Part shown: positions 1 to 37,369 of the stretch, piece after piece
Layout of the letters: each line of letters begins with the position of its first letter
How positions within the stretch are numbered: position 1 is the first letter of the stretch
From: a virus
IMG/VR virus record: IMGVR_UViG_3300049491_001064
Coordinates: 1 to 37,369 of that record
Reading direction: 5' to 3' (one strand)
DNA: 37,369 nt
Notes under the pieces: model-generated
The model's database searches: none
Told to the model about the DNA's origin: nothing
The model's input: only the letters and a program-made list of their open reading frames with translations
Program-made: the position numbers and the translations under genes

Positions 1-438
1 ATCTTGATCTTTTTCACACAAAAGCGCGGCCTGCAGCAGCTTCTCCTTGTGTTCAGCGTTCCACGATCGCGAGGCCGCCGCTCTCAATGCGATGGGTACA
101 ATCACCCCGATCGTGAACCGCACCGCACGGCGCCGGAATTCCTTCTCATCCAACACACCGAAGGAACCTAACTGAGCCACGGCCAGCTTGCGCATGCCGG
201 CAGCCCGCGCCTGGTCGCTCGACCAGGACGAATCGTTGAGCCTGATTTTCAATCGGCGCAACGCCGGCGCCACGCACTTGGGATCATCGCCATGCGGCAA
301 CCCCAGAGCAAAGCACACCGCGGCTTCCACGCACATCGCACCGGGCACGGGCTTGCCGAGGCCGGACACCAGGCCCGCGTCCACCAGCTCGATGACCTTG
401 CGCGCATGCGCCTCCGTGATTTCAATTGTGTTGCTCAT
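1..438 (-). CDS. Hypothetical protein, C-terminus beyond left edge
   Basis: An open frame starts at ATG 438 and stays open for 146 codons to the window edge, so only the N-terminal part is seen. It begins MSNTIEITEAHARKVIELVD and reads like a soluble protein with mixed helical segments; I do not recognise a family. A second ATG eight bases upstream (444-446) is a dead end after three codons. No clear Shine-Dalgarno is present. It is the second leftward gene from the divergent control region, so an early function is plausible. The frame ends exactly in phase with the open frame at the right edge (36896-37369); if the window is a closed circle the two would form one protein of about 303 aa. Length and composition argue for a real gene; function is unknown. 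Confidence 0.7.
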   Translation of the reverse strand, partial: MSNTIEITEAHARKVIELVDAGLVSGLGKPVPGAMCVEAAVCFALGLPHGDDPKCVAPALRRLKIRLNDSSWSSDQARAAGMRKLAVAQLGSFGVLDEKEFRRRAVRFTIGVIVPIALRAAASRSWNAEHKEKLLQAALLCEKDQD

Positions 439-507
439 TTGCTCATTTCAACCGCCAATTCGTGCCCGCGAGGCGGCGCAACGCCCGCGTGTTGTTCGGA
501 TTCGCGC

Positions 508-708
508 TCACGCCGCCACCGCCTTCCCGTTGCCATTGACTAGGTGCGAATGTCGTTTGCCCGCCAGTTTGACGAGCGGCGACCGCCCGCGCAGCGCGTC
601 GTTGAGCAGTACCGACCACGGCACGCGCCGATTCTCTCGCCGCCACTTCCGGAGAAGCGGCGCGAGAGCCTTTGTTTTGATCCCAATCACCTGCGGCAAC
701 GCGTCCAT
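508..708 (-). CDS. Small basic hypothetical protein
   Basis: A 66-aa frame (MDALPQVIGIKTKALAPLLR…) sits first in the leftward unit, immediately downstream of the twin-palindrome control region. It has a balanced mix of hydrophobic and basic residues (many Arg/Lys), compatible with a small nucleic-acid-binding or regulatory protein, but no family is recognised. A competing frame at 443-712 in another phase is Arg/Ala/Gly-rich low-complexity and looks like a shadow. The first-gene position after a divergent operator region would suit a Cro-like or early regulator, but that is inference from position only. Confidence 0.5.
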   Translation of the reverse strand: MDALPQVIGIKTKALAPLLRKWRRENRRVPWSVLLNDALRGRSPLVKLAGKRHSHLVNGNGKAVAA

Positions 709-721
709 GCAACGGGTTTAC

Positions 722-777
722 TGGTTAACCAAAAGTGTTGACTCAAGCAACAAGTTTTTGCAGGTTGGTTAACCAAC
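722..777. promoter_or_regulatory. Twin operator palindromes in divergent control region
   Basis: Two exact copies of the palindrome TGGTTAACCA lie at 722-731 and 766-775; the second extends to a 14-bp palindrome GTTGGTTAACCAAC (764-777). Their centres are 44 bp apart, close to four helical turns, so dimers bound to both would face the same side. They lie between leftward genes (start 708) and rightward genes (start 821), the classic position for a lysis/lysogeny operator. The cognate protein is unknown; the ribbon-helix-helix-like product of 821-1066 is the nearest candidate. Confidence 0.7.
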
Positions 778-800
778 TGCGAAACTAAATCGTGTTGACG
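735..800 (+). promoter_or_regulatory. Possible rightward promoter elements (GTGTTGAC repeats)
   Basis: The 8-mer GTGTTGAC occurs twice, at 735-742 and 792-799, giving TTGACT (738-743) and TTGACG (795-800), which resemble sigma-70 -35 boxes. For the first, a -10 element would fall about 761-766, overlapping the second palindrome, but no good TATAAT match is there. The second box is too close to the ATG at 821 to drive that gene with a normal leader. Promoter assignment is therefore weak. Confidence 0.3.
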
Positions 801-820
801 GGCTTTCCGTCGCTTGCAAA

Positions 821-1066
821 ATGATTGGTATCCCTGCTGAAGTGTTAGGCGTGAAACGCAGTAAACCGTTTGCCTTTCGACCAGAGGGTGAGACTGAGCA
901 TGTTATTCGGGACGCGGTAAATGCGACCGGACTGAGCGTCACGGTCATTCTGAATCGATGCGTGGCGCGCGCGCTCCCCGAGGTAGTCCATGAGGCGGAG
1001 CAGGAACGCCAGCGCGCGGCCGCCAAGTTCATGAAAGATCATCCACCTGGCAAAAAGAAGGGCTGA
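821..1066 (+). CDS. Ribbon-helix-helix-like DNA-binding protein
   Basis: An 81-aa protein read rightward from the divergent control region. Residues about 18-52 have the Arc/MetJ-type pattern: a short extended segment (KPFAFRPEG) followed by two helices around a TGLS turn (RDAVNATGLSVTVILNRCVA). The C-terminus is Lys/Arg-rich. Size and pattern fit a small phage repressor or regulator that binds as a dimer of dimers, and the TGGTTAACCA palindromes just upstream are natural candidate sites. The following membrane gene starts 2 bp after the stop, so the two are probably co-transcribed. The fold is inferred by eye; a generic small helical protein is the alternative. Confidence 0.6.
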   Translation: MIGIPAEVLGVKRSKPFAFRPEGETEHVIRDAVNATGLSVTVILNRCVARALPEVVHEAEQERQRAAAKFMKDHPPGKKKG

Positions 1067-1067
1067 C

Positions 1068-1301
1068 ATGCGCCTCGTAGCCGCCTTCAGCGTTGGATTC
1101 CTCACCGCTCTGTTGCTGACGCTCGCCATCGTTGGTCGATATTCCTACCAGGCCAGCGCTCAAGGGTTGCTCTATCGTTCCGACCGATGGCCGCCCTTCC
1201 GTACGACTTACAGCCATTTCGGCAGTGCTTGGCGTGAAGTCAGTGACGGCGCCCAGAAGTACAATGCTGATGGGCTGGAAATCGTCACCCCCGAAAAATA
1301 A
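1068..1301 (+). CDS. Small membrane protein with NADGLEIV tail motif
   Basis: A 77-aa protein with one N-terminal hydrophobic helix (about residues 4-23, FSVGFLTALLLTLAIVG) and a soluble remainder with no recognised domain. Near the C-terminus it carries YNADGLEIV (residues 65-73), a peptide that appears three more times as NADG[LF]EIV in the 1658-aa virion protein at 3293-8269. It starts 2 bp after the preceding gene. Expression with the lysogeny-side genes and a single membrane anchor would suit a superinfection-exclusion or membrane-sensing role, but that is inference only. Confidence 0.65.
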   Translation: MRLVAAFSVGFLTALLLTLAIVGRYSYQASAQGLLYRSDRWPPFRTTYSHFGSAWREVSDGAQKYNADGLEIVTPEK

Positions 1302-1305
1302 ATCC

Positions 1306-1334
1306 TTGACACAAGAAAGCGCTTTCCTGTAGCG
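1306..1334 (+). promoter_or_regulatory. Promoter of integrase unit with internal LacI-type palindrome
   Basis: A perfect TTGACA box (1306-1311) stands directly upstream of the three-gene integrase unit. About 17 bp further on, at 1329-1334, the sequence is GTAGCG, a poor TATAAT match. Between them is the perfect 12-bp palindrome GAAAGCGCTTTC (1315-1326), with the central CG step and arm pattern of LacI/GalR-family operators (CcpA cre sites are similar). A repressor bound there would block polymerase. The palindrome and -35 box are seen directly; the regulator is inferred. Confidence 0.55.
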
Positions 1335-1344
1335 TCCCGGCTGC

Positions 1345-1497
1345 ATGAAAAGCAGAGCCGCTCAAGCCCTGGGACGCCTGGCCAAAGGCGTCTCGAAAAC
1401 ATTGACGCGCGCCCAGCGCCGGCAGCGCCGCGAACAACTCGCGGCCGCACGCGCCAAACGTTGGCCCGTCCAAACGTCCAAACACGAATCCAAATGA
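1345..1497 (+). CDS. Small basic protein upstream of integrase
   Basis: A 50-aa frame from ATG 1345, 11 bp beyond the end of the proposed promoter, ending in a 4-bp ATGA overlap with the next gene. It is very basic (run ending RRQRREQLAAARAKRW) and should be largely helical, as expected for a small nucleic-acid-binding protein. No family is recognised. Coupling to the integrase unit makes it a candidate accessory factor such as an excisionase or recombination directionality factor, which are often this small and basic. Evidence for coding is position, overlap and composition. Confidence 0.6.
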   Translation: MKSRAAQALGRLAKGVSKTLTRAQRRQRREQLAAARAKRWPVQTSKHESK

Positions 1498-1742
1498 ATG
1501 CCACGCTTCCCGCTTACGCGTTTCCCTATCAGTCCCCCAGCAGCAACGCCCACCGCGATGATCGCGGCGCCGAATTCCGCGGCGATGATGGCGGCTCGAT
1601 CACCGTCGCCATCGAGCGCGGCGAGGCAGGTACCGTTTACCTTTCCACGACGCGTTCCGGCTTCGGGGAAAACCAATTCACCCGCCCCGAACTGGGAAAG
1701 GTGCTCGAACTGGCCACAATCCTTTTCCACTCCCTCAAATGA
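1494..1742 (+). CDS. Hypothetical protein coupled to integrase
   Basis: An 82-aa protein from ATG 1494, which overlaps the previous stop as ATGA; an in-frame ATG at 1461 would overlap the upstream gene more and is less likely. Its own stop overlaps the integrase start at 1739 as ATGA. The N-terminus is Pro/Tyr-rich, followed by a beta-rich stretch (GGSITVAIERGEAGTVYLST) and a C-terminal helix. I do not recognise a family. Tight coupling on both sides suggests it acts with the integrase, possibly in control of excision or integrase level. Confidence 0.65.
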   Translation: MNATLPAYAFPYQSPSSNAHRDDRGAEFRGDDGGSITVAIERGEAGTVYLSTTRSGFGENQFTRPELGKVLELATILFHSLK

Positions 1743-3142
1743 GACCAACATCCGTCCCCTTCAAGCACAAAGGCCAAGCGTTCACCGTCTATCTCCGCAA
1801 ACGCGACATGGACCGCGGCAATGGCGAATCCGCCCAATATTACTTCAAGATCGACAACCGCCCCTTGAGCACCAAAAAGATCGAGCCCGCGGCCGCGATC
1901 GCTGAAGCCGTTGCGCGCCTCGAACTCCGCGCCAAAGCGCCGGGTGATTACAGCGTCGCCCTCGAGACGCTCAAAGCCCGTGGCGGCCGCACCGTAGGCC
2001 AGCTCGCGGACCTGTGGGTTGCCTCCGGCTACGCGAATCCGAATGGCGTCCCGCGGACCAGACCCCAAGCTGCGCGCCAGGCTGGCGCCCTCAAGCCGAG
2101 CCTCGTCTGGTGGCGCGAAAAAATCGTGAAAGCAATCACCGGCCCCACATTGAGCGAATATGCCGATTGGCGCCGCCTCCATTCCCGAGCCGGCAGCACC
2201 GGCAGCCGCGTGGTCGACATGGAACTCGCCGTCCTCAGCAGCCTCATGCACTGGGCTGTCGCCAAGGGCCACGCCGACAAAAATCCATTTGATAAACGGC
2301 CGCGATTTCAACCCGCCGAGGAAGTCAAACACTGCTACCGCTCGATGTGTGCGAGCGACGAAGAATTGCACCAGCTCACCGGCCTCCTCATCAGCAGTCC
2401 CGTCCCGCGCCTCATGGTCGCCGGCGCCCAGCTCCTCTTCAGCGCCCTCACGGGCCTGCGCCCAGGTGAACCCGGCCTCCTTCGATGGGACGCCACGTGG
2501 GCCGATGGTCGCCCGCAGCCTGGCTGCCGCTACAAAACGGCCGACGGCGCCACGCTCCTCGCCGTCGAGCGCTTGAAAGGCGGCATCAACCCTGCCGTGG
2601 TCATCCACCCTGCCCTTGCGGAGTATCTGGCGAAATGGGAAACCGCCTGCCGCACTCGCTGGCCGCAGAGCCCGTGGTTCTTTCCGGACCCCGCGGATCC
2701 GCGTCAACCCTACGTTGATCCGGAAGACAACCGCGCCCGCATGGCCATCGCGCTTGCCGGCGCCACCGCCGCATTGAAAATCGCGCACCGCAAACCTCAC
2801 GCCATGCGCGCCTACTACGTCCGCGTGCGCCGGAGCCAGGGCATCGATGATTCCAGGATTGCGCTCGAGCTCGGCCAGGGCAGCGGCGCCAGCATCATCG
2901 TGCAGACCTATGGTGACAGCCACGGCATCTTTGGAGACGGCCGTTTCGACTGGCGCCCGGCCGCTGCAGTCGCCGGCGCGCCGGTCCCGGTGAGCGCCTG
3001 GGACCTGCTGAGTCCTGCCGGCCCGGCCGTCATCACCCGCATGGATACTCCGTGGGATACTGCTGGGGATACTCCAGAAACTGACCGTGTGAGACCGTCT
3101 GAGACCGTTGCAGGAACGGCGTCAACCGCTGAATGTGGTTGA
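1739..3142 (+). CDS. int: Tyrosine recombinase (phage integrase)
   Basis: A 467-aa site-specific recombinase that would integrate and excise the phage at a tRNA gene. The catalytic domain shows Arg241 in TGLRPGE, a likely beta-hairpin Lys at about 280, the HxxR box as His354-AMR357, and the Tyr nucleophile at 391 (VQTYGD). The usual LGH before the Tyr reads LGQ (Gln380), an uncommon change at the His/Trp position. Residues about 80-200 are the core-binding domain, and the N-terminal 60 residues could be an arm-binding domain. It starts inside an ATGA overlap. The last ~30 codons contain GGATACT repeats that are probably arm-type binding sites, and the tRNA half at 3175 lies 32 bp past the stop, the standard int-attP arrangement. 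Confidence 0.95.
   Translation: MRPTSVPFKHKGQAFTVYLRKRDMDRGNGESAQYYFKIDNRPLSTKKIEPAAAIAEAVARLELRAKAPGDYSVALETLKARGGRTVGQLADLWVASGYANPNGVPRTRPQAARQAGALKPSLVWWREKIVKAITGPTLSEYADWRRLHSRAGSTGSRVVDMELAVLSSLMHWAVAKGHADKNPFDKRPRFQPAEEVKHCYRSMCASDEELHQLTGLLISSPVPRLMVAGAQLLFSALTGLRPGEPGLLRWDATWADGRPQPGCRYKTADGATLLAVERLKGGINPAVVIHPALAEYLAKWETACRTRWPQSPWFFPDPADPRQPYVDPEDNRARMAIALAGATAALKIAHRKPHAMRAYYVRVRRSQGIDDSRIALELGQGSGASIIVQTYGDSHGIFGDGRFDWRPAAAVAGAPVPVSAWDLLSPAGPAVITRMDTPWDTAGDTPETDRVRPSETVAGTASTAECG
3043..3073 (+). repeat. Three GGATACT direct repeats, left arm of attP
   Basis: GGATACT occurs at 3043-3049, 3055-3061 and 3067-3073, an exact 12-bp period, inside the 3' end of the integrase gene. 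Two more copies in the same orientation and on the same 12-bp period lie on the far side of the tRNA half. This matches the layout of arm-type integrase binding sites in lambda-like attP regions. Repeats are seen directly; the binding role is inferred. Confidence 0.75.
3081..3108 (+). repeat. TGAGACCGT helical-phase repeats near attP
   Basis: TGAGACCGT is present at 3090-3098 and 3100-3108, exactly 10 bp apart, with a related CTGACCGT at 3081-3088. Copies spaced one helical turn apart between the left arm repeats and the core are typical of cooperative accessory sites (excisionase-type). The assignment is inference from spacing and position. Confidence 0.5.
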
Positions 3143-3174
3143 CAGTCAATTTGATTAGTTCATAACTCCTTGAT

Positions 3175-3213
3175 GCGCCCGTAGCTCAGTTGGATAGAGC
3201 ATTTGCCTTCTAA
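3175..3213 (+). other. attP core: 5' half of tRNA-Arg(TCT)
   Basis: Bases 3175-3213 match the first half of a tRNA: acceptor strand GCGCCCG, D-arm (GCTC…GAGC), anticodon stem TTTGC and loop CTTCTAA with anticodon TCT. Homology stops exactly after the anticodon loop; the 3' side of the stem (GCAAA expected) and the T-arm are absent. It is therefore not a functional tRNA here but an attachment core of 39 bp shared with a host tRNA-Arg gene. Phage genes on both sides and GGATACT repeats on both flanks show attP rather than attL or attR. On integration the phage would supply the 5' half and upstream sequence of the tRNA gene. Confidence 0.85.
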
Positions 3214-3274
3214 CTAGACTTTCCACCGGCTTATCACATTCCGCATCAGTCTATTACACCAGAGAAAGGGGCGG

Positions 3275-3293
3275 GGATACTGGGCAGGATACT
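3275..3293 (+). repeat. Two GGATACT direct repeats, right arm of attP
   Basis: GGATACT at 3275-3281 and 3287-3293, again 12 bp apart and in the same orientation as the three left-arm copies. The last base touches the stop codon of the large virion gene. Together with 3043-3073 these bracket the tRNA core, at about 60-80 bp on this side and 100-130 bp on the other. Confidence 0.75.
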
Positions 3294-6200
3294 CACGGAA
3301 TCGTCGGCGCTGCCGCCGGCAACACATACACCCGCCGGCGTTTCATCTCCTGCCACGCGTGTCCCTGTTCCTCCGCCGGCAGTCGCACGATCGAGTTGCT
3401 CACGTATTGAGACCGCGCCTCGATGCCCATCGTCCGCGCGCGATGGATCACGTCATCGATGTAGGCGGCCGATTTCGCTTTCTGGACGATCTCCGGATAC
3501 CGCTCAATCATCTCCGCCGGCTTGCCGGGCAATAGAGTGAACCGGGGCAACTGCCGCGCGATCACATCAGTCGTCGGCTTTGGTGGTAGTTGGTCCGCAT
3601 AAGGCATCCACGGCGCCACCTTCCGGAGGGCACCGCTTTCACGCACGGTAGCCAGCACCGGGTTCGCTTCGTACACGGCATTGGCCATGTCGCTCGCGCC
3701 CTGGCTCTGCCCCGGGGGCACCACAGGGAACTGCCGCGGCACACCCAATGCCGGCTGGTAACCGCTCGCGGCGCCGACGGCAAAGCGCGCCGGCGGGCCC
3801 AGCGCTGGTGCGGTCCACGAGTTCACCAAGTCCCTCATCGAGGCGTCCAGCGCGGCTGCATTGTCAAGGCCCAAACGTTTGGACTCTACAGCGCCTCGCA
3901 CGCCCGAAACCCGCAGCGCGCGGCCGAAGCCCATCAGATCCAGCGCCGGTACCGTGAGCGGCCGGCCGGCCTCGTTGTCGCGGCCGGTGTCGATGCGCCC
4001 CAGGGGCGTGCCCGGCCGGCCCATCACGCCGCCGCCCTTCTTGTCCTTGGTCAGCACATAATTCAGCGCGCCGATGAGCACCGCCGAGCCCACCCATCGC
4101 GCCGCGATGGCCGCGCGCAACGTGGCCGCGGCCGCCGGCGTCGCTGCCTTCGCGCCCGGAGCCAGGAACAGGTTCCGCACGCCCAGCGTGTTGAAGGTCT
4201 TGCCCGCGGTCACAAATGGCCCCAAGCCCGTCTCGCGCAACGCATGCGTCAGCACCCCCTGCAGTCGCTTGTTGTATTGGCCGGCTTGGTTGACGAATTC
4301 CCGCCGCGCCGTCTCCGTGTTCACTACCAGGCCCCGCTCCGCCAGTCCCTGGAAGGTGTCATCGAGCACCAGCCGCGTCGTCTTATCCGCCCAATGAATC
4401 AGGCGCGAGAGCGGATTCCACGAGGCCCCATAGCTCCCGCGCATCGCGCCAATCTCCGCCAGCTGGCCCGTCTGCGCGCTGTGCTCGCCGAATCCCTTCG
4501 CCACCGCGCGCACGATGGCGGCCGGGATATCCGCCCGGCCAAAGGCACTCAGCAAAATGTCCCCCACGGGATTGCGAGCCCCATTCCCCGGCCGGGTGAA
4601 GAGCACCGTGGCCAAGTTGCTCACGTGCACTGTCGCATCCGTGAGGCCTGCCAGCGCCGCTTGGTTCAAGCCGCCCGTCAGCCGCCCGAGCGTCTCGCTG
4701 AATCGATTTCGGTAGAGGTTTGCCGCCAGCTCATATTCGCGCGCCAGGCTGCGCCGCACATAGATGTTCGCCGCCGCCGGCGCCATGCGCGTCGCGCCTC
4801 CTTCCGTCCGCGTCACCAGCACCGTGCGCCGGAGCGGGAATGGCACCGTCTCCTCCCCACCGATGGCCAGCGGCCGCGGGTCCGCCGGCGGTCCGATGTA
4901 AGCGTGCCCGCTCTCCACCAGGCGCGCGTCAAAGGCATTCTTGCTCGCGATCTCCAGCTGTCGGGCAAATGTGTTCTGCATGATCTCCCGGTAATCCGTC
5001 CCATAGAGCTCGCTCGCTCCCGTCGCGCGCCGGCCGAACGGGCTCTTGCGCCGGAACGTCGCCATGAGATTGGGCGCCACGCCTGCGATCACCCGCCGCG
5101 GCTTGCCCTCCATGTCCGGGCGCACCGCAAACAGATTGATGCGCGCCTGCGTCACCGATCCCCGCGTGGGCAATGGCAACAGATCATCGATGAGCATCGC
5201 CTGCCGGTACATCGGATCCACCACGCGCTCCCACGCTGCGCGATGGCGCGTTAATGCCTCCTGCACGCCCGGCCGCGCCGTGTAGGTCGCCAGGTCCGCT
5301 TCCGTATGGAATGGCGAGCCGGGCGCGCCCACCAGCGTGTGCACCTTGCCCGCGGCCTCGAGGTTCCCCTCCGCCGCGAATCCAGCGCGCACACTGCGCA
5401 GATTGTCCTCCGTCAGAAGTGCGCCGAATGCCTCCGGCTCCACATTGAGCCCGGCCAACACCTCATCCGCGAAAGCCTTCGCCGCATGCGGCGCCGCCAG
5501 GCTCGAGGAGGCATAGCGCACGCCCAGCTCGCCGGCGCGCCGATCCGCTCGCGTGGTACGCGGCATGGATTCCCCGGCCACACTGGCGATGGTCGCCCGC
5601 AGGTTGCCGCCCAGCTGCTGCAGGCCTGCCAACACCGATCGCGTGAGCGGCACAGGGCCCGCCGTGCTCAGCTCGCGCGCCGCATCCGCGGCCGCCTCGG
5701 CGCTCTGTACCGCGCGCAAGATCGGCCGCGCAGGCGGCAGGCCGGCGCCGGCGCCCAGGTTCAGCGAGCCCATGCCGGTGAATTCCCGTTGCGCCTCCTC
5801 CCAGATCCGGCGCAAGTGTGGCCGTATATCCGCGCCGTGTTCCGCCACCATCTTCTGCGACCAATCAGCGAATTTCCGCACGCCCCGCTCGAGCAGCGCC
5901 ACTCCCTTCACGACATAAGCCGCCAGCACATCCGGGCCCAGATGTGTGCCGCTTCCGCGCAACACCTGATCCGCCCACATCTCCAATTGCGTGCCGGCCA
6001 CCAGACCATGCTCGCCCCGGTGATAGATAATCTGCGAAAGCTGTTCCACCTTCCCATCGAGGTACGCCAGGTCCCGCACCATCGCCTGCGGGGGGTTGGA
6101 ATATTTCGAGGATTGCCGCGCCAGCGGCTTCGATTGCTCCAGCAATCCGTAGATGAGATCCCGTATCGCTTCGCTGGAGTCGGCACCATGCTCCATGATG

Positions 6201-8269
6201 GCGTCGATCTGCCCCTGCATGTATTTGAACTGCCTCAGCAGGCTCTTGTGCGAGGCCAGCGTCTCCCCGAAGAACGCCATGTTCCGCGCTACAATCGGTT
6301 CCTCCTCCGTCAGCCAGTCGAGTTTCGCTTGGAGTTCCGGCGGGCTCCCTCGGGGCGCGACAAGTCGTCGCGCAGGCCCTGAGGCAGGCTCGCCCCCCTC
6401 TCGCCCACCACCTGGCTTCCGTCCGGCATCTCCACGATCCAGCTCCCGTCCTTGAAGCGTTCCAGCTTCGGGCGCCGGTTCTGGCGTTTGGGGAAATAAC
6501 TCACCATGGCCGGACTCTACACCTGCAGGCCCTTCTCGCAAGCTCAACAAATCCCCGCCACCCAACAAATCTCCCTGCCCGATGTCGCCTTGTTTCCCAA
6601 TGAGCGGTTGCGCTGCACCTTCCTCCACCGCCCGGCGCTGCGCTGCAGCCGACCGTTGCGCCTCTTCCTGTGCCAGCCTGGCGTTCTGTTCTTGCACCGA
6701 TTCCGGCTTTGCCAATGCGAAGTCCTGCGTCGGCGCTGGCCAATCCTCCCGCGCTACCGGCTCTAATGTCCCCTTGTCGATGTGGATAAACTCCCGCCCG
6801 GGCTCGATCGTTTGGACACCGAATTTCGGCCCGTCCTTCACCACGATCCCCGTCAAGTTTTGGTCCTCGTCAAACTCCAATTTGCTCACCGTGAACTCGT
6901 GGTCCTGCACCTGGAATTTGTCGCCCTCGATGAGCTGGTCCACCGGCACCTGCTCCACGTTTCCCGCCTCCTTCCGCGGCCGTTCCCCCAGCAGCACGCG
7001 CTTCGTGAATTGCCTCTGTTGATTGCCCTCCGCCACGATGCTGCGCTCATAGCGCGCCCGCGCGCCGCGGAAATCTTTCCGGGCCTGCGCGGCCTGGTTG
7101 AGCATCTCTCCGAACTGATCCACCGTCACATCCGGATGCAGCAAGCCCTCATTCTGGAGCGCGTTCATCGCCTGGTCCGCGTGCGTCCGGGCGGATGCCG
7201 AGAATAAATTGCGCGCTGCACCGATAGCGCGCCAATCCGTGTTCGCCTCCCGAATCAGCTTGGGATTGATTTTGCCCACGTGCCCCTCGATGGCATCGAT
7301 GATGTCGAATGGGCGCTCCTCTGTAGTCCGCCGGGAAGGCGTCGCCGCCCTGGGGCGTTCCTCACGCTCCGCCGGCATTGCAGAAGCTGTTCCCTCATCC
7401 GGCGCTGCAGGCACCGGGCCGGTGATAGTTTCCGGGGGCGACGACCGTTCCACCGTGCCCGGCGGCCGTTCCGTTGTCAATCCGGGCCTCTCCACGATTT
7501 CAAATCCGTCTGCGTTGTACACTGCGGCTCCGGACAGCGCCGGCGCCACTTCGCGCACCATCGGTTCCGTTATCAGGTCCCCCACCCTCGGTCCCGGCGC
7601 CTCCTCGATGGCCCGCGCCAGCTTGCGCGCCAACGGCTCCAGCTCCAGATGCATCTCACGGTATCCGTGCGAGCCCGCCAGCCCTGCCATCGCCAGGTTG
7701 CCCAGTCCCTCCGTCAGGGCCTGTGCCTGGCCCGGTCTATCGCCGGCATACGCCGCCTCCCAATACTTCTGCCACGCGTCCGGCGCATGACTCGCCATGT
7801 CCGCAGCAAAAGCCGTGCTGGCCAACGCCCGCACAGCCCCAGGCGCCGCGCCCAGGCCCAACGTGGCGAGCCCCGCCGGCGACGTCATGAACTGCCCGGC
7901 GCCTGTGGCTACATTCTCCACCCCCTTCACTACGGCCGCGGGCGTGCGCAATGCCGGCACCTTCTCTCCGATGGCCTCCATCTGCAGCCCCAGGCTGAAC
8001 GGCCGGAGCGGAATCCCCTTCGTCAACAGCTCGAGCGGCGATTCCGAGACATGCTTATTTCCCGGGAGCTGATCCCCCCGCGGCGTATAAAGTCCACCTT
8101 CCCCTTCTCGTCCTGGATAGAACGGCGGCGCCCATTGCGTGGGGAACTCAGCCCTCGCCGGCGAGGGCGCGGCTATCGGCTCGACGATCTCGAAGCCATC
8201 CGCGTTACGCCGCCCAACTGCCGGCACCGCTTCCTCCACGATCTCAAGGCCGTCGGCATTGGTGGGCAT
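3293..8269 (-). CDS. Large internal virion / ejection protein (gp16-position)
   Basis: A 1658-aa protein, last gene of the leftward operon, in the position of T7 gp16 after gp14- and gp15-like genes. NADG[LF]EIV occurs three times near the N-terminus (residues 4-11, 22-29 and 252-259). Hydrophobic Ala/Gly-rich helices at about 110-160 and near the C-terminus (VGSAVLIGALNYVLTK) fit a protein that enters or crosses membranes during DNA ejection. Around residues 440-510 there is a small beta-rich segment (QLIEGDKFQVQDHEFTV) like those in large polyvalent phage proteins, and the C-terminal third resembles the LPD-type domains of that group. No transglycosylase motif is evident to me. The start at 8269 is 5 bp after the preceding stop. 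Confidence 0.8.
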   Translation of the reverse strand: MPTNADGLEIVEEAVPAVGRRNADGFEIVEPIAAPSPARAEFPTQWAPPFYPGREGEGGLYTPRGDQLPGNKHVSESPLELLTKGIPLRPFSLGLQMEAIGEKVPALRTPAAVVKGVENVATGAGQFMTSPAGLATLGLGAAPGAVRALASTAFAADMASHAPDAWQKYWEAAYAGDRPGQAQALTEGLGNLAMAGLAGSHGYREMHLELEPLARKLARAIEEAPGPRVGDLITEPMVREVAPALSGAAVYNADGFEIVERPGLTTERPPGTVERSSPPETITGPVPAAPDEGTASAMPAEREERPRAATPSRRTTEERPFDIIDAIEGHVGKINPKLIREANTDWRAIGAARNLFSASARTHADQAMNALQNEGLLHPDVTVDQFGEMLNQAAQARKDFRGARARYERSIVAEGNQQRQFTKRVLLGERPRKEAGNVEQVPVDQLIEGDKFQVQDHEFTVSKLEFDEDQNLTGIVVKDGPKFGVQTIEPGREFIHIDKGTLEPVAREDWPAPTQDFALAKPESVQEQNARLAQEEAQRSAAAQRRAVEEGAAQPLIGKQGDIGQGDLLGGGDLLSLREGPAGVESGHGELFPQTPEPAPEAGTLQGRELDRGDAGRKPGGGREGGEPASGPARRLVAPRGSPPELQAKLDWLTEEEPIVARNMAFFGETLASHKSLLRQFKYMQGQIDAIMEHGADSSEAIRDLIYGLLEQSKPLARQSSKYSNPPQAMVRDLAYLDGKVEQLSQIIYHRGEHGLVAGTQLEMWADQVLRGSGTHLGPDVLAAYVVKGVALLERGVRKFADWSQKMVAEHGADIRPHLRRIWEEAQREFTGMGSLNLGAGAGLPPARPILRAVQSAEAAADAARELSTAGPVPLTRSVLAGLQQLGGNLRATIASVAGESMPRTTRADRRAGELGVRYASSSLAAPHAAKAFADEVLAGLNVEPEAFGALLTEDNLRSVRAGFAAEGNLEAAGKVHTLVGAPGSPFHTEADLATYTARPGVQEALTRHRAAWERVVDPMYRQAMLIDDLLPLPTRGSVTQARINLFAVRPDMEGKPRRVIAGVAPNLMATFRRKSPFGRRATGASELYGTDYREIMQNTFARQLEIASKNAFDARLVESGHAYIGPPADPRPLAIGGEETVPFPLRRTVLVTRTEGGATRMAPAAANIYVRRSLAREYELAANLYRNRFSETLGRLTGGLNQAALAGLTDATVHVSNLATVLFTRPGNGARNPVGDILLSAFGRADIPAAIVRAVAKGFGEHSAQTGQLAEIGAMRGSYGASWNPLSRLIHWADKTTRLVLDDTFQGLAERGLVVNTETARREFVNQAGQYNKRLQGVLTHALRETGLGPFVTAGKTFNTLGVRNLFLAPGAKAATPAAAATLRAAIAARWVGSAVLIGALNYVLTKDKKGGGVMGRPGTPLGRIDTGRDNEAGRPLTVPALDLMGFGRALRVSGVRGAVESKRLGLDNAAALDASMRDLVNSWTAPALGPPARFAVGAASGYQPALGVPRQFPVVPPGQSQGASDMANAVYEANPVLATVRESGALRKVAPWMPYADQLPPKPTTDVIARQLPRFTLLPGKPAEMIERYPEIVQKAKSAAYIDDVIHRARTMGIEARSQYVSNSIVRLPAEEQGHAWQEMKRRRVYVLPAAAPTIP

Positions 8270-8273
8270 GATA

Positions 8274-9290
8274 TCACTGGGCCAACTTATAACCCTTGCC
8301 GCTGAACTCGCCCATGCGTGTGCGCGGCACTCGCACCTTGTTCCCCGCCTTATCGAACATCAACACATCCGCGCTGCCTCTGCCGGATTGAAATCGTTGC
8401 AGGAAGGCATCCACCCGCTTCTCCCGTTCCTCGCTGCTCAATCCCAGCGCCGGCCCGCTGTCGAGGATGGCCTTTACGCCGGCGGCGGCCGCCACCTTAT
8501 CGATGTCGCTCATTCCCTCGTGGAACGGCAGGTGTTGCCAATGCGGTTTCAACGCGGTGCCCTTGTTGTAATAGCTCACCCCATCCGACCCCGTGAACAC
8601 CGCTGGCTGCTCCTGGCCGGCTTCCGGCATCATTACGCTGCTATTCGGGCCCGTTACTACCGCGCGCTGGCCCGGCAACACCGTTCCCTCCGGCGTCTTG
8701 ATTGGTATAGCCACGCCGAACTGGTCCGTCTTGAAGAACGCCTCCCGTCCACCACGGGCGCCCGGCGGCATCGCTGCCCGCAGCACGTCATCCGCGGCCG
8801 TCAACGGCACCTGGTACCCCGTCCGGGCCGCGCTGGCTGCCAACTGCGGGAGCGCGACCTGTTCCTGCCCATCCGGCAATGCGAATTGGTTGAACTCTTT
8901 TTCCGGGATATCGTACGGTAGCGCTCCCGGGGGAGCGTAACGTGCCACGTCTCCGAGGAACGCTGGCTCTCTTGCCGCGTTCTCCCGCGTCGCCCGCTTG
9001 CCCGCGATCACCTCCGCCATCTCGTCCGCCTGCAGCTTCTGTCGTTTGAACCCCTGCGCTTGGATCATTCCCACCATCGCGCTGGCCTTTTCGAGTGGGC
9101 TCTGCAAGTGCCACACGTCCGCCGGCATCGGCAGCTGATCCTCCGGGAGCGCCTTGAAGAACGCATCGGCCGCCTTGCCCGCCTGCAGCGCCCGCTTCCG
9201 CGTGTCCGAGGCCTCCTCCGCCTGGCGGCCCAGATCCGCGAGCATGCTGCCTGCGATGAACCCACTCTGGTTTTGAACAAACGGGATCAT
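8274..9290 (-). CDS. Internal virion protein, gp15-position
   Basis: A 338-aa protein from ATG 9290, which overlaps the upstream stop as TGATG and is preceded by GGAGGAGGG, one of the clearer ribosome sites in the window. The longer in-frame start at 9362 would extend into the previous gene and is unlikely. Mostly helical and charged, with an Ala/Arg-rich N-terminal third and a C-terminal segment (DVLMFDKAGNKVRVPRT) that resembles a small beta domain. No family is recognised. Position between a short Gly/Ala/Gln-rich protein and a very large protein matches the gp14-gp15-gp16 ejection set of T7-like phages. Confidence 0.75.
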   Translation of the reverse strand: MIPFVQNQSGFIAGSMLADLGRQAEEASDTRKRALQAGKAADAFFKALPEDQLPMPADVWHLQSPLEKASAMVGMIQAQGFKRQKLQADEMAEVIAGKRATRENAAREPAFLGDVARYAPPGALPYDIPEKEFNQFALPDGQEQVALPQLAASAARTGYQVPLTAADDVLRAAMPPGARGGREAFFKTDQFGVAIPIKTPEGTVLPGQRAVVTGPNSSVMMPEAGQEQPAVFTGSDGVSYYNKGTALKPHWQHLPFHEGMSDIDKVAAAAGVKAILDSGPALGLSSEEREKRVDAFLQRFQSGRGSADVLMFDKAGNKVRVPRTRMGEFSGKGYKLAQ

Positions 9291-10237
9291 CAGTAAAACC
9301 CTCCTCCCGAGGTCCAATCCGGCAGATATCCGCCCCCACCACCCGCGCCGGGGGTCGTCCACGGATTATTTTGCGCGTTCGAATATCGGAACGCTCCCTG
9401 CGCCAGCCCCGCACCTGCGGCCGCCAAATTGTTCAACCCGCTGTTGTAGTTCGAGAGATTCGCCGCATAGGCGCTCTGTTGCGATTGCGCCACATCCGGG
9501 TTCCACGGCGTGCTGCGCACCGGCGGCCCGCCCTGCACCTGCGTCGCTGCCCCCAGCAATCGGATCGAATCACTCACCGGTTCCCCGCGGAACGCCCGGT
9601 CCGCGCCCAGCACGCCCGAGGCATACGCCCCGCGCGCCATCCGCCGGCTATCCCGGCCGCGATCCAGCCCGATCAACTCCGCCAACGTATCCCGCGTCCC
9701 GTAACCCTGCCCCCTCGAGGCCTGGCTCCCGCGAATCATCTGCTGCAGATCATGTTCATCCAGTGGGTTATCCCCGCGCCCCACCAGGTTGCGCGCATCC
9801 GCCACCAGCTGATCATTCAGCGCGAATCCGCTCGGATCCCCGCTCCGCTGCAGGTTTTGCAGCTCCGGCTGTGCCTGGCGCAGCAGCTCGATCATCCCCG
9901 GCGATTTCGGCGCCGGCAAATCCCGGTAACGCGTCTCCCAATGCGTCGGCTCCCCGCCGCGTTTGGGGATCTGCACCCGATAGGGCACCTGGATCGTCCC
10001 GCCCGGATTCCCGAAGAGCGCCATCTGCTGCAGCTGCTGGTTTAAGCCCCCGTACCGCAGCGCATCCTCATAATCCTGCGCGAAAGTCCGGCCCCCGTAC
10101 AGGTCCCGCCCTTGAGCGGTGGAGAGCGCCAGCGTCTTGGGCCCGGGCGCACCGCCGCCGCCGCCCTTGCCCGATTGGCTGGCCGCGTAAGCCGTCCCCG
10201 CGGCCGCCACCGCTGCTGCTGCAATTGCTGCGCCCAT
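9290..10237 (-). CDS. Internal virion protein, gp14-position
   Basis: A 315-aa protein with a hydrophobic Ala-rich N-terminus (MGAAIAAAAVAAAGTAYAAS), a Gly tract and a Gln/Asn/Ala-rich body ending in a Gly-rich tail. The low-complexity, membrane-prone N-terminus is typical of phage ejection proteins that form a conduit with two partners. It is followed by the gp15- and gp16-position genes with a TGATG overlap, and starts 5 bp after the citrate-synthase-like gene. The function is inferred from gene order and composition. Confidence 0.7.
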   Translation of the reverse strand: MGAAIAAAAVAAAGTAYAASQSGKGGGGGAPGPKTLALSTAQGRDLYGGRTFAQDYEDALRYGGLNQQLQQMALFGNPGGTIQVPYRVQIPKRGGEPTHWETRYRDLPAPKSPGMIELLRQAQPELQNLQRSGDPSGFALNDQLVADARNLVGRGDNPLDEHDLQQMIRGSQASRGQGYGTRDTLAELIGLDRGRDSRRMARGAYASGVLGADRAFRGEPVSDSIRLLGAATQVQGGPPVRSTPWNPDVAQSQQSAYAANLSNYNSGLNNLAAAGAGLAQGAFRYSNAQNNPWTTPGAGGGGGYLPDWTSGGGFY

Positions 10238-10241
10238 AAAT

Positions 10242-10829
10242 TTAGTAAATTGAGGACATCATAAGAGATTTTGCCCACGCATCCAGGCGCCCCGAGATGA
10301 AGAGCCACGCCGCCGCCCGCGCCGGAATCCCCACCGCGATCGCCGCCGCCGCCGTGAACGCCGAGGCATTCGGCAAGAGCACCAGCCCCTTCCGCTTGTT
10401 TAACATCATCTGCGACACCGCGTCCAGACGCGCCGCCAGCGGCTTGAAGTGTTCCCGCAAGCACGCGTCCACCCCGGTCCAGATCGGGTCCGGCGTCCCG
10501 CGGTGGAAGGAGTTTCCCCAGCCCGGCACGAACTCCCCGCGCTCGAGCATCTGCCACGCCTCCAGCTCCGGGCGCTCGCGCTCCAACAGCTCCACCGTCT
10601 GTTCCAGCGGCGCGTGCATCCCGCCCAGCGTCAGGAGCGCCCCGGCAATGGCGCCCGTAAAACTCCCGCTGCCCGCGTATGCGCTGCGGAGCATCACCGA
10701 GCTAATGTTGTCGCGCCGCGCGCTGTCCGCGTGCGCCTCGTGCACCCGGAAGAGCAGCACCGCCTCCGGCTCCGTGAGCGATTCTGTGCGCCACCAGGGC
10801 GTCCACGGGGTCAATGGCACTGCCGGCAT
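10242..10829 (-). CDS. Citrate-synthase-fold protein, degenerate active site
   Basis: A 195-aa protein from ATG 10829 (TGATG overlap with the sulfotransferase-like gene; the upstream in-frame ATG lies inside that gene). It follows the citrate synthase / citryl-CoA lyase pattern in order: VHEAHADSA (30-36, family DHELNAS), GAIAGALLTLGGMHAPLEQ (59-77, family …GPLHGGANE) with His72 kept, VPGWGNSFHRGTPDP (101-115, family PGFGHRVYKxxDPR), LLPNASAFTAAAA (151-162, family NVDFYSG) and WLFISGRLDAWAK (175-187, family FAIxRxxGWxAH) with Arg181. Two catalytic residues differ: the GFGH His is Asn106 and the NVDF Asp is Ser156. Full citrate synthases are about 400 aa, so only the C-terminal part of the fold remains. 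Probably a structural or binding protein rather than an enzyme. Confidence 0.7.
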   Translation of the reverse strand: MPAVPLTPWTPWWRTESLTEPEAVLLFRVHEAHADSARRDNISSVMLRSAYAGSGSFTGAIAGALLTLGGMHAPLEQTVELLERERPELEAWQMLERGEFVPGWGNSFHRGTPDPIWTGVDACLREHFKPLAARLDAVSQMMLNKRKGLVLLPNASAFTAAAAIAVGIPARAAAWLFISGRLDAWAKSLMMSSIY

Positions 10830-11440
10830 CACGCCACCACCTCCTGGGCCCGTTCCACCAGCCGCATCATCCGCGCCGGATCCACCGCCACCCGTTCCGG
10901 CATGATCCGCATCCGAAAATCCATCAACATCCGGTTCCGCACCTCCGGATATTCCGCCCCCGGCAACAGATGCTCCCACGCCTGGCGCAGGCCCGCTTCC
11001 GTGCTCAGCGCCTCCATCGGCACTGTGAGCACATCCGGCGCGTGATCAAGGAATTCCTGCTGCACCTGCTGCAAGCGGTCGAACACCGCCACCGTTTCCG
11101 GCCACGTTGGCGATCGCATCCCCTGGTAGGGCGTCCGTCCAAACGCCTGGAAGAAACACGCCCGCGCCTCTTCGAACGGCCGGCGCACGTGCAGCCAGCG
11201 GGCCCCGGGGAAGAGAGCCATCGTCCGCCGCCACACCATCAAGAGCCCCGAGTCGCTCGTGCCCACCGTGCGGGCCCCCGTGGCGGCCGCCAGCGCCTCG
11301 AAATGCGCCGGCAATTCCGCCACGTCCTCCAAATGTTTCAGCGCGTCATGCTCCACGAAGGCCTCGCCCCAGGTGAACAGATTCGCCAGCCACGCCGTGC
11401 GGCTCCGCGGCAACCCCGTGATGAAAATCGGTGCGTTCAT
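10829..11440 (-). CDS. Sulfotransferase-like protein
   Basis: A 203-aa protein from ATG 11440, which overlaps the upstream stop as ATGA. It opens with a beta strand and loop, IFITGLPRSRTAWLANLF, the 5'-phosphosulfate-binding loop of PAPS-dependent sulfotransferases (GLPRSRT at residues 9-15). A later segment, FPGARWLHVRRPFEEARACF, matches the region around the 3'-phosphate-binding Arg (family xIxxxRDPxxxxxS). It is shorter than typical bacterial sulfotransferases (250-300 aa). Known phage sulfotransferase-like proteins have unclear targets; here a surface sugar or a virion protein is possible. It is coupled by TGATG to the citrate-synthase-like gene. Confidence 0.75.
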   Translation of the reverse strand: MNAPIFITGLPRSRTAWLANLFTWGEAFVEHDALKHLEDVAELPAHFEALAAATGARTVGTSDSGLLMVWRRTMALFPGARWLHVRRPFEEARACFFQAFGRTPYQGMRSPTWPETVAVFDRLQQVQQEFLDHAPDVLTVPMEALSTEAGLRQAWEHLLPGAEYPEVRNRMLMDFRMRIMPERVAVDPARMMRLVERAQEVVA

Positions 11441-11814
11441 AGACTGGCCGGCATCCCCGGGAACCACACCGCCACCAGCTCCACCTTCCAGGAGGTCACC
11501 GTCATCGTCGAGATGCCGTCCGCCGACTTCGATTCCACGCCCAGGCTCGAGCCGTAAATGAATCCTGTCACCAGGCCCGGCTTCGCGCTGATGTAGAAAT
11601 GCGCCGTCGCCGAGCCATGCCCGTACAAGTGATGCACATCCCCGGGCAACCATCCGCTATCCGCCACCTGGCAAGTCAACCGCAGGAACATCAAGTCCGG
11701 CGGCCGCGACATCGCATGGTTGATCTTGAGCGTCTGATTGAATGCCGAGAGCAGTACCGGCTCCGAGCACAGGATTCCCCCCGTCTGTTCCAGTGCATAT
11801 AACGCGGTATTCAT
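11437..11814 (-). CDS. Hypothetical structural protein
   Basis: A 125-aa protein with a beta-rich middle and C-terminal half (TAHFYISAKPGLVTGFIYGSS) and no signal peptide or membrane helix. No family is recognised. The start lies 1 bp after the upstream stop and the end overlaps the sulfotransferase-like gene by ATGA, so it belongs to the tail module transcript. A small tail or fibre-base component is the most economical guess. Confidence 0.65.
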   Translation of the reverse strand: MNTALYALEQTGGILCSEPVLLSAFNQTLKINHAMSRPPDLMFLRLTCQVADSGWLPGDVHHLYGHGSATAHFYISAKPGLVTGFIYGSSLGVESKSADGISTMTVTSWKVELVAVWFPGMPASL

Positions 11815-11815
11815 A

Positions 11816-12232
11816 TCACAGGTCGGTCACCTCTGCCGTGATCGTGAAGGTGTCGCCTGCGGCCGCCGCCGAAAACCCAACGTGCAGTAGATAGGTGTTG
11901 CTCGGCAGTTTGATCCCCACCAGTTCCGGCACCGGAATGCTGATGCCCACCACAGTCGCGCTGGGCGTCACCGCCGCGCCCAGGTTGACCTCATGCACCA
12001 GGTAATAAGAGGTCCCGTCGAAGATATAGAACCGGCAGATGTTGTTGGCCGTGCTTGCCCCCGTCCCATTCTGCACCACGCGCACCCGCTGGATGATCGA
12101 GCCCGCCGCCACCCCCGCAATCACCGCCACCGTATTGTTGGCGCCCGCCAACGTCTTCACGCTATTGGCCGAGCCGCCGCTGTTCACGCCCGCCACCCGG
12201 GACGTCACGAAAAAGACTGGAGATGCACTCAT
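11816..12232 (-). CDS. Hypothetical beta-rich structural protein
   Basis: A 138-aa protein rich in Val, Ala, Ser, Thr and Gly with repeated beta-strand patterns (NTVAVIAGVAAGSIIQRVRV; TVVGISIPVPELVGIKL), without charged clusters or membrane segments. This composition is usual for jelly-roll-like decoration or fibre proteins, and the ending (TFTITAEVTDL) resembles small phage head/tail proteins. Located after the tail-tube-B-like gene. No specific family recognised. Confidence 0.65.
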   Translation of the reverse strand: MSASPVFFVTSRVAGVNSGGSANSVKTLAGANNTVAVIAGVAAGSIIQRVRVVQNGTGASTANNICRFYIFDGTSYYLVHEVNLGAAVTPSATVVGISIPVPELVGIKLPSNTYLLHVGFSAAAAGDTFTITAEVTDL

Positions 12233-12247
12233 AATTTTATTTCCGCG

Positions 12248-12520
12248 TTAGACAAAATGCGCCCACGTAAAAATCCTGTTGAACGTGTCATTGGCCGATA
12301 CCGGCAACGCCTCCGGCCCCCACTTCCCGGTCGCCACGCGATACACGAGGAACTGCCCCTCCGCCGGGGCCGAGGTCGAAAAATCCGTTAAATTCGTTGT
12401 GGCGCCCGTCACCGTCCACGCCCCGCCGGCATCCCCCTGGTTCAGCTTGCCGGCGTCCACCACGTCCGTGTCCTGCCACGTCGTCCCCGGCACAAACACC
12501 ACATTGAATTGCGCGGCCAT
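12248..12520 (-). CDS. Small structural protein after tail tube B
   Basis: A 90-aa protein whose ATG overlaps the stop of the tail-tube-B-like gene as TGATG. It contains a short beta-rich segment (GQFLVYRVATGKWGPEAL) like the attachment repeats seen in phage fibre and baseplate-linker proteins. Family not recognised; an adaptor between tube and fibre is one possibility. Confidence 0.65.
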   Translation of the reverse strand: MAAQFNVVFVPGTTWQDTDVVDAGKLNQGDAGGAWTVTGATTNLTDFSTSAPAEGQFLVYRVATGKWGPEALPVSANDTFNRIFTWAHFV

Positions 12521-14850
12521 CAGGTATCCCTCCTCAATGCGTTGCCCTCGCCCGTCCCCTCGTAGCCCAGCGCCAACACCCGCGCGCGGCCCTGCGTGCC
12601 CGAGATGCGCACGCGCGGCGAACGCCCGCGGCCGCTGATGCTCAGGTCGTGCCGCCGTTCCTGGTGCAGGCCCAGCTGCAGGCCATCCCCGAGGTTAAAT
12701 CCCCTTTCGGTATCCGGCCGCACCGTGCTCAGCGTCAGGCTGTAATCCTCCCGGAACGGCTCCGGAAAATCGTCATTCACATTCGTCGCATCCCACGCCG
12801 CCCGATCCCATGGCTTCGTGTACCGCGTACGACTGCGCGTCTCCCCCTGCACCAGCGAGCTCTCCTCATTGGCTCCATCCTGTACCAGCGCGATGTCATA
12901 GGAGGGGTTCCACGTCTCCAGCACGGCCACCAGCGTGCGCGCCAGCTTATCCCTCATCCGATCCGGCGTCGTCAGGCCTCGGGAGGTGTAGCTCCACTCA
13001 ATTTCCTGCCGGTCCACCTGCTCGATGAAACCCCACGAGCTCACGTTCACATCCGGCACCACGCCGTTCGTTGAATAAAAGCGCACGCCCGTGCTTGCTG
13101 TCCCCGTGACCATCGAGAGCGGCAGCGGCGCCGCCCGCGTGTTTGGCGCGCTCCATTGGATCGGGCTCGAGATCGCGTAACCCGCCACCGCATCACCAAA
13201 CAGGCTCCGCGCCGCCCCGTCGATATTGGTCGGCGTAGGGCTCGAGCGCCAGTGTGTCGCGTCATTGTTCGTCAGGGCAGTATCCACCTGCACCGAAAGG
13301 CCGCTGTTCACCAGCACAGAATAAAACGTCACCGGCGCTGAGAGCAGCGTCAGATCCATGTACGGCACTGGCCGCGCATCCTGGTAGCCGTGCTCATAGA
13401 GACACGTCCATCCATCCTCGCCGGCGAAACACAAGCGATCGATCCCCAGCCAGTTACTCAGGAAGAATTGTTTGGGCTCGATGCCGTCTGCCTGGTCATA
13501 TCCCTGCCACACACCGCCCCCCTCCACGTCTGAGAGCTGCGTGTCCAACACCAGCACCGCCGTGTTTACCCCCTTGTAAACCCGGCGCAGGCTGATGCCG
13601 TTGGTGATATTGGGGTTAAAACCGGTCACCGTTACAAACGTCGCCTGCGCCACGAAATCAATCGTGAACCCCGGCATCGGGCTGGATCCAGTCGTTACCG
13701 GCACCTGCGCCGTCCCATTCGTCAGATATCGCGTGTCCGTCCCGAACACCAGCCGATACGTCGCCCCGGGCACCGTAACATATTTGATCGGCGGATCTGA
13801 GATACGCGTGGCCGATTCCGGGTCCAACCGTTCCGCGTCATCGAAAGGCACCGCGAAATACACCTTGTTATCCCAGAACCCCGCGCAAATCTTGCTGCGA
13901 AACCGGCCATTCACCCGCTTGAGCAATCCATCGATGTTCTGTCCCGGCATCGGCCGCGTCGCCCCCTGTCCTGTCTGCACCTCATTGAACATCGTGATCG
14001 TGAGCGAAGCCGGCCCATCCTGGCTCCACCACATCAGGTCCGTGCCGATATCCACCACGCTCCGGGCCGCCACACACCCGTAACGGCGCGTCACCCGGAT
14101 CGGGATCGTGTCCGCCAGTGTCCCCACCACATTCACCAGCCGCCAGATCGAGCGCTCCTTCAGCGCCACGATGGAGGTCTCGTTGAACAGCGCGATCGCC
14201 ACCAGCGTATCCGGGATCCCGTCGGACACCCGGTACTGGTTGGCCACCGCGTAGGCCGTATGATCCAGCGCGTCGCTGGCCCACAGCTCATCCTGCCCCG
14301 TCAGGATCCAGAGTCGCAAGCCCACTGCCAGCGCCTGGCGCCCGCGCGGGATCCTCGAGAGCCCCAGGCCGGGCGTCGGATCCGGCACCACTGTGAACCC
14401 CAGGTCGATGCTGGACATCTGCAGCGGGTCCGCATTGTCTCCCCTCATTAGGATCACCGTGTCATCCAACTGCTCGAACGAGCAGTCCTCCGTCACCGTC
14501 ACGCCGGCGGGCAACGGGAGCGCCTGCGGAAAATTATTCGCCAGCGAGGCGTAGACCTGGCCGTCGGCGGCGATGAGATTCCAAATCCTGTCGTCCGCAT
14601 CCAGGAAGCGTCCCACCCCGTAAATCGTCTCATACTTCCCGAGCCCCAGAGAGGTGGTCTTGTTCAACCACGTCAAATGTGCCGTCCCCAGGCGTGGCTC
14701 CGGCACCCCCTGGCGAAAGCGCATGTTGACGGCCGCCGATCCGAAGCCCGGCGGAATCTGCGCGTGATGTTCGCGCACGTGCACGCCCACCACCCGCTCC
14801 TGTCCGTCGACCAGCGGCGCATTCCGTCCAGATGTTTGGACCCCATTCAT
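12520..14850 (-). CDS. Tail tubular protein B-like (gp12-like)
   Basis: A 776-aa protein from ATG 14850, overlapping the lipoprotein gene stop as ATGA; the longer frame to 15105 lies inside that gene. It opens with MNGVQTSGRNAPLVDGQE, has a DNMRF-type segment (VNMRFRQGVPEPRLG) and a body of beta-propeller-like repeats (IWNLIAADGQVYASL; RLWILTGQDELWASD; DLMWWSQDGPASLTI), as expected for the T7 gp12 nozzle family; T7 gp12 is 794 aa. The role would be the distal tail tube. It lies downstream of the tube-A-like gene but separated by ~6 kb of exported and lysis-like genes, unlike T7 where the two are adjacent. Confidence 0.7.
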   Translation of the reverse strand: MNGVQTSGRNAPLVDGQERVVGVHVREHHAQIPPGFGSAAVNMRFRQGVPEPRLGTAHLTWLNKTTSLGLGKYETIYGVGRFLDADDRIWNLIAADGQVYASLANNFPQALPLPAGVTVTEDCSFEQLDDTVILMRGDNADPLQMSSIDLGFTVVPDPTPGLGLSRIPRGRQALAVGLRLWILTGQDELWASDALDHTAYAVANQYRVSDGIPDTLVAIALFNETSIVALKERSIWRLVNVVGTLADTIPIRVTRRYGCVAARSVVDIGTDLMWWSQDGPASLTITMFNEVQTGQGATRPMPGQNIDGLLKRVNGRFRSKICAGFWDNKVYFAVPFDDAERLDPESATRISDPPIKYVTVPGATYRLVFGTDTRYLTNGTAQVPVTTGSSPMPGFTIDFVAQATFVTVTGFNPNITNGISLRRVYKGVNTAVLVLDTQLSDVEGGGVWQGYDQADGIEPKQFFLSNWLGIDRLCFAGEDGWTCLYEHGYQDARPVPYMDLTLLSAPVTFYSVLVNSGLSVQVDTALTNNDATHWRSSPTPTNIDGAARSLFGDAVAGYAISSPIQWSAPNTRAAPLPLSMVTGTASTGVRFYSTNGVVPDVNVSSWGFIEQVDRQEIEWSYTSRGLTTPDRMRDKLARTLVAVLETWNPSYDIALVQDGANEESSLVQGETRSRTRYTKPWDRAAWDATNVNDDFPEPFREDYSLTLSTVRPDTERGFNLGDGLQLGLHQERRHDLSISGRGRSPRVRISGTQGRARVLALGYEGTGEGNALRRDT

Positions 14851-15185
14851 TTGATTTTGCCGAGGATCGAATCCAAGGCCCGCAACGCCTCCACCACGTT
14901 CGTGCCCCCGCCGGATTCCTCGAGGCCCTGCGTCCCCGCCGACATCGTTTTGCCAATGGAGGCCCGCTGTCGGTCCAGCGAGCTGGTGGCCGGCCACACC
15001 ACAAACGACGTCATCTTGAGCGTCCGTTCCGTCACCACCCCGTTGGTGCCGATTGTCCGTTCCGTGAGCACCGGGCGATTGACGGCGCACCCCGTGAGCA
15101 GGCACAGGGTGAACGCCGCCAGAGCTGCGGCAAAGGGGTGCGCCGCGGACTTATGTTCCAGTGGGGTGGGCTTGGGGGGATTCAT
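14847..15185 (-). CDS. Lipoprotein, possible outer spanin
   Basis: A 112-aa protein with a signal peptide ending in a lipobox (LCLLTGC, Cys at residue 34) and a mature part of about 79 residues. It follows the holin-like gene by 7 bp and overlaps the tail-tube-B gene by ATGA. Outer-membrane lipoprotein plus a nearby single-TM coiled-coil protein (15728-15952) is the make-up of a two-component spanin that fuses inner and outer membranes at lysis. The mature part is not strongly Pro-rich, so a generic phage lipoprotein is possible. Confidence 0.65.
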   Translation of the reverse strand: MNPPKPTPLEHKSAAHPFAAALAAFTLCLLTGCAVNRPVLTERTIGTNGVVTERTLKMTSFVVWPATSSLDRQRASIGKTMSAGTQGLEESGGGTNVVEALRALDSILGKIK

Positions 15186-15192
15186 AAAAAAG

Positions 15193-15573
15193 TCACTGAT
15201 TGTTTTTCCTGTCGATCGAATCTGCGGGAGGATCCTTGGCGATGAATGCCGTGTCCCCGTTCACGCCCACCTTGGCCAAAAATCTCTTGAGTGCCGCAGC
15301 GTAGATCAGAAACGCGACCCCACCGCAAATCAGGCCCACGAACACATTCTTCCAGAGCCAGAGGCGAAACGGCAGGTTGTCGGAAAGAGGGTCGGCAATC
15401 ATTGCATTGGCAGCTCCGCCGATGACGATCGAGCACAGCCAGATGCCGTCATTGGGGAACCTGTGCCACTTGGCCAGCGCGGCACAGATCACCACGCACA
15501 GCACAGTCACCAGCGCGTAGCCCGGCAGGCCGTTGAGCTTCCCGAGCCATTCAAAGATGGATTCGATGTTCAT
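15193..15573 (-). CDS. Holin-like membrane protein
   Basis: A 126-aa protein with three hydrophobic segments, about residues 18-35 (YALVTVLCVVICAALA), 44-60 (IWLCSIVIGGAANAMI) and 75-92 (VFVGLICGGVAFLIYAA), and a hydrophilic charged C-terminal tail. Size, topology and position between a coiled-coil membrane protein and a lipoprotein fit a holin that permeabilises the inner membrane. No gene for a recognisable endolysin is next to it. Confidence 0.65.
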   Translation of the reverse strand: MNIESIFEWLGKLNGLPGYALVTVLCVVICAALAKWHRFPNDGIWLCSIVIGGAANAMIADPLSDNLPFRLWLWKNVFVGLICGGVAFLIYAAALKRFLAKVGVNGDTAFIAKDPPADSIDRKNNQ

Positions 15574-15727
15574 ACTTTCGCAATTTGGAGGGGCCGGGCA
15601 GGAGGAATTCCTTTAAACGTGTGCGCCATTTCACCGGGTCGCATCAACCACTGAAGCCTTTCAATGGGTTGAATGTTAAATGGAAATGACAGAACATTTG
15701 CGACTCCCGGCCGGCCAACTCCGCCTC
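15574..15727 (-). other. Intergenic region upstream of holin-like gene
   Basis: About 150 bp between the coiled-coil membrane gene and the holin-like gene, unusual spacing in an otherwise overlapping operon. Close to the holin-like start the leftward strand reads CCTCCAAATTGCGAAAGT with no strong ribosome site. I see no convincing ORF, hairpin or promoter; a leader controlling lysis timing is possible but unsupported. Confidence 0.35.
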
Positions 15728-15952
15728 CTAAAGCTTTGGCGGGTGAAGATTCATCTCCGCGATATGTTTCCAGATGGCCGCCCGATCCTCGTTGCAGGCG
15801 ATGAGCTGATCCCGGCATTTGCGCATCTCGTTGCGCTGGTCCAGCAGCTCCGCCGTGCGCGCCTTGGCCTCGTTGTTCATGCGCCGGTACATGTCGGCGA
15901 CAGCGCCGCACAAGGCGAGTATTGCGGCAAGCAAGGCATGTTCGAAAGCCAT
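15728..15952 (-). CDS. Single-TM coiled-coil protein, possible inner spanin
   Basis: A 74-aa protein with an N-terminal hydrophobic helix (HALLAAILALCGAVA, residues about 5-19) followed by a charged helical segment (NNEAKARTAELLDQRNEMRK) likely to form a coiled coil. This is the layout of Rz-like inner spanins, though shorter than Rz (~150 aa). It sits just upstream of the holin-like and lipoprotein genes. An overlapping frame (15570-15959) is Arg/His-rich and looks like a shadow. Confidence 0.6.
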   Translation of the reverse strand: MAFEHALLAAILALCGAVADMYRRMNNEAKARTAELLDQRNEMRKCRDQLIACNEDRAAIWKHIAEMNLHPPKL

Positions 15953-15972
15953 GGTTCATTTTCAGTTTTGAT

Positions 15973-16458
15973 TCAATCCGCCGGCACGGCCGTCCACCGC
16001 TTCACCTCATCAAACGGAAACACCGGCAACGTCTGCGACTCGAGCCGTTCCGAGAGCCGCCACCGCCGTCCCCTCATCCACCACCGGAACTTTTGCTCTT
16101 CCTCCGTCAACGCATACCGCGCTTCCGCCACGACAAACGCCCCGAACACGCACGGCACATTTTCGGAGCGATAGAAGCCCAGCGGGAAAATCTCGATGTT
16201 AAACGACCCCACCACATACTGGTCCAGATTCCAGCACCCGTAGCTGGCCCCCGTGAAGGCGGTGGTAAAATCCACATCCGTCCCCACCTGGATATTGCAG
16301 ATATTGAAAGGCAGCTGCTCCGCGGCCACCAGCGCCCAGGCCGGCGTCCCGTTCGTATCTCGCGGATAGACCGCGATCAACTGGATGTCCTGCGCCGGCG
16401 CCGGCGCCAACAGCAGAAAGCAGAAAGCAGAAAGCAGAAGTGCCAGTTTCGTTTTCAT
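15973..16458 (-). CDS. Exported hypothetical protein
   Basis: A 161-aa protein from ATG 16458 with a textbook Sec signal peptide: Lys residues, hydrophobic core LALLLSAFCFLLLAP and A-P-A followed by Gln at about residue 23. The mature part has beta-strand patterns and a charged C-terminal region (EEEQKFRWWMRGRRWRLSER). The central part of the signal core (residues 7-16) is encoded by a 7-nt tandem repeat at 16411-16440. No family is recognised. The in-frame extension to 16845 overlaps the previous gene and is not credible. Confidence 0.7.
   Translation of the reverse strand: MKTKLALLLSAFCFLLLAPAPAQDIQLIAVYPRDTNGTPAWALVAAEQLPFNICNIQVGTDVDFTTAFTGASYGCWNLDQYVVGSFNIEIFPLGFYRSENVPCVFGAFVVAEARYALTEEEQKFRWWMRGRRWRLSERLESQTLPVFPFDEVKRWTAVPAD
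16411..16440 (+). repeat. Four tandem GCAGAAA units inside a signal peptide
   Basis: GCAGAAA is repeated about four times with a 7-bp period. Read leftward it encodes LLLSAFCFLL, the core of the signal peptide of the 15973-16458 product. It belongs with the other 7- and 8-nt-period repeats of this window in type, but not in sequence. Confidence 0.8.
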
Positions 16459-16466
16459 GATCGTAA

Positions 16467-16919
16467 TCACGGCGTCATTGTCATCCGCGCACGGTAGAAA
16501 CGCTGCTCGCTGGTCGCCTCCAGCGGCACCGTCACCGTCTGCAGCATGGCCCATGGCCCTCCCAGGTCCGGCGCCGCCTGCAAGGAGGCCGACAGATTGA
16601 GGATGCGCAGCCCCGTCGGCGCAAATGCCCGGTTCGTCCAGCACACCTCGTTCGATGGCAGGCTCTCGATGCCGGCCGGTTCGTAAGCTGTCACCGCCCA
16701 GAACGATCGTCCCGGCGGCAGATTGCTCCACACCGCGCTCGTGTTCGTTCGCCCGGAAATGTTGTTGCTCGAGGTGTAGAAGCCCGGGGCCGGCCCGTGG
16801 TAGAGAATGTATCCCGCCACGTTCGTCTCCGCGTTGGCCTGCCACGCCAGCGTCACTTGCTGGGCGCAGGCCTGCGCCGCGAGCAAGAACGCCAACATCA
16901 ATTGCCGCGTCATCGTCAT
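16467..16919 (-). CDS. Exported fibronectin type III-like protein
   Basis: A 150-aa protein with a signal peptide (LMLAFLLAAQACA, cleavage before QQ) followed by one Fn3 domain: VTLAWQANAETNVAGYILYH, then SNLPPGRSFWAVTAY and SLPSNEV, the usual strand and ligand-edge pattern. The C-terminal half (LQAAPDLGGPWAML … RFYRARM) strongly resembles the small domain that follows Fn3 modules in verrucomicrobial secreted proteins. It overlaps the beta-helix gene stop by ATGA. The role is probably adhesion or a spacer; host origin is likely. Confidence 0.75.
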   Translation of the reverse strand: MTMTRQLMLAFLLAAQACAQQVTLAWQANAETNVAGYILYHGPAPGFYTSSNNISGRTNTSAVWSNLPPGRSFWAVTAYEPAGIESLPSNEVCWTNRAFAPTGLRILNLSASLQAAPDLGGPWAMLQTVTVPLEATSEQRFYRARMTMTP

Positions 16920-18493
16920 GGAAATTTCGCCGTGATTACCCAGTTCGTCCCGCCGATGCCTCCCACCGAAAGTGTGATGGCTCCTCCGTTGGCTGAAATG
17001 TTGGTTGTCGTCGGCCCCCCGTTAATCTTCTGGTTTCCCACCGTCTCGATCCAGATGTTCGTCCCCGCGGCCGTCGAGGTCCGGTCATACACCCGCACCT
17101 CATACTTGCCGGCCAGGTATCCATTTGTGCCGAACCAGGTCGTGTCGATCAATTTGTTGGTGCGCCCGGCCGTGTGCGTCGAATTGGCGTTTGTCACCCC
17201 CACCACGTGGTCGCTGGGCTGATTCGTGATGAGCGAATTGATGAGGGGCGGCTGCACTTCATTGATATATCCGCCCGTGATGAGCACCCGCGCCGAGTTG
17301 CTATTCCACACCGCAAGACTCACGGCGTTGTTCGTCGTGAAATGCGTGATGCGCACCCCATTCAATAGCATCACCGCCGGTGCATTCGTGCTGGCCGGTA
17401 TGTAAATCCCCGCGTTGTGCGTCTGCCCGTTGCTCGCCGTTATGCTGCCCCCATCCCAGAACAGATTCCCGCTCAGCCACGAGACGCCGTGAATCTGTTC
17501 AAACGAGTTAGTCTTGATGCTGAAAATGTGAACGTTCTTGAACCAAGCCGATTTGGCGATCCCGCGATTATCCCAGTTCGCCACGCCATCGAAATTGTCG
17601 GAGATGAAGGCATCCTCGAGATGAAAGTCGCGCCACGTATCGAGCCCCAGCCCGTCAGCCTGCCCGTCGAACGACATCCCGCGGACTAACACATTCGTCG
17701 CCTCGTTCGCGGCTGCGCCGCTGCTGAATTGCTGACCTTCTCCGACGACGATCTTGCCGTGGAACGTAAAGTTCGCTGCCACCGTATCGGAACAGAGGAA
17801 CAGTGAGTCCTCTTGCCCCTGTGCCGTCCCAATCACCGTTACACCAAAACCCGCCCCGATGAGCGCGCCGCCATTCGTCAAAATCATCGTGCCCCCATCC
17901 ACCTCCGGATACATCCCGGGCTGCACGATCACCCGCTCCCCGCGGCGCAGCACGAGCAGCGCTGCCTTCACTGTCTTCCACGGCAGATCGATTCGTCCCC
18001 TCACCGCGTTCGTATCGTTGCCGATCCCGCAATCCACGTACAAATTCGTTGTCAACCCCGGCAATGCCACCGCCGCCGGAAAACTCACACTCGTAAAACA
18101 GTTGGTGATCGGTCCGTATGTGGTCGTCCCCAGCGGTCCAGCGCCCCCCACGATATCATCCCACGTCTGCGTCCCGCCAATCACCGGCACACCAAACGAG
18201 TCATACAGCACCCCACTTACGGAGTTGCTGATGATCCACGCCCCATAGCCAGAGTCGAAGTACAGCACATTCACCCCATTGGTGAATCGGGTCGATCCAT
18301 TCCAATTATACGTCCCATTGGCCGCTGCCGTTCCGAACCCCTGCGCCAGCATGATGTTCGTGTTAAGGAAGGATGAAGTGATGCACTGGCTCGTCACAGC
18401 GCCGAGGGCCGAGGGGGCCGTGCCCACCGCCGCCCGCAAAGGCGCCAGGGCCAAAAGCAGCATCGCGCCCGGGATCAAGGCGTGGGCACGCAT
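16916..18493 (-). CDS. Exported parallel beta-helix protein (tailspike-like)
   Basis: A 525-aa protein from ATG 18493, overlapping the SGNH gene by 19 bp; the longer in-frame start at 18637 lies inside that gene. A signal peptide (GAMLLLALAPLRAA) precedes a domain starting NLYVDCGIGNDTNAVRGRI … GERVIVQPGMY, the entry motif of pectate-lyase-like right-handed beta-helices, followed by many short Asn/Gly/Ile turns (about residues 200-430). Such folds bind or cleave polysaccharides and are typical of phage tailspikes. The signal peptide is unexpected for a virion protein, which should stay in the cytoplasm to assemble. Confidence 0.75.
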   Translation of the reverse strand: MRAHALIPGAMLLLALAPLRAAVGTAPSALGAVTSQCITSSFLNTNIMLAQGFGTAAANGTYNWNGSTRFTNGVNVLYFDSGYGAWIISNSVSGVLYDSFGVPVIGGTQTWDDIVGGAGPLGTTTYGPITNCFTSVSFPAAVALPGLTTNLYVDCGIGNDTNAVRGRIDLPWKTVKAALLVLRRGERVIVQPGMYPEVDGGTMILTNGGALIGAGFGVTVIGTAQGQEDSLFLCSDTVAANFTFHGKIVVGEGQQFSSGAAANEATNVLVRGMSFDGQADGLGLDTWRDFHLEDAFISDNFDGVANWDNRGIAKSAWFKNVHIFSIKTNSFEQIHGVSWLSGNLFWDGGSITASNGQTHNAGIYIPASTNAPAVMLLNGVRITHFTTNNAVSLAVWNSNSARVLITGGYINEVQPPLINSLITNQPSDHVVGVTNANSTHTAGRTNKLIDTTWFGTNGYLAGKYEVRVYDRTSTAAGTNIWIETVGNQKINGGPTTTNISANGGAITLSVGGIGGTNWVITAKFP

Positions 18494-20361
18494 ACGGTTG
18501 TGTTGTTCGTGTTCCAACATTTCCAGAGCATGAGCCCGTTGGAATTCCAATAGGCAAAAGAACCCAGCGCCAGCACTGGCGGCGTCGTCACCGTGTTCGT
18601 CGGCCAATACATCACCCCGTTGGTATTCACGTTCCACAGGTTGGGCCGATTGGTTGTGCCCAGCCGCATGATGTCATTCACCACGTTATCCGCCGCCACG
18701 TGGAAGAAGGCCTGCGGCGAATTGGTCCCGAGTCCCGCCTTGCCGTCCTCCTGCACGCGCAGCAGCGAGATGGCATTGGTTTGATTCGCTGCATCCCTTT
18801 CGATCGAAAAGAAATTGGAGGTCTGATTATTGTCCGCGTCGATGATGATGTGGGCTCCGCCTCCAGAATTGATCGTGAGGCGCCCCGAATCCCGTTCATA
18901 CGTGATGGTCGCCGTGTTCGCGTTCAACGCGTCGAACAGGATTTGATGCGCCAGGGATGAAGACGAATTGAGCCGCGTGAACCCCAGCGACGTCGAAAAG
19001 TTCGTTCGCCCTAGGAGCAGGTTGCCAAACAGGTCCAGCATGTAAGTGCCCGTCAACCGCGGGCCAACCGAAAGAAAGCCGTCCTTGCTCACCGCCACGA
19101 TGTTGCTGCCGCCGTAATCCGTGATCTCCATCAGATTCGACACCTGTTGGAAGCCGGCATAAACCCGGAACGGCACCCGATTGCCCAGCGCCGTCCCCAC
19201 CAACAAATTCTGTTTCCGCGAGAACCCGCCATCATGCCAGATCAAATCCGCCAGGTAAGACACCCCCATGCCGTTCAAGTGAATGCAATCATTGGTCAAC
19301 ACCCATTGGCGCCGCACCAGATCATTCGTCGTCCCGAAAATCTGCGTGTCAAAATAGCTGTAACCCACTGCCTGCACGGAATTCTGCACGAACGTATTGC
19401 CCAGGTCATACCTCGATGAATTATCCGTCACGTTGTTCACGCCAATGAACGTCCCATCTGTATTGCTCGGCGCCATCCCCGCCATCGCCAACGTCGTCAG
19501 AAAGACCGGCAGGGCGTTCGTGAGCAACGATGGAGCGTCCAACGCGTGCCACAGGAATTCTGTCAACCCCAGGCTGGCGAATACCGGCACCGTGATGTTC
19601 GTGGCCACATTGGTCACATCCGCCAGCGTCCCGCCAAAGCTCCACATCTGCGCGGGACTGATGCCCCCCTTGTTACTCGCCCACATGCCACCGCCGATCA
19701 CCACGTTTGTGCCCGTCACATTCACCACCTTCAGCTTCCACTCGCCCAGGTTCGTCGCGAAGTTGACGACCACACCGGTGGGGCTGGCCGTCAGCGCCGA
19801 AAGAGTTGCTGTCACGTCACTGAACGCCCCGCCGTTGGTCGCCACCTGGACCTTGTAAGTGCCGCCGTTGGTCGTGTGAGCCATTGCGATCCGGAACGTG
19901 TCGGCCACCATGAAGCGTCCCGCAGAATCGAAAGTCACATCCGCGCTGGCACCGCCCACCCCCATGGTAAAATGCGCCGCGAACCAGTTCGTGTCCGGCA
20001 GTGGGATCGTCGTGAATCCCGAGTGCGTATACGTCAAGGGCGCAAACAGCGTATTCGTCAACACCGTCATGTAACCGCCATTGAACCCCAGCGCCCGTCC
20101 GAAATCCGAGCTCCATGCCTCCACCACATCATCCCCGAGCGAATCGCCAAATCCGCCGATGCGCCACGGCAGCACGTTGGTGTAGAGAATCGAAAACCGA
20201 TTCTTGTAAGGCGTCGCGTTCAGCGCCGCCGTCACCACGTTTGTGGCGATTACGGATGCAGCGCCAGTCGTCACCGATGGCACCGTTCCCGCCGCGGCGA
20301 AAGCCCGCAGCGCCGGGCAGGCGACGAATGCCACCAACAATAATGTCCGAAGAAGATTCAA
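18475..20361 (-). CDS. Exported SGNH/GDSL esterase with fibre-like C-terminus
   Basis: A 628-aa protein. It probably starts at TTG 20361, which overlaps the preceding stop as TTGA. A signal peptide (LLRTLLLVAFVACPALRAFA) is followed by block I of SGNH hydrolases, GGFGDSLGDD (GDSL at 72-75), and block V, NDCIHLNG, with Asp358 and His361. The N-terminal ~370 residues are therefore likely a hydrolase, perhaps removing O-acetyl groups from a surface sugar. From about 480 on the protein carries the fibre-type motif GLGTNSPQAFFHVAADN seen before chaperone domains in tail fibres, but no peptidase S74 dyad is visible. Very Asn/Thr-rich. Confidence 0.75.
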   Translation of the reverse strand: MNLLRTLLLVAFVACPALRAFAAAGTVPSVTTGAASVIATNVVTAALNATPYKNRFSILYTNVLPWRIGGFGDSLGDDVVEAWSSDFGRALGFNGGYMTVLTNTLFAPLTYTHSGFTTIPLPDTNWFAAHFTMGVGGASADVTFDSAGRFMVADTFRIAMAHTTNGGTYKVQVATNGGAFSDVTATLSALTASPTGVVVNFATNLGEWKLKVVNVTGTNVVIGGGMWASNKGGISPAQMWSFGGTLADVTNVATNITVPVFASLGLTEFLWHALDAPSLLTNALPVFLTTLAMAGMAPSNTDGTFIGVNNVTDNSSRYDLGNTFVQNSVQAVGYSYFDTQIFGTTNDLVRRQWVLTNDCIHLNGMGVSYLADLIWHDGGFSRKQNLLVGTALGNRVPFRVYAGFQQVSNLMEITDYGGSNIVAVSKDGFLSVGPRLTGTYMLDLFGNLLLGRTNFSTSLGFTRLNSSSSLAHQILFDALNANTATITYERDSGRLTINSGGGAHIIIDADNNQTSNFFSIERDAANQTNAISLLRVQEDGKAGLGTNSPQAFFHVAADNVVNDIMRLGTTNRPNLWNVNTNGVMYWPTNTVTTPPVLALGSFAYWNSNGLMLWKCWNTNNTTVCVPTP

Positions 20362-20804
20362 TTGGGTTTCCGGTATGTCACGCTTACCTGCAGGATCGTG
20401 GTCGCATTGGAGAGCCCTCGATCCGTCGTGCTATTGGCCACGAGCAATCCGTTGTTGAATTGGATGCCCGCCAGTCCGAAATCGTAATAACCGGTCGACC
20501 CTGCCGGCACTTTGATGGGCGCGACCGTCGGCACCGCGTTCGTGGCCGGGAATCCGTTTGTTCCCTGGTTGAATGCCATCAGCCAGATGTCCCCCGCACT
20601 CGAGTTCTGCGCCACGATCGAGAACACCTTGAGCGCATTGGTGCTCACGATGCACACATTGGTGGGCGTCACCGTCGAGAAATACCGGTCCGATCCCGTC
20701 TCCTTGTTCTGTCCAAATGCCTGGAAGCATGGAAGGCAGAGGAGGAGAGGACACAGAACGAGGGCCCCCAAATTCGTGTTAATTCGTGAAATGCGTGTCT
20801 TCAT
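20358..20804 (-). CDS. Exported hypothetical protein
   Basis: A 148-aa protein with a signal peptide (Arg-rich start, core LVLCPLLLCLPCFQ, cleavage about A-F-G before Gln). The mature ~115 residues are beta-rich (NVCIVSTNALKVFSIVAQN; ILQVSVTY) and resemble a small jelly-roll structural protein. The DNA for residues 6-11 contains two AATTCGTG copies (20771-20788). Located 6 bp after the tail-tube-A gene. Family unknown. Confidence 0.65.
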   Translation of the reverse strand: MKTRISRINTNLGALVLCPLLLCLPCFQAFGQNKETGSDRYFSTVTPTNVCIVSTNALKVFSIVAQNSSAGDIWLMAFNQGTNGFPATNAVPTVAPIKVPAGSTGYYDFGLAGIQFNNGLLVANSTTDRGLSNATTILQVSVTYRKPN

Positions 20805-20810
20805 AATTGT

Positions 20811-21830
20811 TCAGATTTTCACCGGCAGTCTCCGGCTCTGCCGTTGCCTGCGGTTTACCAGCACAAAAGCGTCACGCGCGTAGCCATTGGCCCGGGCCTC
20901 CTCCACCGCTGCCGATTCCAGTTCCCCCGAACCCCGCAGCATCTCCGAGTAGGCGCCCTGCGCCACGGCATCCCGCAGCACCCAGGGGAACTCCACTCGC
21001 TCCCAGTAAGCGGCCACCGTCACCGCTTGATTGATGTTCCCCGCCTGGAGCGACTTGAAAAAATCCCCCTCCGTGCTGTCATACACTTGGTCATCCACCC
21101 CGTAGGTCGAGGTCGCGTCCCACGCGTCGCCCGTCCACGTCGGCGGCCGCGTCAGGAACTCCAGCCACACCGAGCCCTGGCCGCCCGTCACGTAAATTTT
21201 GTCCGCGAGGTCAAACTCCAGGTCACAAGCCGCCCCGAAATACACCTGCGGATCCCGGTCCCACACAGCGCGCACCGTCCCGATCTCCGTCTGACCAGTC
21301 TGTTCGTAATCGATTGAGCGCCGGAATGCCGTCAGGATGCCGAACTTCGTGGAATCGAGCGTGGCCCCGCCCGAGTGCGCCGTGTGGCATTGGTAAAAGC
21401 GATCGTCATCCGGGTTGCGCACAATCGTCCCCACGTCGAAAGCGCCGGCGGCATAATCGTTGCCGGTATAGCTGGATTGCGATTCCGCCCAATACGCCGA
21501 ATTTTCCACCCCGCTGTCCGTGAACGGAATATTGCCCGTATTGCCGGCGCGCAAGCTTTGGGCGTACTTCTGGGTCCGCACGTGGTACACCTCCACTGCG
21601 GCCGTGGCCGTCGGCGCCCCATACGTGGTGCCCACTGCCCACGCCGGCCGAAACGTGCGCTCCTCCGTCAGTTTCCATTCCGGCCACCAGAATTCCTCCC
21701 AGAGCTGTTGGGCCCAGGTATTGATGAACACCCGCGCCGTGCTTTCGTCGTCCGCCGAAAAAGCCCCCTGCGAGCCGAGCCACCGGGCCTCGACCTTCGC
21801 CAGCAAATCGCTATAGGAGATGGCGCGCAT
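20811..21830 (-). CDS. Tail tubular protein A-like, with carbohydrate-binding-like inserts
   Basis: A 339-aa protein whose N-terminal ~55 residues (LLAKVEARWLGSQG … INTWAQQLWEEFWW) and C-terminal ~80 (VLRDAVAQGAYSEMLRGSGE) match the helical frame of T7 gp11-type head-tail connectors; T7 gp11 is 196 aa. The extra length is made of Trp/Tyr-rich modules such as GNTGNIPFTDSGVENSAYWAE and DAWDATSTYGVDDQVYDST … QAGNINQAVTVAAYWERV, which resemble CBM5/12 carbohydrate-binding modules. It would seal portal to tail tube, with inserts displayed outward. Position before tube-B-like protein supports the call. Confidence 0.7.
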   Translation of the reverse strand: MRAISYSDLLAKVEARWLGSQGAFSADDESTARVFINTWAQQLWEEFWWPEWKLTEERTFRPAWAVGTTYGAPTATAAVEVYHVRTQKYAQSLRAGNTGNIPFTDSGVENSAYWAESQSSYTGNDYAAGAFDVGTIVRNPDDDRFYQCHTAHSGGATLDSTKFGILTAFRRSIDYEQTGQTEIGTVRAVWDRDPQVYFGAACDLEFDLADKIYVTGGQGSVWLEFLTRPPTWTGDAWDATSTYGVDDQVYDSTEGDFFKSLQAGNINQAVTVAAYWERVEFPWVLRDAVAQGAYSEMLRGSGELESAAVEEARANGYARDAFVLVNRRQRQSRRLPVKI

Positions 21831-21838
21831 GTTCGGTC

Positions 21839-21862
21839 ATCCGTCTTCCGTCCTCCGTCCTT
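21839..21862. repeat. 7-nt-period repeat (family A, TCCGTCC type)
   Basis: CCGTCTTCCGTCCTCCGTCC lies between the exported-protein gene and the tail-tube-A gene. The 7-bp unit (TCCGTCC/TCCGTCT) recurs at 23271, 26599, 26665, 31941, 35465 and the right edge. Confidence 0.7.
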
Positions 21863-21870
21863 GGCGCGCC

Positions 21871-22431
21871 CTACGGCTGGGAAGCCGTGATGGTGAGATT
21901 GGAAATCCCCAGCCCGTTCGTCATCCCCTCGAACCGAAACGCGTAGCCATTGCCCAGAACCGTCCCCGGAATGTTCGTGAACACGCTGTAGCCGTTTGTC
22001 GTGCCCGATTCATTCAGGTTCATCAGCCCCAGGTTGGGGAACACCTGGAATCCGTCGCCGAAGTTCGTGCCATCCGGCGAGATCGTGAAACGAAACAACG
22101 CGTTGGAGCCCGCCGTGCCGTGCGTGTTGTATTTCACGAGCAATCCGAGCCCCTGGCTGCCGGCGCGCAGCACCACCCCCGTGGTATTCACCGCCGAGCC
22201 CAGGCCGCCGAAGATGCCACTCGTGTTATTGTTCGTCACACCGGCCGCGATAAGGCCCGTGCCGCAGAACACCGGCACTGTCACCGGCTTCCGTGGCGCG
22301 TCCGCCCCACTGCGCACATTCACCTGCGCCTGTGTGGGCAACGCCAGGAGCGCCAGCGCCAGGACCAGCAGCATTTCAGATTTCAGCTTTCTGCTCTCTG
22401 CTTTGGGGAGGAGTGTCATTTCCGTTTTCAT
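21871..22431 (-). CDS. Exported hypothetical protein upstream of tail tube A
   Basis: A 186-aa protein from ATG 22431, an ATGA overlap with the previous stop; the extension to 22668 is in another gene. It has a basic N-region, core MLLVLALALLALP and cleavage T-Q-A before Gln. The mature part is a beta-rich ~150-aa domain (GLGLLVKYNTHGTAGSNALFR; NGYAFRFEGMTNGLGISNLT) with the Asn/Gly/Thr composition of the other exported proteins. The DNA for residues 9-20 is an 8-nt-type repeat (22372-22406). No family recognised. Confidence 0.65.
   Translation of the reverse strand: MKTEMTLLPKAESRKLKSEMLLVLALALLALPTQAQVNVRSGADAPRKPVTVPVFCGTGLIAAGVTNNNTSGIFGGLGSAVNTTGVVLRAGSQGLGLLVKYNTHGTAGSNALFRFTISPDGTNFGDGFQVFPNLGLMNLNESGTTNGYSVFTNIPGTVLGNGYAFRFEGMTNGLGISNLTITASQP
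22372..22406. repeat. 8/7-nt-period repeat (family B with CTTTCTG units) in signal-peptide region
   Basis: ATTTCAGATTTCAGCTTTCT followed by two CTG-CTTT units. On the leftward strand it encodes the charged N-region (KAESRKLKSE) just before the hydrophobic core of the exported protein at 21871-22431. Related TTTCAGC units are found at 23406, 23958, 25063 and 33973. Confidence 0.65.
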
Positions 22432-22868
22432 TTCTGTTTGTTTTTTGGTGTTGATGGTTGGCCAACGGCAGGCTTGCCGCTGGAAATCGGTACCGAGAAG
22501 GCCGCCGAGGGCGGAGCCGGCGGAGGCTGGGGTGAGGGTGAGCTTGCGGCCGCCAGCTTCTGCAAGAGCCCGATGATCGTCGCCAGATCCTCGAGCACCA
22601 GCGCCAGCCGATCCGGCGCCGGCGGGCGCACGGCCAAAACCTCCTCCACAAAAATCTCCTGCGGCCACAGCCAGGCGCCCGAGTCGTCCAGGCGCACATG
22701 CCCGTCCTTGGATTCTTCAAGCAATGTCCCCTCGCGCAATTCCCCGTTCAGGGGCCCCTTGTAGAGAAACGTAGTGCCGGCCTTCACTGTGTCATTGGTG
22801 ATGAGCGCGTCCAAACGCTTGGAGCCGGCCGGCTTTCCTCCGTCCACTGTCTTCAGGGGTTCAGTCAT
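22428..22868 (-). CDS. Hypothetical head/neck protein
   Basis: A 146-aa protein with an N-terminal beta-rich half (KAGTTFLYKGPLNGELREGT), a middle helical segment rich in Leu (LALVLEDLATIIGLLQKLAA) and a Pro/Ser-rich unstructured tail. It overlaps the upstream gene by 8 bp and the downstream gene by ATGA. No family is recognised; location between head and tail genes suggests a neck or minor head role. Confidence 0.65.
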   Translation of the reverse strand: MTEPLKTVDGGKPAGSKRLDALITNDTVKAGTTFLYKGPLNGELREGTLLEESKDGHVRLDDSGAWLWPQEIFVEEVLAVRPPAPDRLALVLEDLATIIGLLQKLAAASSPSPQPPPAPPSAAFSVPISSGKPAVGQPSTPKNKQK

Positions 22869-23394
22869 AAATCGTGGCGCACTCCGGGTTATCCCGTTTC
22901 AAGCTGCGCAGGTTGGCGGGATCCTCCCAAAAATGTTTGTCCATCTTGGCGAACCGAAAATAATCCACCGCCGGAATGCTGGCCCGCAGCCGCACATCGC
23001 TCTTGGTATTCTGGCGGAATCCGTGGCGCGCCCTGGCCACCGCGCGCCACCGGTTGGGCGTCGTGTGCCGTTCCACGTTCAGGTACCGGCGCAACCGTCC
23101 GCCCTCGCGCAATTCCTGCCAGACCCAATCCGGCCGGTTGAACGTCGTGCGAAAGCGCGGGATCAGGATCGAGGGACAGGCCAGCTGCATCTGCACATGC
23201 GTCGCATCCGCCCATCCGTTCACATCTCCCGGCGCCGGCTTCTTCTGTGCGATCGTCTTCCACTTCGGATCTCTGTCCTCCGTCTTCCGTCCGGACCCTG
23301 AGCCCGTCGAAGGGCCGCCCTGCGCGCCCAAAGGCGCCGGGCGCGCCCCTGCCACAGGGCGCGCCGGCGTGTATTTGGAAGCTTCCACAATCAT
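22861..23394 (-). CDS. Hypothetical protein carrying an in-frame repeat insertion
   Basis: A 177-aa basic protein. The body (NGWADATHVQMQLACPSILI … RRYLNVERHTTPNRW) looks like a genuine folded domain but matches no family I know. Residues about 26-41, GGPSTGSGSGRKTEDRD, are encoded by two host-type repeats (23271-23316) and interrupt an otherwise Pro/Ala-rich leader, so the insertion landed in a tolerant linker without breaking the frame. Upstream of the start is another repeat block (23406-23441). Confidence 0.65.
   Translation of the reverse strand: MIVEASKYTPARPVAGARPAPLGAQGGPSTGSGSGRKTEDRDPKWKTIAQKKPAPGDVNGWADATHVQMQLACPSILIPRFRTTFNRPDWVWQELREGGRLRRYLNVERHTTPNRWRAVARARHGFRQNTKSDVRLRASIPAVDYFRFAKMDKHFWEDPANLRSLKRDNPECATIYD
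23271..23316. repeat. Family A repeat joined to CCTGAGCCCGTCGAAGGGCC element
   Basis: CTCTGTCCTCCGTCTTCCGT (7-nt period) runs into CCCTGAGCCCGTCGAAGGGC (23296-23315). The second element has a near-identical copy at 35444-35464 in the helicase gene, also next to a family A remnant, so the two elements seem to travel together. Confidence 0.75.
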
Positions 23395-23405
23395 GGTCCG
23401 TCCCG

Positions 23406-23441
23406 ATTTCAGCCTTTCAGCTTTTCAGGATTTCAGCTTTT
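23406..23441. repeat. 8-nt-period repeat (family B, TTTCAGC type)
   Basis: Four or five TTTCAG units with an 8-bp period (ATTTCAGCCTTTCAGCTTTT …) fill the gap between the 23440-23943 gene stop and the next gene start. Confidence 0.75.
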
Positions 23442-23943
23442 ACCCGTGCATCGTGGTCAGATAATCCGCCACGCGCATCACGTTGGTGTAGATCCACAGC
23501 TCGCCAAACGTGATCGTGTTCAGGTTTCCCGCCGTGGAGGTCAGCGTGAGCAACAGGCTCTTGCCCGTGGCGATCGTCGAATACGGCGCCAGGCCCGAAG
23601 TCGGGCTGGTGATCGGGTAACCGCGGTCCTGCTGCAGGTCGCCGTTCGTGCCCGCGATGAGTTGCGTGGTGGCGCTCGTCACCCCCACGTCCGCCTTGAG
23701 GTTGGCCAGGGTGGTGGCCGCGGCATCCTCGGCGCCGTCCGTGAAGCGTTTGGCCACCAGGCCCTGCGCCAACGGATACGGGAGGATATCGCCGATGTTG
23801 AGCGCCAGCAGCGTGATCGTCTGCGTGGTGGCCGCCGCCGTAAAATCGCTCACGCCGGCTGCGCCGCGGGTCGTGCCCACGATGAACAAGTCGGAGAACA
23901 ACCCCGCGAACGGATCCTTCGGGTGAACTGGATATCGTTTCAT
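23440..23943 (-). CDS. Probable head decoration or minor capsid protein
   Basis: A 167-aa protein directly downstream of the major capsid gene. It is Ala/Thr/Leu-rich with beta-strand patterns (QTITLLALNIGDILPYPLAQG; KSLLLTLTSTAGNLNTITFG) and few charges, like capsid-cementing proteins. The start at 23943 is preceded by a family B repeat. No specific family recognised; the role is inferred from position. Confidence 0.65.
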   Translation of the reverse strand: MKRYPVHPKDPFAGLFSDLFIVGTTRGAAGVSDFTAAATTQTITLLALNIGDILPYPLAQGLVAKRFTDGAEDAAATTLANLKADVGVTSATTQLIAGTNGDLQQDRGYPITSPTSGLAPYSTIATGKSLLLTLTSTAGNLNTITFGELWIYTNVMRVADYLTTMHG

Positions 23944-23957
23944 ATGTTTGGATTTTG

Positions 23958-23993
23958 AATTTCAGTGTTTCAGCGTTTCAGCATTTCAGCATT
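23958..23993. repeat. 8-nt-period repeat (family B)
   Basis: TTTCAGTG-TTTCAGCG-TTTCAGCA-TTTCAGCA, four units on an exact 8-bp period, in the gap between the major capsid stop and the next gene start. Similar blocks flank the capsid gene on both sides (25063). Confidence 0.8.
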
Positions 23994-24001
23994 GGGGCGT
24001 T

Positions 24002-25036
24002 TTACGACTGAACGATTTTCCCGTTCCCCCGGGGAGAGCGGCAGATGTTGGCCCATTGGCACGAGAGCACGCCGCCCTCACCGCTGGCGTTCTTCCACTC
24101 CTCTGATTGCTGCAGGTCCTCCAGCATGTCCAGATACCAGAGCTCCAGGAAGAGCACCAGGCCCGCGTTCGGGTCCCCCACGCCCGAGCTGCTGATCTGG
24201 TTGAACTCCGTCGCCATCACGTCCAAACGTCCGAAGGACGTCTCGTACAGATTCACCATCATCCGGATCGTCATCTCGTCCGCTCCCTGGCGCACCAGGT
24301 AATTCTGTTGTGCGGCCGGGTTGGCGATCACGCTCGATGACACGATCCGGCTGAAATGATCGATCGTGCTCACCACGTTATTGCCGCCGATGAGTTGGAA
24401 CGAGCGCTTGCCGCCGTGGATCGCTTTCAGGCTCTTCAACTGGTCATAGAGCTGATCCTCGCTGAACAGGATGCCGGTCGAAGCCCCGTGCACCATCACG
24501 TCATTGGCCCCCACGCGGAAATCCGTGCTCACGGTCGGCGAGAGCGTCACGGTGGTCGGGTCCAGCCACTTGAACGCCCCGCGGGTCTGCATCGTGGCCG
24601 CGCCGCCGCCGCCGTCCTGCGTTTCCAGATTCGAACAATTCACCGCCTCGATGTCCCGTTTGACCTCCAGCTCCGTGCGCGCCGCGTCCCGTTCCATGGC
24701 GTTGGGCACTCCGGCGATGCCCCCGCGCTGGCTGATGAGCTGTTGCGTGCGCGTCACCGCCCATTCGTCCATGCTGCGGTGCAGGTACACGCCGAATCGC
24801 CCGCGTTTGACTTCCTTGTTGCCGCCTTTTCCGGTAGGCGCATCCTCGCGTGCCCCCGTGGTGCGCGGCGCCCGCATGCGATCCGAGAGCGTCTCGATGA
24901 GAGTCGAGGCCGCCTCCTCCCGTTTGTCCACCAGCGAGGTGAATGGAGTTTCCTGCGGTTCCAGCAGGGTGATGTCATTCCGGAGATCCTCGCGTTGTCC
25001 GCCTGTCGTCCCCGGATTTGCTGTCGTTGCATCCAT
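24002..25036 (-). CDS. Major capsid protein (SU10 / DUF5309-type)
   Basis: A 344-aa protein with the family opening REDLRNDITLLEPQETPFTS, a central region with alternating strands (TVTLSPTVSTDFRVGAND) and a C-terminal segment describing a P-domain-like fold (GRLDVMATEFNQIS … LVLFLELWYLDML). This opening, in which an essential tract of acidic residues precedes a conserved TPF, is seen in HK97-fold capsid proteins of the SU10/DUF5309 group. It follows the scaffold gene, as expected, and is bordered on both sides by repeats. Length is normal for the group. Confidence 0.85.
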   Translation of the reverse strand: MDATTANPGTTGGQREDLRNDITLLEPQETPFTSLVDKREEAASTLIETLSDRMRAPRTTGAREDAPTGKGGNKEVKRGRFGVYLHRSMDEWAVTRTQQLISQRGGIAGVPNAMERDAARTELEVKRDIEAVNCSNLETQDGGGGAATMQTRGAFKWLDPTTVTLSPTVSTDFRVGANDVMVHGASTGILFSEDQLYDQLKSLKAIHGGKRSFQLIGGNNVVSTIDHFSRIVSSSVIANPAAQQNYLVRQGADEMTIRMMVNLYETSFGRLDVMATEFNQISSSGVGDPNAGLVLFLELWYLDMLEDLQQSEEWKNASGEGGVLSCQWANICRSPRGNGKIVQS

Positions 25037-25062
25037 GATATTTCTTTTCGTTTCGCCGATTT

Positions 25063-25100
25063 GATTTCAGCTTTTCAGCATTTCGTCATTTCAGCTTTTT
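25063..25100. repeat. 8-nt-period repeat (family B)
   Basis: GATTTCAGC-TTTTCAGC-ATTTCGTC-ATTTCAGC on an 8-bp period occupies the gap between scaffold stop and major capsid start. Confidence 0.75.
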
Positions 25101-25108
25101 GGTGCGGC

Positions 25109-26449
25109 CTATGCGGCAGCCGCTTCCCGGCGCAGCCTGGTCAATTGTCGGCGGTCCTCGACCGTCATGCTTCCCCTCTCGGCAATGCGTGCCTCCACTT
25201 CCTGAATCTGCTGTTGTGCTCTGCTCAACCTGGGGCCCGGCGCACTGGCGCTCGTCACCACCGGCGCCGGCACTGCCGCCGCCCGCGCCCGCGTGAGGGG
25301 CGGCGCCACCGGCGGCGGCAACGCACCCGCAGCGGTTCTGACCGTGCGCGAGCGTTTCGCCGTCACATGTGCACCCACCATCAGCGGCCAATCCGGCAGA
25401 TAGGAGATCCCCGGATTCGCCTCCATGAACGCCCGCGCCTCCACGTATTCCGGGCTCGAGGTATTCTTGAGCCACGGATACATTTCCAGCGCCTGCGTCT
25501 CCGCCGCGCGAAACCGGGTGGCCATCGTTTGCTGTTGTGCCACCGCTGCGATCTCCCGCCGGGTGACCAGCGCCGTCCGCTGGTCCACGAGGCCCGAGGC
25601 CTGTCTGCGCCATTCCGCCAGATACTGCTGGAGGCCTGCCGCATCCACCTCGATTGGATTGCCCTGCTGATCCCGCAACGTCCCGCCTTCGGGATTCACG
25701 GCCGCCCACGCGATCGCCCGATCCAGCCGGCCCTGTTGCTTATCCAGGTCCACGAGCTGCTGTTCGATCACATGCAACGGCTGAGCTGCCTGCACCGCAG
25801 GAGCATCCGGCCCGGCAGGTTGTCCGCCGGCAGCGGGTTCTCCTGTCGCCTCAGCCAGCCGCCGCTCGGCATCGATGCGCGCATTCCGTTCCGCGTCCCG
25901 CTGGTCCACGACCTCATGAATGCGGGCCACCGCCTTCTTGAGGCCCGCCGGCGTATTCGCGTCGGCGAGTATTTCGTTGAGCCAGGCTGGCCGTTCCGTG
26001 GCGGCATCCGGCCCGGGCGCAGGTGCGTCCTCCGTATGTGCTGTGGGTTCTGTGCCTAGGGCTGAGCCATCCGGCTCAACCCCGTGTTGGGTTGAAGAAA
26101 TGGCCGCCGACCCCGGGTCAACGGCAGATTCAGGAAGCGCCGACACCACTGGCGCGCTCGTGCCGGCGGCAGGAGCCGGGGCGGGCGCGGTTTGAGGAAG
26201 TCCGGCTGCGGCCGCCGGCGGGGCTTCACTGGCCGCCGGAGCTACAGTTGGAGGCGCGCTTGCCGCGGGAGCGCTGGGGGCGGGCGGGGAGATAGCGCGT
26301 GCGCTCTGCCGCCGCCCCGTGTAGGGCGGCCGCACGCTGGACAATCTCCGTGCCCTGTCGTCTGTCGAGATATTTTGCGGGACAGGCGGCGCCGTGGTCA
26401 CCACGGCCGGGGCGGCGGGCTGAGAGGGAGGAGCAATGATGGGGTCCAT
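25109..26449 (-). CDS. Capsid scaffold protein
   Basis: A 446-aa protein from ATG 26449 (alternative in-frame ATG 26482). The N-terminal ~150 residues are Pro/Ala-rich and disordered; residues about 170-330 are charged and helical with coiled-coil segments (QRDAERNARIDAERRLAEA; HVIEQQLVDLDKQQGRLDRA); the C-terminal end is a basic helix (RIAERGSMTVEDRRQLTRLR), the kind that binds capsid protein. This, with its place between portal and major capsid genes, identifies a scaffold. No protease motif is visible. A double hairpin repeat at 26063-26095 interrupts the disordered part in frame. Confidence 0.8.
   Translation of the reverse strand: MDPIIAPPSQPAAPAVVTTAPPVPQNISTDDRARRLSSVRPPYTGRRQSARAISPPAPSAPAASAPPTVAPAASEAPPAAAAGLPQTAPAPAPAAGTSAPVVSALPESAVDPGSAAISSTQHGVEPDGSALGTEPTAHTEDAPAPGPDAATERPAWLNEILADANTPAGLKKAVARIHEVVDQRDAERNARIDAERRLAEATGEPAAGGQPAGPDAPAVQAAQPLHVIEQQLVDLDKQQGRLDRAIAWAAVNPEGGTLRDQQGNPIEVDAAGLQQYLAEWRRQASGLVDQRTALVTRREIAAVAQQQTMATRFRAAETQALEMYPWLKNTSSPEYVEARAFMEANPGISYLPDWPLMVGAHVTAKRSRTVRTAAGALPPPVAPPLTRARAAAVPAPVVTSASAPGPRLSRAQQQIQEVEARIAERGSMTVEDRRQLTRLRREAAAA
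26063..26095. repeat. Double hairpin element inside scaffold gene
   Basis: Two abutting inverted repeats: TGAGCC-ATCC-GGCTCA (26063-26078) and TCAACCC-CGTGTT-GGGTTGA (26076-26095). On the leftward strand they encode STQHGVEPDGSAL within the disordered Pro/Ala region of the scaffold. The composition differs from its surroundings, suggesting an inserted mobile short repeat. Confidence 0.55.
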
Positions 26450-26655
26450 GCAATTAACGGCTGCAAGAGCCGAAGGAATCATGTCTTGCCGACAAGTGGC
26501 GTGTTTGAATCACGAGTGCGCACTTACGGCAGCAGACGGGGAGCGGTCAACGAGGAGCGATCCTCCCGGGCCGAATGATCCTCCCGGGCCGGAAAAAAGG
26601 ACAGAAGACGGAGGACAGAAGACCGACGACAGCCTCAGCCAGCCGCCCTCAGCCC
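26450..26655. other. Non-coding gap before scaffold gene, repeat-filled
   Basis: The largest non-coding gap in the leftward operon (206 bp, or 173 if the scaffold starts at 26482). It holds two copies of GATCCTCCCGGGCCG 18 bp apart (about 26559-26592) and most of a repeat-based inverted structure. No ORF or good promoter is seen. It could separate expression of portal-side and capsid-side genes. Confidence 0.5.
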
Positions 26656-26697
26656 TCAGCCCTCCGCCCTCTGTCCTCCGTCCTCCGTCCTCCGCTT
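26593..26697. repeat. Inverted pair of family A repeats (possible large hairpin)
   Basis: A purine-rich array GGACAGAAGACGGAGGACAG… (26599-26621) is followed 46 bp later by its approximate reverse complement CTCTGTCCTCCGTCCTCCGT… (26668-26690). The arms of about 23 nt pair with few mismatches. The right arm also forms the last 12 codons and stop of the 26656-26985 gene. In RNA it could fold into a long hairpin between that gene and the scaffold gene. Confidence 0.7.
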
Positions 26698-26985
26698 CTG
26701 CCCCGACCGACCACGTTCGATTTCCACCAGCGGCCTCACCAAATGGCCCTCGAGCAACTTCATCGCATGCATCGATCCGGCCGTGTGCTCCAGCGAGCCA
26801 TTGAAATTGGCCAGCTTTTGCGAGCTGAACGCCGCTCCCCATTCCTCCCACTGTTCCCGCACCAGGGCCAGCAGGGCCGGATAATCCCGATGCTGCGCCA
26901 GCCGCTTCAGCCCCTCCGCCCGTTCCGCCGGCGACAATCTCCGCCCTTCCGCCAGCAATTCTTCGTAGCGTTCAATCCGGTTCAT
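26656..26985 (-). CDS. Hypothetical protein with repeat-derived C-terminus
   Basis: A 109-aa helical, charged protein (ERYEELLAEGRRLSPAERAE) whose start overlaps the previous stop by ATGA. The last ~13 residues (KRRTEDGGQRAEG) are encoded by the family A repeat, which also supplies the stop codon, so the original C-terminus has probably been replaced. Located between portal and scaffold; family unknown. Some phage families have a small head-associated protein at this point. Confidence 0.65.
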   Translation of the reverse strand: MNRIERYEELLAEGRRLSPAERAEGLKRLAQHRDYPALLALVREQWEEWGAAFSSQKLANFNGSLEHTAGSMHAMKLLEGHLVRPLVEIERGRSGQKRRTEDGGQRAEG

Positions 26986-27218
26986 GATTCAGGTGGATTT
27001 AATCTTCGCGCAATTGCCACGGCCTGTTCCAGGGCAACATCCTCGTTAATGAATTCGTGCGCCATGCCCTGCCGCGCATACCAGTTTCCAACGCCCTTCT
27101 TGGAGCACAACGTATGGCCCGCATCCGTCCACGAGCCCAGGATTTGCACCGCGTCAAAATGCTCACCCAACGCCGCGGCCGCGGCGGCCAACCGTTCTTC
27201 GGCTTCAGGCCCAGTCAT
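26982..27218 (-). CDS. Hypothetical protein
   Basis: A 78-aa acidic protein, alpha/beta in pattern (AEERLAAAAAALGEHFDAVQ; YARQGMAHEFINEDVALEQA), joined by ATGA overlaps to both neighbours. No family is recognised. Overlapping starts and stops support coding; the role is unknown. Confidence 0.65.
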   Translation of the reverse strand: MTGPEAEERLAAAAAALGEHFDAVQILGSWTDAGHTLCSKKGVGNWYARQGMAHEFINEDVALEQAVAIARRLNPPES

Positions 27219-27418
27219 AGCTTTTGTGCAGCCTGCATCTCCCGCATCTCCTCGATCACTCTGTCCAACAGCGAATCCTTATGCCATTGGAACCACAATG
27301 GCCCGATGTTGAGCGTGAAACAGCACCACGTATCCGTGCGGCAAAAGCTGCCCCCGAACAGCAGTTGGCACCCGCACCCGATTTCAAAATGTTTCCCAAT
27401 CGCAAAGTTCATTGTCAT
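27215..27418 (-). CDS. Cys-rich hypothetical protein
   Basis: A 67-aa protein with four or five Cys and several aromatic residues (GCGCQLLFGGSFCRTDTWCC) and a charged C-terminal helix. It starts 9 bp after the portal stop and overlaps the next gene by ATGA. The Cys spacing does not match a zinc finger I recognise. Similar short proteins follow portal genes in some phages, without assigned function. Confidence 0.6.
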   Translation of the reverse strand: MTMNFAIGKHFEIGCGCQLLFGGSFCRTDTWCCFTLNIGPLWFQWHKDSLLDRVIEEMREMQAAQKL

Positions 27419-27427
27419 CCGCCCTCC

Positions 27428-29647
27428 TCAGCGCGCCGCGGCCGCCGGCGTATCCCCCAGTCGCCCGCTCTGCGCGTTTACCGTGTATTGCTGCACCTGA
27501 TGGTTAAGCTGCTGCAGCCGGTTTTCCACCAGCTCCTTGAAGTCCTCGTCCTCCATATACATTTTGCGCAGCTTCGGATTATTCTGAATCTCCTGCTGCA
27601 GCGTCTGCGCCCGCAGTTGCCAGGCCTGCCCCGGCTTCACATCCACGCCGATGCCTGAGACCAGTGCGGGCAGCACATGCGTGCGCTCGTCCTCCACCTC
27701 CGCCGCGCTCGCCGCCTGGGCGGGTTTGAGCACACGCTCCGCCAGGTTCGGATCAAACGCGTCGAACGCGTAACCGATCAGCTCATCCCGATCCACGCGC
27801 CCGCCGATATCCCATGCCAATACCTCCCCGAAAAATTCGAACACCGGCTTCAGGTTGGCCAGATCCATGTTCGCCATGTTATAGCTGATACTGACATCGA
27901 ACTGCCCCTGGATCTCATCCCGTTTCACGTGGAGGGCCTGCGCCTGGTCATTGCCCACCACCCGATAATAGATGTCCTCGGGCCCCAGCTGTTGCATCAG
28001 CTGCAGCGATTGCGTGTCCACTCCCTGCCAGCCTTCCATCCATTTGTCCGCCAGATCCTGGTCCATCGCCGTCGCCGCGATTTGATTGTCGCCATCCGGC
28101 AGCCGCCGGCCCATGCGCCGGTCCGCGTGATGCCGGATGGATTCCTCGATCTCCTTCGAGCCCGGATTAAAGGAGGGACTCTCGAAAAACCCGTAGCCCT
28201 CCGGCCGATTCGTTTCGATCTGCACCCCCGGCCCCCACTCCTCCGGCGCCTCATTAGCCGGATGATGCGAGGGCGGCAGCGTCCGGATGCTCGAGGCATC
28301 CAATCGCAAATCCCATTGGCCCTTCACCTGCGCCTGGTGTGTGTTCAGGATTTCGCCGTATCCCCGCGAATCATCCAGCACCCGCGAGATCCGTTCGCGC
28401 TGAAAATACGTGAAGGGCATTTCCCCGTGTTCATAATTGAGCAGCCCATGCCACGCGTAGCTTTGCCCCCGCTGCCGCGTCGCCGAGTTGTTCGTCATGC
28501 CCGCGTGAAAACAGGTGTACCAAATCCCCAGCACGCCCTCCTCATCCGCCAGCCGTCTATACGCATGGACGATCTCAAACAACTTCCCTGCCGAAAGAAT
28601 CGAGAGGCCCCCCGTGCGTTTAAACAGCCGCGTCCCCGCCAGGCCCGTCACCCCCAGCCCATTGGCCACATTGCCCCGCTGCGTCTTCACCACCTCATTC
28701 ACGAACTTCTCATCCCACCCGTGCGAGACGATCCGCTCCCGCAAGATCGCTTCCGTCAACAATTCGCGGCGATAGATGCTCCGTGTCGATTCCAGGTCCA
28801 CCGCGTCCTCCGGCACGAAGATCTCCTCATTCGGCGAGAGCGCCAGGATGCACGGCCGGTTCTCCTTGAGATACGGCCTTGGGAACCGCGCATACCCCTC
28901 CGTCCGCAGCGCCACCACCGCCTTGCGCGCCGCGTCCGGTTTCACATCCGGAAACCGCGCCCCAAACAATTTCAGCGCCTCATCCTCCCGCGCCGGATCC
29001 CGCACCGCCGGCGGGAACACCACCTTCGCCACGAGCTGTTCGGGCGTGTAACCCGGCGGCACCAGGCCCCGCTGCAGGAGCTCCTGCGCCTGCTGCGCCT
29101 CCGTCAGGAGTGTTTCCAGATCGATCTCGTCATAACCCATCTGCGTCTGCCGTTTCCAGAACGTGCCCATGATGCAACTGCCCCGTTCCAGCAGCCAATT
29201 GGCGCACAGCTCCGCCTCCGCTGCCGCCTCCTTCATCTGCGTGTAGCGCAGCCACCGCAGGAGCTGCGTGAGCCTCGTCGCCCGCTCCGTGTCATTGGAT
29301 TCCGTGGGCGCCACGTGAATCTTATTGCGGCGCCACACCGTCATCAGCTTCGCCTTATCCTCCACGATGTAGGTATCCACCAACATCGGCCGCGAGTCGC
29401 TGGCCCCCTTCCATGGGCGCACCTCCCGTTCGCCCTTGCGCGGCGACCATTTCCGGCCGTCATCCGATTGGCCCGGCCACTGGCAGAAGCGCACGTCATT
29501 GTTGAGCTTCTGCCGACCGAACAGCGAATTGGAGCGGCGCCGGATGCACCATTGGTAATCCTCCATCACCTCCGCGAGGTCAGGCGATTGGCGTGCGAAC
29601 TCCTTGAGTTCAGGTTTGGAGGCAGGTAAGGGCGTAGGCTTGGCCAT
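27428..29647 (-). CDS. Portal protein (P22-like head-tail connector)
   Basis: A 739-aa protein, the usual length for P22-type portals (725 aa). It begins with a helical segment (ELKEFARQSPDLAEVMEDYQ), then the typical portal-core pattern with early Arg/Trp-rich loops (WRRNKIHVAPTESNDTERAT), a long helical stem region and a C-terminal coiled coil (ELVENRLQQLNHQVQQYTVN) as in the barrel of podovirus portals. It lies between the terminase block and scaffold/capsid genes. It would form the dodecameric DNA entry ring. Confidence 0.85.
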   Translation of the reverse strand: MAKPTPLPASKPELKEFARQSPDLAEVMEDYQWCIRRRSNSLFGRQKLNNDVRFCQWPGQSDDGRKWSPRKGEREVRPWKGASDSRPMLVDTYIVEDKAKLMTVWRRNKIHVAPTESNDTERATRLTQLLRWLRYTQMKEAAAEAELCANWLLERGSCIMGTFWKRQTQMGYDEIDLETLLTEAQQAQELLQRGLVPPGYTPEQLVAKVVFPPAVRDPAREDEALKLFGARFPDVKPDAARKAVVALRTEGYARFPRPYLKENRPCILALSPNEEIFVPEDAVDLESTRSIYRRELLTEAILRERIVSHGWDEKFVNEVVKTQRGNVANGLGVTGLAGTRLFKRTGGLSILSAGKLFEIVHAYRRLADEEGVLGIWYTCFHAGMTNNSATRQRGQSYAWHGLLNYEHGEMPFTYFQRERISRVLDDSRGYGEILNTHQAQVKGQWDLRLDASSIRTLPPSHHPANEAPEEWGPGVQIETNRPEGYGFFESPSFNPGSKEIEESIRHHADRRMGRRLPDGDNQIAATAMDQDLADKWMEGWQGVDTQSLQLMQQLGPEDIYYRVVGNDQAQALHVKRDEIQGQFDVSISYNMANMDLANLKPVFEFFGEVLAWDIGGRVDRDELIGYAFDAFDPNLAERVLKPAQAASAAEVEDERTHVLPALVSGIGVDVKPGQAWQLRAQTLQQEIQNNPKLRKMYMEDEDFKELVENRLQQLNHQVQQYTVNAQSGRLGDTPAAAAR

Positions 29648-29649
29648 AA

Positions 29650-30165
29650 TTAGACTTTCATTCCCGCATTGTTTCCTGTCGCGTCAAGCGCCACCGATCC
29701 TCCGGGGATGGGGAACCCCTCCAGTTCATTGGCCACATGACCGCTCTTCCAGGGCCGCCGCACACTCGGGCGCCAGGCGAACGGCACTTGATTGGCCGCC
29801 ACGATCCACAAGTGCCGCATGTTCGTCACGTTCATCGTGTCACTTTGGCGCGGGTAAATCTCCACCGCATCCGCCTCCGCGAATCCGCATCCGTTTTTGA
29901 TGGCCCAGAGCTCATCCCACGTGATGCCATCCCGATAATCGCCCCGGTCATTGAGTTCCGTCCGACAGATCGTCAGCCGCACCGCCATTCCGCCGTAGAC
30001 GACCACCAGAAATTCCCGCGACCGCAACACTTTGATAATCGGAATCGACGATGGAATTTCCGGGCGCTCCTCCCGTGGAATCTCCACGAATTTCCACGAT
30101 TGAAATCGGCGATTCTCCTCCGCCAGATATCGCCGTCGCGCCTTCAATTCCTTCCGGTCCATCAT
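29650..30165 (-). CDS. DUF7694-like phage protein
   Basis: A 171-aa protein; ATG 30165 is chosen, since the longer frame would need TTG at 30177 in a repeat. The body contains GDYRDGITWDELWAIKNGCG … AVEIYPRQSDTMNVTNMRHL, a pattern common in a small phage protein family that I believe is DUF7694 (memory, not checked). The N-terminus is Lys/Arg-rich. Function is unknown; it lies between terminase-side HTH protein and portal. Confidence 0.6.
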   Translation of the reverse strand: MMDRKELKARRRYLAEENRRFQSWKFVEIPREERPEIPSSIPIIKVLRSREFLVVVYGGMAVRLTICRTELNDRGDYRDGITWDELWAIKNGCGFAEADAVEIYPRQSDTMNVTNMRHLWIVAANQVPFAWRPSVRRPWKSGHVANELEGFPIPGGSVALDATGNNAGMKV

Positions 30166-30170
30166 ATTTG

Positions 30171-30187
30171 ATTTCAACGTTTCAGAA
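30171..30187. repeat. Short family B repeat
   Basis: ATTTCAACGTTTCAGAAG at the junction of two genes, overlapping the last codons of the HTH gene. It is a degenerate two-unit copy of the TTTCAGC repeat. Confidence 0.45.
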
Positions 30188-30568
30188 GAACCACTTCAGA
30201 TCGTCCCGATAAAACCGTCGATACCCGCCCTCATGCCGCACACTGGCCAATTGTCCCGTCTCGCAGGCCCGCCGCACCGTCTTGGGTGGCAGCCCTGTTA
30301 CCTCTGAGAACTCGCCGACGCCGAGCCATTCATCCAGCTCCTCGAGCCACTCCGTCCCCACCGTCAGCCGTCCATGGATGCGCCCGACGTCCGCCTTGAA
30401 ATAGTAGGAATAGCGCGACCCCTCCGGATCCGGATGGAACGTGCGCAGGTCGCCGTCCTCCCGGTAGCCGTCGAGCGACCGGCGAGAGAGCACCGGCAAC
30501 GCCTCGAACACCTCCGCCCGATCGAGCAGGAGAGGCAAGTCATCGAATTCGGTCTGGGTCATGGTCAC
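30182..30568 (-). CDS. Double helix-turn-helix protein, possible small terminase
   Basis: A 128-aa acidic protein with two helix-turn-helix-like units: residues about 14-40 (LLDRAEVFEALPVLSRRSLD) and 83-125 (EVTGLPPKTVRRACETGQLA … GYRRFYRDDLKWFF), the second close to the MerR/excisionase fold. It is the first gene after the large terminase. No separate small terminase is seen upstream, so a DNA-recognition role in packaging is possible; a regulator is the alternative. Confidence 0.6.
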   Translation of the reverse strand: MTMTQTEFDDLPLLLDRAEVFEALPVLSRRSLDGYREDGDLRTFHPDPEGSRYSYYFKADVGRIHGRLTVGTEWLEELDEWLGVGEFSEVTGLPPKTVRRACETGQLASVRHEGGYRRFYRDDLKWFF

Positions 30569-30598
30569 ATTTCCCGCTCAAAGAATTCCGTGAGCTGT

Positions 30599-32575
30599 TC
30601 ACCCGTAACCACCCCAGGCGCCACGAGTAGCAACAGGCCCCGGCTCCACATGCAACGGCGCCTCCTCCGCCAGATGCCTCAGCAGATCGATCCACTCCTT
30701 GCACGCGCCGGATTCCCCACCGCGCCCCGTGTAATTTGAGAGCGCCCAAATCACCTGTCGACATTCCTCCGAGACAAACAGCCGCGGCGCATTGATGCCC
30801 GGCATGAAATCCTGTTCATGGTTCCACGCCAGCAAATCCGTGATGAGCGAGAGCCCATGTTGAATGTCCTTACCGCTCGCCGGCCGGATGTTCATCTTCG
30901 CCGCGATCACCGTGCCCGCCCGATCCCGCTGTTCCTTTTCAAACTCCCATTTGAGGCAGGTCGTTCCATGGTCTCCCGCGTACTCCGCTGCGCAAAACCG
31001 CGGATCCATGAACCGTTCCCGGAGTCGCTCTTGGAGCGACTCCGGCAAATCGCCCCCTGCCTCGATCGCCGCCCGAATCACAGAGACATGCCACGCATAT
31101 TTCACCTTCGATAACGCCAGCGCATCCTCCGCTCCCCGGGAACCACTAACTTCAGAACTACTGACTACGGACCACTGACCACTAACCACCCTGCGTTCTT
31201 TGGAGAGCCAGCATCGTTTGTATTCCGCCACGCCCCAGCCCAGCGGATTCTGCGCCGGGCCCGCGTCCCCGTCCCAACCCTTGCGCGTGTCTTCGGAGGT
31301 TTCCCGCTCCGTCGGTATCGCCCATTCCCCGTACGTCTGTGCATCCGGAAAATCGCGCACCACATAATAGGCCGGCTCCTTGCCCGGCGTCGCCAGCACC
31401 CAGATGGAGGCATACGGGCGCGTCCCGTGTGGGTCCGTGAATTGATAGAGCGTCCCCTTGGCTGGCAGCTGCGATACCGGCACCACATTCACCCCCGTGA
31501 ACCCGGGGAACGCGCGCGCCACCGAATCCCGCGCGTAGCCGTAACCGATGCGCTCGATGAACTCCTCCGATTTGCCGGAGCACAAGTCCCGGATATCCTG
31601 CGTGTAAGTGCCAAACGGATTCGCCCCGAGATGAAAATACACCGCCCGGCTGGCCCTGTGGAACGCCGGCTGCACCACCGTCGGCATGTGCCCGGCGGGG
31701 CAGCCCTCGATGCGCGCCTTGGGGAGCAGCTCCGCCGGCGCCGATTCCAGCACCCGCGCCGTCCCCATGAATTGCTTGATGCCGGGCGTGATGCCCCGCA
31801 CCGGTGTAAAGGTCCAGATGCCTTTGGCCTGCCGGAAGGGCGAGCGCCGCGAGAGCACCTCCAGCCACCCCCACGTCAACGATTCATCCGCCCACCAGGC
31901 AATGTTTTCAATAGGCGAGCCGTCCAAACGCATGGACAATCCGTCCTCCGTCTTTCGTCCTGCGCCCTCCGCCCTCCGCTTCAACCGCGCCCCAAACTCC
32001 CATCCCTCGTAGTCGGTGGCCGCCGTCTTATACGTCAGAAAATAAATCTCCGTCCTGTTTTCCAGCACCAACTTGCCGTCCGTGAATCCATTGGCCTGCG
32101 TGTAATTCACCTTGTAGATCGGGTGCCGCTTATTGTTGAGGTGTTTGATGCGCGCCTCCAGGTAATGCCACACGATCTTCTGTTGCGTGGCGATCGAGGC
32201 TTCGTCCTTTTCCGAGAGGGCCACCAGCACCGAGCCCGGGTAGGCCAGTGCCGCCTCACAAAACCGTTTGCCCGCCCACCACGATTTCGTGGTGCGATTC
32301 GCGCCGAACACCGCCGTCACCTCCGAAGTGCGTACCTGCGCGTCCGCCAGGCGCCAGGCGTCCGGCTCGAACCCGTGGGACAGCGGCTGCGTTTCAGCGA
32401 GGCGCAGCAGCCGGTTCCGGTTCCGGAGCCACTCCGCGTATTGCGCCGCCCCGTCGGCCTGCAGCGCCAGCCCTGCGATCTCCTCCTCCGAAAGCACCGG
32501 CAAAAACGGATGCTCCTCCAGCGCCGGCAACGGCCCGGGAGCGGGGAGGTGGGGGAGCGAGGGAGCGAGAGGCAT
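30599..32575 (-). CDS. terL: Terminase large subunit
   Basis: A 658-aa packaging motor. Walker A is FGANRTTKS (90-98), Walker B with catalytic Glu is IAWWADE (225-231), and the nuclease domain starts around YQFTDPHGTRPYASIWVLA. Two segments have no place in the family: about residues 199-216 (RRAEGAGRKTEDG), just before Walker B, and about 462-478 (VVSGQWSVVSSSEVSGS). Both are encoded by host-type 7-nt repeats (31941-31980 and 31141-31190) inserted in frame. The protein is otherwise complete, so the insertions are probably in surface loops. Confidence 0.9.
   Translation of the reverse strand: MPLAPSLPHLPAPGPLPALEEHPFLPVLSEEEIAGLALQADGAAQYAEWLRNRNRLLRLAETQPLSHGFEPDAWRLADAQVRTSEVTAVFGANRTTKSWWAGKRFCEAALAYPGSVLVALSEKDEASIATQQKIVWHYLEARIKHLNNKRHPIYKVNYTQANGFTDGKLVLENRTEIYFLTYKTAATDYEGWEFGARLKRRAEGAGRKTEDGLSMRLDGSPIENIAWWADESLTWGWLEVLSRRSPFRQAKGIWTFTPVRGITPGIKQFMGTARVLESAPAELLPKARIEGCPAGHMPTVVQPAFHRASRAVYFHLGANPFGTYTQDIRDLCSGKSEEFIERIGYGYARDSVARAFPGFTGVNVVPVSQLPAKGTLYQFTDPHGTRPYASIWVLATPGKEPAYYVVRDFPDAQTYGEWAIPTERETSEDTRKGWDGDAGPAQNPLGWGVAEYKRCWLSKERRVVSGQWSVVSSSEVSGSRGAEDALALSKVKYAWHVSVIRAAIEAGGDLPESLQERLRERFMDPRFCAAEYAGDHGTTCLKWEFEKEQRDRAGTVIAAKMNIRPASGKDIQHGLSLITDLLAWNHEQDFMPGINAPRLFVSEECRQVIWALSNYTGRGGESGACKEWIDLLRHLAEEAPLHVEPGPVATRGAWGGYG
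31141..31190. repeat. 7-nt-period repeat (family C, AGTGGTC type) inside terminase
   Basis: On the leftward strand AGTGGTT-AGTGGTC-AGTGGTC-CGTAGTC-AGTAGTT on a 7-bp period. It is translated in frame as VVSGQWSVVSSSEVSG. Heptamer repeats of this type are known as dispersed elements in cyanobacteria and other phyla (general knowledge). Confidence 0.8.
31941..31980. repeat. Family A repeat inside terminase, before Walker B
   Basis: CCGTCCTCCGTCTTTCGTCC-TGCGCCCTCCGCCCTCCGCT, 7-bp period, translated leftward as RRAEGAGRKTEDG. It falls in the ATPase domain 9-10 residues before the Walker B strand. Confidence 0.75.
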
Positions 32576-32581
32576 ATTTCG

Positions 32582-33580
32582 CTACAGCACCGCCTCCGCC
32601 AGCGCGTTCTTCTTCACCGGAGCGCCAGTCTCCGGCCCGGTCGTCCACGGCAACCGTTCACAGCGAAACCCGCACGCGCCGCGATGGCCGCCCCCGCCGT
32701 GTTTCACCGCGATGCCGGACAAATCCAGGTCCGTCCGATGCGCCGCGTGATAGAGCGACACACTCCAGCGCAGCCCGTCCCAATGCCACAGGAGCAGCGC
32801 CTGATGTCCGGACTCCGGCACATCTCGCGCCGCGAACGTCAGCGAATTCCCTTTCCCATTGAGCGCCAGAAACGTCAGGCCCTCCCATTCCATCGGATAC
32901 GCCCGATGCTTCACCGCGTTCCTGTCCTGTTCCCGTTGATATCGCTGGATGGCACGCCCCGCCGGCATGAGCGAGATCACCATTATCTGGCTCTGTTCCA
33001 CTTGCAGAGTCTCCTCCAGGCTCAGGTCCAGCAGTCCCTGCCAGATTTGGCCCGTCAACTCAGCCGAGCGCAGCGCAAACTGGAACGTCTCCGCATCCGG
33101 GTCCCGTTTGTCCCAGATGTCATACTCGCCGGCGAGACGCACCGCTAGAGGCTCTGTCACCCGCCGCTCCACGTAATCCTCCTTCCTGGGCAGATCGTCG
33201 ATGGTCCACGCGTGAGCGCCTCCTTCCCGTGCGACCTTCTCTTCTCCGCCTGTCAGTTCTTGAAAGAACTGCCACGTCAACCGGCACGCCGCCACTCCGT
33301 CGATGCGATAGCCCGGAATATCCGCCGCGTAACGGTCGATCGCCGACTTATGATGATCGATCCAGATAAGGCCCGGATGGCCCATCAACGTCGGCACCGA
33401 CAGGTCGAGGATGTACACCGTTTCCTCGATCGGAATCACCGGTTCCGGCTCCCCGTAATCCCACCCGATGAACTCCACCGGAGAGGAGTCGGTGGCCGCC
33501 GGCAGCAGGAAACGCCTGGCAATTTCCCGGCAGAAGATCCCGTCAAAATCGGCCCTGTGATAGACGACTGTGGTTTTCAT
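32582..33580 (-). CDS. DHH/DHHA1 phosphoesterase
   Basis: A 332-aa protein from ATG 33580 (ATGA overlap with the previous stop). Motif I is HRADFDG (8-14, family D-H-D-x-D-G), motif II ILDLS (57-61), motif III IDHHKS (74-79), motif IV EYDIWD (152-157), and the DHHA1 glycine motif GGGGHRGACGF (295-305). Metal-binding Asp and His residues are all present, so an active Mn-dependent phosphodiesterase is expected. Family members cut nanoRNA, c-di-AMP, pAp or single-stranded DNA. The phage role may be nucleotide scavenging or removal of a cyclic-nucleotide alarm signal. It sits between early unknowns and terminase. Confidence 0.85.
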   Translation of the reverse strand: MKTTVVYHRADFDGIFCREIARRFLLPAATDSSPVEFIGWDYGEPEPVIPIEETVYILDLSVPTLMGHPGLIWIDHHKSAIDRYAADIPGYRIDGVAACRLTWQFFQELTGGEEKVAREGGAHAWTIDDLPRKEDYVERRVTEPLAVRLAGEYDIWDKRDPDAETFQFALRSAELTGQIWQGLLDLSLEETLQVEQSQIMVISLMPAGRAIQRYQREQDRNAVKHRAYPMEWEGLTFLALNGKGNSLTFAARDVPESGHQALLLWHWDGLRWSVSLYHAAHRTDLDLSGIAVKHGGGGHRGACGFRCERLPWTTGPETGAPVKKNALAEAVL

Positions 33581-33972
33581 ATTTTGGCTTTCCACGCGAC
33601 TGCCACCCACGCATCGCTTTGTTTTAGTTTGGATGGGTCTGCACGGAATGTTGCCCAATCCGGCAGCGGGTCCCCGTTGAAAGCTTTGCCACCCACCTGG
33701 CTGCAGTATTCCTCGTAGAGGACACCGGCCGCCTGTTCGACGAGGATTGCAATGTTCTTATCCATCGGCGCCGCGAGAGCCTTTCCAATCGCATTGCTAT
33801 AACCCCAGTCACCCGGAGCACCGAATGCACGGTAGAGCCTTTTGCCTTCCACCAAGCGTGCTAGCACCCGCACCAATTCCGCCACGTCGAGCGAGTTGTT
33901 CGCGAGCGCTTCCAGCTTTTGCAGTTCGTCCGCCTTTTCGCGGAGCACATTTGCCAGCATTGTGTTGTTCAT
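33577..33972 (-). CDS. Hypothetical early protein
   Basis: A 131-aa protein with a helical N-terminal half (LREKADELQKLEALANNSLD; VAELVRVLARLVEGK) and a region similar to small phage proteins of unknown function (AFGAPGDWGYSNAIGKALAA). It overlaps the DHH gene by ATGA, suggesting matched expression. No family recognised with confidence. Confidence 0.65.
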   Translation of the reverse strand: MNNTMLANVLREKADELQKLEALANNSLDVAELVRVLARLVEGKRLYRAFGAPGDWGYSNAIGKALAAPMDKNIAILVEQAAGVLYEEYCSQVGGKAFNGDPLPDWATFRADPSKLKQSDAWVAVAWKAKI

Positions 33973-33990
33973 AATTTCAGCTTTTCAGGA
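33973..33990. repeat. Short family B repeat
   Basis: AATTTCAGCTTTTCAGGA in the 12-bp gap and overlapping the stop of the neighbouring gene. Two units of the TTTCAGC type. Confidence 0.6.
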
Positions 33991-34206
33991 AAAGTATTTG
34001 TCCAATTCCGGATGCGACTTGCACCACCACTCCTCCACCGTGATTTGCGTCAGCGGATGCAAATGCGCCGCCAATGGTTCCAGTTGCGAGCGATGCGTGC
34101 ATACCGAGCGCGGCACCCAGAACCCGTGTGCCGGCGTTTCCGGCGGATAAAACCGCCACGCCTTTTGCGTCGAGGCCTCGTGCCGAAAACATCCCTTCCG
34201 GCTCAT
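33985..34206 (-). CDS. Hypothetical early protein
   Basis: A 73-aa basic protein (MSRKGCFRHEASTQKAWRFY …) with many His, Trp and Pro and an EEWWCKSHPELDKYF ending. It starts at an ATGA overlap with the upstream gene. The composition suggests a compact metal-binding or nucleic-acid-binding protein but no family is recognised. Confidence 0.6.
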   Translation of the reverse strand: MSRKGCFRHEASTQKAWRFYPPETPAHGFWVPRSVCTHRSQLEPLAAHLHPLTQITVEEWWCKSHPELDKYFS

Positions 34207-34463
34207 GGGTCCACCTCCCGCTCAGCGACTCTGGCCTGATGCTTGAGCGTTTGAAGCGCCCCCTTCAGCCGGATGCCCGCCGCCAGTTCATCAATCGCCC
34301 GCAGATTCCTGTGCGCATCGCGATACAGCGTCGGGTCCACAATTGACCAAACCGCTTCACAATGCGAAATCCGTGCCCGGAATTCATCGAGGTCCAGCAG
34401 GTCCACCATCTGCGCCGCGGAGATCAGCAGCTGCTGCGTCGACATGTATTCGGCGTCCGTCAT
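34203..34463 (-). CDS. Hypothetical early protein
   Basis: An 86-aa mostly helical protein from ATG 34463, an ATGA overlap with the DUF5131 gene; the longer frame to 34547 lies inside that gene. Segments QLLISAAQMVDLLDLDEFRA and LKGALQTLKHQARVAERE form helices. It overlaps the next gene by ATGA. Function unknown. Confidence 0.6.
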   Translation of the reverse strand: MTDAEYMSTQQLLISAAQMVDLLDLDEFRARISHCEAVWSIVDPTLYRDAHRNLRAIDELAAGIRLKGALQTLKHQARVAEREVDP

Positions 34464-35416
34464 TTCGGTTTTCCGATTTGCGGAAATTCCCTCACCCGCA
34501 AATCCTCCGGCCACTCCGCCGGGTTCCCTCCCTTTCTGTCCACGCACACGAACGGCACCGCCACGGCGCCCGGCATTGCAGTCCGGGAGCTATACGTCAC
34601 GTGACTCCCCAACTGCTTCACGAAGGCAGCCACACCAGCCTCCTGGCATTGCTGCACGCCCGAACGGATCCACGGCACATCACACACCCGCGCCCTGGGC
34701 CCGCTCTCCCCGCCAAAAATCACCCAGTCAATCGTGGCATATGGAATTCCCAGATGACAGTCGCCGCGATGATGCCAGTTCAGGCAGTCTCCGAAGAATC
34801 CCGGGGCCACCATTTGCTTCACCGCGGTCAGGTCCACCGGCCCCAGCATCGGCTCGACCGACAGAAACCGCACCGCCGCCGGAATGTGGAGCAACTGCGG
34901 AATCCGTTTGAGCGCCATCTCCTGATTCTCCACCGACACCCCTACCCACACGTTCCGCGGAGTCTCAAAGTTATCCACCCAATCGGACAGCCACTCCACC
35001 GCGTCCTCATCCTCACCAAACGCGTTGGCATCGAGCGCCAGCACCAGCCTTTCATGAAAATTCTCCGGCCGCTTCGTCAGCAGCAGCCAATCCAGATTGG
35101 GCGTCTCATGGATGAGCTTCAGAAAATCCGCCAGCCATTCAATCGGCACCTCGTCGTCCAGCCAATCACATAGCGATGGAAATACGCGCCACGGCCGCGG
35201 CGGCGTCGCGCCCGATCGATTCCACTTCAACGGCCCCTTCCAATTCGCCGTGCTGGTGCGTGAGCGCGGGGCATCCTTGCCCCAATGTTTTCCTCCATGA
35301 AGCCGTTTGTCCCGCGTCTCCGCGTAACAATGCGCGCACCCCACCGAAACCTTCGTGCACCCAAGCCAGGGATTGAACGTCGCATCCGCCCACTGAATTT
35401 TCGTCGTGTCACTCAT
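34460..35416 (-). CDS. DUF5131 / Gp37-Gp68 family protein (radical-SAM-like)
   Basis: A 318-aa protein from ATG 35416 (the ATG at 35425 is further into the helicase gene). It carries the family start IQWADATFNPWLGC and the Cys cluster CX6CX2C in GCTKVSVGCAHCYAE, as in radical SAM iron-sulfur proteins. Other family marks are WLLLTKRPEN, VWVGVSVENQ, RFLSVEPMLGPVDL and WVIFGGESGPRARV. The family is common in phages and mobile elements, but its reaction is not known to me. It overlaps the helicase gene by 8 bp. Confidence 0.9.
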   Translation of the reverse strand: MSDTTKIQWADATFNPWLGCTKVSVGCAHCYAETRDKRLHGGKHWGKDAPRSRTSTANWKGPLKWNRSGATPPRPWRVFPSLCDWLDDEVPIEWLADFLKLIHETPNLDWLLLTKRPENFHERLVLALDANAFGEDEDAVEWLSDWVDNFETPRNVWVGVSVENQEMALKRIPQLLHIPAAVRFLSVEPMLGPVDLTAVKQMVAPGFFGDCLNWHHRGDCHLGIPYATIDWVIFGGESGPRARVCDVPWIRSGVQQCQEAGVAAFVKQLGSHVTYSSRTAMPGAVAVPFVCVDRKGGNPAEWPEDLRVREFPQIGKPK

Positions 35417-36899
35417 CGGCGACAAACGATTCCACCTTTCCGTCCCCTGAGCCTGTCGAAGGGCCGTCCTCCGCCTTCTTCCCCCACGCCTGCAGCCAAT
35501 TCACGCTCTTCTCTGGGAGCGGTTCATTGTGGTTGGCGTACTGCGAGCCATGCGACAGAAACCACAACTTGCGCGACCCGTTTTGCAGGCTTCCCTGCAG
35601 CCTCTGGTTCTTCAGCACAAATTTCGCATCCCAACTTTTGTCCGAGCCCGGCTTCATGAACTCCCCATATTCGCTCGTGAATTCCTCGCTCGAAATCAGC
35701 TTCGCCTTCCGCCGGTCCAACCCCGGGCGCAGCTTCTCCCACTTCTTGGGATTCGAGTACACCGTGCACACGTTGTTCGAGGCGTCCACCCAGCGCAGGC
35801 TTCCCCGGCTCGTCCCCGTCTTGTTCAGGTGATTCACCATCACCACGTGCGAGTTGTGTCCCACCGCGAACGCGTGAAAATCATTCGCTGCAAGCCCGTG
35901 CGCCGCCATGTCATCCTCCATCAGCGAGAGCTTCATCACGTTGTCCACCGTGAAAAGGTTCCAGCCCCGGCCCGCCGCCCGCTTGAATTCATCGAGCAAC
36001 GTGCGGTATTGGATGATCCCCCGGAAATCGAGGATCAGGCAGCGCGCGTTGATCCATGCCGCCGCTCGCATCGCCAGCTTGTGGCCCTCCTCTGAGTCCA
36101 CGCACCATTTTACCCCGAGCAACTGCCGCATCAGCACCTCCAGCGTTTCCTCCGGCGCCATCTCCATCGAGGCTACCACCGCCTTCATTCCCTGGTGCAT
36201 GAGATGCAGCGTCATGTACGCCAGGAGCGTCGTCTTGCCCACGCCCTTCTCTCCGAGCATCAGCGTCATCTCCTTCGTACGAATCCGAAATTTAAAACCC
36301 CCAAACGCATCAGGCAGGTCCAAGCCCGGCTCCTCCTGTTTTTCGCCGCCAAACCAGCGCGTACACACCGCCTCCAGGAACTGTCCAGCCGGCCGCAACA
36401 AGCTCGAGGCCTCCGTGGGGTTCACATGTTCCTGGGCGAACTGCTCGAACTTTTGGCGCTGCCGATCCACCAGCGCCTCCACCGAGCCCATGAACTCCCG
36501 CGCGTGTTTCACCGTGTTCAGGCATTCCGCGATGAGATTACGCAACACCCACTTGTCCCGGAGGATATCCAGGTAATACCCGATGTTTGCCGCGCTCGGG
36601 ATTTGGTCCGGGTGCTCGCTCATGTAGGCGAGCCCGCCGGCATCGTTCAAGTGTCCATTGTCCCGCAACCGCTGCGAGAGCGTCACCAGATCGATGAGCT
36701 TCTGTTCCGCCCGCATCGCTCCGAACGTCTGCCACAGCACACGATGCCGGAGATCGTAAAACCATTCCGGCAACACCTGTTGCCGCTCGCACATCGAGAG
36801 CGATGCCTCCGGCGCCAGCAGAATGGAGCCCAACACTCCCCGCTCCGCCTCATCCGAATGCGGCGGCAGCTGGTCAGCTTCCTCGCCTGGAGGATTCAT
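35409..36899 (-). CDS. dnaB: DnaB-like replicative helicase
   Basis: A 496-aa protein with an N-terminal DnaB domain (ERGVLGSILLAPEA; FYDLRHRVLWQTFGAM) and a RecA-like C-terminal domain with Walker A GEKGVGKTT (216-224), Walker B LFTVDN and sensor segment SHVVMVNHLNK. It would unwind the phage origin fork as a hexamer. The last ~20 residues include AEDGPSTGSGDG, coded by host-type repeats at 35444-35480, so the tail has been altered. No phage primase or DNA polymerase is visible, so the host's are probably recruited. It starts at an ATGA overlap with the right-edge gene. Confidence 0.88.
   Translation of the reverse strand: MNPPGEEADQLPPHSDEAERGVLGSILLAPEASLSMCERQQVLPEWFYDLRHRVLWQTFGAMRAEQKLIDLVTLSQRLRDNGHLNDAGGLAYMSEHPDQIPSAANIGYYLDILRDKWVLRNLIAECLNTVKHAREFMGSVEALVDRQRQKFEQFAQEHVNPTEASSLLRPAGQFLEAVCTRWFGGEKQEEPGLDLPDAFGGFKFRIRTKEMTLMLGEKGVGKTTLLAYMTLHLMHQGMKAVVASMEMAPEETLEVLMRQLLGVKWCVDSEEGHKLAMRAAAWINARCLILDFRGIIQYRTLLDEFKRAAGRGWNLFTVDNVMKLSLMEDDMAAHGLAANDFHAFAVGHNSHVVMVNHLNKTGTSRGSLRWVDASNNVCTVYSNPKKWEKLRPGLDRRKAKLISSEEFTSEYGEFMKPGSDKSWDAKFVLKNQRLQGSLQNGSRKLWFLSHGSQYANHNEPLPEKSVNWLQAWGKKAEDGPSTGSGDGKVESFVADE
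35444..35480. repeat. CCTGAGCCTGTCGAAGGGCC element plus family A remnant
   Basis: CCCTGAGCCTGTCGAAGGGC (35444-35463) followed by GTCCTCCGCCTTCTTC. The first element differs from the copy at 23296-23316 at one position. It is translated leftward as GPSTGSG near the helicase C-terminus. Confidence 0.75.
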
Positions 36900-37369
36900 T
36901 TGTCCCCCCCCACATCCACATCCCGCGGCACACTGATTTTCAAATCGTCATCCGCCGCGGCCGTCGGCGGCCGTCCCGGCAGCGCCGAAAAGCGCGAATC
37001 CGTCCCGATGCCCGTGCGCCGGATTTTCCCGGCTGTGAACATGTCCATGAGCCGCACCCGCAAATCGCTCACCTTCGAAGGAGAGTCCACCAGGTCCGGC
37101 CAATGTTTGCGCACCATCTCCACAATCTCCGGCCCCGAGTAAGCGCCCGATAATCCGGCAAACAACGCCTCCAACGCTGTCATCTGTGGCGATTGCCCAT
37201 GTTTGCCCGCCGTGCGCGACAGCCGCATCCCCGGGCCTATCCCCGCCATGGCCGGCGGCGCCTTCCGCGGAGCGTCGGTCGGGGCCGCGACCTGCTTTGG
37301 CTTCCGGATTGGCTTGAACTGAACCGACACCTTTTCCGTCAGCTTTTCGGTCCGCCGTCCTCCGTCCTC
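36896..37369 (-). CDS. Hypothetical replication-module protein, N-terminus beyond right edge
   Basis: The frame is open from the right edge to 36896. The only start inside the window is GTG 37330 (giving 144 aa); the 13 upstream codons have no stop, so the gene may begin outside. The middle (TALEALFAGLSGAYSGPEIV … VSDLRVRLMDMFTAGKIRR) looks like a winged-helix-type DNA-binding domain. Direct coupling (ATGA) to DnaB suggests an initiator or helicase loader. The codons before the GTG are repeat-derived (EDGGRRTEK). In phase with the left-edge frame if the window is circular. Confidence 0.65.
   Translation of the reverse strand, partial: EDGGRRTEKLTEKVSVQFKPIRKPKQVAAPTDAPRKAPPAMAGIGPGMRLSRTAGKHGQSPQMTALEALFAGLSGAYSGPEIVEMVRKHWPDLVDSPSKVSDLRVRLMDMFTAGKIRRTGIGTDSRFSALPGRPPTAAADDDLKISVPRDVDVGGDK
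37349..37369. repeat. Family A repeat at right window edge
   Basis: TCCGCCGTCCTCCGTCCTC, a 7-nt-period repeat running off the window. Dispersed repeats often end assembled contigs, so this edge may be an assembly break rather than a biological end. Confidence 0.6.

Follow-up and report, generated by a model that had tools for sequence, protein, structure and literature searches.

A peptide shared by a putative ejection protein and a small membrane protein of a phage, and its counterparts in related phages

The locus and the four copies of the peptide

The window is the whole stretch of DNA analysed, 37,369 nucleotides from IMG/VR virus record IMGVR_UViG_3300049491_001064. The features relevant here lie in an integrase operon on the plus strand and at the far end of a late operon on the minus strand.

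821-1066, plus strand: 81-aa ORF, ribbon-helix-helix-like by eye, abutting the membrane-protein gene
1068-1301, plus strand: 77-aa orphan protein, with an N-terminal membrane helix at about residues 3-22, a soluble part of about 50 aa, the peptide at residues 66-73 and the end TPEK
1263-1286, plus strand: peptide copy NADGLEIV, residues 66-73 of the 77-aa protein
1739-3142, plus strand: tyrosine integrase (PHROG 1, E=1.7e-14; 50% identical in relative G039)
3293-8269, minus strand: putative large ejection-type (DarB-like/polyvalent) protein of 1658 aa (PHROG 10089 DarB-like, E=1.9e-5)
8237-8260, minus strand: peptide copy 1, NADGLEIV, residues 4-11 of the 1658-aa protein
8183-8206, minus strand: peptide copy 2, NADGFEIV, residues 22-29 of the 1658-aa protein
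7493-7516, minus strand: peptide copy 3, NADGFEIV, residues 252-259 of the 1658-aa protein
8274-9362 (ATG probably at 9290), minus strand: putative ejection-module neighbour immediately upstream of the large gene, in a gene order shared with relatives G011 and G005 and with BcepIL02
9290-10237, minus strand: putative 315-aa ejection-module protein, with tblastn homologs in L056, L135, L132, L060 and L051 that adjoin their large genes

The peptide NADG[LF]EIV occurs exactly four times, always in frame, and a scan of all six frames of the window found no further copy; the positions given by the first-pass annotation were thus correct. From composition, about 3e-6 occurrences would be expected in all window ORFs of at least 30 aa. 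Any pair of copies has 2-3 codons in common over 7-8 identical residues, with 17-19 of the 24 bases the same. This confirms the earlier remark that the codons differ, and such codon divergence with the peptide kept supports the accompanying proposal that selection acts on the peptide and that recent DNA copying is not involved. When 10-mers of the large protein were scored against every window ORF outside it, the copy in the 77-aa protein scored 41. The best score elsewhere was 33 (95 other records, about 2.2 million ORF residues) and 0 of 4000 column-permuted motifs reached 41. The sharing of the peptide between the 77-aa and 1658-aa proteins is real and far above chance.

A ribosome-binding-like AAGAAGG precedes the ATG of the 77-aa ORF, which starts 1 nt past the stop of the upstream ORF. 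The 77-aa ORF contains a single strongly hydrophobic stretch (19-residue mean of 2.4 at residues 4-22), and no relatives of it were found in IMG/VR, annotated phages, Pfam or PHROGs. The gene lies between the 81-aa ORF, for which no Pfam match was found, and the integrase, all three being on the plus strand, and the integrase downstream marks this as the lysogeny side. Directly 3' of the membrane-protein gene, at 1305-1335, a TTGACA is followed by the palindrome GAAAGCGCTTTC, a possible operator-promoter for small ORFs ahead of the integrase. The gap between the integrase and the large gene contains, at 3178-3222, a sequence resembling the 5' half of a tRNA gene (GTAGCTCAGTTGGATAGAGCATTTGCCTTCTAA); ARAGORN found no complete tRNA there, and this may possibly be the attachment site.

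The 1658-aa ORF, which ends the late operon, shows sequence homology to DarB-like/polyvalent virion proteins of podophages. Its residues 751-840 are 52-54% identical to relatives and, in tblastn, matched giant DarB-like podophage proteins (BcepIL02, Pavtok, SopranoGao, 8P, JC1, BKO1-TP3 and others) with E values of 5e-4 to 0.9, the best being 5e-4 to 9e-4 and most being weak. A related DarB-like protein, JC1 gp69, has been detected in virions by mass spectrometry (PMC9144972). The order of the two genes neighbouring the large gene is kept in relatives. Because of the DarB-like homology, the virion detection of JC1 gp69 and the kept neighbour order, the 1658-aa protein is called ejection-type, that is, probably an internal virion protein, with homology and gene order as the basis and JC1 as an analogy; the label of virion protein used in the first-pass annotation stands on the same homology and gene order. 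BcepIL02 gp70, JC1 gp69 and 8P gp023 resemble it in the homologous 60-90-aa segment and in their late position after other virion genes, and the giants of 8P and BcepIL02 also carry tandem peptides. However, the Bcep22-like giants are 2-3 times longer, with transglycosylase, helicase and methylase parts, and their peptides are different ones. Adjoining the ejection genes, ORFs at 10829-11653 and 10242-10979 (both minus strand) gave weak sulfotransferase-like and citrate-synthase-like matches.

Tandem peptides in the terminase relatives

Back-translated peptides of the large protein gave no relatives, and the terminase was therefore used as bait; the major capsid protein as bait also found none. 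The resulting set comprises 17 phages picked by terminase alone, the window's own phage being counted, and in each the largest late protein was examined. ORF sets were obtained by ORF tiling and not by gene calling, and several relatives are incomplete contigs. Two terminase relatives sit in Verrucomicrobiota assemblies, which suggests that Verrucomicrobiota are the host group.

The literal NADG[LF]EIV was absent from 17 terminase relatives (terminase 28-83% identical). An exact-motif scan of IMG/VR gave 25 matches, all in unrelated places and thus background, as were 2 isolated matches among 384 genomes from the class of a verrucomicrobial relative. The first-pass annotation had made its proposal depend on the motif being kept in close relatives and exceeding chance elsewhere. 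Taken literally, the outcome goes against the proposal, the peptide being absent from the relatives and at background elsewhere; the relatives, however, carry their own equivalents instead.

An N-terminal tandem peptide of 2-4 copies opens the largest ejection-type protein in 12 of the 17 phages, as judged by a shuffle test covering residues 1-60. Ten of these gave p of at most 0.006, one 0.014 and one 0.044, values to be read with the caution that motif copies were picked by inspection of each large protein, for which the shuffle and permutation controls correct only partly. The short element at the extreme N-terminus of the window's protein (residues 4 and 22) has the same placement in these 12, and in 8 of them a further copy is found at residues 234-355, past a moderately hydrophobic region. 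The peptides differ between phages as follows.

G011: TLTFEDA
G013: VEFIDE (VEFIDEA)
G039: DEWxxLG
G030: FDPxxPFE
G019: DDVLPSQR
G034: PPDSDxVV
G045: PDFATL
G043: IDFxEEP
G038: SLADxLxxEA
G005 and G009: P[TS][WF][DE]xT, the only peptide type that two of the phages share

Across these phages the place of the putative tag is conserved while its sequence changes from phage to phage.

The remaining five large proteins open with other N-terminal sequences and have no array, which counts against a docking role for the peptide. Three of them gave shuffle p of 0.014-0.033 from weaker internal similarities and were excluded from the tandem count. Given these five relatives, the N-terminus looks exchangeable. 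The array-less proteins (L150:10833, plus strand; L140:5168, plus strand; L054:1-5160, minus strand; L138:2-7195, minus strand; L143:1-4185, minus strand) have other kinds of short N-terminal sequence, RAKYPQYxDVPDDKL, PDGVELEYPDGM and YQIEDSETGTTL, which are perhaps alternative loading modules.

Scanning DNA for WD[DE]T in tandem showed that P[ST]W[DE][DE]T arrays begin large proteins in further phages. Some of these proteins have dissimilar downstream sequences, indicating that the N-terminal element behaves as a module. The annotated 5146-aa structural protein of Pseudomonas phage 8P opens with tandem DQKPWESF. A synthetic PSFDDT array searched against annotated phages gave only weak matches (E of at least 2), the labelled ones being mostly ssDNA-binding or hypothetical proteins, and was discarded. 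In Bacteroides phage BKO1-TP3 the giant gp55 is adjoined by gp56 (L244:4504-5619, plus strand), which opens with an N-terminal tandem of its own, PKGSKEWHEQQ / VKGTQEWAEQK; the tandem of gp55 is 22 residues and differs from that of gp56. In the open-access literature searched, several of these peptides were looked for and turned up no paper, and none was found that describes such arrays, subscription journals lying mostly outside the search.

Second carriers of the peptide

For each of the 12 tandem phages, all other ORFs were scanned with the phage's own copies as the query. In 10 of the 12 nothing rose above permuted motifs, which counts against a docking tag, though the weight of this absence is small since several relatives are incomplete contigs. 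Second carriers stood out in two phages, the window (score 41) and G011 (score 39). For G011 the next best score among 96 records was 32, and 1 of 4000 permuted motifs reached that of the carrier. The carrier is an 89-aa protein encoded in the terminase-portal interval, with the C-terminus AMSFEEASRPA. In Flavobacterium phage 1/32 a homolog matches the body of the protein and is without the motif tail. Comparison with the large protein of G011 showed 4 of 7 identical residues with the same codon. In two phages, then, a small unrelated protein also carries the peptide of the ejection protein at its very C-terminal end, so that the C-terminal copy in the window is not a unique case.

Other candidates were rejected. 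The ITYVDGA of a small secreted protein in G013 resembles the VEFIDEA of that phage and scored at background. Extra WD[DE]T sites in array phages, one in a ribonucleotide-reductase-like protein (by eye, two records) and one in a 215-aa nuclease-like protein (by eye), were judged to be chance. In IMG/VR contigs of 38-42 kb there are also genes for proteins of 61-77 aa that begin with a hydrophobic stretch and carry WDDTDP[KR]G three times (L184:89-322, plus strand; L211:744-929, minus strand; L217:1159-1344, minus strand); in the two records checked (G433 and G434) there were no WD[DE]T sites other than those of this small-protein gene.

Possible roles of the peptide

The first-pass annotation had suggested a docking tag on an ejection protein. 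This is borne out in part: the kept position, the C-terminal copy in G011 and the precedent of P1 DarB make it the best explanation available. A pattern that is short, repeated, predicted as coil, conserved in position, private or nearly private to each phage and portable is what would be expected of a docking motif with a co-diverging partner. AlphaFold2 applied to residues 1-300 of the large protein (4 sequences) gave coil at the copies and helices between them at a pLDDT of 35, which makes the model unusable as evidence. We give about an even chance to NADG[LF]EIV being a phage-private docking peptide, a short linear motif acting as a capsid-loading or positioning tag. What the sequences show is the repeats, their phage-specificity, their conserved positions and the C-terminal copies; we infer the partner, the loading, the co-divergence of tag and partner and the topology of the membrane protein. 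The N-terminal copies and that near residue 250 would have as their probable target a structural component of the procapsid, be it the scaffold, the portal or a fellow ejection protein; in the window a candidate scaffold gene lies at 25109-26482, the portal at 27428-29647 and the capsid protein at 24002-25036. Such binding would load or position the DarB-like internal protein in the head. Peptide and partner would diverge together, giving each phage its own version, and the same peptide grafted onto the 77-aa membrane protein or the 89-aa protein of G011 would bring its carrier to the same partner. A membrane protein encoded in an integrase operon is, however, an odd cargo, which counts against pure loading.

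The T4 capsid-targeting sequence is present as one N-terminal copy that is later cleaved, whereas the peptides described here stand in tandem, are found at internal and C-terminal sites too, and vary between nearly all phages. The likeness lies in a short N-terminal element common to otherwise unrelated packaged proteins, as the internal proteins of T4 use such a targeting sequence (PMC3012670). P1 DarB is closer, being a large DarB-like internal protein whose first 30 residues suffice to carry a reporter into heads (PMC9024508). A tag copy on a second protein has not been reported for P1, and the P1 DarB N-terminus (MNKLSMGVFRCSSVSEILKYIRAITSHRAP) contains neither a peptide similar to that of the window nor a tandem acidic motif, which speaks against the tag. 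Thus membership of the window's peptide in the capsid-targeting class would be by position and logic and not by sequence.

The main rival is superinfection exclusion by a decoy. Here a membrane protein expressed from the prophage would show the tag in the periplasm, occupy its partner, either a second ejected protein or an inner-membrane factor of the host, and block conduit assembly by incoming related phages. The gene beside the integrase, on the lysogeny side and outside the late operon, and the presence of one membrane helix, the tag being at the free end, agree with this. So does P22 SieA, a prophage inner-membrane protein that blocks injection and from which mutations in the ejection proteins gp16 and gp20 allow escape (PMC10883804). 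SieA demonstrates that ejection proteins can be blocked by a membrane protein of a prophage, which is why mimicry of the tag is the main rival; if the decoy were correct, both would be small prophage-encoded membrane proteins acting on ejection proteins, although peptide mimicry is absent from the account of SieA (PMC10883804). Against a decoy, the charges flanking the helix leave its topology unfixed, and the second tagged protein of G011, encoded in the terminase-portal interval, shows by eye no obvious membrane helix. A tagged membrane protein was seen in no relative, and the 77-aa protein itself is an orphan. No homology of the 77-aa protein to a known exclusion protein was found in Pfam, PHROG or annotated phages. 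On balance a decoy seems rather improbable. The residues of T7 gp16-N that act as a 'molecular tape', binding gp15 and stitching it together (PMC8954989), suggest another role, in which the tags would work only after ejection, joining the large protein and a smaller ejection protein within a periplasmic tunnel. In several relatives the copies lie on both sides of a helical hydrophobic region, and two other ejection-module genes are kept beside the large gene, both as such a tape would have it, but arrays also open large proteins with dissimilar downstream sequences, and a tape alone leaves the copy on the 89-aa protein of G011 unexplained. We regard this role as unlikely.

The two remaining alternatives are less probable still. 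The copy at the end of the membrane protein could be a functionless relic left by recombination, in which a piece of an ejection gene from another phage became fused to it. The 77-aa protein has no relatives, so the descent of its tail is untraceable, which leaves room for a relic; yet the peptide has stayed the same as its codons changed, and G011 provides a second independent C-terminal case with 4 identical codons among 7 identical residues. A relic is thus very unlikely. Prohead proteases of the T4 type follow the rule (L/I)-x-E, and the repeats might then mark processing points, given that in the large protein NADGxEIVE, with I-x-E, is the reading of all three copies. The membrane-protein copy reads EIVT, most of the relatives' peptides fit no single cleavage rule and no protease family was found among the proteins scanned, leaving cleavage sites as the least probable of these readings and one that we scarcely credit.

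Returning to docking, the way in which capsids select their internal (ejection) proteins is understood poorly except in T4 and P1, in part because the fast divergence of ejection proteins defeats alignment. A rule applicable to sequence would be to find a tandem phage-private N-terminal peptide in the largest late protein and then the other carriers in the same genome, and this would yield candidates for packaged or exclusion proteins among uncultured phages. A wider conjecture, which we think quite doubtful, is that private, fast-diverging address peptides sort the internal virion proteins of many phages and that some temperate phages copy theirs onto a lysogeny-side membrane protein, jamming ejection by related invaders, the ensuing arms race driving divergence of the peptides.

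Elsewhere in the window, a clear DUF5131 gene lies near the replication module at 34460-35425 (minus strand). The open ORF at the left end (1-438) runs in frame into that at the right end (36896-37369), both on the minus strand, giving 303 aa when joined, which suggests that the genome is circular or permuted although its ends do not overlap.

Follow-up and report, generated by a model that had tools for sequence, protein, structure and literature searches.

A citrate-synthase-fold protein paired with a sulfotransferase-like protein beside putative ejection genes in uncultured phages

Why would a phage keep a gene for a protein with the fold of a core metabolic enzyme among its structural genes? 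The question was raised by a reading frame in the window, by which we mean the whole stretch of viral DNA that was analysed (37,369 bases, from a record classed as linear). The window also encodes a DnaB-like helicase and a phage major head protein, and no tRNA was found in it. A sequence-only reading of the window had proposed that the frame encodes a citrate-synthase-fold protein with a broken active site, which was put to a new use as a virion or assembly part or as a decoy for host citrate synthase. The features of the locus are listed in Table 1. Elsewhere in the window, the gene at 34460-35425 (minus strand) showed a strong match to phrog_2045, which was found in 159 phage records, some of them annotated as Gp37Gp68 family. 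The top phage-record match to the major head protein was phage C75C1 (L004), in which annotated gamma-glutamyl cyclotransferase and amidoligase genes (20149-21045 and 21898-22830) lie close together.

Table 1. Features around the gene for the citrate-synthase-fold protein, in the direction of transcription
Feature	Position	Strand	Basis
Tail/head-closure-like structural gene	12520..15105	-	Upstream of the cassette (the ST and CS-like genes); weak phrog matches
Three small genes	11437-11814, 11816-12232, 12248-12520	-	Between the tail gene and the cassette
Sulfotransferase-like (ST) P-loop protein, 203 aa	10829..11440	-	Pfam, model, conserved residues
Citrate-synthase/citryl-CoA-lyase-fold (CS-like) protein, 195 aa	10242..10829	-	Reading frame (ATG at 10829, stop at 10242), Pfam, AlphaFold, Foldseek, profile against PDB
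gp14-like putative ejection protein, 315 aa, hydrophobic Ala/Gly-rich N terminus	9290..10237	-	Directly downstream of the CS-like gene; homology in relatives
Gene in gp15 position, 362 aa	8274..9362	-	Position only
Giant protein, 1658 aa, gp16 position	3293..8269	-	Homology to relatives

Sequence and predicted structure placed the CS-like protein in the same family. The protein contains, in sequence order, the motifs GGMHAPLE (residues 69 to 76), PGWGNSF (102 to 108), PNASAF (153 to 158), and ISGRLDAW, with Asn106 and Ser156 exactly where the sequence-only reading had put them. PF00285 was the sole Pfam family matched (E value, 7e-6), with a score of 25.7 bits that fell 1.3 bits short of the curated cut-off of 27; several relatives (L026, L124, L128, L138, L140, L141, and L167) exceeded the cut-off. 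A phmmer search of the PDB with the window protein identified citrate synthase 6s6f (E value, 2.4e-5) and citryl-CoA lyase 6hxp (E value, 0.016), and a profile that included the relatives matched 33 distinct PDB sequences at E <= 1e-3 (best, 1.3e-12), all of which were citrate/methylcitrate synthases or citryl-CoA lyase. The AlphaFold model, for which 19 family rows served as input, had nine helices, a pLDDT of 91.8, and a pTM of 0.88. In a Foldseek search, 43 PDB chains matched this model at E <= 1e-3, and those among the matches listed were only citrate/methylcitrate synthases or citryl-CoA lyase modules. The BFVD viral structure library held no protein similar to the model (best E value, 0.97). 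The homology of the window protein to citrate synthase, as judged from these sequence matches, exceeds chance, and the protein belongs by both fold and sequence homology to the citrate synthase superfamily (PF00285). The proposed fold was therefore upheld by the agreement between the structural and profile searches.

The PF00285 match spans profile positions 160 to 341 of 357, and a match that starts at position 160 leaves the window protein without a complete N-terminal large-domain part of citrate synthase. The ranking obtained with VIA-align was headed by citryl-CoA lyase 6hxp (Z 18.4, rmsd 3.3, 191 aligned residues), followed by the human ATP citrate lyase module 6hxl (Z 17.7, rmsd 3.2, 192 aligned residues), and the citrate synthases among the matches listed had Z values of 13 to 16. 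Because citryl-CoA lyase headed the ranking, the CS-like protein is a compact lyase-type core and not half of a broken synthase, and it is best read as a phage-specific member of its superfamily. Thus, the earlier view that the N-terminal half of the fold is missing was correct relative to full citrate synthase, but not relative to the citryl-CoA lyase core, which was matched end to end.

The first relative (L026, which is one and the same contig as L142) came from a motif-based DNA scan and six-frame search, and its protein was 33% identical to that of the window. The two-sequence alignment led to 19 viral contigs with a CS-like protein, a larger alignment to one additional contig (L145), a pattern in which Asn or His was allowed to five more (L146, L151, L152, L154, and L158), and a sulfotransferase-anchored scan to another two (L167 and L190). 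Beyond the window, the total was 27 viral contigs and 21 distinct proteins. The carriers are a group of uncultured short-tailed-type phages. When CS-like family members were compared to 50,697 phage records via tblastn, no relative was found; the sole matches in one such search were prpC genes in two "Acinetobacter phage MD-2021a" records, which were taken for host sequence and set aside. No CS-like copy was detected in bacterial genome contigs with narrow peptide patterns, and a search of genome contigs with the family alignment, which covers only copies with [IVQ]PGWGNSF, yielded 17 pattern stretches and 0 relatives. When one protein at a time (the CS-like protein, the major capsid protein, or the sulfotransferase) was used to scan viral and genome contigs, there was no yield. 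In the literature, full-length gltA is reported from viral scaffolds in an excerpt of PMC8066274, and giant viruses with citrate synthase genes are reported in one of PMC8857278. Among the matches listed, the excerpted texts described no ejection operon with a phage protein of citrate-synthase fold, and the excerpts of PMC3765740, PMC11256456, PMC13299392, and PMC10386132 held nothing bearing on the CS-like protein. What is new here, as far as these excerpts go, is the conserved phage setting of a superfamily that is itself known; no description of this combination was found among the matches listed.

Next to the fold, the sequence-only reading had stressed the active site, which we compared across 22 distinct CS-like proteins (that of the window and 21 relatives). 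Positions 72, 106, and 181 were read as the equivalents of His274, His320, and Arg401, which we take to be residues with roles in the citrate synthase active site. The PGxG loop of citrate synthases contacts CoA. In all 22 proteins, His72 (the first catalytic His), the G103-W104-G105 loop (GWG), Phe108, Asn154, and Arg181 were invariant; His72, the GWG loop, Asn154, and Arg181 make up a conserved cleft sequence. At position 106, the window protein and 18 others had Asn (19 of 22), and Gly, Ser, and His each occurred once; this Asn count is biased because PGWGNSF was the search pattern for most members. Position 156, the equivalent of Asp375, was occupied by Ser in 14 proteins (including that of the window), by Ala in 6, by Gly in 2, and by Asp in none. 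In an excerpt of PMC5830745, Asp375 is described as the base in citrate synthase. Since the catalytic Asp was never present, the CS-like protein is not expected to carry out canonical Claisen or citryl-CoA chemistry, and citryl-CoA cleavage is predicted to be unlikely.

Five of the seven pairs tested had dN/dS values between 0.062 and 0.151, which points to purifying selection on the CS-like gene, and the remaining two were saturated. The invariant positions and the low dN/dS values indicated that the site is conserved but different, rather than decaying. In other words, the active site is broken in the sense that canonical catalysis appears to be lost, but not in the sense of decay. Replacement of the second catalytic His by Asn, which had been part of the same claim, is common but not universal. 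A pattern that allowed Asn or His returned Asn in 22 of 22 stretches, and the sulfotransferase-anchored scan, which is free of CS motifs, returned one member with His and one with Ser at position 106. We rejected Asn106 as the defining change because Gly, Ser, and His are also seen there. The His member (L167, 6803-7450) is divergent, retains the second catalytic His but not the Asp, and is possibly a less derived form. In the CS-like gene of one relative (L139), an in-frame TGA interrupts the HGP motif at 4790-4792 and is either a sequencing error or the mark of an inactive copy.

The gene immediately upstream encodes the ST protein and ends in a 1-nt overlap, in which the last base of its stop codon is the first base of the CS-like start codon (TGATG). 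The ST start used here is that used by the relatives; the window reading frame itself extends to 11653. The ST protein matched Pfam Sulfotransfer_3 with an E value of 1.2e-4, which falls short of the cut-off, and the match of its profile to PDB sulfotransferases was weak (E value, 0.0026). The model of the ST protein (pLDDT, 85) was nearest to tyrosylprotein sulfotransferases (TPST2 3ap3; Z 13.4, rmsd 3.1, 167 residues), with small kinases a close second (Z about 12). Residues P11, R12, T15, W17, H31, and W155 were invariant across 17 rows, and the P-loop PRSxT and a later Arg were kept. Judged by its fold and PAPS-loop motif, the partner in the window is a putative PAPS sulfotransferase, for which sulfate transfer is only predicted. 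A sulfotransferase-like neighbour had also been named in the sequence-only reading, and both the Pfam match and the modelled fold confirmed it.

That reading had not included the near-constant pairing or fusion of the two genes, nor the exchange of one partner for another in the same place. Among the 25 contigs to which the CS-like protein had led, an ST gene was adjacent to or fused with the CS-like gene in 22 (16 of the 19 contigs in the first set, plus L145, L146, L151, L152, L154, and L158). Three arrangements were observed: ST followed by CS, CS followed by ST (L128, L134, L146, L152, and L154), and a fusion in one reading frame (L124 to L127; four contigs, two distinct proteins). A tree of the CS-like proteins, which leaves out the broken L139 copy, indicated at least 4 changes of arrangement, with 6 of its 16 inner branches weakly supported. 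As for the three contigs with no ST gene nearby, L140 has a gene for a GNAT acetyltransferase in its place, L141 has a gene for a 311-aa protein in its place, and L142 ends just past the CS-like gene. Divergence of the two proteins was correlated across 16 genomes (r = 0.87), but any pair of genes from the same genome should show such a correlation, and it was given no weight as evidence.

In the window, a tail/closure-like gene is followed by three small genes, the ST and CS-like genes, and then the genes for the 315-, 362-, and 1658-aa proteins. The tail/closure-like product matched phrog_578 (head closure Hc3; 5.9e-4) and phrog_511 (8e-4), both weakly, and has homologues in L129 and L169; L140 and L146 likewise have a phrog_511 ("internal virion protein") gene upstream of their cassette. 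The last of the small genes to be transcribed (11437-11814) overlaps the ST start with its end (ATGA), and the product of the first (12248-12520) is weakly tail-like. Downstream, the 315-aa protein had no family match of its own, and it matched the product of the gene after ST in L169 (8.9e-13) and that of the gene after CS in L167 (3.6e-6). The gene directly after the cassette belonged to phrog_598, "DNA ejection," in L135 (1.1e-38), L138 (8.7e-35), and L154 (2.6e-31). No family matches were obtained for the 362-aa protein. The giant protein had no Pfam match and was homologous to a 1629-aa protein of L134 (1284 bits) and to the products of reading frames in the same place in L166 and L169. 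Ejection-type genes downstream of the CS-like gene, which had been proposed earlier, are thus confirmed by homology in relatives. Since the location in a structural module recurs in relatives, a virion, assembly, or ejection-related role is favoured, which agrees with the first of the two uses suggested in the sequence-only reading.

The layout resembles that of T7, in which the order is gp12, gp13, gp14, gp15, and gp16; the gp14-gp15-gp16 operon of podoviruses is described in an excerpt of a review (PMC8954989). Because the layout before the gp14/gp15/gp16-type genes is shared, the ST and CS-like genes occupy the T7 gene-13 position, and the CS-like gene lies in a gp13-type place between tail-tube genes and ejection genes. 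T7 gp13 is named a probable scaffold protein in Pfam. According to an excerpt of PMC6775973, the position of a roseophage GNAT could make it the counterpart of T7 gp13, and a role in morphogenesis is suggested in that context. The CS-like protein showed no homology to gp13 (PF11090), as only PF00285 was matched, and the GNAT neighbours of CS-like proteins gave no alignment with, and had no sequence similarity to, T7 gp13.

A scan with five ST sequences identified 61 loci, 52 of which were distinct. A CS-like gene was found in 9 of the 61, and the frequent occurrence of ST without it (52 of 61) indicated that the CS-like protein is accessory. An Asp/Asn beta-hydroxylase-like partner was present in 13 of the 61 loci, and Pfam PF05118 (Asp_Arg_Hydrox) was above the cut-off in all three such partners tested. 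The gene for this 2-oxoglutarate oxygenase-like protein lies directly after ST in L194, L196, L197, L200, L202, L203, L206, L207, L208, L209, L211, L213, and L218, and its product is a second recurrent ST partner, ahead of ejection genes. Of the 52 loci that lack CS, 13 had homologues of the ejection genes downstream of ST. A hydrophobic, Ala/Gly-rich start was seen in the gene after ST in 33 of 43 distinct loci, compared to 93 of 505 background reading frames, and its p-value is indicative only, because the sequence window and threshold of this test were chosen post hoc, after a first, stricter criterion had given 10 of 43 (background, 5%). The test leaves out 9 of the 52 distinct loci, which have no called gene within 250 nt. 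In the 10 of 43 genes that remained, there was no gp14-like start, and some ST genes are in other contexts. A GNAT acetyltransferase gene was beside the CS-like gene in two contigs, and it overlaps the start of the CS-like gene in both (L146, 5348-5821, minus strand; L140, 2897-3367, plus strand). The two GNATs are homologous, and L146 has GNAT, CS, and ST in a row. In L169 (5929-7065) and L173 (5923-6990), an ST-like domain is fused to another C-terminal domain of ~150 aa that has no Pfam match; L169 has tail, ejection, and giant genes in common with the window. Based on the ST-anchored loci, ST recurs in the slot, in some cases alone, and the CS-like protein, GNAT, and hydroxylase are its companions.

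What might the pair do? Our preference, which is tentative and held at somewhat less than an even chance, is that the CS/ST pair is a cofactor-dependent module for the chemical modification or maturation of the ejection proteins encoded next to it. The pair would be made late, together with the virion proteins, and would bind 3'-phosphoadenosine cofactors, PAPS in the case of ST and CoA or acyl-CoA in the case of the CS-like part, as read from the folds and from residue roles in citrate synthases and sulfotransferases. It would then modify or mature the neighbouring ejection proteins or act during their assembly. Other group-transfer enzymes (Asp/Asn beta-hydroxylase and GNAT acetyltransferase) are encoded in the same slot, and group-transfer families such as these often act on proteins. 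It is these companions, together with the conserved CS cleft and ST loop, that led us to favour modification over a scaffold or host metabolism. That the 3'-phosphoadenosine moiety common to CoA and PAPS is meaningful is speculation. We also consider it doubtful, but worth stating, that short-tailed phages have in their ejection-gene operon a swappable protein-modification cassette (ST plus a CS-fold protein, hydroxylase, or acetyltransferase) that chemically matures injected ejection proteins, with the CS fold as a non-Claisen CoA-site subunit.

A non-enzymatic assembly factor or virion component would explain the gene position as well as modification does. The enzyme folds would then serve the ejection core as scaffolds or chaperones, a role also suggested for T7 gp13, and all that the cleft would do is bind a ligand or peptide. 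The Pfam name of T7 gp13, the roseophage GNAT in the gp13 place (excerpt of PMC6775973), and the loss of the catalytic Asp in 22 of 22 proteins are consistent with this role, but a pure scaffold would not need the invariant cleft residues or the P-loop, Arg, and His of ST, and we regard it as somewhat unlikely. The lost Asp and the presence of the compact core only both argue against an auxiliary metabolic or host-takeover enzyme that acts on a host small molecule (CoA, acyl-CoA, or PAPS) and is merely located in a late operon. Although the folds are those of small-molecule enzymes, and excerpts report gltA in viral scaffolds (PMC8066274) and citrate synthase in giant viruses (PMC8857278), ejection or other structural genes adjoin CS in every contig with an assignable neighbour, and no bacterial-genome copy was detected with narrow peptide patterns; such an enzyme seems improbable. 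The decoy suggested in the sequence-only reading, which would form mixed oligomers with host citrate synthase, has the common fold in its favour, but we found no support for it: the best match was a lyase core and not citrate synthase, and the near-constant link to the sulfotransferase would be left unexplained. Moreover, the protein lacks the N-terminal part with which citrate synthase completes its dimer interface, and a decoy is very improbable. Hardly credible is a functionless host citrate synthase that was captured recently and is now eroding. The lost catalytic residues and the in-frame stop in L139 (1 of 22 relatives) would fit erosion, but dN/dS values of 0.06 to 0.15, the same invariant positions in 22 divergent proteins, and conserved synteny led us to reject it for the CS-like family.

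If modification by the CS/ST pair is correct, phages have taken over the fold of a core metabolic enzyme to build or chemically finish their DNA-injection machine, and virion ejection proteins may bear modifications that nobody has sought. Because several group-transfer folds that are unrelated to one another converge on the gene-13 position, its long-unclear role in T7-like phages could then also be tested in many phages.

The locus shares parts with several known systems. Like tyrosylprotein and other PAPS sulfotransferases, ST has the fold, the P-loop PRSxT, and the later Arg; unlike them, it is shorter, kinases score close to it, and its activity is only predicted. A relative of ST, the phrog_10855 "hydrolase" of Pseudomonas siphophages, is encoded in the replication region of these cultured phages, with no annotated CS-like gene nearby. 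T7 gene 13 and the roseophage GNAT gene (SIO1 pc40) share the operon position of the CS/ST pair ahead of gp14-gp15-gp16, as far as the excerpts describe it, but their products are unrelated to the CS-like protein. The homology to citrate and 2-methylcitrate synthases (PF00285; 6s6f, 3tqg, and 3o8j) extends over their C-terminal part (profile E value, 1.3e-12), whereas the N-terminal domain part and the catalytic Asp are absent from the CS-like protein. Citryl-CoA lyase 6hxp and the ATP citrate lyase module 6hxl match its fold over the whole length, and the His and GxG loop positions of citryl-CoA lyase correspond to its own. Compared to citryl-CoA lyase (about 256 aa), the CS-like protein is smaller at 195 aa, has no catalytic Asp, has the second His replaced in 21 of 22 members, and is encoded in a phage operon.

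Follow-up and report, generated by a model that had tools for sequence, protein, structure and literature searches.

Predicted Sec signal peptides on spikes and other putative surface proteins in a group of uncultivated short-tailed-type phages

Introduction

To our knowledge, tailed phages assemble wholly in the cytoplasm, and particle and outside meet only at lysis. The viral record IMGVR_UViG_3300049491_001064 of IMG/VR (positions 1 to 37,369; the whole stretch of 37,369 nt is here called the window) raises the question of why genes lying among the head and tail genes of a phage should encode Sec signal peptides (SPs). A first-pass annotation of this DNA had proposed that the phage either exports a set of surface proteins or assembles parts of its tail outside the cytoplasm. 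We find a group of uncultivated short-tailed-type phages in which spikes and predicted outside proteins have SPs while core capsid and tail proteins lack them. Judged from sequence, the SP-bearing proteins are very probably exported from the cytoplasm; export followed by docking on virions has, in our estimate, slightly less than an even chance.

Results

SPs were called with our own rule-based scanner, which looks for a positive n-region, an uncharged h-region, and an A-x-A-type site. It recovered 7/7 textbook E. coli SPs. Among 85 E. coli genes its true calls were yaaX, yaaI, ybgS, modA, and the lipoprotein ybhC, with two false positives among the soluble proteins (carB and bioD); several E. 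coli membrane proteins are called too. Six window genes have the n-region, h-region, and site of a Sec/signal peptidase I substrate and a seventh has a lipobox (Table 1), so that all seven N-termini listed by the first-pass annotation are present. Exactly these seven were positive among the 37 minus-strand genes, and the integrase was negative. SP or lipobox genes make up 7/10 of the block and 0/28 of the genes elsewhere in the window (p ~1e-5). All block genes lie on the minus strand, the six SP genes spanning 22431-15973, and the spanin-like and holin-like genes within the block have no SP. Two further signals came from a subsequent automatic gene call, one on a 77-aa plus-strand ORF (1068-1301) and one on an internal start of the holin-like gene, and they leave the picture unchanged.

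Table 1. Features of the window discussed in the text. A slash marks the predicted cleavage point. "Dec", "hub", and "spike" are names given by position, fold, or motif.
Feature	Coordinates	Strand	Predicted SP or lipobox	Basis
Major capsid protein (MCP), no SP	24002..25036	-		phrog_1328, E 6.6e-19
Post-MCP ("Dec"-slot) protein, no SP in window	23440..23943	-		family comparison
186-aa SP protein, immediately upstream of adaptor	21871..22431	-	first 35 aa (22431-22327), ...LALLALPTQA/QVN	scanner
Adaptor (connector), no SP, conserved block anchor	20811..21830	-		relatives in other loci
Jelly-roll "hub" with SP	20358..20804	-	first 31 aa (20804-20712), ...LPCFQAFG/QNK	HMMs of SP-less orthologues
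SGNH-like spike/fibre with SP, 628 aa, TTG start	18475..20361	-	22 aa from TTG start at 20361, AFA/AAG, i.e. MNLLRTLLLVAFVACPALRAFA/AAG	scanner, L124 orthologue
Beta-helix-like protein with SP	16916..18493	-	about 24 aa, start 18493, MRAHALIPGAMLLLALAPLRAAVG/TAP	scanner, L089 homology
Fn3-like 150-aa protein with SP	16467..16919	-	start 16919, ACA/QQV, i.e. MTMTRQLMLAFLLAAQACA/QQV	scanner, L086 orthologue
161-aa protein with SP	15973..16458	-	start 16458, APA/QDI, i.e. MKTKLALLLSAFCFLLLAPAPA/QDI	scanner
74-aa single-TM protein, inner-membrane-spanin-like	15728..15952	-		sequence
Holin-like two-TM protein	15193..15573	-		weak PHROG matches
Lipoprotein, candidate outer-membrane spanin	14847..15185	-	lipobox after hydrophobic stretch, ...LCLLTG/CAVN	lipobox LLTGC, scanner
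Nozzle/head closure Hc3-like, no SP	12520..14850	-		phrog_578, E 6e-4
Tail-tip trio, no SP	11437..12520 (12248-12520, 11816-12232, 11437-11814)	-		orthologues in L122, L124

The SP genes of the first-pass annotation are real, and two of its starts required correction, to 16458 for the 161-aa protein and to about 18493 for the beta-helix-like protein. It is very improbable that the starts are wrong throughout and the SP codons untranslated. One gene does have a TTG start, and several genes have short tandem repeats across their 5' ends, but the genes abut within a few bases, the hub gene has no alternative start between SP and domain, and the SP frames are open in 16 related loci.

The slot of the 186-aa protein is also filled by SP proteins in loci L088 (1722-2243) and L094 (9467-9967), with no detected sequence homology between these and the window protein. 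The adjoining adaptor is 49-50% identical to its L086 copy. The orthologue of the SGNH-like spike in L124 (8863-10785, E 5e-20) occupies the equivalent slot and has an SP too, the C-terminal parts being barely alignable; both proteins contain GDS and DxxH motifs, which makes the window protein a candidate SGNH hydrolase; it has no Pfam match, and its AF2 model is uninformative (pLDDT 35). The beta-helix-like protein is homologous to one in the equivalent slot of L089 (E 6e-5). The 150-aa protein has an orthologue with an SP in L086 (18885-19316, 33% identity, E 1.7e-6); a Pfam search returned no match for it, and the earlier designation as an Fn3 protein is reduced to a likeness seen by eye. 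For the 161-aa protein no homologue was found. Among the putative lysis genes, the spanin-like protein weakly matches one at the equivalent position of L123 (17210-17422, E 0.005), the holin-like protein has weak matches to the holin families phrog_1129 (E 0.005) and phrog_1299 (E 0.008), and the lipoprotein compares with the Rz-like spanin phrog_456 at E 0.094, its slot being occupied by lipoproteins also in L086 and L089. Nozzle homologues occur in L015, L043, and the clade contigs.

The SP pattern is not peculiar to the window. Relatives were found by alignment queries; single-protein scans of viral contigs with MCP, SGNH-like spike, and adaptor queries found nothing, and no adaptor or Fn3-like relatives were detectable in INPHARED. 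Sixteen related IMG/VR loci, some of them near-duplicates, share the pattern, and in this set an SP is present on 24/29 slot genes that encode 200 aa or more. Equivalent slots with SPs occur in L086, L088, L089, L090/92/93, L094, L095, and L119-L125. The SP carriers near the adaptor-nozzle interval are spikes and beta-helix, LamG, GH43-like, collagen-like, Fn3-like, and SGNH-like proteins, with domain matches to Laminin_G_3 (E 2e-26), GH43 (E 2e-7), and Beta_helix (E 5e-8); the L088 protein 3819 matches tail-fibre PHROGs via its collagen-like repeat. Of the 41 listed clade proteins, 40 score at least 11 on the scanner. No SP was called among 21 curated core sequences (MCP, portal, TerL, adaptor, and nozzle). 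Distant marine outgroups gave 4/111 calls, all on short proteins, and their slot equivalents are fibre-like and without SP.

The near-identical phages L090, L092, and L093 allowed a criterion typical of receptor-binding proteins to be applied, the window block having no near relative that covers it. Their SP-bearing spikes are about 95% identical at the ends and unrelated in the middle, a swap of the whole central domain like that of receptor-binding proteins.

Two conserved virion-type families, the jelly-roll hub and the post-MCP protein, exist in forms with and without SP. Members with an SP are recovered by HMMs of the SP-less members at E 8e-6 to 9e-19, the window hub by HMMs built from SP-less orthologues alone (E 6.9e-6, and 2.8e-12 in another search). 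In most cases the extrapolated start of homology and the predicted cleavage site are about 0-3 residues apart; for the post-MCP proteins of L089 and L123 and the hubs of L122 and L124, the scanner site is at least 5 residues away. Six related loci have an SP on the post-MCP protein. A tree of MCP and adaptor places the window lineage apart from the L089/L120-L125 clade, and hub SPs are found in both. The AF2 model of the mature hub (pLDDT 76) has BFVD matches to tailed-phage proteins; a PDB fold search gave weak jelly-roll matches only, and PDB sequence searches were empty. The absence of SPs from homologous phage proteins, named earlier as evidence against the proposal, is found in some hub and post-MCP orthologues, and others bear SPs. 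The SP-less orthologues proved informative, for they show the SP to be an N-terminal addition, which in the hub occurs in two separated lineages.

The composition of the sites bears on what the N-terminal segments are. Gln occupies +1 in 12/40 sites against a background of 3%, a tenfold enrichment (p ~1e-9). This minority departs from the Bacteroidetes Q-rule, by which most signal peptidase I substrates have Gln at +1, a rule described as Bacteroidetes-specific (PMC5837995). We consider it unlikely that the segments escape cleavage and serve as membrane anchors, or are inert additions, with the proteins kept at the inner membrane as a possible site of particle assembly. Some scores are moderate (11.1 for the L120 post-MCP protein and 11.7 for the beta-helix-like protein of the window), and the N-terminus of the L089 beta-helix protein and the L090 LamG protein fail as SPs. 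However, an anchor is at odds with the A-x-A sites, with the strong enrichment of Gln at +1, and with predicted cleavage sites close to the native N-terminus, and the mature parts are mostly without further TM segments. Cleavage of the segments as maturation propeptides by a prohead protease, suggested for capsid proteins of some Porphyromonas phages (PMC10367356), is highly unlikely here: the window has no homologue of Peptidase_S78, the one protease family searched, and the segments, with Sec-like h-regions and A-x-A sites, occur on spikes and enzymes and are absent from the capsid protein.

Two other ideas fared poorly. Disulfide-driven export was rejected, since mature SP proteins show no enrichment in cysteines (0.71 vs 0.88 per 100) and mostly have an odd number of them. 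Capture of SPs together with host repeats is weakened, since many genes without an SP are likewise preceded by short tandem arrays.

Discussion

There is strong support for export of surface proteins, the first part of the original proposal: SPs recur in equivalent slots, and most predicted cleavage sites lie near the start of SP-less orthologues. Assembly of tail parts outside the cytoplasm has gained weight because SPs are found on the conserved hub and post-MCP genes and on a domain-swapping spike. The presence of hub, post-MCP protein, and spikes in the virion is a candidate assignment from position, fold, and motif. We tentatively favor, at slightly less than even probability, a model in which assembly is split over two compartments. 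The core particle of capsid, portal, adaptor, and nozzle would be made in the cytoplasm; spikes, fibres, and small surface proteins with Sec SPs would leave through the host Sec translocon, be cut by host signal peptidase I, and be held in the periplasm or on the cell surface. The mature decoration-type proteins, hub, and spikes would then dock onto particles once the adjoining lysis genes open the cell. Export, cleavage, and docking on the particle are the steps we infer. In a bolder form of the model, to which we give a slightly lower probability, SPs would have been gained repeatedly by orthologues of virion proteins made in the cytoplasm. Late addition has parallels in the P22 tailspike, T4 Hoc/Soc, and phage L Dec, which bind finished particles in vitro.

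Several observations count against docking. Many hub and post-MCP orthologues are SP-less, so their role needs no export; several block proteins, such as outer-membrane barrels and lipoproteins, are envelope proteins and not virion parts; and SP-less LamG proteins occupy the slot in L096 and L086, L122 having no spike genes there. The SP-less tail-tip trio, whose orthologues in L122 and L124 keep their order (E down to 1.4e-54), is possibly the true receptor-binding complex, made in the cytoplasm.

The exported proteins may instead never enter virions, a serious possibility to which we give a minority share of belief. Spikes, esterase- or lyase-like enzymes, and LamG and Fn3-like binders would act on the envelope of the infected or lysogenised cell; by stripping or masking receptors and surface polysaccharide they would prevent superinfection and release progeny from debris. 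Enzymatic and carbohydrate-binding domains and motifs (Laminin_G_3, GH43, Beta_helix, SGNH) speak for this reading, the genes adjoin lysis genes, barrel genes lie in the block, and the integrase indicates a temperate phage. Unexplained SP genes of Porphyromonas phages, for which outer-membrane effects were proposed, point the same way (PMC10367356). Action on the envelope nevertheless leaves the SPs on the hub and post-MCP families, SP-less in sisters, unexplained, and the outgroup slot equivalents are fibre-like and SP-less.

Our search of the open-access literature turned up no description of exported spikes or decoration proteins. Phages of Porphyromonas gingivalis (proposed Nixviridae) have Sec SP genes, several with Gln at +1 as here, which were read as use of host secretion (PMC10367356). 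Their SPs are on genes of unknown function, on spanins, and on capsid proteins for which cleavage by a prohead protease was suggested (PMC10367356), whereas ours form a clade-recurrent positional module on spikes and conserved virion-type genes. The order TerL-portal-scaffold-MCP-adaptor-nozzle, with fibre-like genes between adaptor and nozzle, is shared with P22- and T7-like phages and the marine-type phage C75C1 (OQ984151), but the C75C1 slot proteins have no SPs. Exported morons of the lambda Lom/Bor type are outer-membrane barrels and lipoproteins carried as add-ons. The barrels in the block of L088, L089, and L123 resemble them; unlike with morons, SPs are here carried by genes within the adaptor-nozzle interval and by orthologues of conserved genes in structural slots.

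Systematic export of surface proteins would place one step of virion assembly outside the cytoplasm and let fibres work on the cell surface ahead of lysis. The common practice in annotation of taking a "signal peptide" as the mark of a host gene or a moron would then be mistaken in this clade. A module of exported spikes and enzymes next to lysis genes would, even if its proteins never entered virions, be a phage strategy not yet characterised. The sharp question is which SP-bearing and SP-less members of the hub and post-MCP families end in particles.

Our guess for the host, from the style of repeats and domains, is Verrucomicrobiota. Verrucophage P8625 is a described lytic phage of that phylum (PMC4642752), and differs in being a siphovirus with 0 predicted SPs. 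No adaptor homologue was found in 297 Acidobacteriota genomes, an uninformative negative, and a portal scan of genome contigs found no relative; a repeat-pattern scan returned one Bryobacterales contig.

Signal peptides in the window and its relatives

The window spans one entire IMG/VR virus record, and its minus strand carries a cassette of the short-tailed-phage type. Phage C75C1, whose portal is 27% identical (E 3e-65), is closest among the phage-collection records and shares the gene order. Signal peptides (SPs) were called with a home-made rule-based scanner. It recovered 7/7 known E. coli signal peptides; on 85 E. coli genes it gave five true positives, wrongly flagged two soluble proteins, and called several membrane proteins too. 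The first-pass annotation had proposed six Sec signal-peptide proteins and one lipoprotein, with either surface export or tail assembly outside the cytoplasm, and the scanner calls precisely these in the window. SP or lipobox calls fall on 7/10 genes of the block at 14847-22431 versus 0/28 other window genes (Fisher p ~1e-5); an automatic gene call made later added one flag, on a 77-aa plus-strand ORF (1068-1301). With starts corrected, gene 15973 runs from 16458, gene 16916 from about 18493, and gene 18475 opens with TTG.

Window genes, and domains or barrels in related IMG/VR loci
Feature	Sequence	Position	Strand	Match or remark
TerL	window	30599-32575	minus	
Portal	window	27428-29647	minus	
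Scaffold-like	window	25109-26482	minus	
MCP	window	24002-25036	minus	phrog_1328, E 6.6e-19
Adaptor	window	20811-21830	minus	
Nozzle/head-closure	window	12520-14850	minus	phrog_578, E 6e-4
1658-aa protein	window	3293-8269	minus	occupies ejection-protein place
Integrase	window	1739-3142	plus	
Laminin_G_3	L088			SP; E 2.4e-26
Laminin_G_3	L123			SP; E 3.2e-12
Beta_helix	L120			SP; E 4.5e-8
Beta_helix	L123			SP; E 1.7e-7
GH43	L095			SP; E 1.9e-7
Collagen-like repeat	L088			SP; tail-fibre PHROGs, E 2e-9
Probable outer-membrane beta-barrel	L123	17649-18146		SP; OMP_b-brl, E 3.5e-4
Probable outer-membrane beta-barrel	L088	7519-8130		ends in Phe
Probable outer-membrane beta-barrel	L089	15007-15543		ends in Phe

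Relatives in which the block is visible were gathered by alignment-based IMG/VR scans, first with the portal, later with the adaptor; they are uncultivated contigs, and gene functions were assigned by position, motif or weak matches. Predicted SPs occur in the slot, taken as the stretch from adaptor to nozzle plus the position immediately 5' of the adaptor, in L086, L088, L089, L090/L092/L093, L094, L095 and L119-L125, and the SP-bearing block is, as judged from these predictions, a property of the clade. By hand tally, an SP is present in 24/29 slot genes that reach 200 aa, against 4/111 marine-outgroup genes lying 3' of the MCP, a comparison whose p-value is indicative only, the contigs not being independent; the four outgroup proteins are all short and membrane-anchor-like. 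The exceptions are SP-less LamG proteins in L096 and L086, and in L122 the hub, the jelly-roll protein directly after the adaptor, adjoins the nozzle with zero genes between. None of 21 curated core sequences (MCP, portal, TerL, adaptor, nozzle) received an SP call, and one internal start flagged by the automatic gene-call scan in the portal ORF of the L088 contig is regarded as spurious.

Orthologues with and without signal peptides

The strongest evidence of this report is the pairing of SP-bearing and SP-less orthologues of the hub and of the post-MCP protein, encoded directly after the MCP. An SP is present on the hub of the window and of L120-L124 and absent from that of L088, L089, L095 and L119; the post-MCP protein has one in L089 and L120-L124 and lacks it in ten others, including the window. 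SP-bearing members are retrieved by HMMs built from SP-less ones alone (hub, E 3e-11 to 9e-19; post-MCP, E 8e-6 to 3e-15). In most of them the homology, when extrapolated to model position 1, starts no more than about three residues from the predicted cleavage site; for the post-MCP proteins of L089 and L123 and the hubs of L122 and L124, the scanner's best site is at least five residues upstream of that start. A tree of MCP+adaptor places the window+L086 pair apart from the L089/L120-L125 clade, each group with 100% support; since both SP lineages are separated in this way, hub SPs would have been gained at least twice or lost several times. Of 40 predicted sites, 12 have Gln at +1, where the background is 3% (p ~1e-9), although the scorer ignores this position apart from excluding proline. 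In SPase I substrates of Bacteroidetes, +1 Gln is the Q-rule (PMC5837995); Gln is likewise enriched in this clade, but at a minority of sites. Export of the SP proteins by Sec and their cleavage by SPase I are very probable on these predictions.

Possible fates of the probably exported proteins

After export, we tentatively favour docking onto the particle outside the cytoplasm, because conserved structural-slot genes bear SPs whose removal would leave near-native N-termini, and because spikes and decoration proteins of other phages attach to finished particles in vitro. The mature window hub was modelled with pLDDT 76; most BFVD matches at E <0.001 are to uncharacterised proteins of tailed phages (the best is from Ralstonia phage RSK1, E 1.4e-7, TM 0.76), and the weak PDB matches are mostly virus-type jelly rolls, the HFTV1 turret among them, which supports, and does not prove, a structural role. 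At both ends, namely the SP plus start and the final 120 residues, the spike of L090/L092/L093 is ~95% identical; the several hundred residues in the middle are essentially unrelated among the three. Receptor-binding proteins evolve in this manner.

The main rival, that the exported proteins act on the host envelope, is a lesser but substantial possibility; it suits the enzymes, lipoproteins and outer-membrane barrels of the block and has precedent in Porphyromonas phages (PMC10367356). Gene 18475 of the window and its L124 orthologue (E 5e-20) both directly follow the hub, carry an SP and contain GDS and DxxH motifs, and their C-terminal halves scarcely align. The window beta-helix-like protein has a homologue in L089, and the Fn3-like protein one in L086, which carries an SP. 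Docking and host-envelope action may each hold for different block proteins; these likelihoods are our judgements, not computed values. We found no report of such an exported-spike system in the open-access library searched.

Repeats and other observations

The probable barrels of L088, L089 and L123 lie close to lysis genes. In L124 (12912-17234) a 1.9-kb ORF (13202-15079) apparently interrupts the nozzle gene; the product of this ORF, fibre-like and 625 aa long, has a hydrophobic N-terminus and contains IGGG repeats. Loci L102-L104 (contig G004, IMGVR_UViG_3300020118_000364) contain ~32-nt tandem arrays of 4-5 copies of a 7-nt unit, AAATCAT/ATTTATG, at about 17 sites (e.g. 6518-6551, 12685-12714, 30563-30594), some 1-40 nt before the start codons of roughly 15 genes; AAATCATAAATCATAAATCAT, with up to 2 mismatches, has 13 matches in one 20-kb G004 piece versus 0 in shuffles, and the arrays might be a leader or a translation or transcription signal. 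Similar tandem arrays, of 7-9-nt units other than that of G004, lie in the window directly 5' of genes 23440, 22861 and 20811 (23959-23993, 23405-23436 and 21836-21861, respectively), and L088 has arrays of 7-9-nt units directly 5' of genes (2250-2294, 3398-3425). The window TerL gene has two coding stretches that resemble repeat 'text' (e.g. RRVVSGQWSVVSSSEVSGSRGAED); at these points it diverges from the close relative L001, as though repeats had spread into it. The small window protein at 10829-11458 matches phrog_10855 (hydrolase, E 2.6e-11), and its GLPRSRTAWL motif looks, by eye, like a sulfotransferase P-loop. Within the replication region, the window protein at 34460-35413 matches phrog_2045 (E 2.6e-75), which we take to be of Gp37/Gp68 type.
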